A stretch of 64,000 bases of DNA from Thiomicrorhabdus indica (GTDB taxonomy: Bacteria; Pseudomonadota; Gammaproteobacteria; Thiomicrospirales; Thiomicrospiraceae), in contig NZ_CP033040.1 of assembly GCF_004293625.1 (NCBI RefSeq), positions 1,798,001 to 1,862,000 of the forward strand. The letters run 5' to 3'. This document shows positions 1 to 64,000 of the stretch, piece by piece. Numbering within the stretch: the stretch's first letter is position 1; every line of letters begins with the position of its first letter. A program made the position numbers and the translations under genes. The notes below the pieces were generated by a model. That model did not search any database, was not told where the DNA came from, and saw only the letters and a program-made list of their open reading frames with translations.

Positions 1-2
1 CA

Positions 3-1172
3 GATCAAACCTCTGAAGACGGAATCGATATGGATGACATACTCAACTCTATCGAAGCAGTTGAAAATGAATCGGAATCTGAAGAAATTGAAGACATACA
101 AAGTGCTTCAGACGATGCATTAGATTTAGTAACTGAAGATGCAAACACTGACGACTTAGATGCTCTAGATGAATTGGCTGAAATTGATGCACTCGCTCAA
201 GAATCCGTGGCAGAAACACCTGATGAAGCAGAGGATTTAATGGCTGCCATGCAACAAGCGGAGCCAACCACAATTGAATCACAGGAATTTGACAGCGAAT
301 TGGATGAAGAGCTTCACGACAATCTTCTAAGCGAAGAATCGACGGAATCGCCTGAAAATTTCGAAATGCAATCCAACAATTCGGAAGAAACAACCGAAAA
401 TCCTACGGCTGAAATGGATGACCTAAATCTGGAATTACCGGACGATTTAATCACAGAACAACAAACAGATGTGGAAGAAGCTGCTTTTCAGGAAGAGGAA
501 GACATAGATTTCCCTGAGCAAGAAACTATGGAAACGAGTGAATCAGAACCATTCACCGAAGAGAACGAAACCATCGTTGAAGATATTCCAGAAGAAACGG
601 ATTTAACGGCTGAAATTCAGACAGAAGCAGAAACCGAAGCTGGAGATTCTGACATTATTGATGAGGCTTTATCAGTTGAAGAAAGCATTGATGCCATTGA
701 GTCCCCTTCAGGCGAAACGGCGCATAATGAAATGCCTTCTACTGAAGAAATGCCTGCACCGGCCGGTAACAATTATGAGAATACCGCAGAGGCAAATACC
801 CAACTGCAAAGCGCACTTGATCAGATGATGGAGGCGATTCAAATGAATGAAAAAATGCAACAATACGCCAAACAAGTTGAAGCGACCACCATCAAAGCGA
901 CGCAAATGGCCTTAGCCACTGCACAAAAGGCACAGTCTCAAGCCCTGCAAACACAAGAAACCATTGAGGCAAATTTTGCCGCTGCGGAAAATGCATTTGA
1001 AACCGCTCAAGACTCCGGCTACCAACTCGAGTCTCAAGAGCTAGAGAAATTTGCTGATACCACATCAACCGAGATGGAAGCATTCCTCTCTGAAATTCGC
1101 GAGAAGAACCGTAGTTTGAATGAAACGAACCAGCGCCTAGCGGAACGCTTAGCTTCCATTCAAACCCAATAA
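3..1172 (+). CDS. Acidic low-complexity protein, 5' end outside window
   Basis: The reading frame is open to the left edge, so the true start lies upstream; the first internal ATG is at 30. The visible part is extremely rich in Glu, Asp and Ser for about 260 residues, then becomes an Ala/Gln/Glu-rich helical segment likely to form a coiled coil. No signal peptide or membrane segment is seen. It ends 29 bases before a second gene of similar character, so the two are probably one operon. I do not recognise the family and assign no function. It looks chromosomal rather than part of the islands to the right. Confidence 0.6.
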   Translation, partial: DQTSEDGIDMDDILNSIEAVENESESEEIEDIQSASDDALDLVTEDANTDDLDALDELAEIDALAQESVAETPDEAEDLMAAMQQAEPTTIESQEFDSELDEELHDNLLSEESTESPENFEMQSNNSEETTENPTAEMDDLNLELPDDLITEQQTDVEEAAFQEEEDIDFPEQETMETSESEPFTEENETIVEDIPEETDLTAEIQTEAETEAGDSDIIDEALSVEESIDAIESPSGETAHNEMPSTEEMPAPAGNNYENTAEANTQLQSALDQMMEAIQMNEKMQQYAKQVEATTIKATQMALATAQKAQSQALQTQETIEANFAAAENAFETAQDSGYQLESQELEKFADTTSTEMEAFLSEIREKNRSLNETNQRLAERLASIQTQ

Positions 1173-1201
1173 ATTTCTCAAATGACGAAAAGGATAGAGT
1201 A

Positions 1202-2446
1202 ATGACTGACGATTTTGATGACCTATTGGATGACGTTTCCGAATTTGAACCTGAAATTGAGACCAATACAGCTCCTAAAAAAACCGAATCGAAAACTCAA
1301 AAGCTTGATGACCAAGACGGTATGTCAGTTGTATTAGAAACGGCAAAAACTGCTCAAGAAGCGGCAACGAAAAGCCAAGAAGTTGCTGAAGCCAACTTGA
1401 AGTTAGCAGAAGACTTAAAAGCGCAAGAACGCGAACTGTCAGAGGCCAATTTTAACTGGCGCCAATCTTTTCGAAGTGCTGTCGCTACTCTAAACAAAAC
1501 CAAAGGTCAATTTGTTGTCATGATGGCAATCACTCTCATCACATGCATGATTGCCATTGGGGTCATGAGCTTTTTGTTTTACTCTATCCAACAAAAAGAA
1601 CAAACCATGAAAGGTGAAATTCTTGACCTTCTTCAAAATGAGCAAGCGCTCTTCAATAAAGACATGAATATTAAGGTCGACCAAATCACAGCCATGATGG
1701 AAATGGTTCAATATCAAGTTGAACAAGCCTTAATGAAAAATGCAGTAATTCATGAAAAGTTTAACGAAAACCAAGCACCGCAAGCAGAAAACACAGCCGA
1801 TAATACAACGCTACCGGCCGGTGACAAAATTGACGATGCTCCGTTAATCAATCTAGCCTCAGAATCAACCAAGAAGGTCGAAACTTCTAACGAATCGGTG
1901 GCGGCAATACAGGCTGATGAAAAAGCAGTTCAAGCAACGTCAGTTAAGTTGAGCGAGGAAAATGTCCATTCAATTAAACAAGCGATTTCTCACGAAGTTC
2001 AAGCGCTGGATAAATCGTTACGCGAGACAATGACTCAACTGTCAAATCGCCAAAAAGAAATTCTTGAAAAACTTGCTAGTATTGAACAGCAACAAACAGT
2101 CGCGACTGTTTCTAAACCCTCAAAAACAGTTGTTACCTCAGCAGAGACGCAACTGAACAAGGAACAAACCAAACAGCTCAAAAATATCCATTGGTGGGTC
2201 AGTCAGCAAGATAAAGCCATCAAGCGCATTGAAAAATCGTTAAGCGGTTCTTCTAAAAAAGATAAATCGGGAGAAGTCAGCCAACGACTGAATACCATTG
2301 ACACCCAAATGAAGCAGATGCGAACTCAACAAACATTGATTGAAGCACAACTTGAAAAACTGCAAGCAAGTGTTAAGCATCTCATTGACAAATCAAACGA
2401 GAGTTACAGCTATAAAGCTAAAGAATCCGTTATCAAGACTCCCTAA
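1202..2446 (+). CDS. Membrane-anchored coiled-coil protein
   Basis: This 414-residue protein has an acidic N-terminus, one hydrophobic segment at about residues 101-124 and a long Gln/Lys/Glu-rich C-terminal part (about 130-400) with coiled-coil character. The layout suggests a single-pass inner-membrane protein. The start ATG is at 1202, preceded by an AAAGGA-like ribosome binding site. It lies 29 bases after the acidic gene and is followed by a strong terminator, so the two probably form a transcription unit. The family is not recognised; a structural or scaffolding role is only a guess from the coiled coil. Confidence 0.6.
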   Translation: MTDDFDDLLDDVSEFEPEIETNTAPKKTESKTQKLDDQDGMSVVLETAKTAQEAATKSQEVAEANLKLAEDLKAQERELSEANFNWRQSFRSAVATLNKTKGQFVVMMAITLITCMIAIGVMSFLFYSIQQKEQTMKGEILDLLQNEQALFNKDMNIKVDQITAMMEMVQYQVEQALMKNAVIHEKFNENQAPQAENTADNTTLPAGDKIDDAPLINLASESTKKVETSNESVAAIQADEKAVQATSVKLSEENVHSIKQAISHEVQALDKSLRETMTQLSNRQKEILEKLASIEQQQTVATVSKPSKTVVTSAETQLNKEQTKQLKNIHWWVSQQDKAIKRIEKSLSGSSKKDKSGEVSQRLNTIDTQMKQMRTQQTLIEAQLEKLQASVKHLIDKSNESYSYKAKESVIKTP

Positions 2447-2473
2447 ACTTTTAGCCTAATCAAAACTCTACCA

Positions 2474-2508
2474 AAACCTCTGTTGAATTATTCACAGAGG
2501 TTTTTTTT
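2474..2508 (+). terminator. Intrinsic terminator
   Basis: ACCTCTG and CAGAGGT form a stem followed by eight T residues, about 30 bases after the coiled-coil gene. It should end the two-gene transcript. Confidence 0.8.
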
Positions 2509-2544
2509 GCGCCAAGAAAAGCAGTGACAAAAAATACGTCCTCA

Positions 2545-2597
2545 TCAAACGCATAAATCAAACGCATAAATCAAACGCATAAATCAAACGCATAATA
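2545..2597. repeat. 13-bp direct repeat, four copies
   Basis: TCAAACGCATAAA occurs at 2545, 2558 and 2571, with a partly diverged copy at 2584. The repeat lies in AT-rich noncoding DNA between the chromosomal operon and the first island. The remainder of 2600-3080 shows no gene, only an AT-rich tract and one hairpin. Confidence 0.7.
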
Positions 2598-2918
2598 AAT
2601 CAACTCCTTTGGCTCCAGTCATTTCATTTTTATCATACTCAAGACATTACGCCACTTCCGATACTCTCAAAATACCAATTTGATACCAATACACAACTCA
2701 TAACGAATAGAAAGCAGATGGAACTATAAAAGAGTCATTAAGAAAGAGTTTACAACCCCTATCTACAAGAATTTCAGACATAAAAAAAATCATATTAAAT
2801 TTATACCTTTAACAAACCTTATTTCATGACTTCCTAAAATCAATTCAAAAATTCTTCTAACTTATCAAAAATTTCGCCTTCTTATTTTGTAGATATTGTG
2901 GAGCATAAAATTCAACAT

Positions 2919-2947
2919 CCATACCGTGAAGGTATGGTTTCCTTTTA
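2919..2947 (+). terminator. Hairpin with weak T tract
   Basis: CCATACC at 2919-2925 pairs with GGTATGG at 2931-2937, followed by a T-rich run. No clear gene ends just upstream on this strand, so it may be the remains of a terminator at the left boundary of the first island. Confidence 0.4.
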
Positions 2948-3082
2948 TATAGGGTTTTTATGTAGGTTTATCGATATATACCCCTGAATTTACCCCTATT
3001 GGGCTGTGGTGTAGTTGATTAGTTTCCTTGCTTAACTGCACTAGCAAAAGCGGAGGATGAAGGTTTGGCCAGTAGTGATTTG

Positions 3083-4399
3083 TTAGGACTCTTCTGGTTC
3101 GGGTAAGTGTCGATACTCCGAAACATCGAAATCATCTAGCACCTCTAAAGCTCTTTCCACCACTAAACGATGATCTCCATCTCCTCGACCTCGCCAGTGT
3201 GTTTGGTTATTTTCTCCAATTCCATCTATCAACAACTGTATATCAGAAGCATCAAATACTGTTATATAAGGCTTGATAAACTGCGAAAACATTTGATCGG
3301 CTGCATCGAAATTGGTTGCATTTATATACATCACTATGAGCAATTTGTTGATATGGTTTTTTATCCCTGCAGATTCGGCATGCCTGATTAAATCTTTAAT
3401 GTGGCTTATGTGAATTTTGTTTTTCCCTCCAAACGAATATTGATAATCGTCTTTGATTAACTGAACCAATAAATCAATATGCTCAGCAATGTTTTTGCTG
3501 AGAAAGTAAGACACCGCTAGCAAGTCGATATCGGATTTTGCTTTAGCGGAAATGACCTCTCTTGTTGCTTCACTTAATAATCCAAACAAATGGGGATAAT
3601 CACCAAGAAAGAATACAGCATGTTTTAAAGGTGAACCATCAGATATCTCGCTGAAATATGGAGAATTATTCCTAATGTATTCTGTCAATGTTTCTCTATT
3701 CCGGTCAAATAATATACGGACGGCTCGCGAGTTAATAATGCGATTTTCATCGCATCTTTCATCTTCTATTTTGAAAGTAACTCGCCATAGTGATTTAAAT
3801 ATTTGTGAAGAAACTTCTTCATTCAAGTTCCTAAAATATTTTGATTCCAAATATCTTTTTAGCTGGTTATTATCTGCAAATAAGTCCTTAACTTTTTCGA
3901 GGTCTTCCGCGAGTTCTTTAAATACCTGTTTTGTTAAAATCGGTGGCTTGGTTAACACCGAATCCAATGCGATTCTTATGTCTGAAAGAACCATCTCTCT
4001 ATTTGGCCGAAAGAGGATATCGGCTTTACTTATTACAGGGTGGGCAGACAAGTGTCGATGTCTATGCAAGCTTTGTAATGAGTCTAGTTCGTGAGCTTCT
4101 AACAGGCTTGTTCGAGAAAAAACCTCTTTCAGAAGGTTTTCCTCCCATTTCGGGTTTGCAGGGTTTTTCTCTTGAAACTCTGTCATTTCATCAAGAATTG
4201 ACTCGGCTTTTTCATCTCCATGAATATCTTTCAAGTACTGTAACTTATAAACAAGATCACAAATAACTACAGTCCATAACATCACTAGTGCAGATCTGTG
4301 ATTTCCATTGAAATAGTTATTCATAACCTCTCGGAAATATTCTTTTGTCCGATGGTCATGAATATTATTGGCAGCTTGTTCAACAGAAAACTCGTACAT
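3083..4399 (-). CDS. Unknown protein with HEPN-like Arg...His motif
   Basis: This 438-residue soluble protein begins at an ATG at 4399. Residues about 30-55 form a hydrophobic helix, and the motif LHRHRHLSAHP at about 110-120 resembles the R-x(4-6)-H signature of HEPN domains, which are often RNases in phage defence and toxin systems. The rest is helical with no motif I recognise. The next gene upstream (4477-5766) also has an RNxxxH-type motif, so the two may work together. Both sit beside an integrase remnant, which fits island cargo. A defence role is inference. Confidence 0.55.
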   Translation of the reverse strand: MYEFSVEQAANNIHDHRTKEYFREVMNNYFNGNHRSALVMLWTVVICDLVYKLQYLKDIHGDEKAESILDEMTEFQEKNPANPKWEENLLKEVFSRTSLLEAHELDSLQSLHRHRHLSAHPVISKADILFRPNREMVLSDIRIALDSVLTKPPILTKQVFKELAEDLEKVKDLFADNNQLKRYLESKYFRNLNEEVSSQIFKSLWRVTFKIEDERCDENRIINSRAVRILFDRNRETLTEYIRNNSPYFSEISDGSPLKHAVFFLGDYPHLFGLLSEATREVISAKAKSDIDLLAVSYFLSKNIAEHIDLLVQLIKDDYQYSFGGKNKIHISHIKDLIRHAESAGIKNHINKLLIVMYINATNFDAADQMFSQFIKPYITVFDASDIQLLIDGIGENNQTHWRGRGDGDHRLVVERALEVLDDFDVSEYRHLPEPEES

Positions 4400-4476
4400 A
4401 TTTTCCCTTAATAAATTCTTGTTTTATAGCCTGTCTAGGCTTTAACGTTTAAACAGTAGGTGAACGCAGCACCATG

Positions 4477-5766
4477 TTATAAGTTGGGCGCATATATGAT
4501 GTCAGTGAAAGAATTTTGAACAATCCTCCAGTGACCACCGGGAATAGACCGGACAGAAGGATTATTTTCTAAGTCTTGGTATATTGTGCGCACAGAAACT
4601 TCTTTAATTTTTGCTTGATCATCAACTTCAAAACGCAGCTCTGCTATTACATGAGTAACGGCAGCAGCTTGGTCCTCTATACCCAATACTTTGAAAGAAA
4701 CCGGTACGTGCTTGCCAAAATCTTGCCGTGCTATGCCTGCTTTTTTCCCTTTAGGCGTATCGGTAAAGTATAAAAGGGCATCAGCAATAGGGCCAAATCG
4801 CTTATTGCACCAATGATCTAAAAAGACAGCCACTGCATGTTCAGGTGTATTTTCAGGCAGATTGGAAACATCCCCTTCAAATGGAAGATATGGAATATCC
4901 TCAGATATTCTTGGCTTCCATTCTTCAATAGATTTTTTCATAAGGCTTGTTTCGGAGATTTGCTTAAATAGCTGTTTCCAGCTCACCTCTTCTTTTGGTT
5001 TTGGCTCCTTTTTTCCATCATCAAGTGCTCCGGCCCAGTCTCTCGCTGCAAAGAGAGCAGCCCAGCACTTTGCTGCCACTACTTTGTTATCAAAGGCTAA
5101 CTCTCGACCATGAAGAATCCCGTTCCTGTATGGAATGGATATGGCATCTTCATTCGTCTTATTTCTGCCTTTAGTGAGAATTGAAGATAGTGTCTGAAGG
5201 CCTGACTCATGAGCTGCAATGCAATCCCAAGCTGTCAGATCGACGTTTTCAGCAAAAAAGCCTACATGCTTCGATACATCGTTTACGAGACCATCAAGCA
5301 AGCTTAGCAATAGCGGTGTACACGCATGATATCTACCCGCCAAGTAATCATCCTTGGCCAATTCCGTGAGCCTTATTCTTTTTCTAAAATCACGATTTCC
5401 ATTAAATCGTAGTATGCCCCACTTCAATGTTTCTTCGTCATACGAATCAGCTAGAAATTTTTCCGCCTCTCCCTTATCTTCAGTGTCATGAATATTTATT
5501 GCTTTTTGTGCTACTTCCATATTCATTGATTCATATGCAATCCAACCTAGGTTCGCAAATCGTTCATTAAACTGATCAGGAATCTTTAAAATTTCTGCTT
5601 GTTTTTTGATTTTCTTGAATTCAATGATGGTATCTTCCATTTTAGGGAAGAGCCTGCGAGCAAATGGCAAAACCTGATATATAGTCTCCAAGCCTTCAAA
5701 TGCTTCGATCTGCTTTAACAGCTCTGCACTTGATGGATTGTCAACGATCTTTTTCGACTTACTCAC
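4477..5766 (-). CDS. Unknown protein with HEPN/Apea-like RNGILHG motif
   Basis: This 429-residue protein starts with MSKSKKIV. The middle part (about 140-235) is helical and contains YRNGILHGRE. This is close to the RNxIxHG motif of Apea/HEPN-type domains found in abortive-infection proteins. The C-terminal 130 residues look like a separate alpha/beta domain. The gene lies 77 bases upstream of the other HEPN-like gene on the same strand and about 100 bases downstream of a broken integrase. A two-gene antiviral cassette is possible but unproven. Confidence 0.55.
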   Translation of the reverse strand: MSKSKKIVDNPSSAELLKQIEAFEGLETIYQVLPFARRLFPKMEDTIIEFKKIKKQAEILKIPDQFNERFANLGWIAYESMNMEVAQKAINIHDTEDKGEAEKFLADSYDEETLKWGILRFNGNRDFRKRIRLTELAKDDYLAGRYHACTPLLLSLLDGLVNDVSKHVGFFAENVDLTAWDCIAAHESGLQTLSSILTKGRNKTNEDAISIPYRNGILHGRELAFDNKVVAAKCWAALFAARDWAGALDDGKKEPKPKEEVSWKQLFKQISETSLMKKSIEEWKPRISEDIPYLPFEGDVSNLPENTPEHAVAVFLDHWCNKRFGPIADALLYFTDTPKGKKAGIARQDFGKHVPVSFKVLGIEDQAAAVTHVIAELRFEVDDQAKIKEVSVRTIYQDLENNPSVRSIPGGHWRIVQNSFTDIIYAPNL

Positions 5767-5868
5767 GGAGCTTCCTTGAGTTTATAATTGTTAATAGACA
5801 TAACCATTCAAATGGATAAAGATACTTAACATTTCAGCACGGTATTTGTTTCAGCTTTATGTCTAGAT

Positions 5869-6252
5869 TTAGTTAGTTAGAAATTGACCAACATGCACTA
5901 GCTCTCTTCGATTATTGCAATAGGTCACGAATAAATCTTCACCTGACACAAAATAAACAGCATCTTGTTTTGCTTGCTTCACTTCTTTATGGTGCTGAAT
6001 TGGATTAATGCCACTAGCCAGAAGTTCTTTAGACTCCAGAACGGCTGATCTAGCATCTTTAAGACTTACGGCGGGATATGCACCGATCGATTGCCACGGT
6101 CTTTTCTTTTTACCACTCTCTTCCCATGTAAAACGAAACTGCCAACGCTTACTACCACTAGGGTCAACAAGTAGATACAGCCCACCACCATCAGCCTCGC
6201 GATAAGGATTTTCTTTTGGTTTCAGGTTCTTTATTTTGGTATCGGTAAGCAT
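5869..6252 (-). pseudogene. Truncated P4-type integrase (N-terminal stump)
   Basis: The first 95 or so residues match the N-terminal DUF4102 arm-binding domain of P4-type tyrosine integrases (MLTDTKIKNLKPKENPYREA, then a GGGLYL motif and SIGAYPAVSL). The frame stops after 127 residues. The core-binding and catalytic domains of a normal ~400-residue integrase are missing. It starts about 196 bases left of a tRNA-Ser 3'-end copy, the same geometry as the intact integrase at 16665-17906. This is best read as the remains of a second island integrated at the same site. Confidence 0.75.
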
Positions 6253-6402
6253 GACAGCACCCCCAAATGGTATACGTGAGAAATAAATTAAGTGGTATAC
6301 ACAGTCTCATATACCAATTTATATACCATTTGGAGGTGGATTGTAAAATTCTCAAAAGACGTTAAGGACAAAGAAATGCACGTAAGTTGTTGATTTTACG
6401 TT

Positions 6403-6460
6403 TTTACAGGCATAAAAAAAGCCCGTATAATACGAGCTTTTCAAGAATGGACTAGGGATT
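6403..6460. other. attL-like repeat of the tRNA-Ser 3' end
   Basis: TTTACAGGCATAAAAAAA (6403-6420) and TGGACTAGGGATT (6448-6460) recur at 18064-18081 and 18117-18129, downstream of and inside the 3' end of the intact tRNA-Ser gene. Between them each copy carries a short GC hairpin like a tRNA terminator. This marks the left end of the 11.7 kb island and also the integrase-side end of the decayed island to its left. Confidence 0.75.
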
Positions 6461-6578
6461 TAAACACCACTGGATTTATAAAGGGTAGTGTTTTTTGGTG
6501 TACTAACTGGTGTACAAAAAATCTAAAAAAATGCGGTTTGGCTTTTTGCCAAAATAAAAACCTCGCGCGATTTTTGGC

Positions 6579-6628
6579 AGAAATTAACTTCCACTCGAAG
6601 CCGCCTTGGTTTCTCTGGCCAACGGTAG
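6579..6628. repeat. Single outlying copy of the island's 48-bp repeat
   Basis: Positions 6581-6628 match the repeat unit that is tandemly arrayed at 15241-15864 (AGAAATTAAC, then ACTCGAAGCCGCCTTG, then TTTCTCTGG). It lies about 130 bp inside the left island end. The gap 6461-7570 contains no convincing gene; it holds this repeat, a GTTACGA pair near 7197 and a terminator. Confidence 0.65.
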
Positions 6629-7196
6629 AAATTTTCCAGTGCTTAATTTGTTCAAAAGCGATAAACGACCCATTAGTAAAAAATTCGTTTAGCGCTGCTG
6701 AAATTGTTCAAAATTCGTTCATCAACCTGACTTGATATGTTTTGACACCACCAAGGGGTGGGTGAAAAGTCTGAGCACCTCAAAACCTAGACCGTAGCCC
6801 TAGTCTTGTGTACTCACACGCCAAATTTTTAGGGGGGGGTATAAAGAAAAAGCCCATAGATAACAACATTTCAAAAATCCCAAATCAAAACGGCCTAAAG
6901 TGGCCGGTCAAAAAATACCACGACCAATATTTTTTAAGGGGGGCTTTGTTTGCTGGCAGATCGTCAGCTATTTGGCTGGTGGTGTTTGTAAAGTTGACCT
7001 CCATAAATAAAAGGTACTTTCTGGAGTTTTCATCGGTACGGGCAACAAGGGCGCGGTTTGTGTGTAGATATAACTTTTCTAGAGGGGGTTGTCTTTTTGT
7101 ACTGTCATTGCGTTTTTGCACTGGTTTATTTTGACCATGCAAAGCCAATAAACCGATTAAATAAAACAGTCTTTTTTGCAAACAGTTATATTTTTT

Positions 7197-7217
7197 ACTG
7201 TTACGACCGTTACGAAA
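7197..7217. repeat. GTTACGA direct pair
   Basis: CTGTTACGACCGTTACGA is the inverse complement of the TCGTAAC units clustered at 16551-16638 on the other side of the island. It may be a binding site for an island replication or excision protein, placed just beyond the 3' end of the helicase gene. Confidence 0.45.
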
Positions 7218-7490
7218 ACGGCTATTTTTCGCGTTTTGTACAGGGTTTTGTGACTTTCACTATTTTCAGTTCAGTTTCAGAGGTCGGGAATTTCGGCAAA
7301 TTTCGCGCGGTGTTTTCCCTTTGGCAAAAGCCAAAAGCCGGAATTATGAGTATTTAAGTAGAGGGTTTTCGGTAGTCGCTGTGAATTGCGATTGCTTTGA
7401 TGTTTTACCGGCCGGTAATGTCTTAGCTAGGTTTTGCGTTTAAACGGCTCTAGGGTGCTTAAAATTGCCTTGAAAGATAATTGAATGCGG

Positions 7491-7519
7491 ATAAAAAAGC
7501 CCCGTTTGAATCGGGGCTT
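7491..7519 (-). terminator. Terminator of the helicase-primase operon
   Basis: AAGCCCCG (7497-7504) pairs with CGGGGCTT (7512-7519). Read on the reverse strand it is followed by a run of T residues, 50 bases beyond the DUF927 stop codon. Confidence 0.8.
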
Positions 7520-7570
7520 GAATGGTTAAATGAAAACAGTGGTTCTCAAAACGCGCCTAATTCAGAAGAA

Positions 7571-9328
7571 TTATTCTTCATCTAGAACAGTTGAACGGAT
7601 GGCGTAACAGCTTGCACGTTTGCCGGTTTCGGTCTCTCGTGGGGTAACGGTCGTATTTCGTCCGGGCTGGTGTTTTAGGTGGCCATGTTTTTTTAGAGCA
7701 TGAATGGCCAGTTTAAAATTAATGCCTTTGCACACCTCTGTTTTAAACATCTCAGGCAATATGTAGTACACATATTCAAGTTCACCATTAACGGATTCCC
7801 CATACCGATAACCCACGCGGTCAATGGTTCGGGGCGCGTGGTCGTCATCGGCACGGCTCAATTCTGCAAACCGGCTTTCTCCATACCGCTCTACAAACCC
7901 TCTCACCTGCTCCAAGGCTTGCATTTCTTCGTGTGAATGTTTGGCACTCTTGAGATTGCCTAGCCACGATTCAAAACAGGCTTTGGCCGCCTTGAACGCT
8001 TCCCCTTTCTCCCAGCCGGTTATTCCGTAACTGGTGGCCAATTCACCCCCAGCCGCGACCATTGCAAAGCGGTTTAAAACGCGCCTTACTTGGGAGTTTG
8101 CGCCCTCAGGTGTGTGGTCTTGAATAAAGGCATCTTTGAACATTCTAAAAAAATCGAGTGCTTTGGGCAGGTCATCTGTTAAACGGTTCAAAAACTCAAT
8201 GCCAGCTGTGCCGTAATATTTGCCGGTGTTGGCCTGCAGCGTTTCGGCTTGCAATCGACTCTCTTGAAACCCTTCAAGCAAGGTTTCAAAAACCCCGTAT
8301 TCTCCAACGATGGCCTCAAGATCAACTAAACGCACCTCGTGCCCTGCTCGTGAAGTATTACCGGCTTCATTTAATGCGCTCTTAATGTCAATTTCACCTG
8401 TGGAGAGAAATAAAACGCGCCATGTTTTAGGTGGTTCATTGTCGTTGTGGCGTTGTTTGGCCTGCCCATTTGCCAGCATATAAACCGTATTACCGATTTC
8501 TTTAGGGTTCATTTCCCCCATTTCATCTAGCAATAAAAGCCCGTCATTGTGTTCATAGGCCGCCATTTCTAGCCCGTTACTGGTCGCCCTCCAAGTCTTT
8601 TTACGCTCATGACTTCCCCAAACACTGCCAGCCGCGTATAGGCTAATGGTTTTACCTTTGGAGGATTCCCCTCGATAATGAAAACCGCCTCCCTCAATGC
8701 CTAATTTTGAAAGTAAAGGAGCGGTAAAGGCCGTGCTAATAGCAAACGCTATCCGACTGTTACCCGTGGCGAACCGTGCCACATTTGCGCGCCATTGCTC
8801 AAGTTTTCCAGCCGTTGAAAAGCCTAGATTACTGGGGCGGTCGGTTTGATATAAAACCGTTTGGCCGTTTGTTTCGCCTATGGTGCTGGTTGGTAGAACG
8901 TAACAACTTTCAAACCAACCCAAACGATTCACACAGATACTAATTCCATCTCCCTCGCACGCTTGGATGTATTGCGCTAATAGGCTTTTTGCCCGTTGGC
9001 TATTGCTAATCGATAGCCCCATCGATAATAATGTACTGTGTAGAACGTCCCCACGTCCTGCCAGCAATTTCATAGGCATAACCCAGCGTTTAGCTCTGTT
9101 TTCTTTATCTCTGAACTCTAACACGCGCCCCCAGTTCTCCCCGTGGTGGTCGCGTGTCATTGCGCTAACGTCCAGTTTCGAGCAAATCCAGATAGGGCTA
9201 GCGTTTTCATTATTTGGGTCAGTATAAGTCAATCCACTTTCCCCAAACGTGAACCCCTCGGGCATGATCTGCGTTTTCTGGTTGGCGATTGCCTGCACTT
9301 TTGCGCTTTGTCGTTTATCGTTGCTCAT
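7571..9328 (-). CDS. DUF927-family replicative helicase/ATPase
   Basis: This 585-residue protein belongs to the DUF927 family found in satellites, plasmids and phages. A Walker A-like GESSKGKT lies at about 218-225 and a Walker B-like LLLLDEMGEM at about 260-269. The C-terminal region (about 480-585) looks like a winged-helix DNA-binding part. The start overlaps the end of the upstream TOPRIM primase gene by 14 bases, indicating translational coupling. Together they form a helicase-primase pair that probably replicates the excised island. No phage capsid or terminase genes are present, which supports a satellite-type element. Confidence 0.85.
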   Translation of the reverse strand: MSNDKRQSAKVQAIANQKTQIMPEGFTFGESGLTYTDPNNENASPIWICSKLDVSAMTRDHHGENWGRVLEFRDKENRAKRWVMPMKLLAGRGDVLHSTLLSMGLSISNSQRAKSLLAQYIQACEGDGISICVNRLGWFESCYVLPTSTIGETNGQTVLYQTDRPSNLGFSTAGKLEQWRANVARFATGNSRIAFAISTAFTAPLLSKLGIEGGGFHYRGESSKGKTISLYAAGSVWGSHERKKTWRATSNGLEMAAYEHNDGLLLLDEMGEMNPKEIGNTVYMLANGQAKQRHNDNEPPKTWRVLFLSTGEIDIKSALNEAGNTSRAGHEVRLVDLEAIVGEYGVFETLLEGFQESRLQAETLQANTGKYYGTAGIEFLNRLTDDLPKALDFFRMFKDAFIQDHTPEGANSQVRRVLNRFAMVAAGGELATSYGITGWEKGEAFKAAKACFESWLGNLKSAKHSHEEMQALEQVRGFVERYGESRFAELSRADDDHAPRTIDRVGYRYGESVNGELEYVYYILPEMFKTEVCKGINFKLAIHALKKHGHLKHQPGRNTTVTPRETETGKRASCYAIRSTVLDEE

Positions 9329-10415
9329 ACGCGCCCCCTAGATCGGTTTGATTGTCTGCCCAGTGTTGGGCTTTGTGGGGATAATCCAGCAAATAACGGT
9401 CGTTCCAGTCTGTGCCGCTTTCATGAGGTGAAAACTCCGGCCAAATTGCCAGCCCGTCCACGGCTTTAGCGGCCTCCGTTGCGGCCTTGATACCTTTATT
9501 CACTTTTGCCGGAGTACCATCTCGATTAAAACGGTCGTTATCACCTGCAATAATGATTCTTGCCATTGGATAACGGGCTTTAAAGGCTTTGGCCACCGGC
9601 TTTAAGTTACTGCTATCAAACGCGGCGATTATTTCGCTTTCTTGGTCATAGATTGCCCCATAGGTTATGGCGGTGCTAATACCCTCACAAATCGCAATTT
9701 GCACGATATGCCCACTAAATCTAAGCGGAAAAAACGAACCTTTTTTATTACTGCCTTTTAAAAAAAGTTTGTCCCTATTGGGGTTAATAAATTGGATCGT
9801 TTCCACCTCAAACATTTTTTCCCATTCGTATAGGTCAATATGCTGTTTCGGGGGCGTTTTGAATTGATAGGCCGGTACGATAATCGATTGTTTAAACTGT
9901 AACGGGGAGTGAAAGCCGCTCAATAAATCCGATATACCACGGTTCACAAAATACGGGTGATTCGGATTTGCTGGGAATGCCAGCCCATTGACAAACTTCA
10001 AAGCCTTTTCTTTCGCCATTCTATGGCCTTCTTTGAGGCGTTCGGCTTCGGCTTGCTCTAGGCGTTTGCGTTCGGCCTGTCGCTGTTTCTGCTCGGCTTT
10101 AAGGCGCGTTTTGTCCTCTTTGCTCATGGGGGCAAATTGAAAGCCGTTTTGCTTTGCTTCATGAATGAGCGTGGCAATGGTTACGCCTCCCGTTCCTCGA
10201 ATACTTTTCCAAGTGCTGTTAAAGCCAGTTTTGTCGTAATTAGAAGCGGTTGCGCTCCATTCCTGCATGATTGCCCGTGCTGAATCGTCAAATTCGGATT
10301 TAGCCGCCATTAACAGGCGCGCCCAATCTTCACGGGGTAGATCGGCTGGGATATAGGCCATCATTTGAGAGAGTAACCCTAGGTCTATGGGTTCGTTATT
10401 CTGCCGACTGCTCAT
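9315..10415 (-). CDS. TOPRIM-domain primase with PriCT-like N-terminus
   Basis: The protein has 366 residues. Residues 10-95 resemble the PriCT_2 domain (DLPREDWARLLMAAKSEF, then a W-x-S-x-x-GTGG stretch). A Lys/Arg/Glu-rich linker follows, then a TOPRIM domain with an ICEGISTA motif (about 238-245) and AGDND (about 287-291), the glutamate and DxD metal ligands. No CHC2 zinc finger is visible, so zinc binding is either absent or supplied by another protein. It overlaps the DUF927 helicase gene downstream and touches the small gene upstream. Its likely role is primer synthesis for island replication. Confidence 0.8.
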   Translation of the reverse strand: MSSRQNNEPIDLGLLSQMMAYIPADLPREDWARLLMAAKSEFDDSARAIMQEWSATASNYDKTGFNSTWKSIRGTGGVTIATLIHEAKQNGFQFAPMSKEDKTRLKAEQKQRQAERKRLEQAEAERLKEGHRMAKEKALKFVNGLAFPANPNHPYFVNRGISDLLSGFHSPLQFKQSIIVPAYQFKTPPKQHIDLYEWEKMFEVETIQFINPNRDKLFLKGSNKKGSFFPLRFSGHIVQIAICEGISTAITYGAIYDQESEIIAAFDSSNLKPVAKAFKARYPMARIIIAGDNDRFNRDGTPAKVNKGIKAATEAAKAVDGLAIWPEFSPHESGTDWNDRYLLDYPHKAQHWADNQTDLGGAYEQR

Positions 10416-10675
10416 AACAAAGTCCCCTGTTCCTGGTCATGGATAGTCTGATATTTAAAACTGTGCACCACGTTATAGCGTCTGCGTTTAATCGTGCAAA
10501 CTTGCTTAGCTGTGTCCATGTGATACATGAACGTTACTTTTTCCCCGTTTCGGTAAGCCGTGAAATTATGCCAACGGTCATCGTAAATAATCGGATGTGG
10601 CACGCGTTTTAATTGATAGCTAAAAAAATGGCTCTCAAACGCCTGTTTAAAGGCGGTTTTAATTTCTTCATTCAT
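10412..10675 (-). CDS. Small hypothetical protein of the island replication operon
   Basis: This 87-residue protein starts with MNEEIKTAFKQAF, preceded by a GGGAGA ribosome binding site; a longer upstream frame lacks one. It is basic in its middle (CTIKRRRYNVV) and contains several aromatic residues. The stop overlaps the start of the primase gene by four bases. The family is not recognised. Its position in the tightly packed operon suggests an accessory replication or regulatory role. Confidence 0.6.
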   Translation of the reverse strand: MNEEIKTAFKQAFESHFFSYQLKRVPHPIIYDDRWHNFTAYRNGEKVTFMYHMDTAKQVCTIKRRRYNVVHSFKYQTIHDQEQGTLL

Positions 10676-10694
10676 ACTTTTGATTCTCCCAGCC

Positions 10695-11111
10695 TTAGTG
10701 AAGCGTGAACCCAGCACGTTCACCTTCAATGAAATTAAAGGCCATAAACATTCCTGCGGTTAAAAGCTCGTTAAACGCTTTTCTGGCTCGCACGGTGGAT
10801 AGTTTGAATTTACCGCTGTCTTTCGCCATTGCTAGGCTTTTAAGTGCTTCCAGCAACCCCCAGCCATAACCATTTTCTTGGTGTTCTGCCACGGTTTTGA
10901 CAAACTCATCTAATGGCATACACCCGTTCACTTCAAAATGGCAGGGGTATTCGCTCAATCGGTTTAAAGCATGTTTTAGAATATCGTTCGCTTCATCCAT
11001 TCGATTCTCGAAACTCAAACGGTGATTAATAAAATTATCGAGTCCCATATAGGCACTAATCAGCGATTTAGACTCACCAATCTCTTTATCAAAATCAATT
11101 GAGTTATTCAT
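10695..11111 (-). CDS. Hypothetical protein of the island operon
   Basis: The protein has 138 residues starting with MNNSIDFDKEIGE. It is mostly helical, with a WGLLEALKSLAMAKDSGKF stretch that resembles a small helix-turn-helix-like fold, but no family is recognised. The start at 11111 overlaps the end of the upstream gene by 8 bases. A longer frame beginning at 11180 overlaps that gene heavily and was not chosen. Confidence 0.6.
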   Translation of the reverse strand: MNNSIDFDKEIGESKSLISAYMGLDNFINHRLSFENRMDEANDILKHALNRLSEYPCHFEVNGCMPLDEFVKTVAEHQENGYGWGLLEALKSLAMAKDSGKFKLSTVRARKAFNELLTAGMFMAFNFIEGERAGFTLH

Positions 11112-11517
11112 GGTGGTCACCCTTAGCCTTTTTGGAATCGGTATGGTGAATGCCTTTATCACTCTCGAACGGCTGACCACCGGCTTTAAGATGCTCCGTC
11201 AAACAATAAACAGCATCCGCGTTTTGATATTGAATTTGGCCTAACAGGTTCATTTCATTTTCAAGCCAAAAGCCGAACTGCTCGACCTCTGCCATTTGCA
11301 AAGGGTTATCTTCATCCTTTGTAGCTGACCGTAATAAACGCGCCATGAGCCTTATATTTTCCGGCCGTGTTTCCATTTCGTTGCTGGTATAGCGCTCGAC
11401 TTGATGCAAAGCTTCAAGCTGTTCAGGGTTGCGTTTTGGGTGATTGAAATCGAGTTTGATTTTTTCTGAGAATGCCGCGTTACTGAGTAGGCTCATAATG
11501 GTGCTTAGATCGTTCAT
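11104..11517 (-). CDS. Hypothetical protein of the island operon
   Basis: This 137-residue protein (MNDLSTIMSLLSNAAFSEK...) is acidic and mostly helical, with no recognised domain. The start is supported by a strong GGGAGGGG ribosome binding site about 7 bases upstream, within the end of the preceding gene. It is translationally coupled on both sides in the island operon. Confidence 0.6.
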   Translation of the reverse strand: MNDLSTIMSLLSNAAFSEKIKLDFNHPKRNPEQLEALHQVERYTSNEMETRPENIRLMARLLRSATKDEDNPLQMAEVEQFGFWLENEMNLLGQIQYQNADAVYCLTEHLKAGGQPFESDKGIHHTDSKKAKGDHHE

Positions 11518-11825
11518 TACTCAGCCCCTCCCATCGTTGAAACATTACCCGTTCGGGCACAAGTACCGGCCGGTAGGAATACGTTCATTTCGGGTACGCC
11601 TTGCGCACCTAACCAGTCTGCCAGATGGTCAAGGGTTGGGAATTTCATAGCGCGTTGGGTGTTTGGGTCTTTAAGGGTGGCAACCTGCCCACTTTCGGTA
11701 TCGATAACGATTTGCCAGTTATCCAAAAAGCGAACGGCTGAAAAGCGTTTGATAAAGCTATTGGCTGGTAGATTGATGTTAAATGCGAATTGCCCGATTG
11801 TCGGGGCTTGAGAAGTGTTAGCCAT
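11517..11825 (-). CDS. Hypothetical protein with Ash-like upstream frame
   Basis: The likely start is MANTSQAPTIGQF at 11825, preceded by a strong AGGAGG ribosome binding site, giving 102 residues. The same frame extends to 12176. That upstream part (KPCFFYAQKLWL, then TLTKPLGGLPM) recalls the Ash/Icd-like leader frames common in P4-type satellites, so a longer product or a leader peptide is possible. The C-terminal half has the pattern WQIVIDTESGQVATLKDP and looks like a small beta-rich domain. No function is assigned. Confidence 0.55.
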   Translation of the reverse strand: MANTSQAPTIGQFAFNINLPANSFIKRFSAVRFLDNWQIVIDTESGQVATLKDPNTQRAMKFPTLDHLADWLGAQGVPEMNVFLPAGTCARTGNVSTMGGAE

Positions 11826-12200
11826 TGGAAGGCCTCCTAGTGGTTTAGTTAGTGTTTGACCATCTGCAATTAATGCAGGTGGTCGGGCTTCAACTACCGC
11901 CACTAGACGGCTGGGAGTATTCCCCATAAAGGGTATTTTATTTCTCCCTATCGACCCGACCGTATTTAGAATACGGATACGGTTTTCTATGCCCTTTGCC
12001 ACTGTGTTAGAGACAGCTAGCCATAGTTTTTGGGCATAAAAAAAGCACGGTTTAAAGGCTGTGCGGGTGGCCTCTAGTGGTTTAGTAGTGCTGAGAATGT
12101 TACTTGCTTTGCTGGGGGCTTGCAAGTGCATTGCATTGCATGGGGTTATATTCCTGCTTATAATTGCTAAATTCATTTAAAAAATTCCTTTGGGGTTGGT

Positions 12201-12371
12201 ATGGCTACCGTTGAAACTATCCAAGATGCACGCCTTGAGGAAGTGGCTAAAAAGTCGGATATTGTCAGGCTCGAATCAAAGCAAGCGGCTGATTCAAAAA
12301 TTACCCATTGGGGCATAGGTCTAGCGATTGCCGTTCTAGTTCTGCCTTATCTCAAACAGTTGTTTGCCTAG
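12201..12371 (+). CDS. Small coiled-coil membrane protein
   Basis: The product has 56 residues: a helical charged segment (VETIQDARLEEVAKKSDIVR) followed by a C-terminal membrane segment of about 18 residues. The layout resembles small DUF1640-like coiled-coil membrane proteins. A GGGG-containing ribosome binding site precedes the ATG. It is the only forward-strand gene in the island and is divergent from the operon at 11517, converging on the gene at 12368. Confidence 0.5.
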   Translation: MATVETIQDARLEEVAKKSDIVRLESKQAADSKITHWGIGLAIAVLVLPYLKQLFA

Positions 12372-12580
12372 TTCCGTTCGCCTTGTCGGTCTAAGATTTC
12401 CAAATCTTCTTTAATCTCGTCTAGCGTGTTTTGAATGCCATAGAGAAGCGATTGCAAACAACCTAGCTCTAAATCCTCTTTTAGCGTTTCAAGGTCTTGA
12501 GTGGCGAAATTTAATTCTTTGCTCATCTCGGTTAAGGCTTTGGTGTTGTCTTGTAATTCAGATAGGTTAAGAGACTTCAT
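12368..12580 (-). CDS. Small coiled-coil hypothetical protein
   Basis: This 70-residue acidic protein (MKSLNLSELQDNTKALTEMS...) is predicted helical throughout. The ATG overlaps the TGA stop of the AlpA-like gene (ATGA), so the two are coupled. The family is not recognised. Confidence 0.55.
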   Translation of the reverse strand: MKSLNLSELQDNTKALTEMSKELNFATQDLETLKEDLELGCLQSLLYGIQNTLDEIKEDLEILDRQGERN

Positions 12581-12843
12581 CCCTGCCACCCTTCCACTTC
12601 TTCACGACTGTTTAGCCATGTTTGAACGTCTGAGTGTCTCCAGCCTACTGAGTTCGCGCCCAATCGAACGGGTTTAGGGAACTGTCCAAGGTTCACCAGT
12701 CTGCGTATTTGGGAATAAGACAGCGGCACAACTTCCAAGAGTTGCGGCTTGCGCAAAATCGGATCTAGGCCGGTTGTTGGTTGTGGCGTGGATGGTTTAG
12801 GCGTGTTGGCCTGTGATATTGGGATTGGTTGATTATTCATCAA
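12577..12843 (-). CDS. alpA: AlpA-family excision/transcription regulator
   Basis: The 88-residue product has a Pro/Thr-rich N-terminal 30 residues, then a MerR-like winged helix typical of AlpA: VPLSYSQIRRLVNLGQFPKP at about 40-59, then VRLGANSVGWRHSDVQTWL. AlpA-family proteins activate integrase expression or act as excisionases in P4-type islands. It is the first gene of a two-gene unit. Its place between the integrase block and the replication operon is typical for such satellites. Confidence 0.85.
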   Translation of the reverse strand: MMNNQPIPISQANTPKPSTPQPTTGLDPILRKPQLLEVVPLSYSQIRRLVNLGQFPKPVRLGANSVGWRHSDVQTWLNSREEVEGWQG

Positions 12844-13005
12844 AGCACCTCACTATTTTGGGTTAGTGGTTTACGCGATGGAACTGGGTTAGACTCGTCG
12901 CGCTTCGGTGCTTATGATGTTTTGAGTAGCTTTAAATTAGTCTCAAATGCGTTTTTAATTTCGCATTTGCGGATGAAATCACGGCTTTATAAGGGGTTGC
13001 CGTGG

Positions 13006-14106
13006 TTAATTTTCTTTTAGTTCCTTCAGTATTTTTAAAACGGTATTTTCAGAAATTGAGAACCCTTTACCTTCATCTGGATGGATTGCTAACTGTTTTC
13101 CCGTAAATTCTGCTAGGTCTATACCGTGGTAATCGCATAAGGATTTAATAAAACTTTGGTAGGAGTTTAAGCGTTTTCCAGTTGGTTCTTGCTCTTTTTG
13201 AGCTTCTTCTAATGTAATGATTTTTGAAGCACCATGTTTTTCTAAACTTTTTTCTAAATTACTTCTTAAGTCTAAACCGTGATCTATACCCAATCTTCTT
13301 TGCTCAAATTTCATCAATGAATAGGTAGAGATATATAATTCACCGTCTAAAATTGCGTTAGGCAAAATATCCCTGTCGCCTTCTAATGGACAAAACCTTA
13401 AGCCTGTATTTTTTACTGCTAGAAATTTCATTCCTAAATATTCGCACAAATAATATCCACCACCAAAGAGTGTGACTCCGTCTTTGGGCTTTAAGTTTTC
13501 CACTTTTAAAAATTCTAAATCGTATTTCGAATCAGAAAGCACATTGGTAAAGTCCATAGGCCTAACCAATATAGGATAATCAACCTCAAGAACCATTAAA
13601 TCTTTAGTTTTGTTGATAATAGATTCCCAGTGTTCGTGATTCTTGATCTTATAACCATCATCAAAACCACGTCCAAATAAAGAAAGCTTTACATGGCTAA
13701 CATTATTTATATGTGCAATTTCCATGTTTTCATTATCAATCCCTAACTTTGGAATAATCATATTTCTTGATTTTCTGAAATACCTTCTAAACTCCGAATA
13801 CTGCTTTAAGTAATTCTTAACAGTGCCTCTAAATTGCTCAGAATCCTTACTGGCTAAATACTGCTTTAACTTTTCATAACGTTTTCGAATAATGGCTTTT
13901 AAGAATTTCTTATCTGATGTGCCAAAGCTGAAGTTTTTTTGATTTGGAATTAATTGGCATTCAGAAATTCTTACTTTTACTTCTAGTTCACCTTCTTCAA
14001 TTAAATGCTTTACATCTTCAGGCGAACAAATTAAAGGGTCGTGGACAGAAAGGACTTTTACAACTTCATCAATATGCAAATATTTTTTTAAATATGCCAA
14101 TTTCAA
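13006..14106 (-). CDS. Unknown 366-residue island cargo protein
   Basis: The product is Lys-rich (MKLAYLKKYLHIDEVVKVLS...) and the gene is AT-rich compared with its neighbours, which fits a separately acquired cargo gene. The N-terminal 60 residues look like a small DNA-binding-type helical domain, and the C-terminus has a SFIKSLCDYHGIDL...ISENTVLKILKEL pattern. The annotated start is a TTG very close to a GGGAGG site; a TTG two codons later would be better spaced. No function is assigned. Confidence 0.5.
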   Translation of the reverse strand: MKLAYLKKYLHIDEVVKVLSVHDPLICSPEDVKHLIEEGELEVKVRISECQLIPNQKNFSFGTSDKKFLKAIIRKRYEKLKQYLASKDSEQFRGTVKNYLKQYSEFRRYFRKSRNMIIPKLGIDNENMEIAHINNVSHVKLSLFGRGFDDGYKIKNHEHWESIINKTKDLMVLEVDYPILVRPMDFTNVLSDSKYDLEFLKVENLKPKDGVTLFGGGYYLCEYLGMKFLAVKNTGLRFCPLEGDRDILPNAILDGELYISTYSLMKFEQRRLGIDHGLDLRSNLEKSLEKHGASKIITLEEAQKEQEPTGKRLNSYQSFIKSLCDYHGIDLAEFTGKQLAIHPDEGKGFSISENTVLKILKELKEN

Positions 14107-14229
14107 AGCCTCCCAGCTTTACTAATCCACTCAATAAAAAATAAGGGTGGCGCGGTCAGGGGGTGGATCGTCCCTTTTCGAATGGCCGTTCTAGGCCGCG
14201 CCAATTTTGTTTGGTGTTATTCGATATGA

Positions 14230-14769
14230 TTAGGCCGTTGCTTGCTCGATTGTCTTAAGTGGCAAATATAGGCGGTTTTCGACTTTGCCAAATTCTAAAA
14301 AGCCATAGCGTTTATAAAAGGCATTGGCGTGGTCGTTGATTGCGTCCACTATGACAAAATGCACGGCATAAAGGTTAGCAACGGCTAAAACTGCTTGCAG
14401 TGCATCCATTAAAAGCCGTTCGCCTGCTCTCGTACCTCTTAGGTCGATATGGCGCGCCAAACGTCCAATTAATACCGCTGGGGCTTGCATGGTTGGCGGT
14501 ATTTTGGCGAATCCTTTAGCGGTGGTCTGTTCTTGGTATTGCTCTAGGTCGTTGGCATCCAAGAAAACAGAAAACGCGGTTAAGGTATAAAACCCTAATA
14601 CCGCGTTGGTTTCGTCTGCTTCATTTACCAATACATAGCCTTTAGCTAGATTGCGCTTTTCATCTTGTGTCAGTTGTTTTTTTAGATAATCCGTTAGGCT
14701 TTGCTCTTCACATTTAAAGCCGGTGCGTTTGTGTTTGGTCTTATCGAACCGCTCAATTTTAAAGCTCAA
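14230..14769 (-). CDS. GNAT-family acetyltransferase toxin (TacT/AtaT-like)
   Basis: The product has 179 residues and a GNAT fold: GYVLVNEADETNAVLGFYTL in the N-terminal half, the acetyl-CoA-binding region LARHIDLRGTRAGERLLMDA at about 105-125, and a C-terminal FYKRYGF motif. Toxins of this family acetylate aminoacyl-tRNA and block translation. The start overlaps the upstream DUF1778 antitoxin by 11 bases, the usual order for this toxin-antitoxin type. It probably stabilises the island. Confidence 0.85.
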   Translation of the reverse strand: MSFKIERFDKTKHKRTGFKCEEQSLTDYLKKQLTQDEKRNLAKGYVLVNEADETNAVLGFYTLTAFSVFLDANDLEQYQEQTTAKGFAKIPPTMQAPAVLIGRLARHIDLRGTRAGERLLMDALQAVLAVANLYAVHFVIVDAINDHANAFYKRYGFLEFGKVENRLYLPLKTIEQATA

Positions 14770-15043
14770 ATTTTGCCCCTTGGTTTGGGTGTTGTTTTAG
14801 GGCATTGCTTAGGGCGGTATTTGATTGCGGTGGTTGCTCTAGGGCTTCCATCATCGCGTTAAAGTCTTCAAGGCTTACAGTTTGACTCGTGTTCTGTTTT
14901 AGGCACTCTTTGGCCTTTTCCAGTGTCACGCTCAAAATAAAATCGGTCATAGATTGCCCAGATAATAACGCGGCCTGTTTTATCAATTGTTTGGCTTGGT
15001 CGCTGGTTCTAAGGTCTATTCTTGCATCGATTGCGGTTTCCAT
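14759..15043 (-). CDS. DUF1778 antitoxin (ribbon-helix-helix)
   Basis: The product has 94 residues with the DUF1778 pattern: RIDLRTSDQAKQLIKQAALL, SGQSMTDFILS, then an acidic C-terminal tail that should bind the toxin. It overlaps the GNAT gene downstream. Such antitoxins bind their own promoter; the AT-rich region at 15060-15110 is the likely operator area. Confidence 0.85.
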   Translation of the reverse strand: METAIDARIDLRTSDQAKQLIKQAALLSGQSMTDFILSVTLEKAKECLKQNTSQTVSLEDFNAMMEALEQPPQSNTALSNALKQHPNQGAKFEL

Positions 15044-15240
15044 TGGTTTTCCCCTTACTTGGTCTTTTTAAATATTATCCGTACTTTGTACGAACTATAC
15101 AAGATAAACAAAAGAAAATTAGCAAAACAGGCTTTATAAAATTGCTTTCACGGAACGAACGGGAGGCGGCTAAGGCATTAAGTTAGATTTAAAACGGTTG
15201 GCGCGTATTGGGCGTTCTGTTTGAGTTTCTACCGGCCGGT

Positions 15241-15864
15241 GCAAAATAATGCCAATTATTAACGGCCTTGCTTTCTCTAGGATCGGTCAGAAATTAGCAC
15301 CAACTATAAGCTTCGTTAGTTTCTGCTGGGTCAGGCTGTAATTAGTCCCAACTATAAAGCCGGTTGTTTTGTCTGGGATCGGGGAGAGATTAACGCCAAC
15401 TATAAGCCGTGTTGTTTTCTCTGGTATCCGTCAGAAATTAACGCCAACTATAAGCCGCCTTATTTTCTCTGGCATCGGGCAGAAATTAGCGCCAACTCGA
15501 AGCCGTCTTGTTTTCTCTGGCATCGGGCAGAAATTAGCGCCAACTCGAAGCCGTCTTGTTTTCTCTGGCATCGGGCAGAAATTAGCGCCAACTCGAAGCC
15601 GTCTTGTTTTCTCTGGCATCGGGCAGAAATTAGCGCCAACTCGAAGCCGTCTTGTTTTCTCTGGCATCGGGCAGAAATTAGCGCCAACTATAAGCCGTCT
15701 TGTTTTCTCTGGTATCCGTCAGAAATTAACGCCAACTATAAGCCGTCTTGTTTTCTCTGGTATCCGTCAGAAATTAACGCCAACTATAAGCCGCCTTGTT
15801 TTCTCTGGCATCGGGCAGAAATTAGCGCCAACTCGAAGCCGCCTTATTTTCTGTGGTAAGAATT
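15241..15864. repeat. 48-bp tandem repeat array, about 13 copies
   Basis: A 48-bp unit repeats without spacers at 15289, 15337, 15385, 15433, 15481, 15529, 15577, 15625, 15673, 15721, 15769 and 15817, with a degenerate copy before 15289. Inner copies are nearly identical (AGAAATTAGCGCCAACTCGA, then AGCCGTCTTGTTTTCTCTGG, then CATCGGGC) and outer ones diverge. A single copy sits at 6581-6628. The length, a multiple of three, leaves reading frames open on both strands, but none has a convincing start signal. The array lies between the toxin pair and the BrnA-like gene. Confidence 0.9.
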
Positions 15865-15881
15865 AAGGCGCGCCAATACTT

Positions 15882-16208
15882 TTAGCTGTGTGCGTGTTCT
15901 TTCATCCATTCATTAAGCGCGTCATTCATTCGGGTTTGCCAGCCTTTGCCGGTGCTTTTGAAGTACTCGATTATTTCAGCGTCATAACGAACCGTTACCG
16001 CTTGCTTTGGGTTTTGTGCTTTGGGTCTTCCCACAGGGCGCGTTTTTAGTTCGCCTTGTTGCTGTGCTTGCAACAGTTCCGGCAATACATCGCTTAGGCT
16101 TTGCATTTTCTGCAAACTTGAATCATCCATTAACGCACCGTCCTCTAGACCGTGCTGTGTGGCTTCTTGATCTTCTTGTGCGGTTGGTGCTGCTAATTTA
16201 TTCGCCAT
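15882..16208 (-). CDS. BrnA-like antitoxin without a partner toxin
   Basis: This 108-residue protein starts with MANKLAAPTAQEDQ and has a GAGAGG ribosome binding site. Its C-terminal half (VTVRYDAEIIEYFKSTGKGW, then QTRMNDALNEWM) matches the ribbon-helix-helix of BrnA/DUF4415 antitoxins. No BrnT RNase gene is next to it: the 48-bp array lies on one side and the integrase region on the other. It may therefore be an orphan repressor, perhaps acting on island genes. Confidence 0.7.
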   Translation of the reverse strand: MANKLAAPTAQEDQEATQHGLEDGALMDDSSLQKMQSLSDVLPELLQAQQQGELKTRPVGRPKAQNPKQAVTVRYDAEIIEYFKSTGKGWQTRMNDALNEWMKEHAHS

Positions 16209-16550
16209 ACTTTTTAACCTCTCGTTTATTTGCCTTTCGCAAGCTAATGACTCGAAAACCGTCTTTAATTGGGGTAATGACTGCCACATAAAGCCGTTAG
16301 TAATTAATCAATCATTATAGACTTATTGTAGTTACATTAATTAAGGTTTCAAGTACCTGTGCAAACACACACTATAAGTTTTATTTATATGTAATTTGTG
16401 TCATTTTTCGGCCTATTGCTGTCTTGTTGTTTGACTCCAAACAGGCTCGAATTTTTCTTTTTTACCGGCCGGTAGATTGTTGCGTATTTTTGCGTAAAAA
16501 ATGACAGTAGAATTATTAAGTATTCTTTTTCAGTGCGTGAATTGCAAATC

Positions 16551-16638
16551 TCGTAACACTCGTAACAGTTCGTAACAAAAACTGTAACGGCTGAAATGCC
16601 CATGAATAAAGGCTCGTAACGCTCGTAACAGTCGTAAC
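16551..16638. repeat. TCGTAAC iteron cluster near the integrase
   Basis: TCGTAAC occurs at 16551, 16560, 16570, 16614, 16623 and 16632, with a related TGTAAC near 16583. The units form two groups at 9-10 bp spacing. The inverse motif occurs at 7197-7217 at the opposite island end. The cluster starts 27 bp before the integrase stop codon. It may be a site for a replication or excision protein. A short overlapping reverse frame (16385-16603) covers part of it and is probably not real. Confidence 0.6.
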
Positions 16639-16664
16639 ACTAAAAAAAACGAATGTATCATAGG

Positions 16665-17906
16665 TCACGCGCCATTTTTGAACATAGGAATAATTTCCGC
16701 CCCCGTTTTTATGGCCTCTAAATGGTCAGAATAGGCCTGCATCATTTTGGCGCGTTCTTGGATATATTCAGCTTTGTTATAAGTTCCTCTTATCTTGTTA
16801 CCCTGCTCGTGGGCTAACTGTTTTTCGATATGGTCAGAGTTAAAGCCCATTTCATTTAATAGCGTGCTAGCGGTATGCCTAAAGCCGTGGGCGGTCTGTT
16901 TGCCCTTAAAGCCCATTCGGTGCAATCCAGCGTTAAGACTTTGCCCATTGATTGGGCGTGCCGGTGTTCTGGGACTTGGGAATAGGTATTCGCTTTGCTG
17001 TTGGAAGATTTGCATAGACTCAATTAACGCCTTTGCTTGTTTGGATAACGGCACAACGTGGGCGCGTTTCATTTTCATTCGCTCGGCTGTTATGGTGATT
17101 CGGTTTTGTTCTAGGTCGATTTCATCCCAGCGTAAACCGGCTAACTCATTCGGGCGTAAAAATACTAACGGGGCTAACTTTAAAGCGGTGGCCGTGCTGA
17201 TGTCACCTAAATAGGTATCAATAGCACGCAATAGTTGGGAAAGTTCGCCACGGTCGGTAATGTGGTTAAAGTTGTCTTTATCCTGTTTCTTGAATATATC
17301 GGTGGGCAAATCTCTAACGGGGTCGGTTTCACAATGCCCCATCCCTACCCCATAGCGAAAGATTCGGCTGGCATATTGGCGCGAACGTTTCATAGTTTCC
17401 ATAATGCCCTTTGCCTCGATTTGTTTTAGGGCGTTAATAATGTCTTTGGGTTTGATCTCTTCTAGGGGTTGATTGCCTAGCACGGGGATTAGGTGGGCTT
17501 CTACCCGTTCGCGTATGTCTTTAGCGTAATCGTATGTCCAGTTCTCAGCATTATGAGCGTGCCATAAGTCAAACAGTTGTGTAAATGTCATGCGGTTGGC
17601 TTGCGCTTGCTGGTGTTCAAGTTCGGCCTGTTGCTGGGCTATCTTGGTTTTCTTGTATTCGGTGGGGTTAATGCCCTGCTGTACTTGGCCTTTGGCCTCG
17701 TCTCTTAGTTCTCGGGCTTTAGCTAATGGAATAGCTGGATAGTCGCCTATGGTAAATATTGCTGATTTACCGGCAAACTGATAGCGGTAACGCCAAATCT
17801 TTTTATTATTGGGAGTAACTTCGATTATTAAGCCGTCACTGTCCGTTTTGCGGTATCGCTTGGCCTCGGGTTTCATTTTGCGGATTGCGGTATCTGTTAA
17901 AGGCAT
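16665..17906 (-). CDS. int: P4-type tyrosine integrase of the tRNA-Ser island
   Basis: This full-length 413-residue protein has the N-terminal DUF4102 arm-binding domain (MPLTDTAIRKMKPEAKRYRK), a helical core-binding domain (about 105-200) and a C-terminal catalytic domain. The catalytic series is visible: Arg in RPNELAGLRWDEI, HGFRHTASTLL, then LAH and a Tyr in GTYNKAEY. The start is 205 bases from the tRNA-Ser 3' end. It should integrate and excise the 6448-18117 island at the tRNA gene. Confidence 0.92.
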   Translation of the reverse strand: MPLTDTAIRKMKPEAKRYRKTDSDGLIIEVTPNNKKIWRYRYQFAGKSAIFTIGDYPAIPLAKARELRDEAKGQVQQGINPTEYKKTKIAQQQAELEHQQAQANRMTFTQLFDLWHAHNAENWTYDYAKDIRERVEAHLIPVLGNQPLEEIKPKDIINALKQIEAKGIMETMKRSRQYASRIFRYGVGMGHCETDPVRDLPTDIFKKQDKDNFNHITDRGELSQLLRAIDTYLGDISTATALKLAPLVFLRPNELAGLRWDEIDLEQNRITITAERMKMKRAHVVPLSKQAKALIESMQIFQQQSEYLFPSPRTPARPINGQSLNAGLHRMGFKGKQTAHGFRHTASTLLNEMGFNSDHIEKQLAHEQGNKIRGTYNKAEYIQERAKMMQAYSDHLEAIKTGAEIIPMFKNGA

Positions 17907-18072
17907 GGTCTAAACTCCTAGCGGAATTTGTACACCGGATAGGCTCGATGTACACAAAACAAAGTCGGTGTACAAGCTAGTGTACACGAAAAACCGCGCT
18001 TTGATGCTATGCCATGAATACGCTTGAGACTAGGAAAAGCCCGAAAACCCCGTGAATACGTTGTTTACAGGC

Positions 18073-18101
18073 ATAAAAAAACCCGCATGAATGCGGGTTA
18101 A
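18073..18101 (-). terminator. tRNA-Ser terminator
   Basis: ACCCGCAT and ATGCGGGT form a stem followed by T residues on the reverse strand, directly downstream of tRNA-Ser. A diverged copy sits in the left attachment region at 6414-6440. Confidence 0.8.
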
Positions 18102-18110
18102 TATCGAATA

Positions 18111-18201
18111 TGGCGGTGGACTAGGGATTCGAACCCCAGGTAGGCTACAAACCTACAACGGTTTTCAAGACCGCCGCCTTCAACCACTCAGCCAGTCCAC
18201 C
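18111..18201 (-). tRNA. tRNA-Ser (anticodon TGA)
   Basis: This is a 91-nt tRNA with long variable arm. The acceptor stem GGTGGAC/GTCCACC closes, the T arm contains GGTTCGAATCC, the anticodon loop reads CTTGAAA, and the 3' CCA is encoded. The last 13 or more bases of its 3' part are repeated at 6448-6460, identifying it as the island integration target. The gene is intact after integration. Confidence 0.92.
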
Positions 18202-18894
18202 TTCGTTTTGTTGGTGCGTATTATAGGGGGATTGAGACTGATTGCAACTCTATTTACGCATTTTTTTAAATTAATTTGCGTTTATTTTTCAGCACTCATT
18301 TAAGTATTTGATTTTCCACAAAACCTTACGCTTTCTTACCGGCCGGTAGCTTACATCCAAATTTATTAATCAATAACCAGACACAAAATTCGTTGTTCAC
18401 ACTTTAAAGATTTTACTTAGGCCTTCTACAACAGTTTTTGCCAAAATACCGGCAACAATCCCCTGCTAATAAAGCATAGCATCTATGTAGCACCTCCCCT
18501 CCATCATGAGAAACTCATTACACAAACATACCTCAATATATTCCAAAACAGCCTTTTACCTTGAATTAATGAACCTTTACCAACATTTCATACGCTTTTT
18601 TAGCACTAAATAATTCAATCGCTAATAACCATTTTTTAAAAGATCATATATAAATCAAAAACTTATGAAGTGGCATCTTGATTGCTATTCAACTTGCAAT
18701 CAACGCATACGCACTTTAACCAAGTCATTTTTACAGGTGTAATTTCAGAGTTCACACATTGCAAAAATTTCAAGGTGCATAACAAGTTGATTTCAGGGGA
18801 AAATCAAAAAAAGTACAAGACATTCAAACAAAAACTCATAAATAGATAGAGTTTTCTTGATAAGCTTACTTAATATAAATAATAGGCAAACTTT
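18202..18894. other. Noncoding AT-rich gap
   Basis: No convincing gene is seen in these 690 bases. The stretch is AT-rich and contains one copy of the ACCGGCCGGT palindrome at 18338-18347. It should hold promoters for tRNA-Ser and for the gene at 18895, but I cannot place them with certainty. Confidence 0.5.
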
Positions 18895-19845
18895 ATGAGT
18901 ATTCAAGGCACAGACGTTGTCCAATACATTGAAGAACATGGTTTAAGTTTAGTTCCCGAAGTCTTTTCAGTAATTTTTGACTTTTTATCTGGGACAAATC
19001 GTTTTCTACAAGAGCGAATTGAAACGGTAATGGAAACGGACCAGCTTACGGATGAAAACATCAAAGCTTTGTACAAGGACTATATTTTTCAAAAACAACT
19101 GCATGCAAGCATTATCACCGAAGAAGAAGTTGCCAAAACCTTAAACCTAATTGACCGTGTTCATAGCAAACTCGAAGAGACGACAAAAGCCTTGGATAAT
19201 GTCCAAGATACACTTGAATTTCGAAGCAAAGTCGTCGCTGAAATTGATACTCATGCTGAAATAGAGATGCTAAAAGATACAATCTCTCATGACATCAATA
19301 CTCTGTTATATGAAATAAATGACTCCAACCTATGGATCAAATATCGCCAAAAAGTAATTAAAGACCAACTAGGTGAACTCAAGTCTCAACAACGTGTTCA
19401 CTACCAAGACACTCTGACAAACTTACCCAACAAATTCTTCCTTAAACAAAAGCTCTCAGCAATCTGTAGTGTGCAAAATGCCAATCACTCAGACGAGCGT
19501 ATTTATATTGGAAAAATCACAATAGATAACCTTAGCACCTTAAATCAAATACACGGGCGAACCATTGGTGATGCTGTTTTAAGGAAACTTGGTAAAAATA
19601 TTCAAGATGTCATCCCAGAAAACTGGGAACTTTACCGAGTGGATGGCAACGATTTTGCACTATCTGGTCCGAATGAAATCAGTATGAATGAAATGTCGAT
19701 GAAACTGATTACCTTGAAAAAAACCTTTTCAGGAAAGCGGTTCAAAAGCAAAGTTTCTGATGAACCTGTCGTAACCTCGTTATCAGTTAAAGTCATCACT
19801 ATGCTCCGAGCTACTGCGGCTGAAGATATATTCGATGAGTTTTGA
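18895..19845 (+). CDS. Degenerate GGDEF-domain protein
   Basis: The product has 316 residues. The N-terminal part is helical (about 1-160). A GGDEF-like domain follows, starting at DTLTNLPNKFFL (about 173). The signature position reads YRVDGNDFAL instead of a GGDEF/GGEEF loop, so two of the key glycine/acidic positions are altered and diguanylate cyclase activity is unlikely. It may bind nucleotide or act as a scaffold. It lies in the chromosomal segment between the two mobile regions. Confidence 0.7.
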   Translation: MSIQGTDVVQYIEEHGLSLVPEVFSVIFDFLSGTNRFLQERIETVMETDQLTDENIKALYKDYIFQKQLHASIITEEEVAKTLNLIDRVHSKLEETTKALDNVQDTLEFRSKVVAEIDTHAEIEMLKDTISHDINTLLYEINDSNLWIKYRQKVIKDQLGELKSQQRVHYQDTLTNLPNKFFLKQKLSAICSVQNANHSDERIYIGKITIDNLSTLNQIHGRTIGDAVLRKLGKNIQDVIPENWELYRVDGNDFALSGPNEISMNEMSMKLITLKKTFSGKRFKSKVSDEPVVTSLSVKVITMLRATAAEDIFDEF

Positions 19846-19990
19846 TTCAAAAAACACAATCACTTCTAAAGCCGAAACATTTAAACCTTTTACTAAATCA
19901 AAATAATAAAAGCGTTCGGGCTTAACACGTCATTACAACACCAAATAAGCACCACATAACGCTAATGTTGGTTATAACTGCATAACCCAA

Positions 19991-20446
19991 TTAATTATTT
20001 ACAGCTGGATTAACAAGCCTTGGAGCTTTGTATTGATGCTGATGTCTTTTTAACAAAATCAGAAATAATCCGCAAAACGCCAGAATCACCTCAATTAGAA
20101 ACGCCAACATAATTTCAAACTGTGGAATACCATCCAGCAAAAAACCCAAGACTCTAAATACAACAAATGTTGCATAAAAGGTTGTAGATATTAATACAGC
20201 AGATTTCATTAAATCATTTCTGAAAGTTGCCATAAAAATAGAAAGACCTATAACAATCATCAGGCCACCCATTGCTCTCAAGTCACTGAGTAAACTAACG
20301 TATGATGAAAGGTTTCTATCAAGACTACTATTTTGCACATTCATACTTGCCAAATATTCATTAGGCGTTAAGGAAATAAATCCTCCCACCAAAATGATGA
20401 TCATCCCAGCAATCAATAGATAAATTTTTGTCATCAAGTTATCCAT
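19991..20446 (-). CDS. DUF4345-like membrane protein
   Basis: The product has 151 residues and four hydrophobic segments (about 6-25, 55-75, 82-102, 112-132), with a FISLTPNEYLASMNV stretch typical of DUF4345 proteins. The family's function is unknown. It follows the NmrA-like gene by 40 bases on the same strand and is probably co-transcribed with it. Confidence 0.65.
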   Translation of the reverse strand: MDNLMTKIYLLIAGMIIILVGGFISLTPNEYLASMNVQNSSLDRNLSSYVSLLSDLRAMGGLMIVIGLSIFMATFRNDLMKSAVLISTTFYATFVVFRVLGFLLDGIPQFEIMLAFLIEVILAFCGLFLILLKRHQHQYKAPRLVNPAVNN

Positions 20447-20486
20447 TTCACATTCCCCTTAAAATAAATAGTTAATCGCCGTGAGC

Positions 20487-21317
20487 CTAATTAGATATTG
20501 ACCAGACACCACTCTTATAAGTTCTTTCAACATACGCACCAAAGTTTTTCGCAGAGCGACCCAATACTTTTTCAACCGTATTGGTTGTCCACTCATTTCG
20601 ACCATCCAATACATTGACGAAAAGTTCCTTAATTAACCACGCCATATCGTCAGGAATCCCCTGAGCTTTGGCTCCAGCCAAATAAGCGTCAACCGGAACC
20701 CCTTTATAAACAATGCTCTGATTAGTGACCTCTGCAATGGCTTTAACGCAATCATCAAATGTGAGCATTTCCGGTCCAGTAATTTCCAGTAACTGATTGT
20801 TTAAATCAATTCTTGTCAGTGCGGCCACAACAACATCGGCAATATCGTCCACATCAATAAAAGGTTCTAGAGCTTTGGCTTCAGGCAAAATCAACTCACC
20901 CGATTGAATGCCATCAAGCATAAAACTCTCGCTAAAATTCTGCATAAACCAACTGGCACGAATAATATTCCAAGTCAGTCCGCTTTCTTTAACCACCATC
21001 TCAGCTCGTTGTGCGCCTTCCTCACCTCGCCCAGATAATAAAACAACATGTTTTATCTGTTTCTCTTTTGCCAATCCGACAAAAGCTTTAATATCCTCCT
21101 CGGCTTGTAGGACAGCAAGATCCGGCACGTAAGTAACATAAACTGAGTGAACGCCTTCCAATGCTTCCCCCCAAGTTTCGCGTTTTGTCCAATCAAATGG
21201 AATTTCTGTGCTTCTCGAAAGCCCTCTTGTTACATAGCCAGAGTCTTCTAACTTGTTTAAAACTCTTACACCCGTTTTACCGTTAGATCCAATGACGGCA
21301 ATAATTTCCTGTTCCAT
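20487..21317 (-). CDS. NmrA-like NAD(P)-binding oxidoreductase
   Basis: The 276-residue product begins MEQEIIAVIGSNGKTGVRVL, the GxxGxxG-type dinucleotide site of NmrA/atypical short-chain dehydrogenase proteins. The central NIIRASWFMQNFSESF motif is characteristic of NmrA-like and ergot-alkaloid-type members. Such proteins sense redox cofactors or reduce small molecules; the substrate cannot be read from sequence. It is divergent from an AraC regulator 77-137 bases away, which probably controls it together with the DUF4345 gene. Confidence 0.8.
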   Translation of the reverse strand: MEQEIIAVIGSNGKTGVRVLNKLEDSGYVTRGLSRSTEIPFDWTKRETWGEALEGVHSVYVTYVPDLAVLQAEEDIKAFVGLAKEKQIKHVVLLSGRGEEGAQRAEMVVKESGLTWNIIRASWFMQNFSESFMLDGIQSGELILPEAKALEPFIDVDDIADVVVAALTRIDLNNQLLEITGPEMLTFDDCVKAIAEVTNQSIVYKGVPVDAYLAGAKAQGIPDDMAWLIKELFVNVLDGRNEWTTNTVEKVLGRSAKNFGAYVERTYKSGVWSISN

Positions 21318-21454
21318 GTTTCACCTCATAGCGATTAATTTAGGTTTTTGAAATTTGTTTCAACTTCAGAAATAGTTTATAAAAGCAATGACTTATGTTT
21401 AATGCTCCTATGTCCATACTATTTTGCAGTTTGTCCAAACAAGAGGCTTTCCAC

Positions 21455-22417
21455 ATGAATGAGATTCATCAGCGAGAAATTCCAAAGCTATCCGACGCCT
21501 TAGGACAAACGCTATATTCGTTAAGACTCAATGGTTTGATGTATGCCAATTCAGAGCTCACCGCTCCATGGGGACTAGAGATGCCCCCAATGCCTGGAAA
21601 AATGATGTTTCATATCGTCACTAAAGGGAGCTGCTGGCTAGGTTTTAAAAATGATGAAACGGTGCTTTTACAACCCGGCGAATTGGTTCTAATACCTAAA
21701 GGAGAGGGACATTCAATTGCCTCGCAGAAAAATAGTGAATGCAAGGGCTTTTTTGAAATTCCAGTAACTAAACTGTCGGAACGTTTTGAATTTATGCAGT
21801 ATGGCGGTGGCGGCGACGAGACCCATATAACTTGTGGCATCTTAAGCTTTGATCATATCGCAGGACAAAAACTGATTTCTCAATTACCCCCTGCCATCCA
21901 TATAAAGTCTGAAAATAATGAGCTACCTGAACAACTCAATACGCTTATCAACATTATGGCAAACGAGGTTGCAAATTCCTCAACCGGTGGGGAGACCGTT
22001 GTGGCGAACTTAGCCGATATCATCGTAATTAAAGCAATACGTTACTGGCTAAAAAACTCGAAAGAAGCCAAAGAAGGATGGTTAGGTGCGCTAAAAGACC
22101 CCAAAATTGGTAAAGCCTTGGCGGCCATTCACAACCAGCCTGGTGCCACTTGGAACGTGGAACGCCTTGCAGAGCAAGCTGGCATGTCTAGATCTGGGTT
22201 TTCCGCTCGTTTTACTGAAATCATGGGCATGTCAGTCAAACAATATTTAACGGAATGGAGAATGCAGCTCGCCAGAATGAAAATTATGCAGTCCCCCGTT
22301 TCTTTGCCTGATCTGGCTGAAGAATTGGGCTACCAATCCGAAGCCGCTTTCTCGCGTGCTTATAAACGAGTATTTGGATTGCCGCCATTCCGTCAAAACC
22401 AAAAGAATACAGACTAA
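21455..22417 (+). CDS. AraC-family regulator with cupin-type N-terminal domain
   Basis: From the chosen start MNEIHQREIPKL, preceded by GAGG, the protein has 320 residues; an in-frame ATG at 21395 would add 20. An N-terminal cupin-like ligand domain (MMFHIVTKGSCWLGF, then VLLQPGELVLIPKGEGHSI) is followed by two helix-turn-helix motifs at the C-terminus: WNVERLAEQAGMSRSGFSAR and DLAEELGYQSEAAFSRAYKR, ending GLPPFRQ. This matches the AraC/cupin-6 type. It most likely regulates the divergent NmrA-like operon. Confidence 0.85.
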   Translation: MNEIHQREIPKLSDALGQTLYSLRLNGLMYANSELTAPWGLEMPPMPGKMMFHIVTKGSCWLGFKNDETVLLQPGELVLIPKGEGHSIASQKNSECKGFFEIPVTKLSERFEFMQYGGGGDETHITCGILSFDHIAGQKLISQLPPAIHIKSENNELPEQLNTLINIMANEVANSSTGGETVVANLADIIVIKAIRYWLKNSKEAKEGWLGALKDPKIGKALAAIHNQPGATWNVERLAEQAGMSRSGFSARFTEIMGMSVKQYLTEWRMQLARMKIMQSPVSLPDLAEELGYQSEAAFSRAYKRVFGLPPFRQNQKNTD

Positions 22418-22576
22418 CTAAGACTTTTCACTTCAAGCCACTGCAATTACCATCTTGAGCAATAAACGAGGTTCGGCTCGTTTAGTATTTAAGCCAATGT
22501 TTTAATATTTCAAGTCACAACAGCTGAGGTTGACGGACTTTTTGCCAAACCTTCTTTTGAACAGATTTTGAATACA

Positions 22577-22616
22577 AAAAAACCGGAAATCTCTTATGAG
22601 AATTTCCGGTTTTTAG
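22577..22616. terminator. Bidirectional terminator beside tRNA-fMet fragment
   Basis: AAACCGGAAAT (22580-22590) pairs with ATTTCCGGTTT (22602-22612), with A and T runs on the two sides. It originally terminated the initiator tRNA transcript on the reverse strand. Confidence 0.8.
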
Positions 22617-22620
22617 AATG

Positions 22621-22670
22621 TGGTAGCGGGGGCTGGATTTGAACCAACGACCTTCGGGTTATGAGCCCGA
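22621..22670 (-). other. ICE attachment site: displaced 3' part of tRNA-fMet
   Basis: Read on the reverse strand, these 50 bases form the 3' part of an initiator tRNA: the anticodon arm with loop CTCATAA and the three G-C pairs of fMet, the T arm GGTTCAAATCC, the acceptor 3' strand and an encoded CCA. The 5' half (D arm, acceptor 5' strand) is missing and replaced by unrelated sequence that leads into parA 58 bases later. This is the expected scar of an ICE inserted at the tRNA 3' half, so the ICE begins here and extends right. Confidence 0.8.
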
Positions 22671-22728
22671 ATAGGAGCTATAGACAAGTTGTTTTCAACA
22701 GTAAATCTAAATAAAAGAGATTTATTGT

Positions 22729-23550
22729 ATGAAGAAAACACCAAAAATTATTTCCGTCGCCTCAACAAAAGGCGGCGTGGGAAAAACAACAACAAGTGCA
22801 AATCTTGGAGCCTTTCTTTCCGATCAAGACCTAAAAGTCCTTCTAATTGATGCTGATGTTCAGCCTAGTCTATCTGAGTACTATGTCATCGATGAAATTG
22901 CCGATTTTGGTCTAACAAATCTAATCACCAATCCTCAAGTACAACCTGAATTGGTTGCCTCAAAAATTGAAGAAAATCTACACATCGTAATGTCTGATGA
23001 TCCAGAAGGAGATTTACAAAACTGGGTCAGAAATACAGCTGACGGTCGTACACGTCTAAAAATGATTCTCAAAAAACGTTTTTGCGAATATGACGTGATA
23101 ATTATCGACACCCAAGGTGCCGTGGGCGCATTACAAGAAGCAACGATTATTGCAGCCGATATGATTATCAGTCCTGTAATTCCGGATAAATTATGCGCTG
23201 GTGAATTTATTCACAATACGCTAGGAATGATTAACCGTCTTGCTGAATCCGCAGAATTCATGGGTTTCGAAATAGCCCCTTTGAAAGCATTTCTCAACTG
23301 CACAGCCAACACAAATGATAGCCAAGCTTATGCAGCAGATATTCGATCATTGGAGTACCAAGCTATCTGTAGGGTACCTGTCACCATTCTCAATTCAGAA
23401 ATCCCTGATACGGTTGCATTTCGAGATGCAACCAGTTCACAAATGCCTGCCCACCGATATGAAAAAACATCCACACGAAAAACCGGATCAGCTTTTGGTC
23501 TTATGAGTGCCCTCGTCAAAGAGCTTGATGTAATCAATGAGGTGCAATAA
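22729..23550 (+). CDS. parA: ParA/Soj-family partition ATPase of the ICE
   Basis: The product has 273 residues. The deviant Walker A motif KGGVGKTTT is at about 14-22, followed by LLIDADVQPS and VIIIDTQGA (switch/Walker B). ParA homologues sit at the attachment-site end of ICEHin1056/PFGI-1/PAPI-1-type elements and help keep the excised circle. The gene starts 58 bases inside the tRNA-fMet boundary and its stop overlaps the start of parB (TAATG). Confidence 0.92.
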   Translation: MKKTPKIISVASTKGGVGKTTTSANLGAFLSDQDLKVLLIDADVQPSLSEYYVIDEIADFGLTNLITNPQVQPELVASKIEENLHIVMSDDPEGDLQNWVRNTADGRTRLKMILKKRFCEYDVIIIDTQGAVGALQEATIIAADMIISPVIPDKLCAGEFIHNTLGMINRLAESAEFMGFEIAPLKAFLNCTANTNDSQAYAADIRSLEYQAICRVPVTILNSEIPDTVAFRDATSSQMPAHRYEKTSTRKTGSAFGLMSALVKELDVINEVQ

Positions 23551-25178
23551 TGACTAAAAATATTCAAAGAGTCGCACTTTCAGCGGTTGGGAATCGATCC
23601 CTAAAAAGTAAAGTTTCAGAGCCATCAGACCCGATAAGTCGCACGCCCATGCGTGTAAAAATTGTTGATATTGAACCTTATGATAAAAACCCTCGAACAG
23701 TTAAAAATGATTCTTATGATGAAATCAAAGAATCAATCCGTGAAAAGGGTTTAGAGCAGCCATTTACGATTACACGTCGTCCAGGAGATCATACTTATAC
23801 AACGAGAGCCGGTGGCAACACACGGCTTGCGATACTTAAAGAGCTGTACGCCGAAACAAAGTCTGATGAATTCTTGTTTGCAGATGTTTATTTTGAGCCA
23901 TTTACTAAAGAACAAGACTTATTAATTAGTCACCTTACCGAAAACGATCTACGCGGTAATCTTACTCTGCTTGATCGAGCGAAAGGCGTTATTCAAGCAC
24001 GAGATTTAATTGAAAAAGAACTAGATCGAAAGCTCTCTCTAAGAGAGTTATCAGAACAATTAAAACAAAATGGTTACTCTCTTAATCATGTTGCGATAAG
24101 CGCACTAATCTACGCTTTAGAAGAGCTTTATCCTGTCTTACCTGAACTATTAGAAGACGGTGCCGGAAAGCCTGTGGTTGAGCGTGTCCGTAAAGTTGAA
24201 GGTCAGTTAAAAGACGTTTGGAAGCAACTTGAGCAGCCTGAAGAAGACTTTAAAACCGTCTTTAATGAGGCGTTAAAAGAAGCTTACGCACATTCCGATC
24301 GAGGTATTGATACCGATGAAATCTTTAGAGCATTCGAAGCAGAAGCTGCGCTGTCAACAGGGATTGATATTAATTCTATTCGAGTAAAGATTGCGCAATT
24401 ACTTGCAACAAAGCCCCCTGCTCCAAAAGAACCTGATATTGATATTACAGAAAAATCAAATCCGTCAGAACAAATAGTAACTGATTCAACAACAGAGTTA
24501 ACAGAAGAAGAAATCAGCAATGATGAGCCAGAAATAACTGAAGAACTTGAAACACCCTATCAAGAAGGTGAGCCACAAAATGAAGAAAAAAATAAAGAGT
24601 TAGTTCAAAAACCAATAAAGCAAAAAAAAGAAGATGTTCTATCTGACGCAGCCGAAAAAATTCTTAATGAAAATCCAGATGAGTCTATTGAAGATGATGA
24701 TTTATATCATCTACGCGAAATTGCGCTAAAACAAGCCGTTTTAGTCGCAGAAGAATGTGGTATTGAAGACTTGGTAATCAAATTGAATCGCGGCTTTGGT
24801 TGGGCATTAGCAGATATGCCGCAAGAGATTCATTTTACTAACTGTGGAATTGATGATTCAAAACCTGAATTTAAGCGCATTTGGGAGATCTGGTTTAGCT
24901 TGTATCAGCTTTGCGGTGCAACACTGAACAATAAGAAAACTCACTACACTAAATTAATTGTCCATGAAAATGATTTGAAAGCACTTGTCGAAGAACGATT
25001 CGATGAAATCAGTGATCTTGGTCAGTACAGTTCAACAATTAGTTTAAATTACTCGTTGCCAATAACAGCCAGTGATGTACTGCTTAATAAAGTAAATCAG
25101 CTCCAAGTTATTACAAGAAAGATTATGTCAAACGGTGATTCTCAGCAGATTAACATCTGGGAGGAATCACATGGCTAA
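23550..25178 (+). CDS. parB: ParB-family partition protein of the ICE
   Basis: The product has 542 residues. An N-terminal ParB/Spo0J nuclease-like domain (about 30-150) contains GLEQPFTITRR, AGGNTRLAIL and TENDLRGNLTLLDRA, followed by a helix-turn-helix region. The middle (about 290-370) is a Glu-rich low-complexity linker, and the C-terminal 170 residues form a further helical domain seen in the ICE-type ParB. It is longer than chromosomal ParB (about 300 residues). It is coupled to parA upstream and overlaps the next gene slightly. Confidence 0.88.
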   Translation: MTKNIQRVALSAVGNRSLKSKVSEPSDPISRTPMRVKIVDIEPYDKNPRTVKNDSYDEIKESIREKGLEQPFTITRRPGDHTYTTRAGGNTRLAILKELYAETKSDEFLFADVYFEPFTKEQDLLISHLTENDLRGNLTLLDRAKGVIQARDLIEKELDRKLSLRELSEQLKQNGYSLNHVAISALIYALEELYPVLPELLEDGAGKPVVERVRKVEGQLKDVWKQLEQPEEDFKTVFNEALKEAYAHSDRGIDTDEIFRAFEAEAALSTGIDINSIRVKIAQLLATKPPAPKEPDIDITEKSNPSEQIVTDSTTELTEEEISNDEPEITEELETPYQEGEPQNEEKNKELVQKPIKQKKEDVLSDAAEKILNENPDESIEDDDLYHLREIALKQAVLVAEECGIEDLVIKLNRGFGWALADMPQEIHFTNCGIDDSKPEFKRIWEIWFSLYQLCGATLNNKKTHYTKLIVHENDLKALVEERFDEISDLGQYSSTISLNYSLPITASDVLLNKVNQLQVITRKIMSNGDSQQINIWEESHG

Positions 25179-25758
25179 TTTCCAAAGAGATATGCTAAGT
25201 CTGGTTATTAAACAGATTTGCCAACAATCAGAAGACGGCCGTTTAAAAGAAGTAATGGCAGAATTTGATTTAACTGAAGAAGACATTAAAGCCTTTTCAG
25301 GATTACATCATAGCGCGGTGGAAAGACTTTCGAAATCCAGGGTGCAACCCTTCAAAATCACCCCTAATAAAGAAACTATTTCTTACATTAAATCAATCGC
25401 TGAAGAGTGTGCACTGCAAGAAAGAGCAATCAAGTTAGCCGCCCCTAATGATTTTCTCGCTCGATTTTTTGGAATTAGTTCACGAGAAGCATTTGCTAAA
25501 CGGGTAATGAATGGAGTTGATGCCAAGCGTGTTAAACGCGTTGTGCAAATCAATCAAGAGAAAAAAATCATAGAAAAATATCTCCGTGTAAGTCAAGAAT
25601 GCAAAATTGAACTTACCGCTAAAGATTATTGTGATATTTGCGAAGAACTTCTATCTGAAAGCATACATGTAAATTTAAAGGTTGTGTGGCTCACGATAGA
25701 AGAATATCGAACCGAATGCGCATTGCCGGTCGAGGAAAAAATTGGATTAGAGGTGTAG
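25171..25758 (+). CDS. DUF2857-type ICE protein
   Basis: The start MANFQRDMLSLVIKQ has a GGGAGGAA ribosome binding site; an upstream ATG at 25135 lacks one. The 195-residue product resembles the DUF2857/STY4526-like proteins conserved beside parB in PFGI-1-type elements, including the DFLARFFGISSREAFAKR helix-turn-helix-like stretch at about 92-109. Function is unknown, probably DNA-related. It overlaps parB by 8 bases and is followed by trfA after two bases. Confidence 0.7.
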   Translation: MANFQRDMLSLVIKQICQQSEDGRLKEVMAEFDLTEEDIKAFSGLHHSAVERLSKSRVQPFKITPNKETISYIKSIAEECALQERAIKLAAPNDFLARFFGISSREAFAKRVMNGVDAKRVKRVVQINQEKKIIEKYLRVSQECKIELTAKDYCDICEELLSESIHVNLKVVWLTIEEYRTECALPVEEKIGLEV

Positions 25759-25760
25759 AA

Positions 25761-26642
25761 ATGGGAATTCAAAATACTGCACTTCAAGAAAAAGTAAATG
25801 CACTGAGTAGCCAATTTCATCCGGATGGAACGATCAAAAGTAAAACACCGCAGAATAAACCCAAGCAGTTAAGTTTGCCTGGTTGGGAGGATAAGAGCTG
25901 GGGAGCACCCAATGCAGTCCTTAGAGGGGCTTTATTCGCCGCTACACAAGGTCGTAATCGCCGCTTATGTGAACGAGAGCTAATAGCGACTCTTGAAGGT
26001 TATGAAATACGCTACACAGGCATCCAGCTAACTCAATCCGATTTGAATCTTTGGGAAGCATTATTACATCTCTCCAGAGCAAACCCACTTGGTAGTGAAG
26101 CTCTATTTTCTGCCTATGAAATCCTAAAACAATTAGGTAAAGGCACATCTAAAACTGACTACGAAAGTCTTAAAAAAAGCTTGGCACGTTTAAGATCTGC
26201 CGATGTTGAAATCACAATTAAAAATGAAAAAACCTATTTTGGCCAACTCTGCGGTATTAGCGGTGAATTAGATGAAAAAACCGATGAATACCGTTTTAAA
26301 TTCAGCGGTGGATTGATTAGCTTATTTGATAGCGGTTGGTCAAAGATTGATTTTGAACAACGCCAACAACTGAAAGACAAGCCGTTGGCTTTATGGCTTC
26401 ACGGTCTATACAGTAGTCATGCACGCCCTTACCCAATGAAAATTGAGAGTATCCATAAGCTTTGTGGGAGTGATACAAAACAATTAAAACACTTTACGGC
26501 ATCGGTTAAAAAAGCGCATCAAGATTTAATTGAGATAGGTCTACTGAAAAAATTTGAAGTATCAAATGGTATCGTGAGCGTTGAAAAAAAGGCAACAAAA
26601 AGTCAGCTAAAACACCTTAAAAATAAAGGTGAAAAAAAGTGA
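25761..26642 (+). CDS. TrfA-like replication initiator
   Basis: The 293-residue product starts with MGIQNTALQEKV. It shows the TrfA pattern: WGAPNAVLRGALFAATQG at about 51-68, a YTGIQLTQSDLNLWEALL stretch, and a C-terminal winged-helix part (LWLHGLYSSHARPYPMKIES). TrfA proteins bind iterons and load the host helicase in IncP plasmids. Eight direct repeats begin 18 bases after the stop, exactly where an initiator's iterons are expected. The ICE probably replicates autonomously as a circle after excision. Confidence 0.85.
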   Translation: MGIQNTALQEKVNALSSQFHPDGTIKSKTPQNKPKQLSLPGWEDKSWGAPNAVLRGALFAATQGRNRRLCERELIATLEGYEIRYTGIQLTQSDLNLWEALLHLSRANPLGSEALFSAYEILKQLGKGTSKTDYESLKKSLARLRSADVEITIKNEKTYFGQLCGISGELDEKTDEYRFKFSGGLISLFDSGWSKIDFEQRQQLKDKPLALWLHGLYSSHARPYPMKIESIHKLCGSDTKQLKHFTASVKKAHQDLIEIGLLKKFEVSNGIVSVEKKATKSQLKHLKNKGEKK

Positions 26643-26659
26643 ATCTGTGGCCATTAAAA

Positions 26660-26725
26660 TATCGTGAATCGGCCGACCAAGGTATCGTGAATCGAGCGAC
26701 CAACTATCGTGAATCGACCGACCAA
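26660..26725. repeat. Iteron cluster 1 (three copies)
   Basis: Three direct 21-bp repeats start at 26660, 26683 and 26705, spaced 22-23 bp (about two helical turns). Core consensus: CGTGAATCGRSCGACCAA. They lie immediately downstream of the TrfA-like gene and are likely its binding sites in an origin of replication. A long frame through this region (26639-27541) is judged spurious. Confidence 0.88.
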
Positions 26726-26887
26726 ACAACATCACCTATATATACTTTACGTAATGTAATTAGTGTATTTGTGTATCAAAAATTAAAATACTCTAGTATT
26801 AAAAATCTAGGTACACCATATCGTAAAATAACTCGAAACTTCCAAGATAGAATAGAGTTATTTAACACCTATTTTATATACTTTACG

Positions 26888-26998
26888 TGTCGTGAATCGG
26901 CCGACCAAGGTATCGTGAATCGAGCGACCAACTATCGTGAATCGGCCGACCAAGGTATCGTGAATCGAGCGACCAACTATCGTGAATCGACCGACCAA
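26888..26998. repeat. Iteron cluster 2 (five copies)
   Basis: Five direct repeats of the same 21-bp unit start at 26888, 26911, 26933, 26956 and 26978 in the same orientation. The 160-bp stretch between the two clusters is very AT-rich, as expected for an unwinding region. TTACCCACA at 27040-27048 is one base off the DnaA-box consensus. Together 26660-27050 is a candidate vegetative origin. Confidence 0.88.
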
Positions 26999-27082
26999 GG
27001 CTGTTTCAGCAAACCCCTACCGCAAGGCTTTTCAGTCACTTACCCACAGGCCGCTAATCTTTATTTAATCTATTTTAATCCC

Positions 27083-27498
27083 CGTGCGCTGCGCGCGCAC
27101 GAACGCCTACCCTCCGTTCGCAAAGCTCACTTCGCCCCGAACAAAGTTCGGCCTTGCTCAGCCTTACGGCTTGCGCTAAGTGGTGCCGCTAATGCGGCAA
27201 AAAAAATCAACTCCTACCCTCCACTCCCTTTGGTCGTTTCGCCCCAGCCAAAGGCTGGCCTTACTCGGCCTAACGGCCTGCGTTGGAAAGGAGCGGCTAA
27301 GCCGCAACCTTGTTCGCTACGCTCAAGTCAACTACGGAATTACGCGGCTACCGCCGCTAATCAACTTTGTTTAAATTTTATTTTTCTAATTAGAGCGCGA
27401 TTGGGCGAATTTTTGGCCTTATTCCTATGCAACGCGAAACGATACATGTGGCTTTTATCTTCAGTCTACGGCCTTCGGCCTATCTGGGCTAACGCCCA
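27083..27498. other. Noncoding tract dense in short hairpins
   Basis: At least six short perfect inverted repeats with 3-5 base loops follow the iterons: CGTGCGC/GCGCACG (27083-27101), CCGAAC/GTTCGG (27137-27151), TGCCGC/GCGGCA (27184-27199), CCAGCC/GGCTGG (27244-27258), GCGGC/GCCGC (27293-27305) and TGGGC/GCCCA (27485-27498). No believable gene covers it. It may be part of the origin (single-strand initiation or primase sites) or an array of small mobile palindromes. Confidence 0.5.
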
Positions 27499-27534
27499 GC
27501 CCCATAACCTGTGTGATTTAGAACGAGGTGTGAA

Positions 27535-27777
27535 ATGTTGAAAATTGTGACTAACGTAAAATCAGGTGAAGAGGATATTTTGACACCAGTAAAGAATGAA
27601 AACCTAAGAGTATTTGACCTAGATGGAAATTTGATTTGCGAGGTTAAAAATCCAATATTTGGATGGACAACAGAACTACTTTGGCAACAGTCAGAAAGAC
27701 TTTATCGAAATGGTTTAACTAAAAATGGTGCTGATGCGTTCCTTGGTCGTTCCTGGATCGGAAGTACAGAAGTCTGA
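27535..27777 (+). CDS. Small hypothetical ICE protein
   Basis: This 80-residue protein begins MLKIVTNVKSGEEDILTP, with GAGGTG upstream. It contains a beta-rich segment (LRVFDLDGNLICEVKNPIF) and no recognised motif. It is followed after 15 bases by another small gene. Confidence 0.5.
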   Translation: MLKIVTNVKSGEEDILTPVKNENLRVFDLDGNLICEVKNPIFGWTTELLWQQSERLYRNGLTKNGADAFLGRSWIGSTEV

Positions 27778-27792
27778 TCAAAGGAAAATGGT

Positions 27793-28101
27793 ATGAATTT
27801 AATTCAAGAAAATTTCGATTTTTCAAAGCAAGACAAAACTCCAAAAGCTACTAAAAATTCCAAGGCGAAAAAAATTAATTGGAAGCGAAAATTAAATGGT
27901 TTACATATCAAGGATAAAGATTTAAAGCATGCCAGTTTTATGGCCATCTACATGATCGTTGAACTGAAAACTACTTTGGCCAAAGCTAAGCGTTCTGCAT
28001 CTAATCGTCATGGTGTTCCAATGAGTAAAATTGAATCAATCGCTAAAGAAGTTCTTGGCCAAAAGTTTTTTGATTCTCGCAGAAGGTTTTCTAAAAATTG
28101 A
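27793..28101 (+). CDS. Small basic hypothetical ICE protein
   Basis: This 102-residue protein is Lys/Arg-rich, particularly in residues 12-45 and at the C-terminus (KFFDSRRRFSKN). It has an AAGGAAAA ribosome binding site. The basic character suggests nucleic-acid binding, but no family is recognised. Confidence 0.5.
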   Translation: MNLIQENFDFSKQDKTPKATKNSKAKKINWKRKLNGLHIKDKDLKHASFMAIYMIVELKTTLAKAKRSASNRHGVPMSKIESIAKEVLGQKFFDSRRRFSKN

Positions 28102-28158
28102 ATGCCTATCTTGAGTAGTGCGTGGAATGACTAAAAATTGTGCTCAACCTTCTTCTTA

Positions 28159-28179
28159 CTATATACTTAATGTATATAG
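28159..28179. promoter_or_regulatory. VapBC operator palindrome
   Basis: CTATATAC and GTATATAG form a perfect 8-bp inverted repeat with a 5-bp spacer, 22 bases before the VapB start. It probably overlaps the -10 region and would serve as the autoregulatory site for the antitoxin-toxin complex. Confidence 0.6.
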
Positions 28180-28200
28180 TTTCTATAAAAGGTATTAACT

Positions 28201-28443
28201 ATGATTAATGCGACCGTTTTCGAAAATAATAAAACACAAGCCATTCGTCTTCCTGTTCCTGTTCGCTTTCCTCGTTCAGTAAAAAAAGTGGTTGTCCGTG
28301 CAATTGGCCAAGAGCGGATTATTAGTCCAATAGAAAACACATGGGACAGTTTCTTTTTAAATCCAGAAAATACGGCTTCTGATGACTTTTTGGATGAACG
28401 TGCTGAGCAAACAGAAGCTTTAAGAGAGTCATTCGATGATTAA
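28201..28443 (+). CDS. vapB: VapB-type antitoxin (AbrB fold)
   Basis: The 80-residue product begins MINATVFENNKTQAIRLPVP, the swapped-hairpin AbrB/VapB pattern with the conserved NKTQAIRLP. The acidic C-terminal half (DDFLDERAEQTEALRESFDD) should wrap around the toxin. It overlaps vapC by 8 bases. The complex is expected to repress the operon through the upstream palindrome. Confidence 0.88.
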   Translation: MINATVFENNKTQAIRLPVPVRFPRSVKKVVVRAIGQERIISPIENTWDSFFLNPENTASDDFLDERAEQTEALRESFDD

Positions 28444-28837
28444 GTATTTACTGGACACCAATATTTGCATTTATGTCATCAAACGTAGACCTATAGAGGT
28501 TCTTCAGAAGTTTAATGATGCAGCTGGCCATATGGCAATTTCTTCTATTACTCTTGCTGAACTTTTGCATGGTGTTGAAAAAAGTCAACATGTAGCAAGA
28601 AATTTAAAAGCAGTTGAAGACTTTTGCAGTCGATTAGATGTCATAGACTATGACGATAAAGCAGCGGCGCATTACGGTGAAATTCGTGCAGATCTAGAAA
28701 ACAAAGGTAAAACGATTGGTGTAAATGATTTGCATATAGCTGGCCATGCAAGGAGTCTTGGCGCTATCCTCGTTAGCAATAACTTAAAAGAATTTGAGCG
28801 TGTCGATGGTTTAAGGTTTCAAAACTGGATTTGTTGA
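28436..28837 (+). CDS. vapC: VapC PIN-domain toxin
   Basis: The 133-residue PIN RNase has acidic catalytic residues visible in LLDTNICIYVI (Asp6), ITLAELLHG (Glu), and GVNDLHIAGHA (Asp). VapC toxins cleave tRNA or rRNA. It forms an ICE maintenance module with the overlapping vapB. Confidence 0.9.
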   Translation: MIKYLLDTNICIYVIKRRPIEVLQKFNDAAGHMAISSITLAELLHGVEKSQHVARNLKAVEDFCSRLDVIDYDDKAAAHYGEIRADLENKGKTIGVNDLHIAGHARSLGAILVSNNLKEFERVDGLRFQNWIC

Positions 28838-28943
28838 TTTCATAATTTACTCAAGGCACGGTAAATTTCTACTTACAATAAAATTTTTTATGGATTATTA
28901 ATTAGTTGAGAAAGTAAGCGTTTTCTTAAAGGAATTTCTATAA

Positions 28944-29555
28944 ATGGATGATGAAAAAGAAACCTATTTTAATAATGCAGTGATGCTTCTTATTGCAGAG
29001 CAAAAAGAAGATGCTACCATGCAATTAAGGCAACTTTTTACATGCTTGGCCAAAGAAGCAAAAATAAGAGATCAATGGAGCTACAAGTGGTCAGCTTTAC
29101 CAGACGGCATATCATTATATGCTCTCTCTGAAAAACAACAGCACGAATATAGTATTGGGATCTTTCAAGGAAAGTTTTATATTGAGTCGAACATATATGA
29201 TGCAAGTCTGCTAAAAACAATGAAGCCGAAATACTGGGCAATTCTGGCTGAATTAGATGATTCTATCGACAGTTTTAAATTTTCTGAAAATGCTGTGGTT
29301 AGTAACAAAGTTAATTTTGATTTAAAGTCGAGCAAGTCGAGCATATTTAATCTCATGCGAAATTATGTGTTATTAACTGAACATGAAATGGGCATCGTTG
29401 ATATCGGACAATTGGGAGCTCTTTGGCCAATAAGCCAAAACAATGATTTTTTAGAAAATGAAGCCACTAAGGTTTTGACGGGACTTCATCAGCTAAATTA
29501 TCTGATGTATCGCAACGAATACATTCGAGCAAAAAGTAGAGACAAATATAAGTGA
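28944..29555 (+). CDS. Hypothetical 203-residue ICE protein
   Basis: An AAGGAA site precedes the ATG. The protein is acidic at its N-terminus (MDDEKETYFNNAVMLL) and largely helical with several aromatic patches (KYWAILAELDDSIDSFKFS). No domain is recognised. It is monocistronic and followed by a good terminator. Confidence 0.5.
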   Translation: MDDEKETYFNNAVMLLIAEQKEDATMQLRQLFTCLAKEAKIRDQWSYKWSALPDGISLYALSEKQQHEYSIGIFQGKFYIESNIYDASLLKTMKPKYWAILAELDDSIDSFKFSENAVVSNKVNFDLKSSKSSIFNLMRNYVLLTEHEMGIVDIGQLGALWPISQNNDFLENEATKVLTGLHQLNYLMYRNEYIRAKSRDKYK

Positions 29556-29622
29556 GCATAAATCATCAAATTTGCTAAACAATTGAATGTAATTTTAATG
29601 ATTTATCACAAATTACCCAACA

Positions 29623-29647
29623 AACCGCGCTTGTCGCGGTTTTTTTA
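29623..29647 (+). terminator. Intrinsic terminator
   Basis: AACCGCG pairs with CGCGGTT, followed by seven T residues, about 70 bases after the gene at 28944-29555. Confidence 0.8.
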
Positions 29648-29715
29648 TGCCAGTTGTCAATAAATATACTACACGCTAAGATAAAGAGTGAAAACTGCGT
29701 CGTTCCAGTCTGAAC

Positions 29716-29905
29716 GAAGCCTTTGCTGAGTGCTCTCAGTACCCTTAAACGTGGCCTGACGTTGTGAAATAAGCAGGTGCCTTTAGACAGGTCAACGACT
29801 TCGATTCCTGTCAACCGATCTTCGGTGAAGTCATTTTTATCAACCCTATGGGATATATCAATCCCATAGGGTAACGGTGTATCTCAAATTTAACTTTTGG
29901 AGGTA
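29716..29905 (+). ncRNA. Structured leader element A (hairpin, pseudoknot, hairpin)
   Basis: This leader lies upstream of the TTG gene at 29911. P1: GCTGAG/CTCAGT. Pseudoknot: GACAGG (29786-29791) pairs with CCTGTC (29807-29812); GACTTC (29797-29802), inside that loop, pairs with GAAGTC (29827-29832); a small CCGA/TCGG hairpin lies between. P3: ACCCTATGGGAT (29843-29854) with ATCCCATAGGGT (29861-29872), then a GGAGGT ribosome binding site. Element B (38778-38955) is closely similar in sequence; C, D and E share the architecture with different bases. Probably a cis-acting regulatory RNA. Confidence 0.7.
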
Positions 29906-29910
29906 CGCCA

Positions 29911-30096
29911 TTGAATCAAGAGCAGAAAACATTTTTGGCTAGAACTGTAGAAATTACAGCCTTTGGTCAATTTGGCGCATTCGGTTATCCAGCCCTTTTG
30001 AAGAACGACTGGATCATCGTTGCAATTACTTGCTTAGCTGTCCTGGTACTATTAGCAACGACGTATGCTATACTTTCAATCAATACAGGAGATTAA
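29911..30096 (+). CDS. Small membrane protein, leader A gene 1
   Basis: The product has 61 residues with one clear C-terminal membrane segment (about 32-55). The start is TTG, chosen because GGAGGT lies 7 bases upstream. It is followed by a second, smaller membrane protein gene. The same arrangement (structured leader, 61-97 residue membrane protein, 36-51 residue membrane protein) occurs at 35141-35580 and 38327-38955. Function unknown. Confidence 0.6.
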   Translation: MNQEQKTFLARTVEITAFGQFGAFGYPALLKNDWIIVAITCLAVLVLLATTYAILSINTGD

Positions 30097-30097
30097 C

Positions 30098-30214
30098 ATG
30101 ACAGCGTATACACTCGTCCATGTAATTGGCTTTTCCACAGTGTTTATCATCGCTTTTGGTGCTCTGGCAATTGCTTTGCATCATAAGCATAAACACAACC
30201 AGAAACACCAATAA
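30098..30214 (+). CDS. Tiny membrane protein, leader A gene 2
   Basis: This 38-residue product starts MTAYTLVHVIGFSTVFIIA. It has a single membrane helix and a His/Lys-rich tail (HHKHKHNQKHQ). The ATG lies just after the preceding stop codon with a GGAG site overlapping that gene's end. It resembles in size and layout the second genes of the two sister pairs, which also begin Met-Thr. Confidence 0.6.
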   Translation: MTAYTLVHVIGFSTVFIIAFGALAIALHHKHKHNQKHQ

Positions 30215-30228
30215 TAACTTACTCTACG

Positions 30229-30251
30229 CCCAGCAATTTGCTGGGTTTTTT
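30229..30251 (+). terminator. Intrinsic terminator
   Basis: CCCAGCA/TGCTGGG stem with a 3-base loop followed by six T residues, 15 bases after the tiny membrane gene. Confidence 0.85.
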
Positions 30252-30269
30252 GTCACACCTACAATTAAT

Positions 30270-30917
30270 TTAAGACAAAAGATTTAAAAAACCTCTTAAA
30301 TGATCTACTCTAGAGTCGGCAAGGTTCCATATATCCTTATTAATTCCTGATTCATAATTGCACTTTCTGCCTGCCTGCTTTCTCTCTTCAGACGTACAAG
30401 TATCATATCGAAGATATTGACTTATCCAGAATTTATCAAATTCTTTTTGACTTATCTTAATGCCTTCATTATTTAAGCACTCTTTCCAAGCTTCTAAACA
30501 ATCTGCATGAATTGAGTTTTCTGATTTTATCTCTTTCAGTAAAGTTTCAAGCTCGCCAACTCCATTTACATTTAACACGCAAATAGCAATTTCAACATTT
30601 TTCTCGGCACAAGCACTTAATTGATTAGCAGCCTCTGGTGGATTCTTTACACCACAGCGAACTAATGATTCTTGAACCAACTGTAAGCGTTGTTCGATAC
30701 CCACACTATCTGCATCGACCATGATGCCAATTTTGTCGTATTCATCCCAGCGTATTTCATTTATTGCTTGATCCAGATTTCCAAGCCCAGATAAACATTT
30801 AAAATCGGTAGAATCGCAAATTGGAGGATTAATATCTGCTTCAATGCCTAATTCATTCATTAATCTAAGCAAAAAATATTTGTCATTATCACTTTCAACA
30901 ATAATGAGACTACTCAC
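30270..30917 (-). CDS. TOPRIM-like (DUF3226/DUF4435-type) partner of AAA ATPase
   Basis: The 215-residue product begins MSSLIIVESDNDKYFLLRLM, with a conserved early Glu (VESDND), and then has KIGIMVDADSVGIEQRL at about 62-78, the DxD motif of TOPRIM folds. Its start overlaps the end of the AAA ATPase gene by 8 bases. An AAA ATPase coupled to a TOPRIM protein is the layout of PARIS- and OLD-like anti-phage systems. A defence role is inferred from this pairing; the exact subtype is uncertain. Confidence 0.65.
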   Translation of the reverse strand: MSSLIIVESDNDKYFLLRLMNELGIEADINPPICDSTDFKCLSGLGNLDQAINEIRWDEYDKIGIMVDADSVGIEQRLQLVQESLVRCGVKNPPEAANQLSACAEKNVEIAICVLNVNGVGELETLLKEIKSENSIHADCLEAWKECLNNEGIKISQKEFDKFWISQYLRYDTCTSEERKQAGRKCNYESGINKDIWNLADSRVDHLRGFLNLLS

Positions 30918-32004
30918 CTCTTAGCCTCCCATTGTGATTTAATGCGTAATTTAGTTGCTCATAGCTCCTTTCTCGTGTCTCAATCAACTGAGTTTTTTTG
31001 TTCCTATAAAACTCAAGATAGACACCTTCATCTTCAACGTTAGCTTCATTAAACTTTTCTAAGCACTCCTTAGAGTGAGTGCTTATAAACAATTGACAGT
31101 TTGCCAGCTTTGAAGCTTCAAAGACAATCTTCCAAAGCTTAGGATAGTTAGTAAAGTGAATACCATTTTCGATTTCATCGATAAATAAATAACCATCACG
31201 ACTAGCCCAAATGCCACAGAGAATAGCAATATATCGATTAACCCCTTCACCTAGCGATGAAAGCAAGATAGGTTTCTCTTGGCTTTTAACTTGAAGCTTT
31301 AAAACTACCGTATTTCTATCAGTAACCACTTGCTTCATGGCTAATATCTGTTCATCAAACAAGGACAATGACTGATTTAGATACATCTCTCTATTTAGAT
31401 TAATTAAATGCCCATATAGAACGGCAATTTCTTGCTCATCTGTTGTAGCAGAAGATATGAAATTTATATTCCTGTTTTTAGATGATTCATACCGTCTTCT
31501 GAATGCCGTTCGTCGCATGACGGAATCTAATGGATAAATTCTATGGTCTGCATTGAGAGAAAACTTCATGCCTGGCTCATGAGAAATGTCATCCAAATCC
31601 TCATCAATACTGAACAATTCAAATTCTTTTGAATTAAGGAACCTGATTTCTCGGCTATTTTTATCTATGACACTTACGATATCATCCAAATCCTGAATTT
31701 CCAGATGATTATTATCAATAGCAATTTTTAAAGACTTCTTATCTTGGTGAAAAAGATCAATCTCATATTCAGAATTACTACCTCTATCACCAAACCTTTG
31801 CCTTGACCTTAAAAGTTGAACAAAACCATAGGCAACATCACCCGAATCGACACTGCTCAAGTTCCATCTTAAAGCTTCCATGAATGCAGTTTTACCGATA
31901 TTGTTTTTACCGCCTATCAGGTTCACTCTCTTCAAATTCGATACTTTTAAAGACTCGAATCCTTTAAAGTTCTCAATAACGACATTTTTAACCAATGTGT
32001 TCAT
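30910..32004 (-). CDS. AAA15/OLD-like ATPase
   Basis: The 364-residue product begins NVVIENFKGFESLKVSNLK, typical of SMC/OLD-like ATPases. Walker A is GGKNNIGKTAF at about 31-41, the signature region LSSLGEGVNRY at about 248, Walker B GYLFIDEIENGIHF at about 269, and a switch His in LFISTHSKE. There is no nuclease domain of its own; the next gene supplies a TOPRIM-like protein. This forms a candidate two-gene defence system carried as ICE cargo, next to a serine recombinase. Confidence 0.8.
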   Translation of the reverse strand: MNTLVKNVVIENFKGFESLKVSNLKRVNLIGGKNNIGKTAFMEALRWNLSSVDSGDVAYGFVQLLRSRQRFGDRGSNSEYEIDLFHQDKKSLKIAIDNNHLEIQDLDDIVSVIDKNSREIRFLNSKEFELFSIDEDLDDISHEPGMKFSLNADHRIYPLDSVMRRTAFRRRYESSKNRNINFISSATTDEQEIAVLYGHLINLNREMYLNQSLSLFDEQILAMKQVVTDRNTVVLKLQVKSQEKPILLSSLGEGVNRYIAILCGIWASRDGYLFIDEIENGIHFTNYPKLWKIVFEASKLANCQLFISTHSKECLEKFNEANVEDEGVYLEFYRNKKTQLIETRERSYEQLNYALNHNGRLRGE

Positions 32005-32033
32005 AATTTCCTCACGCTCCTTTCAAAGAGCAC

Positions 32034-32582
32034 TTATAGATATCTAAATAGTGTTGTTCTGGATACACCAAACTGTTCAGCAACTTCTTCAGCTGTTTGC
32101 GTTCGCTCAGGGTTATTCATAATCGCTTTGGCCATTGCCACTTGCTTTTGTGTCAACTTTGGTTTGCGGCCACCTTTGCGGCCTCTGGATCTCGCAGCAT
32201 CCAATCCTGCCTTGGTTCGCTCTGAAATAATGTTACGCTCAAATTCAGCCAGTGCACCAAAAACATGAAACACCAACTTACCAGTAGACGTTGTTGTATC
32301 GATACCATCAGTCAGCGATACAAACTGAACCCCTCGACCCTCCAAATCTGCCACAATTGATATGAGATCTTTAAGCGACCGGCTTAGCCGGTCAAGCTTC
32401 CATACGACCAATTGATCACCGGAACGCAGTGCTTTTAATACTGCCACAAGCTCCGGTCGATCTGATTTTGAACCTGAACCAGTTTCTTCATAAATCTGTT
32501 CACAGCCATGAACTTTCAGCGCATCGATCTGCAAACTTGTATCCTGGCTGGATGTACTAACCCTAGCGTAGCCGATTTTCAT
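32034..32582 (-). CDS. Serine recombinase (resolvase/invertase family)
   Basis: The 182-residue product starts MKIGYARVSTSSQDTSLQ, with the catalytic Ser in VSTSSQD and the Arg of LDRLSRS. The C-terminal helix-turn-helix (TAEEVAEQFGVSRTTLFRYL) is as in Pin/Hin and Tn3 resolvases. Size matches the small resolvase group. No transposase is nearby. The upstream gap 32583-32838 carries an inverted repeat that may be its crossover site. Confidence 0.88.
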   Translation of the reverse strand: MKIGYARVSTSSQDTSLQIDALKVHGCEQIYEETGSGSKSDRPELVAVLKALRSGDQLVVWKLDRLSRSLKDLISIVADLEGRGVQFVSLTDGIDTTTSTGKLVFHVFGALAEFERNIISERTKAGLDAARSRGRKGGRKPKLTQKQVAMAKAIMNNPERTQTAEEVAEQFGVSRTTLFRYL

Positions 32583-32713
32583 AAGTAAACCTATCACACT
32601 TTGAGTGTTGTAATTTTTTCAGACAAAATGCATTTAAATAAAATGTTTGTTCCAAAATAAAGATTTCAACCGTTTATGGTACTTTGATTATGACACTAAT
32701 TTTGAAACAAAAA

Positions 32714-32744
32714 AAGCCTTGATTACTTAATGAAATCAAGGCTT
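32714..32744 (-). terminator. Terminator-like hairpin
   Basis: AAGCCTTGATT (32714-32724) and AATCAAGGCTT (32734-32744) pair perfectly; reverse-strand T run follows. It backs up the terminator at 32791-32813. Confidence 0.7.
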
Positions 32745-32752
32745 AATAAAAT

Positions 32753-32778
32753 GTTTCAAAAACATACGTTTTTGAGAC
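32753..32778. promoter_or_regulatory. Inverted repeat, possible recombinase site
   Basis: GTTTCAAAAAC and GTTTTTGAGAC form an 11-bp inverted repeat with one mismatch and a 4-bp spacer, 170 bp upstream of the serine recombinase. ATAAAATGTTT occurs at 32638 and 32746. It could be a recombinase crossover or operator site. Confidence 0.35.
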
Positions 32779-32790
32779 TCAGGCCACAAT

Positions 32791-32813
32791 AAAAAACCCG
32801 GCTAATTGCCGGG
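32791..32813 (-). terminator. Intrinsic terminator
   Basis: CCCGGC/GCCGGG stem with a T run on the reverse strand, about 25 bases after the stop of the gene at 32839-33117. Confidence 0.8.
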
Positions 32814-32838
32814 TGTGGATTTAATCTTAATATTGTTT

Positions 32839-33117
32839 TTATGCTGCTACACCTTTCTCAAGAACATTAAAAACAGCTTCATAGTCTTTACTGAGTCCGC
32901 ACGTCCGGACTTCATTTAAAGAAACCAAATTATGGGCAATTTTATTAACGAATAAAATTTGCTCAATCGATTCAAAAAGTCGGCCGGTATCGATTGGAAT
33001 CCAAAGATCCACCAACTCATTAGCATCAATTTCAGTACCAAACTGAATGTGCTTGCAAAAATGCACACAGGTAATCCCATTGACCGGCATAACAATTAGA
33101 TTGATTTTATTGCGCAT
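32839..33117 (-). CDS. Hypothetical ICE protein, leader C gene 2
   Basis: This 92-residue protein (MRNKINLIVMPVNGITCVHF...) has no recognised motif. It overlaps the upstream gene by 11 bases and is presumably translated from the same leader C transcript. Confidence 0.55.
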   Translation of the reverse strand: MRNKINLIVMPVNGITCVHFCKHIQFGTEIDANELVDLWIPIDTGRLFESIEQILFVNKIAHNLVSLNEVRTCGLSKDYEAVFNVLEKGVAA

Positions 33118-33802
33118 GGGAACCTCCTAGAATTGATGGTAGAGTTTCCTCACACCAACAACCTGAAATTAGCTCACCATTTAGCAACGAGATCCGATCA
33201 CCGACACATTCCATTACAGACTGTGGATATTCGTACCAATCCAAATCAGGATCAAACGATTGCATCAAATCTTCTAAGGCTAAGTCTGGATCAAACACTT
33301 TGGAGATTTCATGCACCGCTGCAACCACTGACGAAGAATCAGCAACATCAATGCTCACAGAACCACCGACAACAAGACTGTAATCGGCTTTGACACGCTC
33401 GGCTACTTGCCAAATAATAGCGCGGCTCACCAAGTCATCTGCTCCAATATCCGATATATCGCCAGGTTTTTTCAAACCAAGGTACACCGCCTTTTTTTCA
33501 AGGTCATAATGAGAGTCGATTGAATTGATAAATACCGAAATCTCATCAAACGGATTAAGAGCAATGTGCAAATCAATCTCATCTGCTTTTTTAGCAAATC
33601 TTTCAGAGAGAGCAGAAAGAGAAGACATCATAAAAAAATGCAAAAACGCGTTGGTACTTAAATCTTCTGGGCGAATACCCATATTTTGCAAAACATCGCA
33701 AGGTAACTCATCTTCATGGGTTTCATCCCAATCCGAGTATGCTTTTTCAACCACCCATTCATCAAGGCTAGCAATACCAAAAACATCATTAAAAAAAGAC
33801 AT
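33107..33802 (-). CDS. Hypothetical ICE protein, leader C gene 1
   Basis: The start MSFFNDVFGIASLDEWVVEK at 33802 has a GGAGAT site; an upstream ATG at 33850 lies inside the structured leader and was rejected. The 231-residue product is acidic and Asp/Ser-rich in its second half. It is preceded by leader element C. No family is recognised. Confidence 0.6.
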   Translation of the reverse strand: MSFFNDVFGIASLDEWVVEKAYSDWDETHEDELPCDVLQNMGIRPEDLSTNAFLHFFMMSSLSALSERFAKKADEIDLHIALNPFDEISVFINSIDSHYDLEKKAVYLGLKKPGDISDIGADDLVSRAIIWQVAERVKADYSLVVGGSVSIDVADSSSVVAAVHEISKVFDPDLALEDLMQSFDPDLDWYEYPQSVMECVGDRISLLNGELISGCWCEETLPSILGGSHAQ

Positions 33803-33807
33803 AACAT

Positions 33808-33945
33808 ATCTCCAAAAACTAGGGATACGCTGCACCCTTCGGGGCAACATGTACCCCGAAGGTTAAAAATAGATCGGCCGGTAAACCGGTTGTGGCCAAA
33901 CGATCCGTGGCGGCCACTAAGGGCGCTAAGCGAACTTAGCAAGGG
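33808..33945 (-). ncRNA. Structured leader element C
   Basis: Forward-strand coordinates of the reverse-strand RNA. P1: GCTAAG/CTTAGC (33925-33940, loop UUCG in the RNA). Pseudoknot stem 1: GTGGCC (33892-33897) with GGCCAC (33912-33917). Stem 2: AGATCG (33871-33876) with CGATCC (33901-33906), one G-U pair. Inner hairpin: CCGG/CCGG (33878-33889). P3: CCTTCGGGG (33836-33844) with CCCCGAAGG (33854-33862), before the GGAGAT site. The base pairs differ from A and B but the fold is kept, which is covariation evidence. Confidence 0.7.
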
Positions 33946-33967
33946 TTTGAAGATCTAAGCAGATCAA

Positions 33968-34011
33968 ACAAATCGGTATATCTACTTTTTAAAGTTGTTA
34001 TACCGATTTGT
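33968..34011 (-). terminator. Long hairpin between two leader units
   Basis: ACAAATCGGTATA (33968-33980) pairs with TATACCGATTTGT (33999-34011), a perfect 13-bp stem. With the nearby GC hairpin at 34021-34043 it probably terminates the gene at 34048 before leader C begins; T runs are poor. Confidence 0.5.
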
Positions 34012-34047
34012 TTGGGATCCAACCAGCGCAAGCGCCGGTTGGGTAGA

Positions 34048-34587
34048 TTAAAGATTGATAGCTTTATTATGTAAGCGTCTTAACTTGCTATTCATGGTAT
34101 TTTTCACAGGGAAGTACCCCTGATCAGAAACATACCACGCAACCCAATCACCAAAAGGCTCAACAAGGTCATAAGCAAAAACGTAATCAACTTCATCAGC
34201 CACCGAATTATAGAAATCATCAACATGGCTTGCCAGATCAGAAACTACCGCAAGAAACTCAAGTTGCCCCTCTGCCGACAACTCAACTGCTCTCGCAAGA
34301 CCTTCACTTTCAACAGCACCTTTAACCAGGTAACAAACTGTTACCGGATCAACAGACTTTACAGGCTTAACCAAATCCTGGGATTTGGTAATGACAGCCC
34401 ACTCAGACCCATTTTCAACGGTGATATTCGATAAAGCAGATTTAGCTATATTCTCTAAAACTGAAGTTCGTTTTATCTCAGCCTCAGAAAAACCACAATC
34501 GGCCAAAACGCCGTTAATTTCTTCAAGAGTTGAATAAGCACCGTTGGAAGCTGCGCCATTTACATGATTAATATAAAGTAAGAACAT
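34048..34587 (-). CDS. Hypothetical ICE protein, leader D gene
   Basis: The product has 179 residues, with a CGGAGAT site before the ATG and structured leader D further upstream. No domain is recognised. The stretch VLADCGFSEAEI (about 29-40) resembles VLKDCGFSEAHL at the N-terminus of the pilus-ATPase-like protein at 60773-61609. This could be chance or a shared partner-binding segment. Confidence 0.6.
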   Translation of the reverse strand: MFLLYINHVNGAASNGAYSTLEEINGVLADCGFSEAEIKRTSVLENIAKSALSNITVENGSEWAVITKSQDLVKPVKSVDPVTVCYLVKGAVESEGLARAVELSAEGQLEFLAVVSDLASHVDDFYNSVADEVDYVFAYDLVEPFGDWVAWYVSDQGYFPVKNTMNSKLRRLHNKAINL

Positions 34588-34591
34588 GGTT

Positions 34592-34735
34592 GTATCTCCG
34601 AAAAACTGAGATAGCTACCACCCCTTCAGGACAATAAGTATCCCAAAGGGTTAAATTAGATCCGCCAACTAAGAGTTGGTCGCAGCCATTGGATCTGAAG
34701 CGCTGCTAAGGGCGCTAACCGAAGTTAGCAAAGGT
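34592..34735 (-). ncRNA. Structured leader element D
   Basis: P1: GCTAAC (34714-34719) with GTTAGC (34724-34729), UUCG loop in the RNA. Pseudoknot stem 1: GCAGC (34682-34686) with GCTGC (34702-34706). Stem 2: AGATCC (34658-34663) with GGATCT (34691-34696). Inner hairpin: CCAACT/AGTTGG (34665-34679). P3 is less regular: CCCTT (34622-34626) with AAGGG (34646-34650) plus GGA/TCC, then CGGAGAT. Compensatory changes relative to A-C support the fold. Confidence 0.68.
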
Positions 34736-34872
34736 TTCACTAAAAGAGTGATGAACGCCGAAATTCTATCAGAACTAGATGTTTAACAGTGATTTTTTGA
34801 AATTCATTGCTAGAATGTATTTTTTAAATAAATTCCACTTTTTTTAAATCTAACGTCAAATCTGGAGGGGCA

Positions 34873-35088
34873 ATGAGTTTTTACAGAGATTTATTAACTG
34901 AACAATATGGAAGTGAAATTGGCTCAATCGTCGGCTGCGGCCTAGATCGATTGGAACGCAAAGTTTCATCAATTGAGATCCAGGAAGCCGTCCAATTTTA
35001 TAAAGCAAACAAAATAACAATTAATAATGAAGCTATAAATCATCGACGAGAAGCAGTAACAGATTTTGTTCGAGAACAATTTTATTGA
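34873..35088 (+). CDS. Small hypothetical ICE protein
   Basis: The 71-residue acidic helical protein (MSFYRDLLTEQYGSEIGSIV...) has a strong GGAGGGG ribosome binding site. It converges on the tiny membrane gene at 35141, with a shared terminator between them. The family is not recognised. Confidence 0.55.
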   Translation: MSFYRDLLTEQYGSEIGSIVGCGLDRLERKVSSIEIQEAVQFYKANKITINNEAINHRREAVTDFVREQFY

Positions 35089-35101
35089 TTTTGGCCAAAA
35101 C

Positions 35102-35125
35102 AAAAAACCCGATCAAATGATCGGG
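35102..35125. terminator. Intrinsic terminator
   Basis: CCCGATC/GATCGGG stem with a T run on the reverse strand, located between convergent genes at 34873-35088 and 35141-35251. Confidence 0.8.
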
Positions 35126-35140
35126 ACAAGAGGGTATTAG

Positions 35141-35251
35141 TTAGTTTCTATTGTTCATTTTATCTACTCTATCATTCCACCATACAGCGAAAAAATACAA
35201 TCCGATAAAAAAGACACCAACACCAATAATTGCCCAAGATGCGATAGTCAT
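35141..35251 (-). CDS. Tiny membrane protein, leader E gene 2
   Basis: This 36-residue product starts MTIASWAIIGVGVFFIGLYF. It has one membrane helix and a short polar tail. The ATG overlaps the upstream stop codon (TAATG) with an AAGGAGGG site just before. It corresponds in position and layout to the tiny second genes at 30098 and 38327. Confidence 0.6.
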   Translation of the reverse strand: MTIASWAIIGVGVFFIGLYFFAVWWNDRVDKMNNRN

Positions 35252-35445
35252 TAGCTACCCTCCTTGTTATTCTTAGATATAAAACCAACCAGATAAACTA
35301 CAACACCTATAGCAATTGCTATAAAAGCGTCTTGAGTTGTTGCAGTCGGCGTATCTAATACCAGTGAAGCAAGTCCACCACTAACAAGTATGACACCTAG
35401 CTTTCTAAGATCATCTTGCAGGGCTTCAGTATTAAATTTAATCAC
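35251..35445 (-). CDS. Small membrane protein, leader E gene 1
   Basis: The start is GTG at 35445 (product MIKFNTEALQDDLRKLGVIL), chosen because AAGGAGAG lies 5 bases upstream; the longer frame from 35508 runs through leader E. The 64-residue product has two hydrophobic segments (about 16-30 and 38-56). Function unknown. First gene of a leader-controlled pair. Confidence 0.6.
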   Translation of the reverse strand: MIKFNTEALQDDLRKLGVILVSGGLASLVLDTPTATTQDAFIAIAIGVVVYLVGFISKNNKEGS

Positions 35446-35454
35446 AGCGCTCTC

Positions 35455-35578
35455 CTTGAAATAAAAATCCAACGAGAACACAGAACCCAATGGGAAATGT
35501 ATTCCCATTGGGTTAAGGACATCCTAGTTTTACAACGCGGATAAGCGTTTAAAGGTACTGAGCTAACTCAGCAAAGGC
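35455..35578 (-). ncRNA. Structured leader element E (compact form)
   Basis: P1: ACTGAG (35557-35562) with CTCAGC (35567-35572). Pseudoknot stem 1: AACGC (35534-35538) with GCGTT (35545-35549). Stem 2: ATCC (35521-35524) with GGAT (35539-35542) in the stem 1 loop. The inner hairpin of the other elements is missing. P3: AACCCAATGGGAA (35484-35496) with TTCCCATTGGGTT (35502-35514), a perfect 13-bp stem, then AAGGAGAG. It is the minimal version of the family. Confidence 0.68.
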
Positions 35579-35751
35579 TTGATGATAAATCATCGAAACA
35601 ACCTTTATGATAAACCATTTTTTTTGGCTGCACCAGAATCCGTAGAACTGACTATTTACTTGACTGAGACAGACTTTCTAGTCAAAAACTGGCTCAAAGC
35701 TAGAAAAATCAACACAGTGTATGTGACTAACTTTTCTATTCATTAGTCAAA

Positions 35752-36000
35752 CTAGGCACTGCCAAGAAAATCTTGGTAATCGCCTGCGGCCTTGTGTTTT
35801 TCAAAAAAAGCCATTGCATCGTTAATTACCTGAATTGTTTCAGTGCCATACACTGACCACAAACCCAGTTTGCACCTGAGAGTAAACCCTTTTTCTTCGG
35901 CAATATAATCACTACACATTTCAAGCTCTCTCATATCCAGATCAAACTCTTCTAGTAACTCTTGCTCTTTACCCATTGCTGCACCATATTTTTTGACCAA
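35752..36000 (-). CDS. Small acidic hypothetical protein
   Basis: The frame of 82 residues begins at a TTG; an ATG eight codons later (MGKEQELLEEFDL, 35976) may be the real start. The product is acidic and helical with no recognised motif. It follows the 36021-36380 gene by 20 bases. The gap 35579-35751 shows nothing. Confidence 0.45.
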   Translation of the reverse strand: MVKKYGAAMGKEQELLEEFDLDMRELEMCSDYIAEEKGFTLRCKLGLWSVYGTETIQVINDAMAFFEKHKAAGDYQDFLGSA

Positions 36001-36020
36001 GGGTAACTCTGCTTCATTGT

Positions 36021-36380
36021 TTAAAATCCCATTTCATCAATCCCATCTCTATAGAAAGGTGTTAAAAATTTCTTTAGTAGTTTGTCTTGTATTAGCTCCT
36101 GATTCTCAACTTTATTGATGTACCAACTTCCTGTTCGAGACTCGCGCTCTTCATACATATCAATGCATTCGTCGAATCCTTTAGAGTCATTAACAATCTT
36201 AAAATCAAAAAACTCAACCAAGGTTTTTGCAATTAGAGAATTTGACAAAATGACAGATGGTGAAAAGAATTCCTCAGCTTTAAATTGGATATAAACCGCT
36301 ATTTCAACAGGATTTTCATTGCCCTCGACTATGACTGACAAATCTCCAATATCGTATTCATGAAAAATTTTACATTTCAT
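36021..36380 (-). CDS. Hypothetical ICE protein
   Basis: The start MKCKIFHEYDIGDLSVIVEG at 36380 has an AGAGAAAG site; 119 residues, beta-rich at the N-terminus. No family is recognised. It is probably cotranscribed with the small acidic gene downstream. Confidence 0.5.
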   Translation of the reverse strand: MKCKIFHEYDIGDLSVIVEGNENPVEIAVYIQFKAEEFFSPSVILSNSLIAKTLVEFFDFKIVNDSKGFDECIDMYEERESRTGSWYINKVENQELIQDKLLKKFLTPFYRDGIDEMGF

Positions 36381-36488
36381 TAGCTTTCTCTTTCTGTTGA
36401 CTCGGTATGAAAGAGAATGTAACAAAGAATTGCGTTTATTGACTTGATTCCAAGTGCAAGATTTATGAACTTGGAATTACTGCACCAG

Positions 36489-36734
36489 TTAATTTGAGTT
36501 ATAGATTGAACCACACTTATTGCACCGACACTGACGTTTCTTGAAGGGCTTTTTTTCTAATCTTTTTGCACTTAAAACTGCACCACATATCTGACATCTA
36601 AAACCACAACTGTCAATTCTCAAAATCCAGTAGTAAATAAAGAGTGGAGGAATCGCAATAACAATAGGTAATATCCAAATATTAGACAGCGAAAACTCAA
36701 CACTACCCAATGCAAATAAAGTTGAATCAAGCAT
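36489..36734 (-). CDS. Small membrane protein with zinc-ribbon tail
   Basis: The 81-residue product has one membrane segment (about 18-40), then paired Cys motifs FRCQICGAVL and RQCRCNKCGSIY, a likely four-Cys zinc ribbon on the cytoplasmic side. No function is assigned. Confidence 0.55.
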   Translation of the reverse strand: MLDSTLFALGSVEFSLSNIWILPIVIAIPPLFIYYWILRIDSCGFRCQICGAVLSAKRLEKKPFKKRQCRCNKCGSIYNSN

Positions 36735-36777
36735 TTTTAGAACATCTTAAAAAGTAGAAGTACTAACTATCATTGTA

Positions 36778-36830
36778 CCAGTAGCGACTACTGGGAGTCG
36801 GAAGAGAGGTACCGGCTATACAGTGTACTT
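36778..36830. repeat. Imperfect repeat R1, partner of 37441-37496
   Basis: It contains a 7-bp hairpin (CCAGTAG/CTACTGG, 36778-36794) followed by GGGAG, AGAGA and a CAGTGTAC-type segment. The same order (TAGCGAC, GGGAG, AGAGA, GATACGGTGTAC) occurs at 37444-37492 in direct orientation, so the two copies flank the gene at 36840-37400. Confidence 0.45.
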
Positions 36831-36839
36831 ACTCGCCAC

Positions 36840-37400
36840 TTACATAAAGTGAATCGGCAGCCCAAGCCGGTCTAAAAACTCTGTCCCAACAATCATAGGG
36901 TAAAATTCCACCCCATTAACAAGATTACTTGGGTGTCTGGCAATGACACGACCTGCATAATCTGGATTGTCATAAAACTTGGAAAATGAAGTGAGTAAAG
37001 ACACATCGATCACTTCCATAGTTGGTAATGTAATCCATGTGTGAAGATTAATTGAAAATTTCTCAGATCTTTTCCCACTAGCAAGATCGGCTTGCAGGTC
37101 TTCCTCGGTAAACCGGAAAAATTCTTGGTCAGGAGTTACAACATATCCAATAGTGTAAAAGCAATTTTGCCCAGCATCTTGCATAAAGCCTTCAAGCATA
37201 AGATGCAAATTAATGCATTGTGCCGCCAAATCGTCTACTGAATGTCGAGCAAATTCTTTACTAATCTTTTCTTTGACCTCATCAAGATGAAAATCATCAT
37301 CTAACAAAAGCCCTTCTTCATATTCAATTTCGGGAGTGGTTAACCCAAGCCGCAGCGTTCTTTCTACAGCTTCCCTAAATTCTTTTTCATAGTCATACAT
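36840..37400 (-). CDS. Hypothetical ICE protein flanked by direct repeats
   Basis: The start is MYDYEKEFREAVERTLRLGL at 37400; a longer frame to 37475 runs through a hairpin region. The 186-residue product is acidic with a C-terminal beta-rich part. No family is recognised. Imperfect direct repeats lie on either side, which hints at a cassette-like unit. Confidence 0.5.
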   Translation of the reverse strand: MYDYEKEFREAVERTLRLGLTTPEIEYEEGLLLDDDFHLDEVKEKISKEFARHSVDDLAAQCINLHLMLEGFMQDAGQNCFYTIGYVVTPDQEFFRFTEEDLQADLASGKRSEKFSINLHTWITLPTMEVIDVSLLTSFSKFYDNPDYAGRVIARHPSNLVNGVEFYPMIVGTEFLDRLGLPIHFM

Positions 37401-37807
37401 ATATTTAGAAGCCTTTATATCTAACTGCCGCAAGGCAGTGCCCTTAGCGACCGGAGGGAGCTGGGAGAGATGCACCGTCGATACGGTGTACCCTTACCGG
37501 ATAAGGGCTTACCCATTAAGCCCGCCCTTCCTTTAGACCCTTTCCCTTTGCACCATTCTCTTAATCTTACCCCATTGCGCGGTCGCCCTCGACCGCCACC
37601 CTTATGCCCTTACAAAACCCTTACACAGAAAACTGACACAACAGCTCCTGTTTCTGGCCAAAAATCCAAACACTTTAAATAATAAACATCTGATAAGAAG
37701 TAAGCCGTATGGAATTTGACACCCCAAATAGTTGCACCAACCCAAAATTCTCAAGATTATTTTTCGGCCATATATAAACAAAAAACTCGGCATATGCCGA
37801 GTTAAAT
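37401..37807. other. Noncoding gap with three consecutive hairpins
   Basis: Hairpins CACCGT/ACGGTG (37473-37488), CCCTTA/TAAGGG (37491-37507) and GGGCTTA/TAAGCCC (37505-37523) follow each other; the last two overlap by three bases and could be alternative folds. On the reverse strand they form a leader for the 36840-37400 gene, different from leaders A-E. A terminator (37785-37802: ACTCGGCAT/ATGCCGAGT with reverse-strand T run) ends the gene at 37808. Confidence 0.5.
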
Positions 37808-38221
37808 TTAAGATAGAACCCATTGATGATTTGATTCAGATTTGTAGCCTATTCTTTGTAGAACAGCAACTTTGAACTCTGAATCCGTCGTTGGTTTCCT
37901 AGCCTGATAAACCTTAACGGATCTTTTTAGTCTTGAGGATTTGACCCAAACTGTCTTCTCCTCTGTGATCGAGACAAGCCCCAAAAACTCCAGAAACTTA
38001 ATCTGAGCTTGGGTAGGCTGGCTAAACAACTCAATGCATTCAACCGGATTTCTCTTTGTCTCACCGCTTTGATTTTGTTCATTTTGGTTTTGCTCTGAAG
38101 GCTCGCCTTTTAAAAGACTCGCCAGAAAAACCACTACCAATAAAAAAATCGGCAGAACAAATGAACCTGTCAGTTCTACAACTGCTACGACAGCAGCCGT
38201 GGTTAACATTACTTGAAACAT
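37808..38221 (-). CDS. Small membrane-anchored protein with C-terminal soluble domain
   Basis: The start MFQVMLTTAAVVAVVELTGS at 38221 has a TTTGGAGAT site. The 137-residue product has two close hydrophobic segments in the first 40 residues, a Gln/Asn/Glu-rich linker and a basic C-terminal domain (VWVKSSRLKRSVKVYQARK). It is the third gene after leader B and has a reduced leader of its own (F). Unknown function. Confidence 0.55.
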   Translation of the reverse strand: MFQVMLTTAAVVAVVELTGSFVLPIFLLVVVFLASLLKGEPSEQNQNEQNQSGETKRNPVECIELFSQPTQAQIKFLEFLGLVSITEEKTVWVKSSRLKRSVKVYQARKPTTDSEFKVAVLQRIGYKSESNHQWVLS

Positions 38222-38229
38222 AATACATC

Positions 38230-38326
38230 TCCAAATTTTAAAAAAGGGATGTATCACTCCCCACAGGGAATCTACATCCCCAGTGGGTTAATCAAAAAAT
38301 GAAATTATTTAAAACAGCTAAACTGG
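38230..38326 (-). ncRNA. Possible reduced leader element F
   Basis: On the reverse strand a GCTAA/TTAGC hairpin near 38312-38328 is followed by CCCAC(agGGGA)/(TCCCcag)GTGGG-type pairing at about 38259-38288 and then TTTGGAGAT. This resembles P1, P3 and the ribosome binding site of leaders A-E without a clear pseudoknot. It is weaker than the other five. Confidence 0.35.
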
Positions 38327-38482
38327 TTAGCCGTGGTTTTCTGAGTTTGAAAAAGTTTTTTCAAATTCTTTCTCTTGGCGTTCTTTCTCGTCAGCGATTT
38401 TATGCAGATGCATACCAAACGCAAACAACCCCAAACCAACAAGCAAGGCAAAAGCCGTTGTGATTGCTAAACTCCATGTCAT
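38327..38482 (-). CDS. Tiny membrane protein, leader B gene 2
   Basis: The 51-residue product begins MTWSLAITTAFALLVGLGLF, has one membrane helix and a charged tail (HKIADEKERQEKEFEK). The start overlaps the stop of the 38479 gene by 4 bases. It corresponds to the tiny second genes at 30098 and 35141. Confidence 0.6.
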   Translation of the reverse strand: MTWSLAITTAFALLVGLGLFAFGMHLHKIADEKERQEKEFEKTFSNSENHG

Positions 38483-38772
38483 AAATCACTTCCTTTTTTT
38501 AAAATTAAAACGCATCCGACAACAATAAACATAACACTTAATAGTAGACGGACAGATATCTCTATTGGCAAAGAGGAATAGTTAATTCCCAACAAAGCAC
38601 CAAGAGAGCCTGACGTAATTAAGCCTACTCCAATATCATATGCCAACTGCCTTATTGAACTTTTTGGAAAACCTACAATATTTCGATATAAGCTGGTTAA
38701 AAAGACATACAAATATGTCAAAATCGGCCAAACAACAATGCTGATTAGCCAGATCAGTAAAACCGTCTTCAC
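38479..38772 (-). CDS. Small membrane protein, leader B gene 1
   Basis: The start is GTG at 38772 with GGAGGT 8 bases upstream. The 97-residue product has three or four hydrophobic segments. Leader B precedes it. First gene of the third leader-controlled membrane pair in the ICE. Confidence 0.6.
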   Translation of the reverse strand: MKTVLLIWLISIVVWPILTYLYVFLTSLYRNIVGFPKSSIRQLAYDIGVGLITSGSLGALLGINYSSLPIEISVRLLLSVMFIVVGCVLILKKGSDL

Positions 38773-38777
38773 GGTGT

Positions 38778-38955
38778 ACCTCCATAATAAATATGGGATA
38801 CACCGACCCTATGGGAATGGCATCCCATAGGGTTGATAAAAATGACTTCAACCGATAATCGGCTGACAGGAATTGAAGTCTTTGTCCTGTCTAAAGGCGC
38901 TAATCTTTTTACAAGTTTTAGCCTCTTTAAGGGTACTGAGCGAACTCAGCAAGGG
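38778..38955 (-). ncRNA. Structured leader element B
   Basis: P1: ACTGAG (38935-38940) with CTCAGC (38945-38950), UUCG loop in the RNA. Pseudoknot stem 1: GACAGG (38865-38870) with CCTGTC (38886-38891). Stem 2: GACTTC (38844-38849) with GAAGTC (38875-38880). Inner hairpin: CCGAT/ATCGG (38852-38862). P3: ACCCTATGGGA (38806-38816) with TCCCATAGGGT (38823-38833), then GGAGGT. Very similar to leader A in sequence over its 3' 100 bases despite opposite orientation. Confidence 0.7.
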
Positions 38956-39069
38956 CTTGATGTTAAACATCAAAATACCCCATCAGTTTAGCTCAAAATC
39001 CCAAACGATTAAAGTTGGACGATTTTCTACCTTCGCTAAGAAAACACTACTGATCTATTTTTAAACCAG

Positions 39070-39549
39070 TTAACTTTTAAAGCGTTGATCAAATCGCAAG
39101 TCGAATGCTTTGGCCGTTCCAACTACTTCAGAAAATAGAGAGTGGTTTGGATTCAATAAATAGTTTGTCTCAATGTTGTATGGACTGACTACGCTAGGAA
39201 TCGCTAAAGCTAACGCTGAATTCGCATCTTTCAACCATTGATCCCCTATGTCTGCCAACTCAACAGGGGCTGGCGATTCCTCCCAGTTCTCAGGAAGTTG
39301 TTCGTAGCTCAATTTATCTATGCTGTCAGTCGGGATACCGATTTCAAATAAAGTGTAGGCAAGCATCAATGCTTCTTTATTGAGATTAACCAGCATCTCC
39401 AGTTGAGCCAATGAGGGAGAATTCGCCAAATAAACACAAGCTTGCCCTGGACTGTTCCAGCGTCCGCCATTCATCTTAGCACCTTGCCCATTAAAGGCGT
39501 TGTGAGAACGTTTTGTTTTGACGATTCGGTATGCCTTGACCAAACTCAA
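39070..39549 (-). CDS. RES-domain toxin
   Basis: The 159-residue product has the RES pattern: YRIVKTKRSHNAFNGQGAKM, then GGRWNSPGQACVYLANSPSL, which holds the conserved Arg, Tyr and Ser. RES toxins act as ADP-ribosyltransferases or NAD-degrading enzymes. The start is TTG overlapping the antitoxin stop (TTGA). It forms a toxin-antitoxin pair with the upstream Xre/MbcA-type gene. Confidence 0.85.
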   Translation of the reverse strand: MSLVKAYRIVKTKRSHNAFNGQGAKMNGGRWNSPGQACVYLANSPSLAQLEMLVNLNKEALMLAYTLFEIGIPTDSIDKLSYEQLPENWEESPAPVELADIGDQWLKDANSALALAIPSVVSPYNIETNYLLNPNHSLFSEVVGTAKAFDLRFDQRFKS

Positions 39550-39968
39550 GAGAACACACCTTCTTCAAGCCGCTCTATGAGTTGCAACACCATCTCTGAA
39601 CCCGATTGCGTTTTAATCATGTCAATCGGAGCACGTTCCCCCAACCCTTTTACTGGTGATTGCAGCCAATTCTTTGCTGCTACCTTATCGCCTTCAAATA
39701 ACTCAATGGTGTTGGATAACACCTCAGTAAACCGATACAACTTATCACTTTCATCCTGATTGAGTCTGCCAGCTTTTGCACGTCTGCTATAGGTTGAACG
39801 ATTCAATCCTAAACTCTCTATAAGCAATTGCTGAGAAACACCGGAATACTCTGCGACTCGCTTAACCGTCCCATGTTTAAAACCTCGTTCGACTTCATTT
39901 AACAAACTTACGCCACCACGAGGAATGCCTGCAACAGACCAAATAGAGCTGTCCCCAAAACCTTCCAT
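39546..39968 (-). CDS. Xre/MbcA/ParS-type antitoxin (DUF2384)
   Basis: The start MEGFGDSSIWSVAGIPRGGV at 39968 has a GGAGGT site. The 140-residue product has a central helix-turn-helix (GVSQQLLIESLGLNRSTYSR) and a C-terminal DUF2384 domain (AAKNWLQSPVKGLGERAPID), the usual partner of RES toxins. It is first in the operon and should autorepress. Confidence 0.85.
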   Translation of the reverse strand: MEGFGDSSIWSVAGIPRGGVSLLNEVERGFKHGTVKRVAEYSGVSQQLLIESLGLNRSTYSRRAKAGRLNQDESDKLYRFTEVLSNTIELFEGDKVAAKNWLQSPVKGLGERAPIDMIKTQSGSEMVLQLIERLEEGVFS

Positions 39969-40170
39969 GCAAACCTCCAAATAAAACATTTATATGTAAC
40001 AAATGATACAATCTTCTTTTGATTGACTCAACTTATTCATTAGTCAAATAAGTCTGAACCAGTTAAGGGAAACTACAAGAACTGACTCAAACTAAAAGCA
40101 CGAAGGGCTGAGAGAGAGAAACAACACAATTGACACAGTTTGAAAAAAAATTCTGCAAAATTTAAAAAAA

Positions 40171-40204
40171 AGGGATAGAGCGTCCGCTAGGATCGCTCTA
40201 TCCC
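40171..40204. other. 12-bp perfect inverted repeat
   Basis: AGGGATAGAGCG pairs with CGCTCTATCCCT around an 11-base loop, in a 340-bp noncoding gap between the Xre/RES operon and the gene at 40310. There is no T run on the forward strand but an A run on the left. It may be a reverse-strand terminator, a regulator site or part of a transfer origin. Confidence 0.5.
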
Positions 40205-40241
40205 TTGGTCGGAAACAGTGAAAAAAGTGAAAAAAGACCCG

Positions 40242-40271
40242 TTGACAAGCACGCTACAAGCTCTCTAAACT
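40242..40271 (+). promoter_or_regulatory. Sigma70-type promoter for the 40310 gene
   Basis: TTGACA (40242-40247) matches the -35 consensus, and TAAACT (40266-40271) after an 18-bp spacer is a plausible -10, 39 bases before the start codon. Confidence 0.55.
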
Positions 40272-40309
40272 AATCAACAAGCAATGCGAAAACGCAAGGA
40301 AAACCAATC

Positions 40310-40564
40310 ATGACGACTCATAAATTACTCAACATTACCAAAGCCTTTGGACACCTTATTTGGGCTTTTGCCAAGTTTATTGGTATGGCACTTTGGATTA
40401 TTGCTGAAGGGTTTATGAAAATGGCTTCTTATGCGCAAGAAATGGTACCGGAAGAACCTAAAAAGACTGAAGCTGAAAAGCTGTATAGCAGAGATATAGA
40501 TGACATAATAAGTACTCCCGGTAATATCTATCGTGATGAATACGAGAAAGATGGATCGTATTAA
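40310..40564 (+). CDS. Small amphipathic ICE protein
   Basis: The 84-residue product has a hydrophobic N-terminal region (HLIWAFAKFIGMALWIIAEG, about 14-33) and a charged, acidic C-terminus. An AAGGAAAA site precedes the ATG. It is the only forward gene next to the conjugation operon and converges on it. Function unknown. Confidence 0.55.
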   Translation: MTTHKLLNITKAFGHLIWAFAKFIGMALWIIAEGFMKMASYAQEMVPEEPKKTEAEKLYSRDIDDIISTPGNIYRDEYEKDGSY

Positions 40565-40576
40565 CTCTCAAATGAA

Positions 40577-40605
40577 AAATGGGACTTCAAAGACAAGTCC
40601 CATTT
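40577..40605. terminator. Bidirectional terminator
   Basis: AAATGGGACTT and AAGTCCCATTT form an 11-bp stem between the convergent 40310 gene and the end of the conjugation operon. Confidence 0.75.
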
Positions 40606-40619
40606 CTTACTCCTCATTG

Positions 40620-42311
40620 TTATTTCTTACCTAATTTTTTACCTTTATTAGCCGCACTTGCTCCCATGCCAGCACCTTTGCTACCTGCATCCTTAAAGTC
40701 TCCTGCAAAATCATTGAATTTTATACCTGCATCATAACCAGCTGCGGTCATCATCCTAGTAAACATGATGGGTAACAAAATATAAAGCCCCAATAAGAAA
40801 ATCATAAAGATAAAGGACTCTCCGGAGACCTTCATATCGGCCAAAATACTCGCATTGGGATAGAACACTTTAACCAATCCTTCATTCATCACATCTGCTA
40901 AATGCCATAGCAATGGCAACATCAGGATGCCCAAAAGCATCATGCCATGTTTAATGACTGCCTCTAAGCTAAACAATGCAATTGGTAAACTAATTGACGA
41001 AAACAAAATCATGCCAAATAGCATACCGGCCTGTAACATTTCCAATCCTGGACGTAGCACTTCATGCATTGCGCCTAACACCATCGATTGGTATGCCGCT
41101 CCAAATCCTCCAAATAATTCTTGTGTCCAGTCATATGCTTTCTGTGCCCATCCTTTAATACCATCCGCAGCGACTGGCGTGTCATCATTCTGATTGATTA
41201 AATAGGACGGTGCATCTAGTTGCAACATACGTTTTACGAGATTATCTTTGGTTTCTTCATCGGTTAAACCCAGCTGATCTGAAGCCCAGCCTAAATAAGC
41301 CGCATAATCCTGTCCTTTAAACCAATCCATCTCATTCATAGCACTTGTTGAATGAAGCGACATGGATGAATACGCCGCTTGTTCATATAATTTCTGACGT
41401 AACCCATCAAAATCATTTGAAGGGACTGAACCTCCCATATAGTGATTATCATAGGATGCATTCCACCATTGCTTACAGCTCGGAGTAGAAAGCTTTCTAA
41501 GTGGTCGTCCATACCGATCGATGACCGGAGCACCATTTTCCATTATCGAAAACTCTGTTTGAATACCGGCCTGTTCCGCAAATTTCAATGGCATCGAGAG
41601 TACCGGACCGAAACAACTGCCATCATCCGTTTGAGCTTGCGTACAGGCTTGATAGAAACCTGGCGTATTCACAAAGACATCGTTGCCGATATAATTCAAA
41701 TCCGCCGGATCAATGGGCGGTACCGGCCGGTTAGCATTCTGATAACGTTTGAGAGCCGGAATGTAACAACTGGAAAAAAACATATCAGACTCTGAACGAA
41801 TCGCCGCATCTTTGATGTCGAGATTGTTATAAACATTAAGCATGGCCGTACCGTTCGGCAAATACCCCGTCCACTCTTTGAGTTGATTCATCACGCCCTT
41901 CATGCCATACAGCAATGCATACCAGCCAGGCGGTACCGCAACTGCGGCACTGGAGTCTACACCCATATTCTGTGCTGCCGATGTAAAAACATTCGCATTT
42001 TCCGGACTGCGACTTTGTTCCGAAATTTGTTGGATGTGCACCGCAGGATCAAACTTCGTATATTGGCTAGGCATCCAAAAAAGTAACACCACCAACATAG
42101 CGGATCCAAGATCAAAGAAGTTACGTCGTAACTCAACTTCTGAAGCGATGCCTGTTTCCATCGATGACTTTGTTTCATACCAGTTTTTCAGCATGATAAT
42201 TGCCAAAGGTAACAGATGCAGATTCAATGAATAAATCATGTAGCTGATTTTTCCGTACCAACTCCAAGCAACGGCAGTTAAGATGACTTCAAAATAGTTA
42301 TCTGAAAACAT
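40620..42311 (-). CDS. TraG-N-like conjugation membrane protein
   Basis: This 563-residue protein is the last gene of the second conjugation operon. Membrane segments are at the N-terminus (about 10-40, 65-80) and a cluster at about 420-540, with a large periplasmic part between. The N-terminal NYFEVILTAVAWSWYGKISY matches the TraG_N family that ends MPF-G modules; it is likely involved in mating-pair stabilisation or pilus assembly. The ATG overlaps the upstream stop (TGATG) after a GGAGGGG site. Confidence 0.85.
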   Translation of the reverse strand: MFSDNYFEVILTAVAWSWYGKISYMIYSLNLHLLPLAIIMLKNWYETKSSMETGIASEVELRRNFFDLGSAMLVVLLFWMPSQYTKFDPAVHIQQISEQSRSPENANVFTSAAQNMGVDSSAAVAVPPGWYALLYGMKGVMNQLKEWTGYLPNGTAMLNVYNNLDIKDAAIRSESDMFFSSCYIPALKRYQNANRPVPPIDPADLNYIGNDVFVNTPGFYQACTQAQTDDGSCFGPVLSMPLKFAEQAGIQTEFSIMENGAPVIDRYGRPLRKLSTPSCKQWWNASYDNHYMGGSVPSNDFDGLRQKLYEQAAYSSMSLHSTSAMNEMDWFKGQDYAAYLGWASDQLGLTDEETKDNLVKRMLQLDAPSYLINQNDDTPVAADGIKGWAQKAYDWTQELFGGFGAAYQSMVLGAMHEVLRPGLEMLQAGMLFGMILFSSISLPIALFSLEAVIKHGMMLLGILMLPLLWHLADVMNEGLVKVFYPNASILADMKVSGESFIFMIFLLGLYILLPIMFTRMMTAAGYDAGIKFNDFAGDFKDAGSKGAGMGASAANKGKKLGKK

Positions 42312-43681
42312 CAACGCCCCTCCGTGACGCTTTGAGTTTCTTCAATGGTAGATATAACCGGAGTCGTTTTGAAAGACTCATAAACGGTATTTACCAAATC
42401 ACTTACCAGCTCTTTGCGCAAACGATACTCAAACATAGCTCGATCAATCTCTTTTTCAATTTTAGTGATATCACTTTCAATCGCTTTGCTTGCTACTTCA
42501 GATGAAGCGATGTTTTTATCACTTAATGCAGTGATTAAGGCACGTCTAGCCATTAAACCTTTATCAATTTCTTTATTCAAAGCAATCTCTGCGGCCAAAG
42601 CATCAACAATTAAAGGTTTTGCACCACTTTTATTAATACGGTTGGCCAAATCTTCAGTAATTAACATGCCTCTCGATGACAGTTTCTCCAGTTTCTTTGC
42701 CAAATCTGGGCTATCAATCGTATTCAAGGCTTCAGCTAAGTCCTCTCGCACGTTTTTTTGATTGAGTGATGCCAGAACAATTAGACCTTTACCTGCGGAT
42801 GCGGCCGGTTCAGATTTTGGCTCATCAGTTGTGTAAATTTCTTTATAGCCAATCGTTCTTTTCACCCAATCTTCAAGAGCATCTGGTGATGAGAATGCTC
42901 CCACCAGCTCTGTTGACACCTGCTCCGGACTTGTTGGAGCCGTATCAGTCGTTGGAGATCGTTGTAACATTGAGTTATAGCCAGTCACCGAACCAATTTT
43001 TGTCATGTCAATCGGGTTTTGGTTCTTACCGCCAATTCGCACTAAACCTTCTCCTGGTTGAGGTAAATACACGCCTTTATCACCGCCCTGATGCTTAACA
43101 TCTTTCATAACCTCAGTTGCAGATGTAGGCGTTTTACCACTTGTTTTCTCTTTTAAGTTGCCGCCCTGCGAAAACAATTCCCAGTCTTTGTACGGATTTT
43201 TACCATCTGCGATTTCAGCTTCAATTTGCTCACAAGACTTCAACTCTAATCCCAACTTTTCTTCAGCACGAAAAATATTAGTCTTCAGTAATTGATAAAT
43301 GTCGGGATGATTTCGTTGAATGTAAAGTAGTGGCAGACTCGTAACCATTCCGGTGATGGTCGATTCTGCGTAATTCATGATGCTATCTGCATTAAGATTA
43401 CTTAAAAACGAATCAATAGAAGCGAATGGATCAAAATTCCCACAACTGTAACCTGCACCAAACTTCAAGGTGCCGCTCATATTCATATTGGTGTAATTTG
43501 TCGCAGGATAATACAGTGGTTTAGCTCCGCCAATGTTGTAGTAAAACTTTGAATTTTTCTCAACATCCATCACTTCGCTTTCATAAAGTTCTGTTTTTTG
43601 AGAGTTCGTCAACGCCATTGCTTGGCCGCTGGCCAAAGATGACATAACAATCAACATGACTGATTTCTTCATAACAAACAT
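42311..43681 (-). CDS. ICE conjugation protein, PFL_4711 (TIGR03755) type
   Basis: The 456-residue product has a signal peptide (KKSVMLIVMSSLASGQAMA) and an exported body. The GAGYSCGNFDPFASIDSFL stretch and the long helical C-terminal half fit the PFL_4711 family of MPF-G modules, which is periplasmic and needed for transfer. It is coupled to genes on both sides. Family assignment is by motif memory and by gene order. Confidence 0.8.
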   Translation of the reverse strand: MFVMKKSVMLIVMSSLASGQAMALTNSQKTELYESEVMDVEKNSKFYYNIGGAKPLYYPATNYTNMNMSGTLKFGAGYSCGNFDPFASIDSFLSNLNADSIMNYAESTITGMVTSLPLLYIQRNHPDIYQLLKTNIFRAEEKLGLELKSCEQIEAEIADGKNPYKDWELFSQGGNLKEKTSGKTPTSATEVMKDVKHQGGDKGVYLPQPGEGLVRIGGKNQNPIDMTKIGSVTGYNSMLQRSPTTDTAPTSPEQVSTELVGAFSSPDALEDWVKRTIGYKEIYTTDEPKSEPAASAGKGLIVLASLNQKNVREDLAEALNTIDSPDLAKKLEKLSSRGMLITEDLANRINKSGAKPLIVDALAAEIALNKEIDKGLMARRALITALSDKNIASSEVASKAIESDITKIEKEIDRAMFEYRLRKELVSDLVNTVYESFKTTPVISTIEETQSVTEGR

Positions 43682-44136
43682 TATTGGTTATCCTCTATTG
43701 ACTGCATTAATACATTGAGATCTGTCATACCATAATGGATTTGCTCACCATTAATGACAGCTGCTGGAAGGCGTTTTAATTTAAAGTGTTTTGCACGAAC
43801 CTTTGCTAAATGTGCTTTTTGCAAGCTTGTGACAAAATCCTGATTCGCAAAATAGGGTTGCATCAACTTCTGTGCATCGATCTCATTGTTAACATTTTTT
43901 AATTTCTGATTAAGTTGATATTCGATGACATCCAATCCATCAACCACATAGATAACCTGTTTAATTTTTGGATACTGATTTTGCTCCAGCTCTACAACTT
44001 TGGTCTTCGCACTCACAAACAATTCAATGGTATGCACGTTCTCCAAAACTGCCCCAGCAACTTGAGTACTAAAAGCTGCTCCAAACATTCCTAAGCACAT
44101 ACTCAACCCAAATACCCCAAGTACATTACGCTGCAT
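43681..44136 (-). CDS. ICE conjugation protein, PFL_4709 (TIGR03757) type
   Basis: The start MQRNVLGVFGLSMCLGMFGA has an AGGAGAC site inside the end of traC. The 151-residue exported protein has a signal peptide, and ends with a small-protein domain where ...LPAAVINGEQIHYGMTDLN resembles the TIGR03757 consensus (a thioredoxin-like fold, as in TrbC/TraW-type partners). Probably a periplasmic pilus-assembly factor. Confidence 0.78.
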   Translation of the reverse strand: MQRNVLGVFGLSMCLGMFGAAFSTQVAGAVLENVHTIELFVSAKTKVVELEQNQYPKIKQVIYVVDGLDVIEYQLNQKLKNVNNEIDAQKLMQPYFANQDFVTSLQKAHLAKVRAKHFKLKRLPAAVINGEQIHYGMTDLNVLMQSIEDNQ

Positions 44137-47017
44137 GGTCTTTCGTCTCCTTTCTTGAAATGCGCATTTGATCTGCAATTCTGTAAGCCGCTTCAAGTTC
44201 TGAAATTCCATACTGATCCATAAGTTTTTTACGTTCCGCTTTTTCAGACCCCTCTGTCTGGGCTAATGCCATGACTAAAGCCGGTGGAACGTTACGAAAC
44301 AGTGATAAAAGGTTGTCTGATAAAACGACTCCTTCGGTGTATTTACCAGGTTCTTTACGTGCGGCTAGCAACATTGAGATCTGGTCTTTATTCAGTTGCT
44401 TGAATCGTGATATCTGTTCAACCTCATCTTGTGTGGTTGACATCGTGACCCACCATTCCATGTTGGATAGCATTTTTCGGGAAGTGTCTTTAAAATCCGA
44501 TAAATTCTGAGTGGCCAACCAGAACCACAGACCCAACTTACGAGCCATTTTGGTCATGTTGGTAACAATCGGGGCGATCAGCGGATTCGTCGTCGTGATA
44601 TGCCCTTCATCGGCTAGTGCAATGATTGGACGATTGTCGTACTGAGTTGCTTCAGCGATTGAAATGACTTTATTGAGCATCGACACCATACTGACACCGA
44701 GCATGTCGTTGTATTCCTCATTGATCATCATTCCAATATCGAAAATTGTGACATCCGATTCTGGCCAAGACTCTCCTTTTTGATTGAAGAATTTGCCGCG
44801 AACACCCGTACAAAACATTTTTAAATTGTCGGAAAACTCACGCATCCTTGCCCGACGAGATTCAGAATAAGACTCTGTGTCCAGCGACATGGACTCTAAT
44901 GCGTTGGCAACATCTTCAGTTAAGGTATAACCTCGATCGAGCGTTTTTCGTCCGGCAATCACAATCGCCGTCATAACATCAAAACGTTCATGACGGCGAA
45001 TCATGTCTAGCTCTTTAGTCTCTCCTCCTGTAATCATCGTAATCGCTGCCAAAACCATTTCACCCAATTCATCTCGTTGGGAATCATCCTGACTCTCATC
45101 GATATCGTCTTCAGACGATTCTTCAGATTCAAATAGATCATGCGACATTTCAAGCTTAATCAATTCCTCCTCTGAAAGCTGACCAGCATGAGTAAAGGCC
45201 GAATCCTTGACTTCGTTCAAAAAACAGGCGTTATTAAATGGATTAAGTGATATCGGGCTACTGGGTGTTACAACAATTTGGTTCACTTTGACACCGAACT
45301 TCTGTAGATACTGCCCTAACAGATAAAATGATTTACCCTTTTCAATAATGAAAAACTGAGCGTTATAAAATGCAACGTATTGTGCAATAAGATAGTTCAG
45401 CAATGCCGATTTACCCGAACCAGTCGGTCCGAGAATCAGCGCAAATGCATTTTTAACTCGGTCTTTGATTGGGTCAAACGCGAACGGCTCTCCGCCCCGA
45501 TTAAAGAACAAAAAGCCTGGGTTTCCAGTTCCCTTCGACCGGCCGTAAAACGGCACCAACTTAGCTAACTGAGAAACAAAATACTTTCTGGCTCTCTGCG
45601 TTGCTGGTTTTTTGTCATGATTGTAGGAGTAATTAAACGGTAGTGCACGAATGAACGTATCTTGAGCAATAATGTCATATTCGACCGGTACGGTCTTTAG
45701 ACCTGCTGAATCAAGTAGTGTGGTCACTAAACGAGATTTATACTTCATATCTTTTGTATCATCAGCTGTTACATAAACCCCCATCAAAGACTTCACAATT
45801 GAGTCGCCTTCAGCAATTTTGCGTCTTGCATCTGAAATACGCTCTCGCATATAAGCGGTTTTCTCATCTTTACCTAGTACTGCTTTTTGAAATTTAGCGA
45901 TCTCTAACTCAATTTCATCATTCGTTACAAACACAATCACTTGAGACCAGATTGAGCCAATGGGCATTGCATCCCAGAGTGCTGATCTTTTATCCCCGTT
46001 GAGCAGCTCAGCAGATATGTGTCCAATTTGCGGTAACTGAGACACTTCTTGCACGCTAATAAAACGTTTGGTTTTCCCTGTAAAATACCAATTCCCTTTT
46101 TCATCTGAAAACGGACGAGTACCATGAAGAGAAGCTTCAGCTAAATCAGACGTACTCTCACCAATCACTGAGAGGGAAAGTCGATCTGGCTTTTCCATAT
46201 AGCCGTGATCATTCAAATAATCATTAAAATCTTTACCAAACAACTCGGATCCGGTCGGTACAAGAAAATGACTGAACCAATGGTAAAGCTGATCATCACT
46301 CAGTCGTTTAACACGAATGCCAGCGGCTTTAAATCGACTCAACATTGAATCCACTACTGACTGCAAAACCGGAGCATGGTCGTTTTTCACTTTTGGATCT
46401 TTTCGCCATAGGTACAGACGTACTTTCCGATATCGCACATACCAGCTCGATCCAGATACCATTTGGTCAATAAAAACCCCATTGGGATCCGATACATCCT
46501 GCATGTGTTCTTTTAACACTCGTACCCATTCTTTTCGGAACTCTTGATTACCGGCCTTCGGATCACCATAAACATCAAACTTGCTAGAAAAATCATTTAC
46601 ATTCGCATCATCTTGCATAGTAATCTGCACAACCCAAGGACTTAGATTGTCTTTTGGAATTGAGTCGGATAGTACAGACATAATTTTATGATGCAGGTTT
46701 TCCATAAACTCCGCTGTGCGACCATCTGATTCAACAGGGATTAACTCAAAAGCCGCTCCGACGGATAAACCATCTCTCAGTAAGACTTCTTTATCTAAAA
46801 TTGTTTTTGGCTGGATGAGATCAATAAAAGATTCCCTGTTCTCCAGTGCTGCTTTTTGCTCATCTGATGATGTTATGAAGCTGTTCCACTGCTTATTTGT
46901 AAAAGGAATCTTGCCAATTCCTGACCAACGAACAACATCTGAGTCCGCAATCGGTGTCTTCTCACTCATCAGGTTTTTAGGGGCACCTAATCCAAATAAT
47001 CGATCAATAAACTTCAT
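44126..47017 (-). CDS. traC: VirB4/TraC-type conjugation ATPase (PFL_4706 type)
   Basis: The 963-residue product is the energy-providing ATPase of the type IV secretion system. Walker A LGPTGSGKSALLNYL is at about 520-534 and Walker B-like PIIALADEGH at about 795-804. An acidic insertion (about 620-650, many Asp/Glu/Ser) is less usual. The N-terminal 500 residues correspond to the membrane-interacting domain. It has an AGGAGAG site and follows the lipoprotein gene directly. Confidence 0.92.
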   Translation of the reverse strand: MKFIDRLFGLGAPKNLMSEKTPIADSDVVRWSGIGKIPFTNKQWNSFITSSDEQKAALENRESFIDLIQPKTILDKEVLLRDGLSVGAAFELIPVESDGRTAEFMENLHHKIMSVLSDSIPKDNLSPWVVQITMQDDANVNDFSSKFDVYGDPKAGNQEFRKEWVRVLKEHMQDVSDPNGVFIDQMVSGSSWYVRYRKVRLYLWRKDPKVKNDHAPVLQSVVDSMLSRFKAAGIRVKRLSDDQLYHWFSHFLVPTGSELFGKDFNDYLNDHGYMEKPDRLSLSVIGESTSDLAEASLHGTRPFSDEKGNWYFTGKTKRFISVQEVSQLPQIGHISAELLNGDKRSALWDAMPIGSIWSQVIVFVTNDEIELEIAKFQKAVLGKDEKTAYMRERISDARRKIAEGDSIVKSLMGVYVTADDTKDMKYKSRLVTTLLDSAGLKTVPVEYDIIAQDTFIRALPFNYSYNHDKKPATQRARKYFVSQLAKLVPFYGRSKGTGNPGFLFFNRGGEPFAFDPIKDRVKNAFALILGPTGSGKSALLNYLIAQYVAFYNAQFFIIEKGKSFYLLGQYLQKFGVKVNQIVVTPSSPISLNPFNNACFLNEVKDSAFTHAGQLSEEELIKLEMSHDLFESEESSEDDIDESQDDSQRDELGEMVLAAITMITGGETKELDMIRRHERFDVMTAIVIAGRKTLDRGYTLTEDVANALESMSLDTESYSESRRARMREFSDNLKMFCTGVRGKFFNQKGESWPESDVTIFDIGMMINEEYNDMLGVSMVSMLNKVISIAEATQYDNRPIIALADEGHITTTNPLIAPIVTNMTKMARKLGLWFWLATQNLSDFKDTSRKMLSNMEWWVTMSTTQDEVEQISRFKQLNKDQISMLLAARKEPGKYTEGVVLSDNLLSLFRNVPPALVMALAQTEGSEKAERKKLMDQYGISELEAAYRIADQMRISRKETKDHAA

Positions 47018-47383
47018 CTATCGCTCTCCTGGTAATGCGTACTGCGGAGAATCGTATAATTTGAACGCCGTCGAGTAACCTGGGACGGGTACACCGCTGG
47101 CAGCCATATGAGGAAATACATACATTACTAGCGTCGGATTTGGAAGCTTAGGAAACAACATGTTCGTCTCAGTCATCACATCACGCGTATAAGCGTTGTA
47201 ATTAAAATCTGCCATCTTTCTATTTGGAGTTTGCTTTGCATCCCAAGAAGACATAGGAACCCCTTGCTTCATTAATTCTGCTGTTGACTTTGAGTCTTGT
47301 GACATCTTTTTAAGCGGTGAAGATGTGCTACACCCACTAACGCTAATCCATGTAGCCAGAGTTATGATTATCAACCGTTTCAT
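47018..47383 (-). CDS. Conjugal transfer lipoprotein (TIGR03751, VirB7-like)
   Basis: The 121-residue product has lipobox ISVSGCSTSS (Cys18). The C-terminal half contains NMLFPKLPNPTLVMYVFPHM and PVPGYSTAF, the hallmark of this family. It sits in the outer membrane and is thought to stabilise the secretion core complex. It starts inside the end of the TraB-like gene. Confidence 0.88.
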   Translation of the reverse strand: MKRLIIITLATWISVSGCSTSSPLKKMSQDSKSTAELMKQGVPMSSWDAKQTPNRKMADFNYNAYTRDVMTETNMLFPKLPNPTLVMYVFPHMAASGVPVPGYSTAFKLYDSPQYALPGER

Positions 47384-48782
47384 AAACCACTTTTCTCCCT
47401 ACTGGATCGTAATCCAGTTTAATTTCATCGGTAATGTGGACATCCACAACCTGCCCACCTTTGACATAAATCACATCAAAAAACTGTCCCATTCTCTGTG
47501 AAAACCAAGAACGAACATCCTCAACACCTTGAGCAACACCTCTGTAGGTTGCATATTTCATTTCATCACCGACCACGCTCTTCACAACCGTTCCGTCAGA
47601 CATTGTATTAGTTTGAGTTTCTGCTTCAGATATCGCTGAGGCCATGCCGGAACCGATTCCTAACAGTCCCATCTGTGTCATGGCTTGCGGAGCATTAGTA
47701 ATCAAATCCCCCGATAAACACGGGTTAGCGTATCGGTCACTGATATAACCTAAATAATTATTTTTATTTCCTTTTGATTTATGAGTAACAATGCGTCCGT
47801 CATTAAAAATAAAGGTAATGGTGTCGATATTTCCGCTCACGCAGCGCAAATTGAGATCACCGATTGCATCGCCTTGTAATATTGTTTTCTCAAGACCTTC
47901 TAGCTCATGATCGTTTGGCATCAGAATGCTCCGGCCGGTACTGATTTTAAAACGCCACGGGTCTGTTACTTTGCCGCCAATCGGAATCCGGCCGACCAAT
48001 GCGGTTACGGATAATGCGTTTGTTATGATTGATCCATCAGGGATTGTAAATCTAGGTTCTTTGGCGGCTTCTAAGCCTGCCTCTCCCATCGCTTTAGAAG
48101 TCACCTCATCCAAAAAACCAGGTACTTCTGGTGAAGCAACTTCAGATAAAAAAGAGGATGCTTTTTTTGAGGTTTCTGCTTGTCTTTTTGCAACAGGAAA
48201 CGTTGAATCAATCGGTTCAATCCAAACAATTTCGTCTCCAGAAATTTCACCTTGCACGGATTGCGCAGAACCTTGTAATGAGGTACCTAAAGGTGAAACA
48301 GGGGGTTGTTTATCCCATTGCTTAGAAAGTTTCGATAATTCCGCTGCTGGAGTCATCAACTGATCGACTTCTGCTCCTAACGGCGAAGGTGTTGCGGTTA
48401 CACTGGATTGGCTCGGTTGCAAATTTGGAAGAGGAAATAAATCTTCATCTGGTTTTTCCAACGCTTCTATCTCTTCCGTCCCTTCAATAACCACTTGATT
48501 CTGAAGTGGTTGAGTTGGATTTTTTAGCTTAGCAACTTGCTCATTCAACGTTGTAATCGTTGATTGCAAATCTTGCATATCGATAACGATTTTCTTAAAC
48601 TCCTGCGGCAGCTTATCGTTATCTACCGGCTCAACTTTTGAAGTAACAGGGTTTTGCACTTTTATTTTCCCTTTACCGACTGTTTCTACTTGCTGCTCAT
48701 CAGAAGAACTAAAAACAACAAAGACACCAATCAATACAAAGCCAATTACGAGAAAAATAATTAATGGGTTACGACCTTTCAT
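47343..48782 (-). CDS. traB: TraB/VirB10-like protein (TIGR03752)
   Basis: The 479-residue product has an N-terminal anchor (LIIFLVIGFVLIGVFVVF, about 7-24), a coiled coil with Pro/Ser-rich linker (about 45-200), and a C-terminal beta-barrel core domain starting at about 245 (FTIPDGSIITNALSVTALVG). It would span the envelope and connect the inner-membrane ATPases to the outer-membrane pore. Good GGAGGT site; coupled to both neighbours. Confidence 0.88.
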   Translation of the reverse strand: MKGRNPLIIFLVIGFVLIGVFVVFSSSDEQQVETVGKGKIKVQNPVTSKVEPVDNDKLPQEFKKIVIDMQDLQSTITTLNEQVAKLKNPTQPLQNQVVIEGTEEIEALEKPDEDLFPLPNLQPSQSSVTATPSPLGAEVDQLMTPAAELSKLSKQWDKQPPVSPLGTSLQGSAQSVQGEISGDEIVWIEPIDSTFPVAKRQAETSKKASSFLSEVASPEVPGFLDEVTSKAMGEAGLEAAKEPRFTIPDGSIITNALSVTALVGRIPIGGKVTDPWRFKISTGRSILMPNDHELEGLEKTILQGDAIGDLNLRCVSGNIDTITFIFNDGRIVTHKSKGNKNNYLGYISDRYANPCLSGDLITNAPQAMTQMGLLGIGSGMASAISEAETQTNTMSDGTVVKSVVGDEMKYATYRGVAQGVEDVRSWFSQRMGQFFDVIYVKGGQVVDVHITDEIKLDYDPVGRKVVYETVDNHNSGYMD

Positions 48783-49630
48783 TACTGAATACCTCCTTGG
48801 TATTCATAAAAAAATTCTCGTAAAGGTCTTTTATGAATTAACACCATTACAGTTTCAGCTTTGTCTTTCTGACTTACTGGTAATAAACGATGATGCATGA
48901 GGGTTGCCGCTAATAACTCTTTGGAATTTCTCTGAATCATTCTTGTATCAAGCTCAATCGGTTCCGAAGAGGTATTCCGCACTCGTATCGCACTGGCATA
49001 AAGCTTATCTGTACGAAATGACACCAGCGGCTTCGACTCAATCGACACACACGCTAAATTACCCTCATAACAGCCAAACAGATCTTTAACAGGATGTTCT
49101 TCTACGCCGACTCTTTGAATGTTTGGGTGAGTTTTGACCAGCCTTGTCGGACTGTAGACCTGTTGAAATACATATTTGGTTAAAAACGGATAGCTATTGA
49201 CTTTTGAAGTGTTTGATTGTGTTTGTGCTTGAGAAATTGACTCCGCATTCTTTTTTGGCAGGTGAATGTTGACGACTTTATCTAATACCTGGTCTTCGTC
49301 GGCCTTCTGGAAATAGACGACAAAGTTTTGACCAGATAGCTTATCTTTGAATAACACTCTTAGGGATTCTGAAATACCCACATCTTCAGAGTTTTCACTA
49401 TTAACAAGTTGGACAAACACCCGATTATCAACGCTACTCAATGTTTTAAAGGATCGCTTTTGAGATAACGTCACACCCGTTACGATGACGCTTCCTTTGG
49501 GAAAAACCAGCTGTCTTTCCGATGCATCACTGACGGAGACCGTGATAGGTTCTCCCTCAAAAACAACATGTTCATCCGCAGCAATTAGCTGTGAAACACA
49601 CATCAATACCAGACCTAAAAGTATTTTCAT
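48782..49630 (-). CDS. TIGR03749/DUF3438-type conjugation protein (TraK/VirB9-like)
   Basis: The 282-residue product has a signal peptide (MKILLGLVLMCVSQLIAADE) and a body of beta strands with IQRVGVEEHP and the C-terminal RLLPVSQKDKAETVMVLIHK, typical for this ICE family. It likely forms the secretin-like outer core together with TraB and the lipoprotein. Confidence 0.82.
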   Translation of the reverse strand: MKILLGLVLMCVSQLIAADEHVVFEGEPITVSVSDASERQLVFPKGSVIVTGVTLSQKRSFKTLSSVDNRVFVQLVNSENSEDVGISESLRVLFKDKLSGQNFVVYFQKADEDQVLDKVVNIHLPKKNAESISQAQTQSNTSKVNSYPFLTKYVFQQVYSPTRLVKTHPNIQRVGVEEHPVKDLFGCYEGNLACVSIESKPLVSFRTDKLYASAIRVRNTSSEPIELDTRMIQRNSKELLAATLMHHRLLPVSQKDKAETVMVLIHKRPLREFFYEYQGGIQ

Positions 49631-49636
49631 ATCAAC

Positions 49637-50356
49637 CTACATATTCTTTTTAGCTTCTTTCTGCTCATACCATTTTTGTCTTTCGGCATCTAAATCAATC
49701 TGTTGAATTTCAGCGGTAAATTCTTGATCGATTTTCAACCCCCAAGGGTTGTACTGTGGATCATCATCTTCAGCTACTACCAAAACGGGTATACGCAACG
49801 CCATATTTTTAATCTCGTAAGGCTTGTTGGTTTTCTTACTAAACTGGTCTTCTTTTATCCGAACATCTAGCCAGACTTTCCATCGACCGCCTCCCAGATC
49901 TTGAACACATTTATCATCATAAGCTCCACAGTCACCATTGACTGAGTAACTACCTAGCGGCACTACAGATCTTGCTCTTCGATCTAGTTCTCGTCTCTCT
50001 AGTCGTTCCTGATAATCTTCAAGTTTGAAAGATAGGTAGCGTTTGGTCATCAGCGCTCGGTAAGACTTGATGTTATTCAGATAATCTTCCTTCGCATCGT
50101 CTCGCCATAGATTCAGTTGCTGAAAAAGAGATCCTGCAAAGTTATAAACTTCCCAGGAATAAATCTCTCCGGTGCTTACTTCTGCACCGTACTTTAATGA
50201 CGGAGGCAAAGAGATTCTTTGCTTTTCAGGTTCAGATAGCGAAATCAACACAATAATGAACATCAAAGACAAGAAAAGCACCAAAACACCAATCACCACC
50301 CGGAGGCTGTTGATATGGGATCTATCGTTGTTTTGTTGATCAACATAACCACTCAT
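49637..50356 (-). CDS. DUF2895/TIGR03746 conjugation protein (VirB8/TraE-like)
   Basis: The start MSGYVDQQNNDRSHINSLRV overlaps the upstream stop (TAATG). The 239-residue product has one N-terminal membrane segment (about 19-40) and a periplasmic domain ending QKWYEQKEAKKNM. The PWGLKIDQEFTAEI segment fits the family. It is the VirB8-type assembly factor of the module. Confidence 0.85.
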   Translation of the reverse strand: MSGYVDQQNNDRSHINSLRVVIGVLVLFLSLMFIIVLISLSEPEKQRISLPPSLKYGAEVSTGEIYSWEVYNFAGSLFQQLNLWRDDAKEDYLNNIKSYRALMTKRYLSFKLEDYQERLERRELDRRARSVVPLGSYSVNGDCGAYDDKCVQDLGGGRWKVWLDVRIKEDQFSKKTNKPYEIKNMALRIPVLVVAEDDDPQYNPWGLKIDQEFTAEIQQIDLDAERQKWYEQKEAKKNM

Positions 50357-50682
50357 TAGTACCAAAGCCCCTTGTGACGTATAAAAAGAGATTTTCGGAT
50401 TCCCAAATTAGAAACCTGCAAATCTAACCATTGCAGAAAGTATCCGTTCGGCTTGCCACGTTTATGATTTCTTAACCACGATGCGGTCATCCAGACCGCG
50501 ATGAAAGACACAACAACTGTAAAAAAGCCGATAATCAAGAAGGCAAAATGACCGACCAGAAGTGCGATAATCACGCCAATAGCAAAATCAATTAGCACGA
50601 AATATTTCAGCAACATAATCAATTCTGAAATGGAAGCACCGCCGATCATTGACGGCTCTTCATCGGTAAACGACACCAGCAT
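50356..50682 (-). CDS. DUF3487/TIGR03750 conjugation membrane protein
   Basis: The 108-residue product has two membrane segments (about 28-66) and the conserved RGKPNGYFLQWLDLQ near the C-terminus, matching TIGR03750 (TraL/VirB3-like position). The DEEPSMIGGASISE N-terminus is also typical. Inner membrane. Confidence 0.88.
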   Translation of the reverse strand: MLVSFTDEEPSMIGGASISELIMLLKYFVLIDFAIGVIIALLVGHFAFLIIGFFTVVVSFIAVWMTASWLRNHKRGKPNGYFLQWLDLQVSNLGIRKSLFIRHKGLWY

Positions 50683-51083
50683 TAATTGCCACCAGCCAGT
50701 GTGCTTCCGAAGTTATAGACGTAGTAAGCTAAGACTCCAGCAATTGCAACCGTCAAAAGCCCAACGATCAACGTCTGCAACCAATTGCCAATTGTGTAGT
50801 TCTTATAATTATCATCATCTTGTAACTTATTCAGACCACTGACTAACCCCCATCCCCAATATGCTGCTGCACCAAGACCAACACCAATTGCTGCAAATAT
50901 CATCAGCCAGCCGATCACTTTTTTGACTAGATCATCAGCGTTGTCATCGGTACCAACAATGTCACCAATCGGAACATCCGGAGCGGCAGGTAAAGCCGCT
51001 AAAACTTCCGGTGTATAAAATCCCAGTAGAGCAACACCTGTCCCAATGATCGAACTGACTACATTTTTTGTTTTTTGATTCAT
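50682..51083 (-). CDS. TIGR03745-type conjugation membrane protein (possible pilin)
   Basis: The start MNQKTKNVVSSIIGTGVALL has a GAGGTGG site. The 133-residue product has a signal-like N-terminus and two further membrane helices separated by a short loop, as in VirB2/TraA-type prepilins, and occupies the pilin position of MPF-G modules. Confidence 0.82.
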   Translation of the reverse strand: MNQKTKNVVSSIIGTGVALLGFYTPEVLAALPAAPDVPIGDIVGTDDNADDLVKKVIGWLMIFAAIGVGLGAAAYWGWGLVSGLNKLQDDDNYKNYTIGNWLQTLIVGLLTVAIAGVLAYYVYNFGSTLAGGN

Positions 51084-51123
51084 TTGAATCCACCTCATTC
51101 AATAAAAAATAGACTAAAAAGAT

Positions 51124-51369
51124 TTAATTAGAATAGCCAGCGGCTATTAAAAATGCCGCCACAAACGCAAACAGACCAAATAGCTTGATAAAAAATACAA
51201 ACCATTCATCTATCTCGATGTCCCCATCATTCATACGCTTATAAGACTCATTCAGACTACTGGCGATTCTCCATAAAATAATGCCTACAAATAGCGCACC
51301 AAAAGCTGCATAGAAAACCGCCTGAGAACCGGAAACACTTTCAAAAACGCTAAAATCCATAGCATTCAC
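51124..51369 (-). CDS. DUF3262/TIGR03758 conjugation membrane protein
   Basis: The 81-residue product has two membrane helices (about 18-35 and 57-78) separated by an acidic segment (MNDGDIEIDEWFVFFIKL). Size, layout and gene order match TIGR03758. Confidence 0.85.
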   Translation of the reverse strand: MNAMDFSVFESVSGSQAVFYAAFGALFVGIILWRIASSLNESYKRMNDGDIEIDEWFVFFIKLFGLFAFVAAFLIAAGYSN

Positions 51370-51371
51370 CT

Positions 51372-51740
51372 CTAACGACGATAATCACCGGAAACCGGCT
51401 CAAACTCACGAGGCTGTCGCTCTGGTTGATTTAAGTGGTCTTGTATGGAATACACAATTTTTCGCAGATCCTGCTCTAGCCAGTCGTATCGAAACTTAAT
51501 ACGTTGCTCTTCTCGCTGGTGCGCTTGTGCTTTGTGGATAATCGTGTTGGCCTGCTGTAAGTAAGATGCTAAAGACCGTAATATTTCACGCTCTCTAGAA
51601 TCCAAGCCACTTAACTCATAATTTTGATGCAGCCCGTTTTTGGAGGACTGAGACAAACGTTCTTCCATGACACCAGAGTTGGCCAACACACCATTTGATG
51701 CCACAAACAGCCCTGCAAACAAAACCCATCGTTTCACCAT
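51372..51740 (-). CDS. RAQPRD-family conjugation protein
   Basis: The start MVKRWVLFAGLFVASNGVLA has a GAGGG site. The 122-residue exported product has a helical body and a C-terminal ERQPREFEPVSG, a slightly altered form of the RAQPRD motif that names TIGR01690. First gene of the second conjugation transcription unit, downstream of an operator-like repeat at 51813-51844. Confidence 0.85.
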   Translation of the reverse strand: MVKRWVLFAGLFVASNGVLANSGVMEERLSQSSKNGLHQNYELSGLDSREREILRSLASYLQQANTIIHKAQAHQREEQRIKFRYDWLEQDLRKIVYSIQDHLNQPERQPREFEPVSGDYRR

Positions 51741-51812
51741 GATTTCCCTCAAATACGTTTTTACTAAAAATTTTTAAGCGCAAGTATTCCAGAAATCAAA
51801 ATTCCACGACCC

Positions 51813-51844
51813 GATTACAAAAAACAAAAATTGACACTTGTAAT
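51813..51844 (-). promoter_or_regulatory. Shared operator-like element, copy 2
   Basis: GATTACAA (51813-51820) and CTTGTAAT (51837-51844) form an inverted repeat with the same spacing as copy 1 at 60669-60700; the spacer is also similar. It lies 73 bases upstream of the RAQPRD gene start, with TTGATT...TAAAAAT promoter-like sequences between. It suggests common regulation of both conjugation units. Confidence 0.6.
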
Positions 51845-51877
51845 TTTGTGGTGTGTTTTTAGAAATATAAAAAGAGT

Positions 51878-51915
51878 GAAAACGCCCAATGCATAAGAGT
51901 TTCAGGCGTTTTTTA
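51878..51915. terminator. Terminator between conjugation units
   Basis: AAAACGCC and GGCGTTTTTT pair around an imperfect loop just after the stop of the gene at 51928, ending the upstream transcription unit. Confidence 0.65.
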
Positions 51916-51927
51916 AGAGAAGAACAA

Positions 51928-52587
51928 TTAGAGATATTTTTTGAAATATTTTGCAACAACCCAAACCGTCATGCTGGCTGGCAAAACAAACAAAAGCATA
52001 AAAATGCTTGGATGAATGGAGATTGGTATCGAAAGATACAAAATAATTGGCAAAACCATAAAAGGAACAATGTAAGATTTTGCATGATGATACACAAAAG
52101 AAGTCTCACGGCCACCTGACCATGTTCGGATATCGCGCTCAGCTAAGCCGTCAATTAATGCAAACAGAACAAACAGCATCAAAGCAGGAATTGACATAAT
52201 AATAACGCTCAGACGCAATAATGCGGTCTGTATTACGTAAATCATGGCATAAAGATAATCTAAGACGGAAGATTGCCCCAAGAATTCAACAAACCAGCTA
52301 AACCAAGTGGTTTTTACCACCCATGTATCCAGATACTGGATAAACAATAAAGATAAATCGCCAGGTGTCACCATAAACGACTGATAATCAGAATGTAGCC
52401 ACCCAAATTCCACTTTGAGTACGTTATAAGCGTGTTGGGATCCGGAAAGACTCCACCATTGAAAATAAATCCCTACCCACTCAATCAAAATCGAGAAAAA
52501 TAACGAAATAAAATACGAAACGATTGCCAACAAAATAAATCGTGTGACATTTACGACAACGCCTTTGTTACCTGAAGTCTCTGCCAT
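51928..52587 (-). CDS. TIGR03747/DUF4400-type ICE membrane protein
   Basis: The 219-residue product has four membrane segments (about 12-33, 105-125, 135-150, 165-205) and a DGLAERDIRTWSGGRETSFV motif typical of the DUF4400 family. It follows traD (TAATG overlap), as in other MPF-G elements. It may help the coupling protein. Confidence 0.85.
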   Translation of the reverse strand: MAETSGNKGVVVNVTRFILLAIVSYFISLFFSILIEWVGIYFQWWSLSGSQHAYNVLKVEFGWLHSDYQSFMVTPGDLSLLFIQYLDTWVVKTTWFSWFVEFLGQSSVLDYLYAMIYVIQTALLRLSVIIMSIPALMLFVLFALIDGLAERDIRTWSGGRETSFVYHHAKSYIVPFMVLPIILYLSIPISIHPSIFMLLFVLPASMTVWVVAKYFKKYL

Positions 52588-54677
52588 TAAGCTGCCACCT
52601 TAGCAACACTCAGCCAATCATTATTACGACTCATCAGCCCTTCGCCGGTATTGTATTTTGCTACCATTTCACCATATACATCACTAAACTCAGTTTTAAT
52701 TTTTGGATCGTCTTCTTTCTCAGGCAACGGCATCCGGATCTTATACAATTGCCCCCCCTCAATAAGAGCAAACGCTTGGCCTTTTGGCAGCGACATAACT
52801 GTCGAGACATCAATCATATCTACTTCACGTTTAGAAGTACGATCTTCGTTTTTCGATGTAAAATCCACACCAGAACCCACATCGGATGAGTCATTGGCAC
52901 CGGTTACGGCCATAAGCTCATTCACCCGAACTTTCGGTAACTGGCTAGTTAGGATTTCCGCTGTCGTAGGCTCTTTAACACGCAGCATAATTAAGTTATT
53001 AAAGTTCCCTTTGATCTGACCTGCCTTAGACTTAGAACCGATTCGAGCCTCAATATCGCTCTCGGTCTGAGTATAGGCCGTGACTTGGTAGCCTGCACCA
53101 CCAGCCTTATTGATCATCGGAATAAATTGATCTCCAACAAGCTCATTAAATTCATCCGCATGAATACTGACTTTTCTCTGGCCGGTTTGCATTTCCGGCA
53201 AACCGAGGGTAATGCCGTTTTTGTACAAGAAACCCGACACGCTAGTTAAATCAGCAAACATCGATGCGCCGACAGCGCTAGCTACGGTTGAATCAGACAG
53301 TGCATCCAGTCCAACATACACAACTGCTTTTTGCCGTATGGCACTCATCCAATCAAAAATTGGACGTTTATCGGTCACATCTTGATAGTCCGGCGCAATA
53401 AGTTCTGCCGCTCGACCGGTGGTGAGCTTTTCAAGCAAAGGTGCCAAGCTTGATACAATTTTGTCAAAGTAACTACGATCATATTTAAAAGCCCCTAGCA
53501 GTCCATCGAGGACGGCATCATAAAATTCTGTGGCTTCGCAATATTTCAATAGCGCAATGGCTTCTGGATTACGGTCTTTCAAACTAAATGGCAAGGTCTT
53601 TGGATCTAGGTTGTCCAGAATCTGATGATAGAGTTTTTCCCATCCTTCCGGAGCCAACTTACCTAAAATCATCTTGCCGTACTTCAACAATAAAGGTTCA
53701 ATATTGTTGACGTATTTTCTGACGGAGTGATAAGAAGGTTTGTTACCCAGTGCGACATCCGCTTGCACAATGATATTTGCAAATCGCCAAGCAAATTCTT
53801 TAAACGCAGAGCTGTTTCCTTCAGATGGTAACGCATCAGACAATCGACCGGCCGGTTCCGTCACTTTGCTGAAATTACCGATCCCGTTGTAACGTGCAGA
53901 AACTTCCGGAAAGCCGAGATGAAACATATAAAATGGCCGACCGGCTCGTTTAGCCTCGATCTGACAACGCATCATCAAGTCGGCATCGCCCTTGGGATCA
54001 AAAACCACAACAACATCACCGCGACGAATATCTTGAGTAATCAAGATTTCTGCTAGCCTAGTCTTTCCAACCCTGGTTGTACCTAACACAAGTGTGTGCC
54101 CTACCCGTTCACCCAGCGGCATATCGACCGAATACTCACCTTCCAACATACCGACTGCATGAATGGCCGGATTACCACCAACCGGTGGTAAGGGTCTGAC
54201 AGGATTAAAACGGCTGTTAGATGACAGCAATACAATTAAATACCCTGCAATTTTGAATCGCTCTAACCTCTTTTCAAGTAAACGTGCCCATTGATAGATT
54301 TTAGGCGGTGTGATGTATTTTTCGTTTTCAGGCTCCATCGCATCAAACAAACGTTGAGTATGCTTTTGAGTCCAACGAAACCCTAAACCTAAAAACAAAG
54401 TACGGTTGCTAACCGGTACTTGTCTAGGACGCATTCCATAATACGGCAGTCGAACCAGGTTTTTTTGGTAACGATAAATCTTATACCCCTGTCTAAACCT
54501 GGCTAGACCAATCAGCACAAAAATAGCTGAACCGACATAAGCCATATGCTGAGACATCAACAAAATTTGAGGCATTTTATACATGATCAGACTGATGATT
54601 AAAGCGGCTGTAGCAGAATGGAATTCAACGGGCGGCCGCAGTAAAGCCTCGATGGGATACTTGGGTCGAAAAATCAT
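52587..54677 (-). CDS. traD: TraD-type conjugative coupling protein (SXT/TOL subfamily)
   Basis: From the start MIFRPKYPIEALLRPPVEFH the product has 696 residues. It has N-terminal membrane segments (about 20-60), Walker A VLGTTRVGKTRLAEIL at about 189-204, Walker B DVVVVFDPKGD and a second acidic motif SIHADEFNELVGDQF at about 500. It brings the relaxase-DNA complex to the secretion channel. The relaxase itself is not in the window. Confidence 0.92.
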   Translation of the reverse strand: MIFRPKYPIEALLRPPVEFHSATAALIISLIMYKMPQILLMSQHMAYVGSAIFVLIGLARFRQGYKIYRYQKNLVRLPYYGMRPRQVPVSNRTLFLGLGFRWTQKHTQRLFDAMEPENEKYITPPKIYQWARLLEKRLERFKIAGYLIVLLSSNSRFNPVRPLPPVGGNPAIHAVGMLEGEYSVDMPLGERVGHTLVLGTTRVGKTRLAEILITQDIRRGDVVVVFDPKGDADLMMRCQIEAKRAGRPFYMFHLGFPEVSARYNGIGNFSKVTEPAGRLSDALPSEGNSSAFKEFAWRFANIIVQADVALGNKPSYHSVRKYVNNIEPLLLKYGKMILGKLAPEGWEKLYHQILDNLDPKTLPFSLKDRNPEAIALLKYCEATEFYDAVLDGLLGAFKYDRSYFDKIVSSLAPLLEKLTTGRAAELIAPDYQDVTDKRPIFDWMSAIRQKAVVYVGLDALSDSTVASAVGASMFADLTSVSGFLYKNGITLGLPEMQTGQRKVSIHADEFNELVGDQFIPMINKAGGAGYQVTAYTQTESDIEARIGSKSKAGQIKGNFNNLIMLRVKEPTTAEILTSQLPKVRVNELMAVTGANDSSDVGSGVDFTSKNEDRTSKREVDMIDVSTVMSLPKGQAFALIEGGQLYKIRMPLPEKEDDPKIKTEFSDVYGEMVAKYNTGEGLMSRNNDWLSVAKVAA

Positions 54678-55123
54678 TATTGAGCTACCCAACCTTGATG
54701 GACAATAACGGGATACTGTTTAATATCCAAACTGTTTAAAAAGACATCTGCATTAACCAAATTTACATTTAATGGATGCGCTGCTTGACGAATTTTGTCA
54801 ATTTCCGCCAATGTTTGAATGTTGGCCAAATAACAGATTGCATGATGTTTAACGAGCAATTCCTTTCTAAGACTTAACCAACGCAATGACAGAGGATCAG
54901 CACCCAGTACACAAAATGTTCGACCGGACAACATGGGCTTAAACTGATCATAACGATTAGATAAGGAGTAAGTTGCAAAGCGTCCAGGAGATGCCGACGT
55001 GGAAAAAGGTAAAGTCGCTTGTATCATTTTGGCCAAAGGGCTTTGATCAGGACTTTGAGCAGAACACACCGGCACAACTAGCACGAGACTAAGGCTTAAG
55101 ACGGGCAATAACTTTTTGAGCAT
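54677..55123 (-). CDS. TIGR03765 (PFL_4695)-type exported ICE protein
   Basis: The start is MLKKLLPVLSLSLVLVVPVC with a signal peptide; 148 residues. LGADPLSLRWLSLRKELLVK and DIKQYPVIVH match the family pattern. The start lies within the lytic transglycosylase gene, and the stop overlaps traD. Function unknown, conserved in MPF-G elements. Confidence 0.82.
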   Translation of the reverse strand: MLKKLLPVLSLSLVLVVPVCSAQSPDQSPLAKMIQATLPFSTSASPGRFATYSLSNRYDQFKPMLSGRTFCVLGADPLSLRWLSLRKELLVKHHAICYLANIQTLAEIDKIRQAAHPLNVNLVNADVFLNSLDIKQYPVIVHQGWVAQ

Positions 55124-55574
55124 AACGGTAAGCTCTCTTACGACATTTCTTTGATGGACAGTGATACTTTGCGATTTGTAAAAACAAAGGATCACCATCA
55201 AATTGACTTAAAATTTCTGCTGCAACTCGGATATTGTTTTTTGGATCAAAGGCTTCATTCAAATTCTTAAACTTTTCTGAATGGTAGCGTAGCGATACTT
55301 GCATAATGCCGACATCGATGTTTCTCTGACCCCTCTTCAACGCCTTGTATACTTCCGCTATCGCTTGCTGTTTTGAGTTGTAATAAACCCCTTTCCCATC
55401 AAAGTTAGCCGTCCAAGGCCAGGGTTTGCCGGTCGAAGGGTTTGTAGATTCTTGCTGAGCAATACCATATAAAACCAACGGGTGATGGCCGTAGTGCTGG
55501 GCAATCTCTACAAAATGATTCGCAAACACAGGTAAAGAAGTCATCCAAATAACGCAGAACAATAAAAAACGCAC
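55089..55574 (-). CDS. Lytic transglycosylase of the conjugation system
   Basis: The 161-residue product has a signal peptide (MRFLLFCVIWMTSLPVFA) and an SLT domain with the catalytic Glu in YGIAQQESTN and the DVGIMQVSLRYH motif. It opens the peptidoglycan for the secretion channel (VirB1 role). Start is GTG. Confidence 0.88.
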   Translation of the reverse strand: MRFLLFCVIWMTSLPVFANHFVEIAQHYGHHPLVLYGIAQQESTNPSTGKPWPWTANFDGKGVYYNSKQQAIAEVYKALKRGQRNIDVGIMQVSLRYHSEKFKNLNEAFDPKNNIRVAAEILSQFDGDPLFLQIAKYHCPSKKCRKRAYRYAQKVIARLKP

Positions 55575-55579
55575 AACAA

Positions 55580-56332
55580 CTAATCCATTGTATGAACTTC
55601 TAAATTTGAACCATTTTTAGAAATAAAGGAGACTGGAACACTCAGCTTGTGCTTTGCTATAAATGTCTTATCACGATTCAATGTGATAAATCCGGTTTTA
55701 ACTAAATCTTCCGGAACATGGAGCTCCGCATAACTTTGCAATGCTTGATCTGTCGAATCATCAACAATGAAGATATCCATTTTCACCTTATAAAAACGTA
55801 CTTGATTAACCAACTGTGAAAGCCTTGCATGACACTCATCGCAATTAACCTTGGTAAAAAACTGAATACGATCATTGACACCAATTTCATCACCCCGAAT
55901 TTGATTCAATCGTTCGTAATCAAACAGCATTCGCCCTTCATTTAGCTTTCGTAACTCAGCTTGAACCATTCGCATACTGACAATTGAGCTATCAACATAC
56001 TGCACATACTTTTTAGCAAACAATTGGGCATACTTCTGCCGTTGTTCTGTTGTCTGTGCAAAAATTCCCAAAACCTCTGGAGGGGTCGATGGCGTCTCAT
56101 TTTTAGAAAGTTGCTCAGCAATGGATTTGAGTGTCAAATACCGTTTCCATTCCTGGTCATTTAATCCCCAAAACTTCTGTTCAATACTTTCAATGGCCAG
56201 TGGTTCTTTAGATTTATTTTGTTGTGACAATTGCTCAACGGATGATTTTTTTACAGAAACATCATTGGTTTCAGAAGCTTGTACAACAGATACCAACAAA
56301 GGCAGTGCACTTAGCAATAAAATTTTTTTCAC
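55580..56332 (-). CDS. TIGR03759 (PFL_4693)-type ICE protein with CxxC
   Basis: The 250-residue product has a signal peptide and WGLNDQEWKRYLTLKSIAEQ (about 53-72), the family signature. A C-terminal thioredoxin-like domain carries VNCDECHARL, a CxxC motif that may handle disulphides of pilus parts. Start GTG with GAGG upstream. Second conjugation unit neighbours are unchanged compared with PFGI-1-type elements. Confidence 0.82.
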   Translation of the reverse strand: MKKILLLSALPLLVSVVQASETNDVSVKKSSVEQLSQQNKSKEPLAIESIEQKFWGLNDQEWKRYLTLKSIAEQLSKNETPSTPPEVLGIFAQTTEQRQKYAQLFAKKYVQYVDSSIVSMRMVQAELRKLNEGRMLFDYERLNQIRGDEIGVNDRIQFFTKVNCDECHARLSQLVNQVRFYKVKMDIFIVDDSTDQALQSYAELHVPEDLVKTGFITLNRDKTFIAKHKLSVPVSFISKNGSNLEVHTMD

Positions 56333-56348
56333 CTTTTAACCTCAATCA

Positions 56349-57509
56349 TTATTTAAAAATATCCGTTAGACAGATCTCAGGCGTGTAAACGACCTTCAGT
56401 AGAGGCAAGTTATCTGTACAGCACTCATAACCTCTCCAATAATTCCATCCATACTGATTTTTTCCATCTGGATTTCTGCCCGTTGACCAGGTATCAATTC
56501 CAGTACTTTTACTTCCGAATGCTTTGCAAGTTCGATCTTTCTTAGGACTAATCATTTGCCAAAGATCTCTTTTCTCATTTGCTCTTGAACCCTTCGCTTG
56601 TACAGATATTCGCCAGTCATCGGCATTCGTTGCGATATCGACAGCTCTTTGTGCAATCACTGCTGCTGCTTTAGGATCTTCTTGCTGCATCACCGTACCG
56701 ATTCTTGGCCATACCGAACCCCAGCTATTTCCGATAAGATTAAGACCACTTCTGGAACCAATTTCTCTTTGTCCAGGCAGGTGATAACCTTTTACGATTG
56801 ACTGTATTCGATCAACAATCCCAAACCGCCATTCAAGCATATCGACCGTTGAATCATAGTAGGGAAAGAAAGGCGTGATTTTAGAAGGGCAAAACCCCAT
56901 GAATTTCGAATCGCCCATTAATTTATTCAAACCACTGATTTGGATACTATTAACTGCTGCATTAATAGCAGCTGATTTTTGCTTGTCAGTCCAGCTTTCA
57001 TCCTCATTTTTTGTATCAGGGTCATCCTGCACAAAATCAACATAAATGCTGCTACTGATTGAGCCTATTGACGAGGTGTAGTCTCCAGCAAATAACATGA
57101 AAGGATGTCCAACCACGGATGCATTTTTAAATATAAAATCACTTGCAAGGTATTCACCCATATCTAAATCCGCCCCCTTGTTACCGACAAATCCAACCAG
57201 TTGTGATTGGACTTGCCTGAACTCTTGCCAAGGCTGTTCTTCTACTTGATCGTAAACACTCACAATTAAATCCGGCAAATTGTGTCGAATTCGAGCTGAT
57301 GTCGAAATCGAACAACCTGACAACGAGCAGACAAGATGTACACACACACCTATCAAACAGTAATCAATACACTGTGGATTGATTGATGTCTCAATCGCAT
57401 CCAAAGAGGTAAATGTGGCGGCTTGAGAAGATTTAGCAGGCATCGTAAGCATGAGAAAACTCATGGTTAGATAAGAAAAAAATCTCAAGAGAACCTGTCT
57501 ATGGCGCAT
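56349..57509 (-). CDS. TIGR03756 (PFL_4710)-type, TraU-like ICE protein
   Basis: The start MRHRQVLLRFFSYLTMSFLM lies in the end of the lipoprotein gene. The 386-residue exported protein has a Cys-rich N-terminal region (NPQCIDYCLIGVCVHLVC, then GCSIST) and HNLPDLIVSVYDQ, the hallmark of PFL_4710/TraU-like periplasmic proteins. In most MPF-G elements it lies next to PFL_4711; here it sits in the other unit, a small rearrangement. Confidence 0.82.
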   Translation of the reverse strand: MRHRQVLLRFFSYLTMSFLMLTMPAKSSQAATFTSLDAIETSINPQCIDYCLIGVCVHLVCSLSGCSISTSARIRHNLPDLIVSVYDQVEEQPWQEFRQVQSQLVGFVGNKGADLDMGEYLASDFIFKNASVVGHPFMLFAGDYTSSIGSISSSIYVDFVQDDPDTKNEDESWTDKQKSAAINAAVNSIQISGLNKLMGDSKFMGFCPSKITPFFPYYDSTVDMLEWRFGIVDRIQSIVKGYHLPGQREIGSRSGLNLIGNSWGSVWPRIGTVMQQEDPKAAAVIAQRAVDIATNADDWRISVQAKGSRANEKRDLWQMISPKKDRTCKAFGSKSTGIDTWSTGRNPDGKNQYGWNYWRGYECCTDNLPLLKVVYTPEICLTDIFK

Positions 57510-58824
57510 ACTGCACAACCACAACATCTTGCTGGTGACTTGCTACCTGATCTAGGTTTTGAGCATCCAAAGGGGTTTGGCTGACGTAAACCTTAAACTG
57601 ATAAACGCCTGCTACATTAGGAAGCAATGCCGTTGTACTAGCGCTTTCAGCCATCGATATCGATGCATCTGGAGTCAAACTTTCCCAATAGTAATACAGC
57701 TTTTCACTCTCAATTTGAGCCAAAACATTAACGCTCAAATCCACAACTGATTGGTTGACGTTTAAAGACTGCCCAGCATCAACGTGATAAATCAAATCAC
57801 TCGACTTCACGACAACTAATCGGTCTCGATTGAACTCAGGAACTGATTGCCGCTGATCCACTGTGTCTAACTGAGTTTTGCTGACCAATAACTCAAATTC
57901 ATACATTCCATCATTCGAGAGTTCGACGGATGTACTTAAACTGTTTTGACTGACAATATTTGAATTCTCTTCAGAAACCGCTTGCCAGTAGTAAAAAATG
58001 GCTTCTTCAGACGCTGATCCAGACAGTTCTATAATATTTTCATGCGTATAAATCGACGATCCAGCTTCTACATTTAAGACTGTTGGGTTAGAAGACTGGT
58101 TGATATGAACTGAAATTGTATCGGTTGCTTCACGACCTAATTCATCGACAACCGTTAAACGATAAACGAGACTGCCGTTGGAAATGGTTCCAAGGTAATC
58201 AGGGACAGAAATTTCTAAAAATTCAGATTCTGAGGTGGTTGGAAAGTCATAATTGAAGTCATTGGATAATAATTGCCACTGATAACTAACCTCGTGATAA
58301 CGTTGATCCAAATTGACGACTGGAGACAAATACACTTTTTCGCCGTTTTGAGCGAGTTGATCTTGTCCTAAAGTAACATTTAAAGGGCTTAATTCACCTG
58401 GCAGCATTTGAACGGAAATAAAGCTTTCAGAATAATTTCCGTAAATGTCGTAAGCTTGTGCTTGAAACTGGTAGTCCTGTGTAGAAGTGATATAAGGTTT
58501 TTCAAACCTTGCTGTACACGAGACTCGCTGTTTATCCTCTTCCCATACGACACCTGTATCTAGATTAGAATCATATTCACACACCGTTTGAATTGGTTCT
58601 AAAGACTCTCCGGAGACCTGAGTGACTTGGATAAAATCCGGTTGAAAATTGCCGACATAATTTGACTGTAAATAGAGGGTATCGCCTTGATAAGCCGTTT
58701 CAGTTATTGCGTTTTCAGTAAAAGATACTGATAGCTTCGCTTCATCCGGTGATACCTGGCTCTGGCAGCCTACTTGAACTCCTGCTAGAGAGAGTAATAC
58801 AACCAATAATTTTCTATTTTTCAT
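57499..58824 (-). CDS. Lipoprotein with repeated Ig/PKD-like domains
   Basis: The 441-residue product has lipobox LAGVQVGCQSQ (Cys19). The rest is built from several beta-sandwich repeats with recurring patterns such as VSYQWQLLSNDF, FYYWQAVSEENSN and LYYYWESLTPDASI. It looks like a surface adhesin or a cell-wall-spanning stalk. It overlaps the TraU-like gene by 11 bases, so it belongs to the conjugation operon; it may promote donor-recipient contact. Not a usual member of the MPF-G core. Confidence 0.7.
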   Translation of the reverse strand: MKNRKLLVVLLSLAGVQVGCQSQVSPDEAKLSVSFTENAITETAYQGDTLYLQSNYVGNFQPDFIQVTQVSGESLEPIQTVCEYDSNLDTGVVWEEDKQRVSCTARFEKPYITSTQDYQFQAQAYDIYGNYSESFISVQMLPGELSPLNVTLGQDQLAQNGEKVYLSPVVNLDQRYHEVSYQWQLLSNDFNYDFPTTSESEFLEISVPDYLGTISNGSLVYRLTVVDELGREATDTISVHINQSSNPTVLNVEAGSSIYTHENIIELSGSASEEAIFYYWQAVSEENSNIVSQNSLSTSVELSNDGMYEFELLVSKTQLDTVDQRQSVPEFNRDRLVVVKSSDLIYHVDAGQSLNVNQSVVDLSVNVLAQIESEKLYYYWESLTPDASISMAESASTTALLPNVAGVYQFKVYVSQTPLDAQNLDQVASHQQDVVVVQYAP

Positions 58825-58847
58825 GTGTTTTCCTTTAATCTTAAAAC

Positions 58848-59633
58848 TTAAGCCAAATGGCGTTTATAAGGCTTTGTATGAAGAGGTAACTGCCTGACAT
58901 GCTCTAGTTCGAGAGGCTTACTGAAGTAGTAGCCTTGGTAATAGTCACAGTTCAAGCTACATAAGATGTCTAGTTGATGCTGGCATTCCACTTTCTCGGC
59001 CGTGACTGTTTTGCCAAGCTTGTGGCACAACGTAATTAAGCTGCAAGTGACTTCAAAATGCTTGCGATCGAAGTGGACGGATTCAATCAACTGTCCGTCG
59101 AGTTTTACGTTGTGATACAAATCAGTAATCTTGATCATCGAGTCAAAACCGTTGCCAAAATCATCAATAGACAAATCAATTGAAAGATTGGCCAACGTCT
59201 TAAGGTTTTCTCTTAGAGTCGCTTTATGAAATGGGTTAGGTTTAGTTTCTAATACTTCGATTTCTACCAGCACTTCAGGATGAAGGTGACGCATTCGCGT
59301 TACTTCATCAACATAACGTGTATCAATTCCGAGAGTCAAAGGGCTGACATTTAAAGCAAATGTGACGGATTGAAACTGACTATTTGCATAAAACAATTGC
59401 TGTACATCCAGATAAAACCGCTTTAGCACAGCCAAATCTAAGAAAACCATTTTTTCAACTTCCAGTTCTGCCCAATCAACCAAGCTTTGGGGAGAAATGG
59501 GAGGGTCTGTATCCAGCCTTAGTAAGACTTCGAATTTTTGTAAACTTTGTTCTTTATCAACGATGGGTTGATAAACCAATCGCATTAAGTGATTTATTTC
59601 GAACATATCAAATGAAATTAAGGTTTTACTCAT
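58848..59633 (-). CDS. EAL-domain c-di-GMP phosphodiesterase
   Basis: The 261-residue protein is a stand-alone EAL domain. The signature is EVL (QKFEVLLRLD), a common variant. Residues needed for activity appear present: Asn in FALNVSPLTL, Glu in VEIEVLE, the Asp pair in SIDDFGNGF, Lys in NVKLDGQLI, Glu in TAEKVE and Gln in YYQGYYFSKPL. It should cleave cyclic di-GMP. Placed inside the conjugation operon, it could switch host cells from sessile to transfer-ready state, which is inference. Confidence 0.82.
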   Translation of the reverse strand: MSKTLISFDMFEINHLMRLVYQPIVDKEQSLQKFEVLLRLDTDPPISPQSLVDWAELEVEKMVFLDLAVLKRFYLDVQQLFYANSQFQSVTFALNVSPLTLGIDTRYVDEVTRMRHLHPEVLVEIEVLETKPNPFHKATLRENLKTLANLSIDLSIDDFGNGFDSMIKITDLYHNVKLDGQLIESVHFDRKHFEVTCSLITLCHKLGKTVTAEKVECQHQLDILCSLNCDYYQGYYFSKPLELEHVRQLPLHTKPYKRHLA

Positions 59634-59644
59634 CAATGACTTCC

Positions 59645-60601
59645 TTACCCTTCAACTTTCTTGATAACTTTTTGGTCATCTTTCTTGTAAACAATTTCAT
59701 TCTTTGTCAGATCGATATGCACAACAGACCACCCCATCAATGAATCGCCAATAAACAACATTTTTAACTGCGATTTTGGATATTCGACAAACGCTGCATT
59801 TTTGCTTGACCAACGAGTAAAAGAAACAGGAGCCGGTAAACGAGAGACTTCACTTTTATTCACCCGTTTTTTTTCAGACTCTGTTTTTTTAGACGTTGTT
59901 TTTGAGTGAATTTTTTTCTGTAGGTCTACAACTTTCTCAACAAGCCCCTGAAGAGACTTTTGATTCTCAATGCTTAATTCTTTGTTTTTAACAACCGAGC
60001 TTTCTAGCTTGGAAATTTTGAACAGTAAATCCACACGATCTTTTTCAATCTGTCCTGCAAATTCTTCAAACTTTTCATGTAACGAATGGGATTCTTGCTT
60101 TGTATCCAAAGATTCAGTCTCCAGTTCTACTAATTCATTTGGGTACTTTTCAGATTCCAAAAGATCGTGTGGCGTTGACTGAGAAATGGTAGATAAATTA
60201 TGAGCCGTGGTACTTACAGTATTACTTGGACTCAGTACTATTGGCTTTGAATTCACTAATTCAAGTGGTTTTATAGCTGCTGAAGGCTCAGAAAGCTTTT
60301 GGGGTATGGTAGAAGTATTGGTTTTTTGATTAAAATCGATAATATCTTCGACTTTAGCAGGCTCTGTTTCAATCACTTGTTCTTTTTCTAAGAAACCCAG
60401 CAAGCCTAAAAAGCCTACAGCAGCGACTACGAATAAGATCAGCACAACAAAGATTGTCTTAACAATTTTTATGAATTTGCGAATTTTAGAATTACCAGCA
60501 GACGTTTTATCGACCGACTGCTCTTCAGCGGAAGAGGCTGAGGAGTTTAGAGAGCTAGATGAATCATCATCCGACGGCAACGGTGGCAAATTTTCACTCA
60601 T
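59645..60601 (-). CDS. Inner-membrane protein with coiled coil, first gene of conjugation unit 1
   Basis: The 318-residue product has a Ser/Asp-rich N-terminus, one membrane helix (about 48-71), a coiled-coil stretch (about 165-235) and a C-terminal compact domain (MLFIGDSLMGWSVVHIDLTK) that resembles the small beta domain of PilP/GspC-type proteins. This hints at a type IV pilus link together with the next gene upstream. Family not firmly recognised. Confidence 0.6.
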   Translation of the reverse strand: MSENLPPLPSDDDSSSSLNSSASSAEEQSVDKTSAGNSKIRKFIKIVKTIFVVLILFVVAAVGFLGLLGFLEKEQVIETEPAKVEDIIDFNQKTNTSTIPQKLSEPSAAIKPLELVNSKPIVLSPSNTVSTTAHNLSTISQSTPHDLLESEKYPNELVELETESLDTKQESHSLHEKFEEFAGQIEKDRVDLLFKISKLESSVVKNKELSIENQKSLQGLVEKVVDLQKKIHSKTTSKKTESEKKRVNKSEVSRLPAPVSFTRWSSKNAAFVEYPKSQLKMLFIGDSLMGWSVVHIDLTKNEIVYKKDDQKVIKKVEG

Positions 60602-60668
60602 TTTTTTACATACCCATAGAAAAATAATTACGTAAGTAAGGTTAGTAAAAAAATGAAATCAAAGTACC

Positions 60669-60700
60669 GATTACAAGAAACAAAATCTCACACTTGTAAT
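60669..60700 (-). promoter_or_regulatory. Shared operator-like element, copy 1
   Basis: GATTACAAG (60669-60677) and CTTGTAAT (60693-60700) form an inverted repeat, 68 bases upstream of the first gene of conjugation unit 1. Copy 2 with equal spacing lies at 51813-51844. TTGATTTC follows on the reverse strand in both. Confidence 0.6.
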
Positions 60701-60711
60701 TTATCAATAAA

Positions 60712-60749
60712 AAAAGGTGCTTAACCCACTATCGAATTAAGCACCTTTT
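60712..60749 (-). terminator. Intrinsic terminator
   Basis: AAAAGGTGCTTAA pairs with TTAAGCACCTTTT; T run on the reverse strand. It ends the transcript of the pilus-ATPase-like gene. Confidence 0.8.
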
Positions 60750-60772
60750 ACGTTTTAAAACAATTACTTAAA

Positions 60773-61609
60773 TTATGCTGATCGTGATATTTCATCCATA
60801 CCGATGGTGTTGTCTTTTAACACTTCAGTCATCATTAATGAACCTAGCGCAAGCTCAACATCTCTCGGATCCAAAATCCCGTTCGCCATTTTTGTAGAGG
60901 CGTGTTGCAACATTGTCTGAAATCCAATTTTATTTCGCATATGATCCAGAGCGTTAAGACGTTCACTTTTTAGTAAATGATGACCAACATATTCATCCAG
61001 AGCTAACACTTCAGCAACAACGGTCGTTGAGGATATATTTCCAATTCGTAGGCGTATATTCTGGTCGATATCGATGGATCTCATAAAACGATTCCTGGCT
61101 TCAAAAGGTATGTGTTTTTCTGCGGATTGAGACAAGAATTCAACGGATTTCGTTTTTGAATCAATCATCGGAATTTCTTTCACGCAGCAAACACCCGTCA
61201 AAATCGTGGGTGAAAAGATCAGCTCATTCATGAGTAGAAAATGCAGCTTATCAATCACATTCAAAACACCGTGTGAACGAACACTTGCCCATACTTGAGC
61301 ACCACTCATTGCCAACTCAACACAACGTCTAACAGCTTTACGCTCATTGATCTCGTCAACCACAAAAATATTGTACTCATCGAGCATTTCATCTGTAACG
61401 TCAGCTAACTTTCCACGGTACACGCTTTTTGATGGCCCTATCTGGCCATCAAAACTTTCAGCAATGAGTTTCATAACCTTATCAGCAGCTTTCAGATCAG
61501 CTGAAGCAATAATATTCAAGCCTGATGCCAGCCGCTGTAAAAACAAAAACGTATCGAGGTGGGCTTCAGAAAAGCCGCAGTCTTTTAAAACAGAATTATA
61601 TTGATGCAT
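60773..61609 (-). CDS. PilT/GspE-like pseudo-ATPase
   Basis: The 278-residue product aligns by eye with the C-terminal ATPase half of PilB/PilT/GspE proteins: FVVDEINERKAVRRCVELAM (Walker B and following), GAQVWASVRSHGVLNVIDKL (the STLHTND region) and ILTGVCC near the usual GV-Q motif. The Walker A site that should lie near GLNIIASADLKAADKVMKLI lacks GK(S/T), so ATP hydrolysis is doubtful. It may be a regulatory or structural relative. It lies directly after the RT gene. Confidence 0.65.
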   Translation of the reverse strand: MHQYNSVLKDCGFSEAHLDTFLFLQRLASGLNIIASADLKAADKVMKLIAESFDGQIGPSKSVYRGKLADVTDEMLDEYNIFVVDEINERKAVRRCVELAMSGAQVWASVRSHGVLNVIDKLHFLLMNELIFSPTILTGVCCVKEIPMIDSKTKSVEFLSQSAEKHIPFEARNRFMRSIDIDQNIRLRIGNISSTTVVAEVLALDEYVGHHLLKSERLNALDHMRNKIGFQTMLQHASTKMANGILDPRDVELALGSLMMTEVLKDNTIGMDEISRSA

Positions 61610-61620
61610 GTTTCCACCTT

Positions 61621-62952
61621 TTATAGATTAAATTTGCTTTGACAATGGGAAAACATCCCTCTGTAAGCAGCAAGGGATTTATCGAAATTTTCTTTGTTTA
61701 AGTTTAATTTACTGTTGGCCAAGTTTCTTTCCACTCGACGATAGGTGTTTCTTCTTAAGTAGACTCGACCAGGTAATATGAAGTATCCCAATAAATCTAT
61801 ACCTTTTGATGTCTGGTTAAATATGGTTTTTTTTGGGTTAAAGTTCATGAGCAACCGTTTCGAAACAAAGTTTTCCATTAAAAGATGGCAACGCTTAATA
61901 AAGCGAATATCCTGGTGAATAATTAAAATATCATCCACATATCGAATGTAATGTTCTACACCTACTACATGCTTCATATACCAATCTAGTTCATTCATTA
62001 CAACATTTGCTATCAATTGAGAATCTAGGTTTCCAATTGGTAGCCCTCTGTCTTGATGAGCTTTAAAAAGGCTTTTATGCTCTGGAACCTTACTGAAATT
62101 CAGGGCATTTCCTTTTTTAATCGCCTCTTCTCTTCGTTGATTAAAAAGGGTTTCATGTAGCAAAAACTGCAAAACATCATTTTCTAAAACACCATCTCGT
62201 TTAAAAATTTTCCAAACGGTTGGCAAGTGAATGCTTGCGAAAAAATTTGCTAAATCAAATTTTCCGAAATATGCAATGTCTTTGTAGTTTTTAGTTTCTT
62301 TTCGCGTTGCTTTAACCGCTCTAGTAACAGCGTTATGTATTCCTCTTCCTGGGATGCATGCATAAGAATCTTGGATAAATCTTTTGTGATACCAGGGTGA
62401 GATTCGGTTATAAATGATGTGGTGAACAACTCTATCTCTAAATTGAGCTGCCCAAACCTCCCTTGGTTTAGGCTTGGTTACAACGAACACTTCGCTCGGT
62501 AGTGGCTTATATCTTTGCGATTTGATCTCTTCAAAGAGGTTGATTAGATTTTTTTCAAGATCCATTTCAAACTGTATTTGATGATCTGAATTTCGCTTAT
62601 TTTTACGACACGAGTAGTAGGCTTTGAATACCTCTTCAAGAGTGAATGGATAATCTGCGATCGGAACAATATCTTCTTGAAGTTTTTCTATAGCACCAAT
62701 AGGTGGAACGGCTTGGTATTGACTGCGGACACAACGAACTCGGTTGAGATTGTTCTTGTTGTTGTTGCTCTGGCTGCCATCACTAAAGCTCTGGTACCAT
62801 GCGTTATTGGCATTGTTCTCAGTGGAAGACCAGTAATTAGCTGTGGCAGCGCCATTGGTAAACACTCTTGCCGATGCACTCGGTTGCTTTTGAGCAGCGT
62901 CGGTTGCGCAGTCAAGCGGCAAGTTCAGTTGTAAATTCAACTTATTATTCAC
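61621..62952 (-). CDS. DGR reverse transcriptase
   Basis: The RT domain runs from about residue 103 to the end. Motifs seen: AAQFRDRVVHHIIYNRISPW, DSYACIPGRGIHNAV, GKFDLANFFASIH, GLPIGNLDSQLIANVV (the SQ form typical of DGR enzymes), the catalytic YIRYVDDILII and LLGYFILPGRVYLR. The open frame starts at a GTG (62952) and passes through the template repeat (residues about 37-77). No ATG, GTG, TTG or CTG codon lies in frame between the TR and the conserved RT region, so the true start is uncertain. It makes mutagenised cDNA from TR RNA. Confidence 0.93.
   Translation of the reverse strand: MNNKLNLQLNLPLDCATDAAQKQPSASARVFTNGAATANYWSSTENNANNAWYQSFSDGSQSNNNKNNLNRVRCVRSQYQAVPPIGAIEKLQEDIVPIADYPFTLEEVFKAYYSCRKNKRNSDHQIQFEMDLEKNLINLFEEIKSQRYKPLPSEVFVVTKPKPREVWAAQFRDRVVHHIIYNRISPWYHKRFIQDSYACIPGRGIHNAVTRAVKATRKETKNYKDIAYFGKFDLANFFASIHLPTVWKIFKRDGVLENDVLQFLLHETLFNQRREEAIKKGNALNFSKVPEHKSLFKAHQDRGLPIGNLDSQLIANVVMNELDWYMKHVVGVEHYIRYVDDILIIHQDIRFIKRCHLLMENFVSKRLLMNFNPKKTIFNQTSKGIDLLGYFILPGRVYLRRNTYRRVERNLANSKLNLNKENFDKSLAAYRGMFSHCQSKFNL
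62696..62715. repeat. 20-bp inverted repeat, RT-side arm
   Basis: CCAATAGGTGGAACGGCTTG is the exact inverse complement of 63067-63086. It lies 6 bases beyond the TR 3' end (coding orientation), inside the start of the RT frame. Confidence 0.9.
62722..62843 (-). repeat. DGR template repeat (TR)
   Basis: These 122 bases align without gaps to the VR at 63509-63630. There are nine differences, all at coding-strand adenines of the TR: 62754, 62759, 62760, 62763, 62780, 62795, 62805, 62807 and 62817 (four A to T, three A to C, two A to G). About 39 adenines are available. The codons are rich in AAC and AAT, as in other DGR templates. Confidence 0.97.
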
Positions 62953-63065
62953 TTCGTCGCTCTGCCTTCTGCACTTTCTACCTGTCTTATGGATTCAGGT
63001 GGTTTACAACAAATACCAGTCAAATCTGCTCTCTCATATTTACCTTAATAAATATAAATCCGGCT

Positions 63066-63440
63066 TCAAGCCGTTCCACCTATTGGCGCTTGTTTTCTTT
63101 TTTCACTTTTTTTCCAACCTTCGGCTTGTTTGCAAATTTCAACGTTTAAATTAGATAGACGAGCAAACTGTCCAATTGAAATAAAGTGCATGTCTTTACA
63201 TAAACGAAGGCTTAGCATAATTAGCTCCATGCGCTCTAAAATTTCTATTATTTTTGAAAGCCTATCTGTTGAAGAATTGTTGACACGATAGATCATGAGA
63301 ACGATATCTCTAGATTGCTCAATCAAATCCTTGCCTAAAACTAATTTGTAGTCCCGTGGAAAATTTTTTACCACTTTCGTAATCATTAAAACTAGGTCAT
63401 AAGTTTTCTTGTAAATGGGTAGATGGTCTGCTCTTGCCAT
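63066..63440 (-). CDS. avd: Avd-like DGR accessory protein (four-helix bundle)
   Basis: The 124-residue product (MARADHLPIYKKTYDLVLMI...) has the pattern of the bAvd/S23-type four-helix bundle family: YDLVLMITKVVKNFPRDYKL, then LIEQSRDIVLMIYRVNN. It is basic at the C-terminus. Avd pentamers bind RT and TR RNA. The start has a GGAGACC site. The last codons lie in the 20-bp inverted repeat arm (63067-63086). Confidence 0.92.
   Translation of the reverse strand: MARADHLPIYKKTYDLVLMITKVVKNFPRDYKLVLGKDLIEQSRDIVLMIYRVNNSSTDRLSKIIEILERMELIMLSLRLCKDMHFISIGQFARLSNLNVEICKQAEGWKKSEKRKQAPIGGTA
63067..63086. repeat. 20-bp inverted repeat, avd-side arm
   Basis: It is the exact inverse complement of 62696-62715 and encodes the end of Avd (PIGGTA). 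Together the arms enclose the TR and about 220 bases upstream of it. Confidence 0.9.
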
Positions 63441-63460
63441 ATGGTCTCCAAAAAATTTCG

Positions 63461-63480
63461 CTGAGCCGTAAACGGCTCAG
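63461..63480. promoter_or_regulatory. Hairpin downstream of VR
   Basis: CTGAGCCG and CGGCTCAG form a perfect 8-bp stem with a 4-base loop, 28 bases beyond the VR 3' end. DGRs such as BPP-1 need a hairpin of similar size after the VR for efficient retrohoming. A weak T run further on (reverse strand) means it could also act as a terminator of the target gene. Confidence 0.7.
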
Positions 63481-63502
63481 AAAGAATCAAATACTCAAAT
63501 AA

Positions 63503-64000
63503 TCAATAACTGCGGACACAACGAACTCGGTTGAGATTGTACTTGAGGTCGTTGCTCTGGCTGCCAACACTAAAGCTCTGGGACCATGCGTAAGTGGCAT
63601 TGTCCTCAGTGGAAGACCAGTAATTAGCTGGGGAGAATCCTCCAATTAAGTCCTTTTGTGCAAAGAGGCTGTTCAACTGAGTCTTGGCTGGTAAATACCA
63701 GCCACTCCCTTTGTCAGAACAAAGTTTTGCTGCCACAGCATTTGATGAATTATTTGGTAAGCAGCTTTGTGTGATTGAGGTGTTATATTCTCCGTTTGTG
63801 GTTGAGGATGCCCCAGTAGATTGGTTGTAGCATCCATATTCAGCTGTACGATTTTCATCAAAAAGTGCAGCAGCCATACCTGGTTCAACCGTTATGCCTC
63901 CATTTGGACTTACAGTCTTGACATACAAAGAGCCACTGGCTTCTAAATAAAATCGACACTTTGTAACACCTGAATAAGACATACAGTTTGGATATAAATT
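63503..64000 (-). CDS. DGR target protein, DUF1566/Lcl (C-type-lectin-like) domain, 5' partial
   Basis: The frame is open to the right edge, so the ATG at 63982 is probably internal. The visible C-terminal 165 residues contain the DUF1566/Lcl pattern: AAKLCSDKGSGWYLPAKTQL, ANYWSSTEDNATYAWSQSFS and the last NLNRVRCVRSY. The VR encodes the final ~41 residues. Eight of them differ from the TR-encoded peptide (several Asn to Asp, Thr, Tyr or Leu). It is probably an exported binding protein; its anchor lies outside the window. Confidence 0.9.
   Translation of the reverse strand, partial: NLYPNCMSYSGVTKCRFYLEASGSLYVKTVSPNGGITVEPGMAAALFDENRTAEYGCYNQSTGASSTTNGEYNTSITQSCLPNNSSNAVAAKLCSDKGSGWYLPAKTQLNSLFAQKDLIGGFSPANYWSSTEDNATYAWSQSFSVGSQSNDLKYNLNRVRCVRSY
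63509..63630 (-). repeat. DGR variable repeat (VR)
   Basis: 122 bases, offset 787 from the TR, no indels. It ends two codons before the target stop. All nine mismatches fall on TR adenines, the signature of adenine-specific mutagenic retrohoming. Confidence 0.97.

Follow-up and report, generated by a model that had tools for sequence, protein, structure and literature searches.

A diversity-generating retroelement (DGR) at the end of a pilus gene run on an integrative conjugative element (ICE) raises the question of which protein it diversifies and whether the host cell or the ICE profits. We addressed this question in a window of 64 000 nt of the Thiomicrorhabdus indica genome (NZ_CP033040.1, positions 1 798 001–1 862 000), with the window coordinates continued beyond 64000 for features lying past its end. 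We favour, with a probability of roughly 0.6, the reading that the diversified protein is a secreted pilus adhesin with a lectin fold, and that the DGR thereby varies the recognition of recipients by the ICE.

Components of the retroelement

The DGR is real and all of its usual parts are present. As an earlier note on this DNA had proposed, the target gene, avd, TR and the reverse transcriptase (RT) gene follow each other in this order, and all parts are on the minus strand. The RT gene (61621–62697, minus strand; RVT_1, E = 7.5e-19) belongs to an ORF of 61621–62952 that stays open across TR, and the RT family match spans about 61621–62650. The RT keeps its catalytic motifs, and its GLPIGNLDSQ and YVDD motifs are of the DGR-clade type. 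The best match among solved structures was 8ub7 (E = 1.2e-32), which we take to be the enzyme of the DGR in phage BPP-1. In a 75-row tree, the RT stood on a long branch and was split from a group II type RT with a support of 100/99, and the grouping outside the DGR enzymes against which the earlier note had warned was not seen. The gene for the accessory protein Avd (63066–63440, minus strand) matched bAvd (PF22296; E = 7.3e-15, 55.8 bits with a cut-off of 40) and the PHROG 'Avd protein of DGR' (E = 5e-27), so that structure match, tree and family models agree with the DGR type previously given to both proteins. A defence RT, a retron and a group II intron were rejected on the DGR motifs, the tree and the adenine-only TR/VR changes. 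The best PADLOC match was a general RT model (1e-32), the models for defence RTs being weaker (best, 6e-25).

TR and VR had been delimited as 62722–62843 and 63509–63630, 122 bp each with nine mismatches, all at coding-strand adenines, of which TR holds 39. The alignment reproduced these counts (chance probability, 1.7e-5), and the homology extended 3 bp further to a TR of 62722–62846 and a VR of 63509–63633, both on the minus strand, with 10 mismatches in 125 bp. On the coding strand, these affected 10 of 40 adenines and none of the 85 other TR positions (chance probability, 4.8e-6), and the claim that such a restriction is unlikely by chance thus holds at both lengths. The ten mismatches alter nine codons, every change being non-synonymous. 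Among the 41 TR codons, 11 are AAY and a single one, AAG, is stop-capable; by computation, TR could in principle give rise to as many as about 10^22 variants of the protein. When positions 62692–62870 were queried against the whole genome (E 0.001), the matches were the query itself, VR and one inverted-repeat arm only, and thus one target was detected. Within 60500–64000, the strong repeats were TR with VR and the stem that flanks TR.

This stem is a 24-nt inverted repeat that encloses the leader and TR, with the 5' arm at the end of avd (63067–63090) and the 3' arm 6 nt after TR (62692–62715), and it is the closing stem of the predicted fold (z = −5.9). No counterpart of the RT-15 leader RNA that four phage relatives carry was detected at this DGR. 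A palindrome with an 8-bp stem and a 4-nt loop (63461–63480) was found 28 bp downstream of VR, the position at which the Bordetella phage DGR needs a hairpin, and nothing like it was seen after TR. On the coding strand a T run comes next, and together they may also form a terminator between target and avd.

The ICE and its pilus gene run

Carriage of the DGR by an ICE, also proposed earlier, was borne out. The element is a 70-kb ICE of the PFGI-1 class that extends past the window, and its ends are 50-bp repeats at tRNA-Met (left repeat, 22621–22670; its twin, at continued 92359–92408, in tRNA-Met). Past the window, a phage-type integrase gene (continued 91199–92047; Phage_integrase, E = 9e-29) lies beside the right end repeat and the gene for a MobH relaxase of the PFGI-1 class (continued 89058–91202) beside the integrase gene. 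Family models assigned the conjugation (GI-type T4SS) genes to 40620–57527 on the minus strand, including VirB4 (44126–47017), TraD (52587–54692) and TraU (56349–57527), and NF041494, TIGR03760, TIGR03748 (PilL2), TIGR03754 and TIGR03744 scored above cut-off on the ICE, which looks self-transferable. A prophage origin of the locus was rejected, its neighbours being ICE and pilus genes. In the same genus, a sister ICE has a TraD that is 87% identical and the same 50-bp repeats, one in tRNA-Met; of 20 query proteins, 15 were without a tblastn match there (those encoded by the DGR, by all pil genes other than PilL, and by the EAL, PKD and orf278 genes), and blastn homology to it ends at 56903 and restarts at 74794.

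The pilus gene run has the order PilL-N-P-O-Q-R-S-T, orf149, short prepilin, target, avd, TR and RT. Its type IVb genes upstream of the target (continued 65026–74278, past the window) comprise orf149, PilT-like, PilS, PilR, PilQ, PilO, PilP, PilN and PilL2, and the conjugative type IVb pilus gene set of PilL, a secretin, two ATPases, PilR and a prepilin is present. T2SSE, T2SSF, Secretin and TcpQ were above the Pfam cut-offs and PilO was below; the PilN family TIGR02520 reached an E-value of 1e-39 yet remained under its cut-off, and PilP, which had no Pfam match, was assigned by position. On plasmids, 2406 of 2819 secretin matches were on records typed conjugative, in a set rich in Escherichia and at about 24% identity among the matches listed. 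An EAL (c-di-GMP) gene was also found nearby.

In the pilV position upstream of the target is the gene of the short prepilin (continued 64353–65060, past the window), with a G|MAMLE motif identified by eye. The protein scored 15.6 bits against TIGR02532, below the cut-off of 16.3, its model made without an alignment had a pLDDT of 38, and it had no sequence match to the PilV of the Stutzerimonas plasmid NZ_CP071900 (E 1.7); no PilV adhesin recognisable by sequence was found in the pil run beyond this near-cut-off prepilin signal. Directly after RT, a gene at 60773–61609 (minus strand) encodes a PilQ-like ATPase paralogue that lacks the Walker A region, had no Pfam match and showed 23% identity to PilQ in a single BLASTP comparison (E = 3e-8). 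Since the prepilin stop is 7 bp before the target start, avd and RT come next and the PilQ paralogue follows RT, the DGR lies within the run of pil genes.

The earlier note had placed the target in the window, but only its 3' part is there (63503–64000, minus strand), and the rest lies past 64000. In continued coordinates, the full gene spans 63503–64345, encodes 280 aa and belongs to the run of type IVb pilus genes. The target is probably a secreted lectin-fold protein. By eye, it has a likely Sec signal peptide, and its C-terminus matched Pfam Lcl_C with 35.2 bits (E = 1.7e-8), barely above the cut-off of 34.9. Residues from about 151 to 280 were modelled at a block pLDDT of 74–96, and the best Foldseek match of this C-terminal model was 8q4e, the C-terminal domain of Legionella Lcl (E = 5.5e-6); VR thus sits at the 3' end of a target with a predicted C-type-lectin (CLec) fold. 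In the whole model, 118 of the 280 residues are below pLDDT 50, mainly at 1–64 and 82–136, so that attachment of the target to the pilus can only be presumed.

Further cases were sought among the 160 nearest RT loci (the best 80 from genomes and the best 80 viral), read with flanks of up to 10 kb, many of them shorter. Relatives of the RT are often phage DGRs, yet none of the 160 adjoined a pil or Tra match, and phmmer with 20 ICE proteins at 1e-3 found nothing beyond RT, Avd and target in any of these flanks, a search that divergent pil genes may escape. A target-like match was present in 84 of these 160 loci, none of which had genes of the T. indica ICE in the flanks read.

In 369 genomes, PilL2 was listed at 36 places other than our own, and the 34 stretches surveyed yielded no DGR RT; the QGGVVSP motif of the sole RT marks it as group II type. 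Of these stretches, 32, several being short contigs, had no PilN or PilQ match. For the PilN family, 22 places were read, 20 from among the 21 with the highest scores and 2 from the PilL2 survey; none had a DGR RT, and several of them end at contig edges. An Avd survey of the same genomes, with 16 stretches covering 17 of the 34 places that were listed apart from the one in T. indica, detected a DGR-type RT in 12 stretches, none of them with a pil match, and one stretch with pil-type genes and without RT. The target was matched in seven other genomes of the 369, and the 8 of 11 places that were read adjoined no pil match. On plasmids, the prepilin had no match and the target a single one, on a Methylomonas plasmid whose 30-kb stretch contains a TraD relative but no RT, Avd or pil match. 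Neither viral contigs with PilQ or the target nor a second case among genome contigs searched with the RT as a single sequence were confirmed. No second genome with a DGR in a pil run was found, and the arrangement is known from one genome. Likewise, no DGR in a conjugative pilus run appeared in the accessible parts of the literature searched, which was mostly without subscription journals and included PMC6642488, PMC8867640, PMC3521204, PMC8144416, PMC12632263 and PMC3864950; the accessible text of Roux 2021 (PMC8144416) has no mention of 'pilus', 'pili', 'conjugat' or 'plasmid'.

A proposed role in recipient recognition

DGRs work by RT and Avd copying TR RNA with errors at adenines, the cDNA then replacing VR, which would here be the 3' end of the target. 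The target, putatively co-transcribed with its neighbours, would be exported, probably via the Sec pathway, and would reach or ride the pilus tip together with the short prepilin encoded beside it. The C-type-lectin domain would be displayed there with a binding face varied by the DGR, other cell surfaces could then be held by the pilus and the ICE would try new recipients, the same job as that of the PilV variants in R64 (shufflon) and of PilV2 in PAPI-1. Support for this reading comes from the adenine-only changes, the place of the DGR among the pil genes, the PilL2 and secretin matches, the sister ICE that lacks both the DGR and the pil genes other than PilL, the pilus-dependent transfer of PAPI-1, and the pil run of NZ_CP071900, in which an adhesin fills the same slot. 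It is weakened because the short prepilin lacks a match to the plasmid PilV and is modelled at low pLDDT, and because the hairpin and T run between target and avd may end transcription. We give about even odds to the view that the ICE acts as a mating-range generator, in which targeted reverse transcription varies the domain by which the ICE's own conjugative pilus recognises cells, with many potential recipient specificities in every donor population as the result; that it would constitute a third route to recipient choice, beside fixed PilV and shufflons, we see as equally balanced.

The target may instead be a pilus-linked or secreted adhesin for surfaces, particles or eukaryotes, from which the host cell profits and conjugation does not. 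The target matches at DGR loci without ICE genes would fit this, as would the nearest fold being the Legionella Lcl adhesin domain and the proximity of the EAL gene, c-di-GMP often controlling attachment genes. However, the run is ICE-borne, its PilL2 is of the kind found with ICE pili, and in NZ_CP071900 a transfer-pilus adhesin occupies this slot; we consider such host attachment rather unlikely. Pili are common phage receptors and tip proteins are exposed, and variation at the tip could thus be an escape from pilus-binding phages and not a choice of recipients, but a C-type-lectin fold suggests binding over hiding and this explanation seems to us very improbable.

The earlier statement that the DGR has been active holds for the past, as indicated by the adenine-only TR/VR changes; present activity can only be presumed, and the RT tail is short. 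Beyond a conserved Gly, the RT continues for 11 residues, whereas the median among the 160 relatives is 39 and one of them is equally short, and its C-terminus is about 28 residues short of what nearly all relatives keep. It also departs at 5 of 64 conserved columns, as defined without this RT, compared with at most four in relatives. A DGR that once worked and was recently disabled by loss of the RT C-terminal end, leaving VR frozen, would account for these features, but the two RT motifs are kept, avd and TR/VR are intact, the target ORF is open, and no frameshift remnant was seen by eye past the RT stop, so that we hold recent disablement to be unlikely. Recognition of recipients through a DGR-diversified adhesin is nevertheless weakened because of the tail, the departed columns, the long branch and the undetected RT-15 leader RNA.

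Recipient choice limits the spread of mobile DNA and, to our knowledge, conjugative systems rely on a single pilus adhesin or on a few shuffled variants; cellular DGR targets are mostly without known ligands. If a mating adhesin is indeed diversified here, a retroelement would give it nearly unlimited variants, an adaptive role would be suggested for a cellular DGR, and DGR biology and conjugation specificity would become one testable question, namely whether variation made by the RT alters the set of recipients.

Comparison with known systems

The locus is similar to the DGR of Bordetella phage BPP-1, which has the order mtd-avd-TR-RT, in gene order, Avd, adenine-specific TR/VR change, the hairpin after VR and a CLec target, but it differs in its location on an ICE with the target in a pilus gene run, in the 24-bp stem around leader and TR and in an RT tail that is short among its kin. 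In Legionella, Arambula reportedly described in 2013 a DGR with the surface-displayed target LdtA, and the earlier note names a DGR on a Legionella mobile element as a precedent, which would be alike in both respects. LdtA is an outer-membrane lipoprotein according to the accessible part of PMC8867640, in contrast to the pilus-run protein here. By the literature covered, a DGR on a mobile element is not new. Bacteroides DGRs diversify the tip pilins of type V pili (Macadangdang et al., as cited in the accessible part of PMC12632263), which likewise places a pilus adhesin under a DGR, but in another pilus class and another phylum and, in that text, not described as a mating pilus.

In plasmid NZ_CP071900, the order N-O-P-Q-R-S-ATPase-PilV is followed by a 'site-specific integrase', and PilV is annotated as 'shufflon system ... 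pilus tip adhesin'; PLSDB types this plasmid as non-mobilizable, though a relaxase and transfer genes are annotated. R64-type shufflons consist of PilV and Rci. NZ_CP071900 and R64 share with our locus a (here putative) variable adhesin in the slot ending the type IVb pilus gene run, but the target here is a separate secreted protein, and R64-type shufflons use DNA inversion as opposed to mutagenic reverse transcription. Compared with NZ_CP071900, the order of O and P differs, orf149 is extra here, and a search for an Rci-type shufflon found no match at our locus to the integrase adjoining PilV. The accessible part of PMC5297154 describes the R64-type shufflon and, for PAPI-1, pil genes in the order L2-N2-O2-P2-Q2-R2-S2-T2-V2-M2, reduced transfer on insertion in any of ten pil genes and binding of recipient LPS by PilV2. 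The present ICE resembles PAPI-1 and ICEs of the PFGI-1 class in PilL2, the pil gene run and a MobH relaxase of the PFGI-1 class. However, that part of PMC5297154 describes PilV2 of PAPI-1 as the minor subunit of the pilus and makes no mention of a DGR, whereas here a DGR-diversified protein adjoins the short prepilin.

Composition of the retroelement and its adenine-restricted variation

The 3' end of the target gene, avd, the template repeat (TR) and the reverse transcriptase (RT) gene were found in this order on the minus strand at 61621–64000, in agreement with the arrangement claimed in an earlier note on this DNA. The target matched Pfam Lcl_C slightly above the cut-off and the RT gene (61621–62697) matched RVT_1. 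The accessory gene (63066–63440) matched bAvd (E 7e-15), and a comparison with annotated collections, which the note had suggested, returned the PHROGs label 'Avd protein of DGR'.

In diversity-generating retroelements (DGRs), the TR is transcribed, copied by RT and Avd with errors at adenines, and used to replace the variable repeat (VR). The TR (62722–62846) and VR (63509–63633) gave a gapless 125-bp alignment with 10 mismatches, all at coding-strand TR adenines (10 of 40 adenines versus none of 85 other bases; chance 4.8e-6), upholding the adenine-only change reported earlier for a 122-bp repeat with nine mismatches. The differences altered 9 codons, all non-synonymously, and all 9 changed residues lay outside the 12 positions that are invariant, or nearly so, in a 21-sequence target alignment. 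Because 11 of its 41 codons were AAY and only one could turn into a stop, the TR resembles other DGR templates. A palindrome with an 8-bp stem was found 28 bp downstream of the VR, and no matching palindrome was seen after the TR. A TR/VR pair was recovered at 129 of 139 related loci in which Avd and RT stand in order; the mismatches numbered 1708 at A and 50 at other bases, a ratio inflated by search scoring that favours A and needs at least four A mismatches.

A 24-nt inverted repeat (62692–62715 and 63067–63090, 23 of 24 paired) was also observed flanking the leader and TR; it scored 21, with a maximum of 11 across 60 mononucleotide shuffles of the set, and scores of at least 12 occurred in 12 of the 139 related DGRs, some of them near-copies. 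Rfam RT-15 was not detected at the window DGR and was present in all four phage relatives tested.

The target model, built from 21 sequences, had a mean pLDDT of 62 and was confident only for approximately residues 151–280, a predicted C-type-lectin fold; 118 residues, chiefly 1–64 and 82–136, were below 50. Structure comparison of the confident part placed the C-terminal domain of Legionella Lcl nearest (E 5.5e-6), followed by a fimbrial protein of Bacteroides ovatus (E 2e-4).

Affiliation and state of the reverse transcriptase

The best solved-structure match of the RT was 8ub7 (E 1.2e-32), the phage BPP-1 DGR reverse transcriptase. The best nine rows against phage records were 37–42% identical and included Burkholderia phage Magia, in which Avd and a potential DGR target are annotated. 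The earlier note had named grouping outside the DGR enzymes as evidence against its reading; in a 75-RT tree the window RT, on a long branch (1.78), fell on the DGR side, separated from a group II type RT with support of 100/99.

The RT ends 11 residues beyond a conserved glycine versus a median of 39 in the best 160 relatives listed, one of which was equally short. Of 64 conserved columns, defined from rows excluding the window RT, it deviates at 5, the maximum among relatives being 4. The short tail and these departures weigh against the reading of a working DGR. The catalytic motifs were intact, and no frameshift remnant was seen by eye downstream of the RT stop.

In-frame ATG, GTG and TTG codons were absent from the RT ORF between 62865 and 62565, and the RT would therefore be translated through the TR, from an unusual start codon or from a late start at 62565. 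The ORF was open across the entire TR in 97 of 129 related DGRs.

A pilus gene run on an integrative conjugative element

The window corresponds to C1:1798001-1862000 of a 2.83-Mb single-contig genome, and its numbering is continued here beyond 64000. A 50-bp repeat occurs at 22621 and continued 92359, the latter inside tRNA-Met, and thus delimits an element of ∼69.8 kb. Carriage by an integrative conjugative element (ICE), as claimed earlier, was supported by this repeat, a MobH/PFGI-1-class relaxase, a phage-type integrase at the right end, and TraD (TOL type) and VirB4 (PFL_4706 family) above model cut-offs. Six more ICE families were matched by TIGR models (two above and four below cut-offs), and the element also has topoisomerase and SSB genes and, at its left end, ParA-like and TrfA-like genes.

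Among other observations, the ICE carries a cargo gene resembling an AbiLi-type anti-phage ATPase (30910–32004, E 6e-54, with an AAA_15 match) and a repeat, at most 200 bp long, that folds into several hairpins (33781–33980, 34593, continued 74717, 76013, 78092 and 78647); it was matched six times in the 132 kb surrounding the ICE and six times in 80 kb around its sister ICE. Outside the ICE, the anti-phage defence protein PD-T7-3 was matched at 3083–4399 (E 6e-162), and a phage-type integrase at 16665–18201 adjoins tRNA-Ser, possibly a second, separate island.

The target gene (63503–64345) extends past the window and encodes 280 aa, in which inspection by eye showed a likely Sec signal peptide but no lipobox. 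A short prepilin (continued 64353–65060), named from its position and prepilin signal, has its stop 7 bp before the target start. A type IVb pilus set lies upstream (continued 65026–74278: orf149, PilT-like ATPase, PilS prepilin, PilR, PilQ, PilO, PilP, PilN and PilL2), in which PilL2 exceeded the model threshold for pili of PFGI-1-class ICEs, PilN best matched the PilN type IVB family below cut-off (136.5 bits; cut-off 287.65), PilO was under its Pfam cut-off and PilP was assigned by position. Given these upstream genes and a PilQ-like ATPase paralogue directly after the RT (E 3e-8, without the Walker A part), the DGR lies within the pilus gene run. The hairpin and T run that separate target from avd are a possible terminator. 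An EAL-domain protein at 58848–59636 in the same run, unmatched in the sister ICE, is a possible c-di-GMP link.

At E 1e-50, TraD was found in 2 of 32 genomes of the genus, the window genome and G024 (87%). The 50-bp repeats recur in the G024 element, where one copy is 96% identical and one lies inside tRNA-Met. This element was alignable along most of its length, with a colinear middle and two inverted end blocks. Blastn homology broke off at 56903 and resumed at 74794. Within 80 kb around the G024 ICE, 15 of 20 ICE query proteins had no tblastn match at 1e-5, namely those of the DGR, of the pil genes other than a short PilL, and of the EAL, PKD and orf278 genes; the five matched were TraD, TraC, TraU (orf392), PilL residues 7–139 and orf318 (25%). 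Across the whole G024 genome, the RT had no match and the best PilN match was weak (E 1.6e-7). Since the DGR and the pil genes other than PilL went unmatched in the G024 element, they appear to have been gained or lost together, as a single block or in separate events at one place.

Comparison with known adhesin systems

DGRs on mobile elements (PMC8867640, PMC3521204) have been described, as have Bacteroides DGRs whose targets are type V pilus tips (PMC12632263). In the literature searched we found no DGR described from within the pilus gene run of a conjugative type IVb system, and no second genomic case among the best 160 RT loci listed, 22 PilN loci, 34 PilL2 loci and 12 further DGR loci, a search with the window ICE's own proteins that covered limited flank lengths, short contigs and the best-scoring matches listed.

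Several other loci were observed in this search. G381, a 1.5-Mb single-contig genome, had 12 Avd matches, seven equal in score, and a 19.9-kb stretch of it contained two Avd genes and RT matches alongside repetitive, very long ORFs; this small genome perhaps holds many DGRs. In G240, at 8845–9892 of stretch L039, an Avd-like fragment directly follows a target-like gene (55% over the last 67 residues), and phmmer did not match the window RT anywhere in the 19.5 kb read. Methylomonas plasmid CP157006, at 7573–15204 of stretch L048, encodes a TraD relative (E 3e-86) near a 3-kb ORF with a target-like terminal domain, with no RT or Avd match within 30 kb.

Stutzerimonas plasmid NZ_CP071900, typed as non-mobilizable by PLSDB despite annotated relaxase and transfer genes, has a similar run (N-O-P-Q-R-S-ATPase) ending in a 'shufflon system plasmid conjugative transfer pilus tip adhesin PilV', followed by a site-specific integrase; the DGR target therefore occupies the place of the shufflon adhesin. 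The short prepilin had no match to this PilV, nor did the integrase have one in stretch L006, which includes the complete target gene.

In the working scheme that we consider most likely, the adenine-only TR/VR difference is the step observed at the window DGR; the target would then be exported, join the pilus together with the short prepilin and bind surfaces of recipients. This proposed role of the target in mating is a testable claim, with precedents in PAPI-1 and R64: as described in PMC5297154, disrupting any one of ten PAPI-1 pil genes by insertion reduces transfer, PAPI-1 PilV2 binds LPS of the recipient, and PilV variants of R64 arise through the shufflon.
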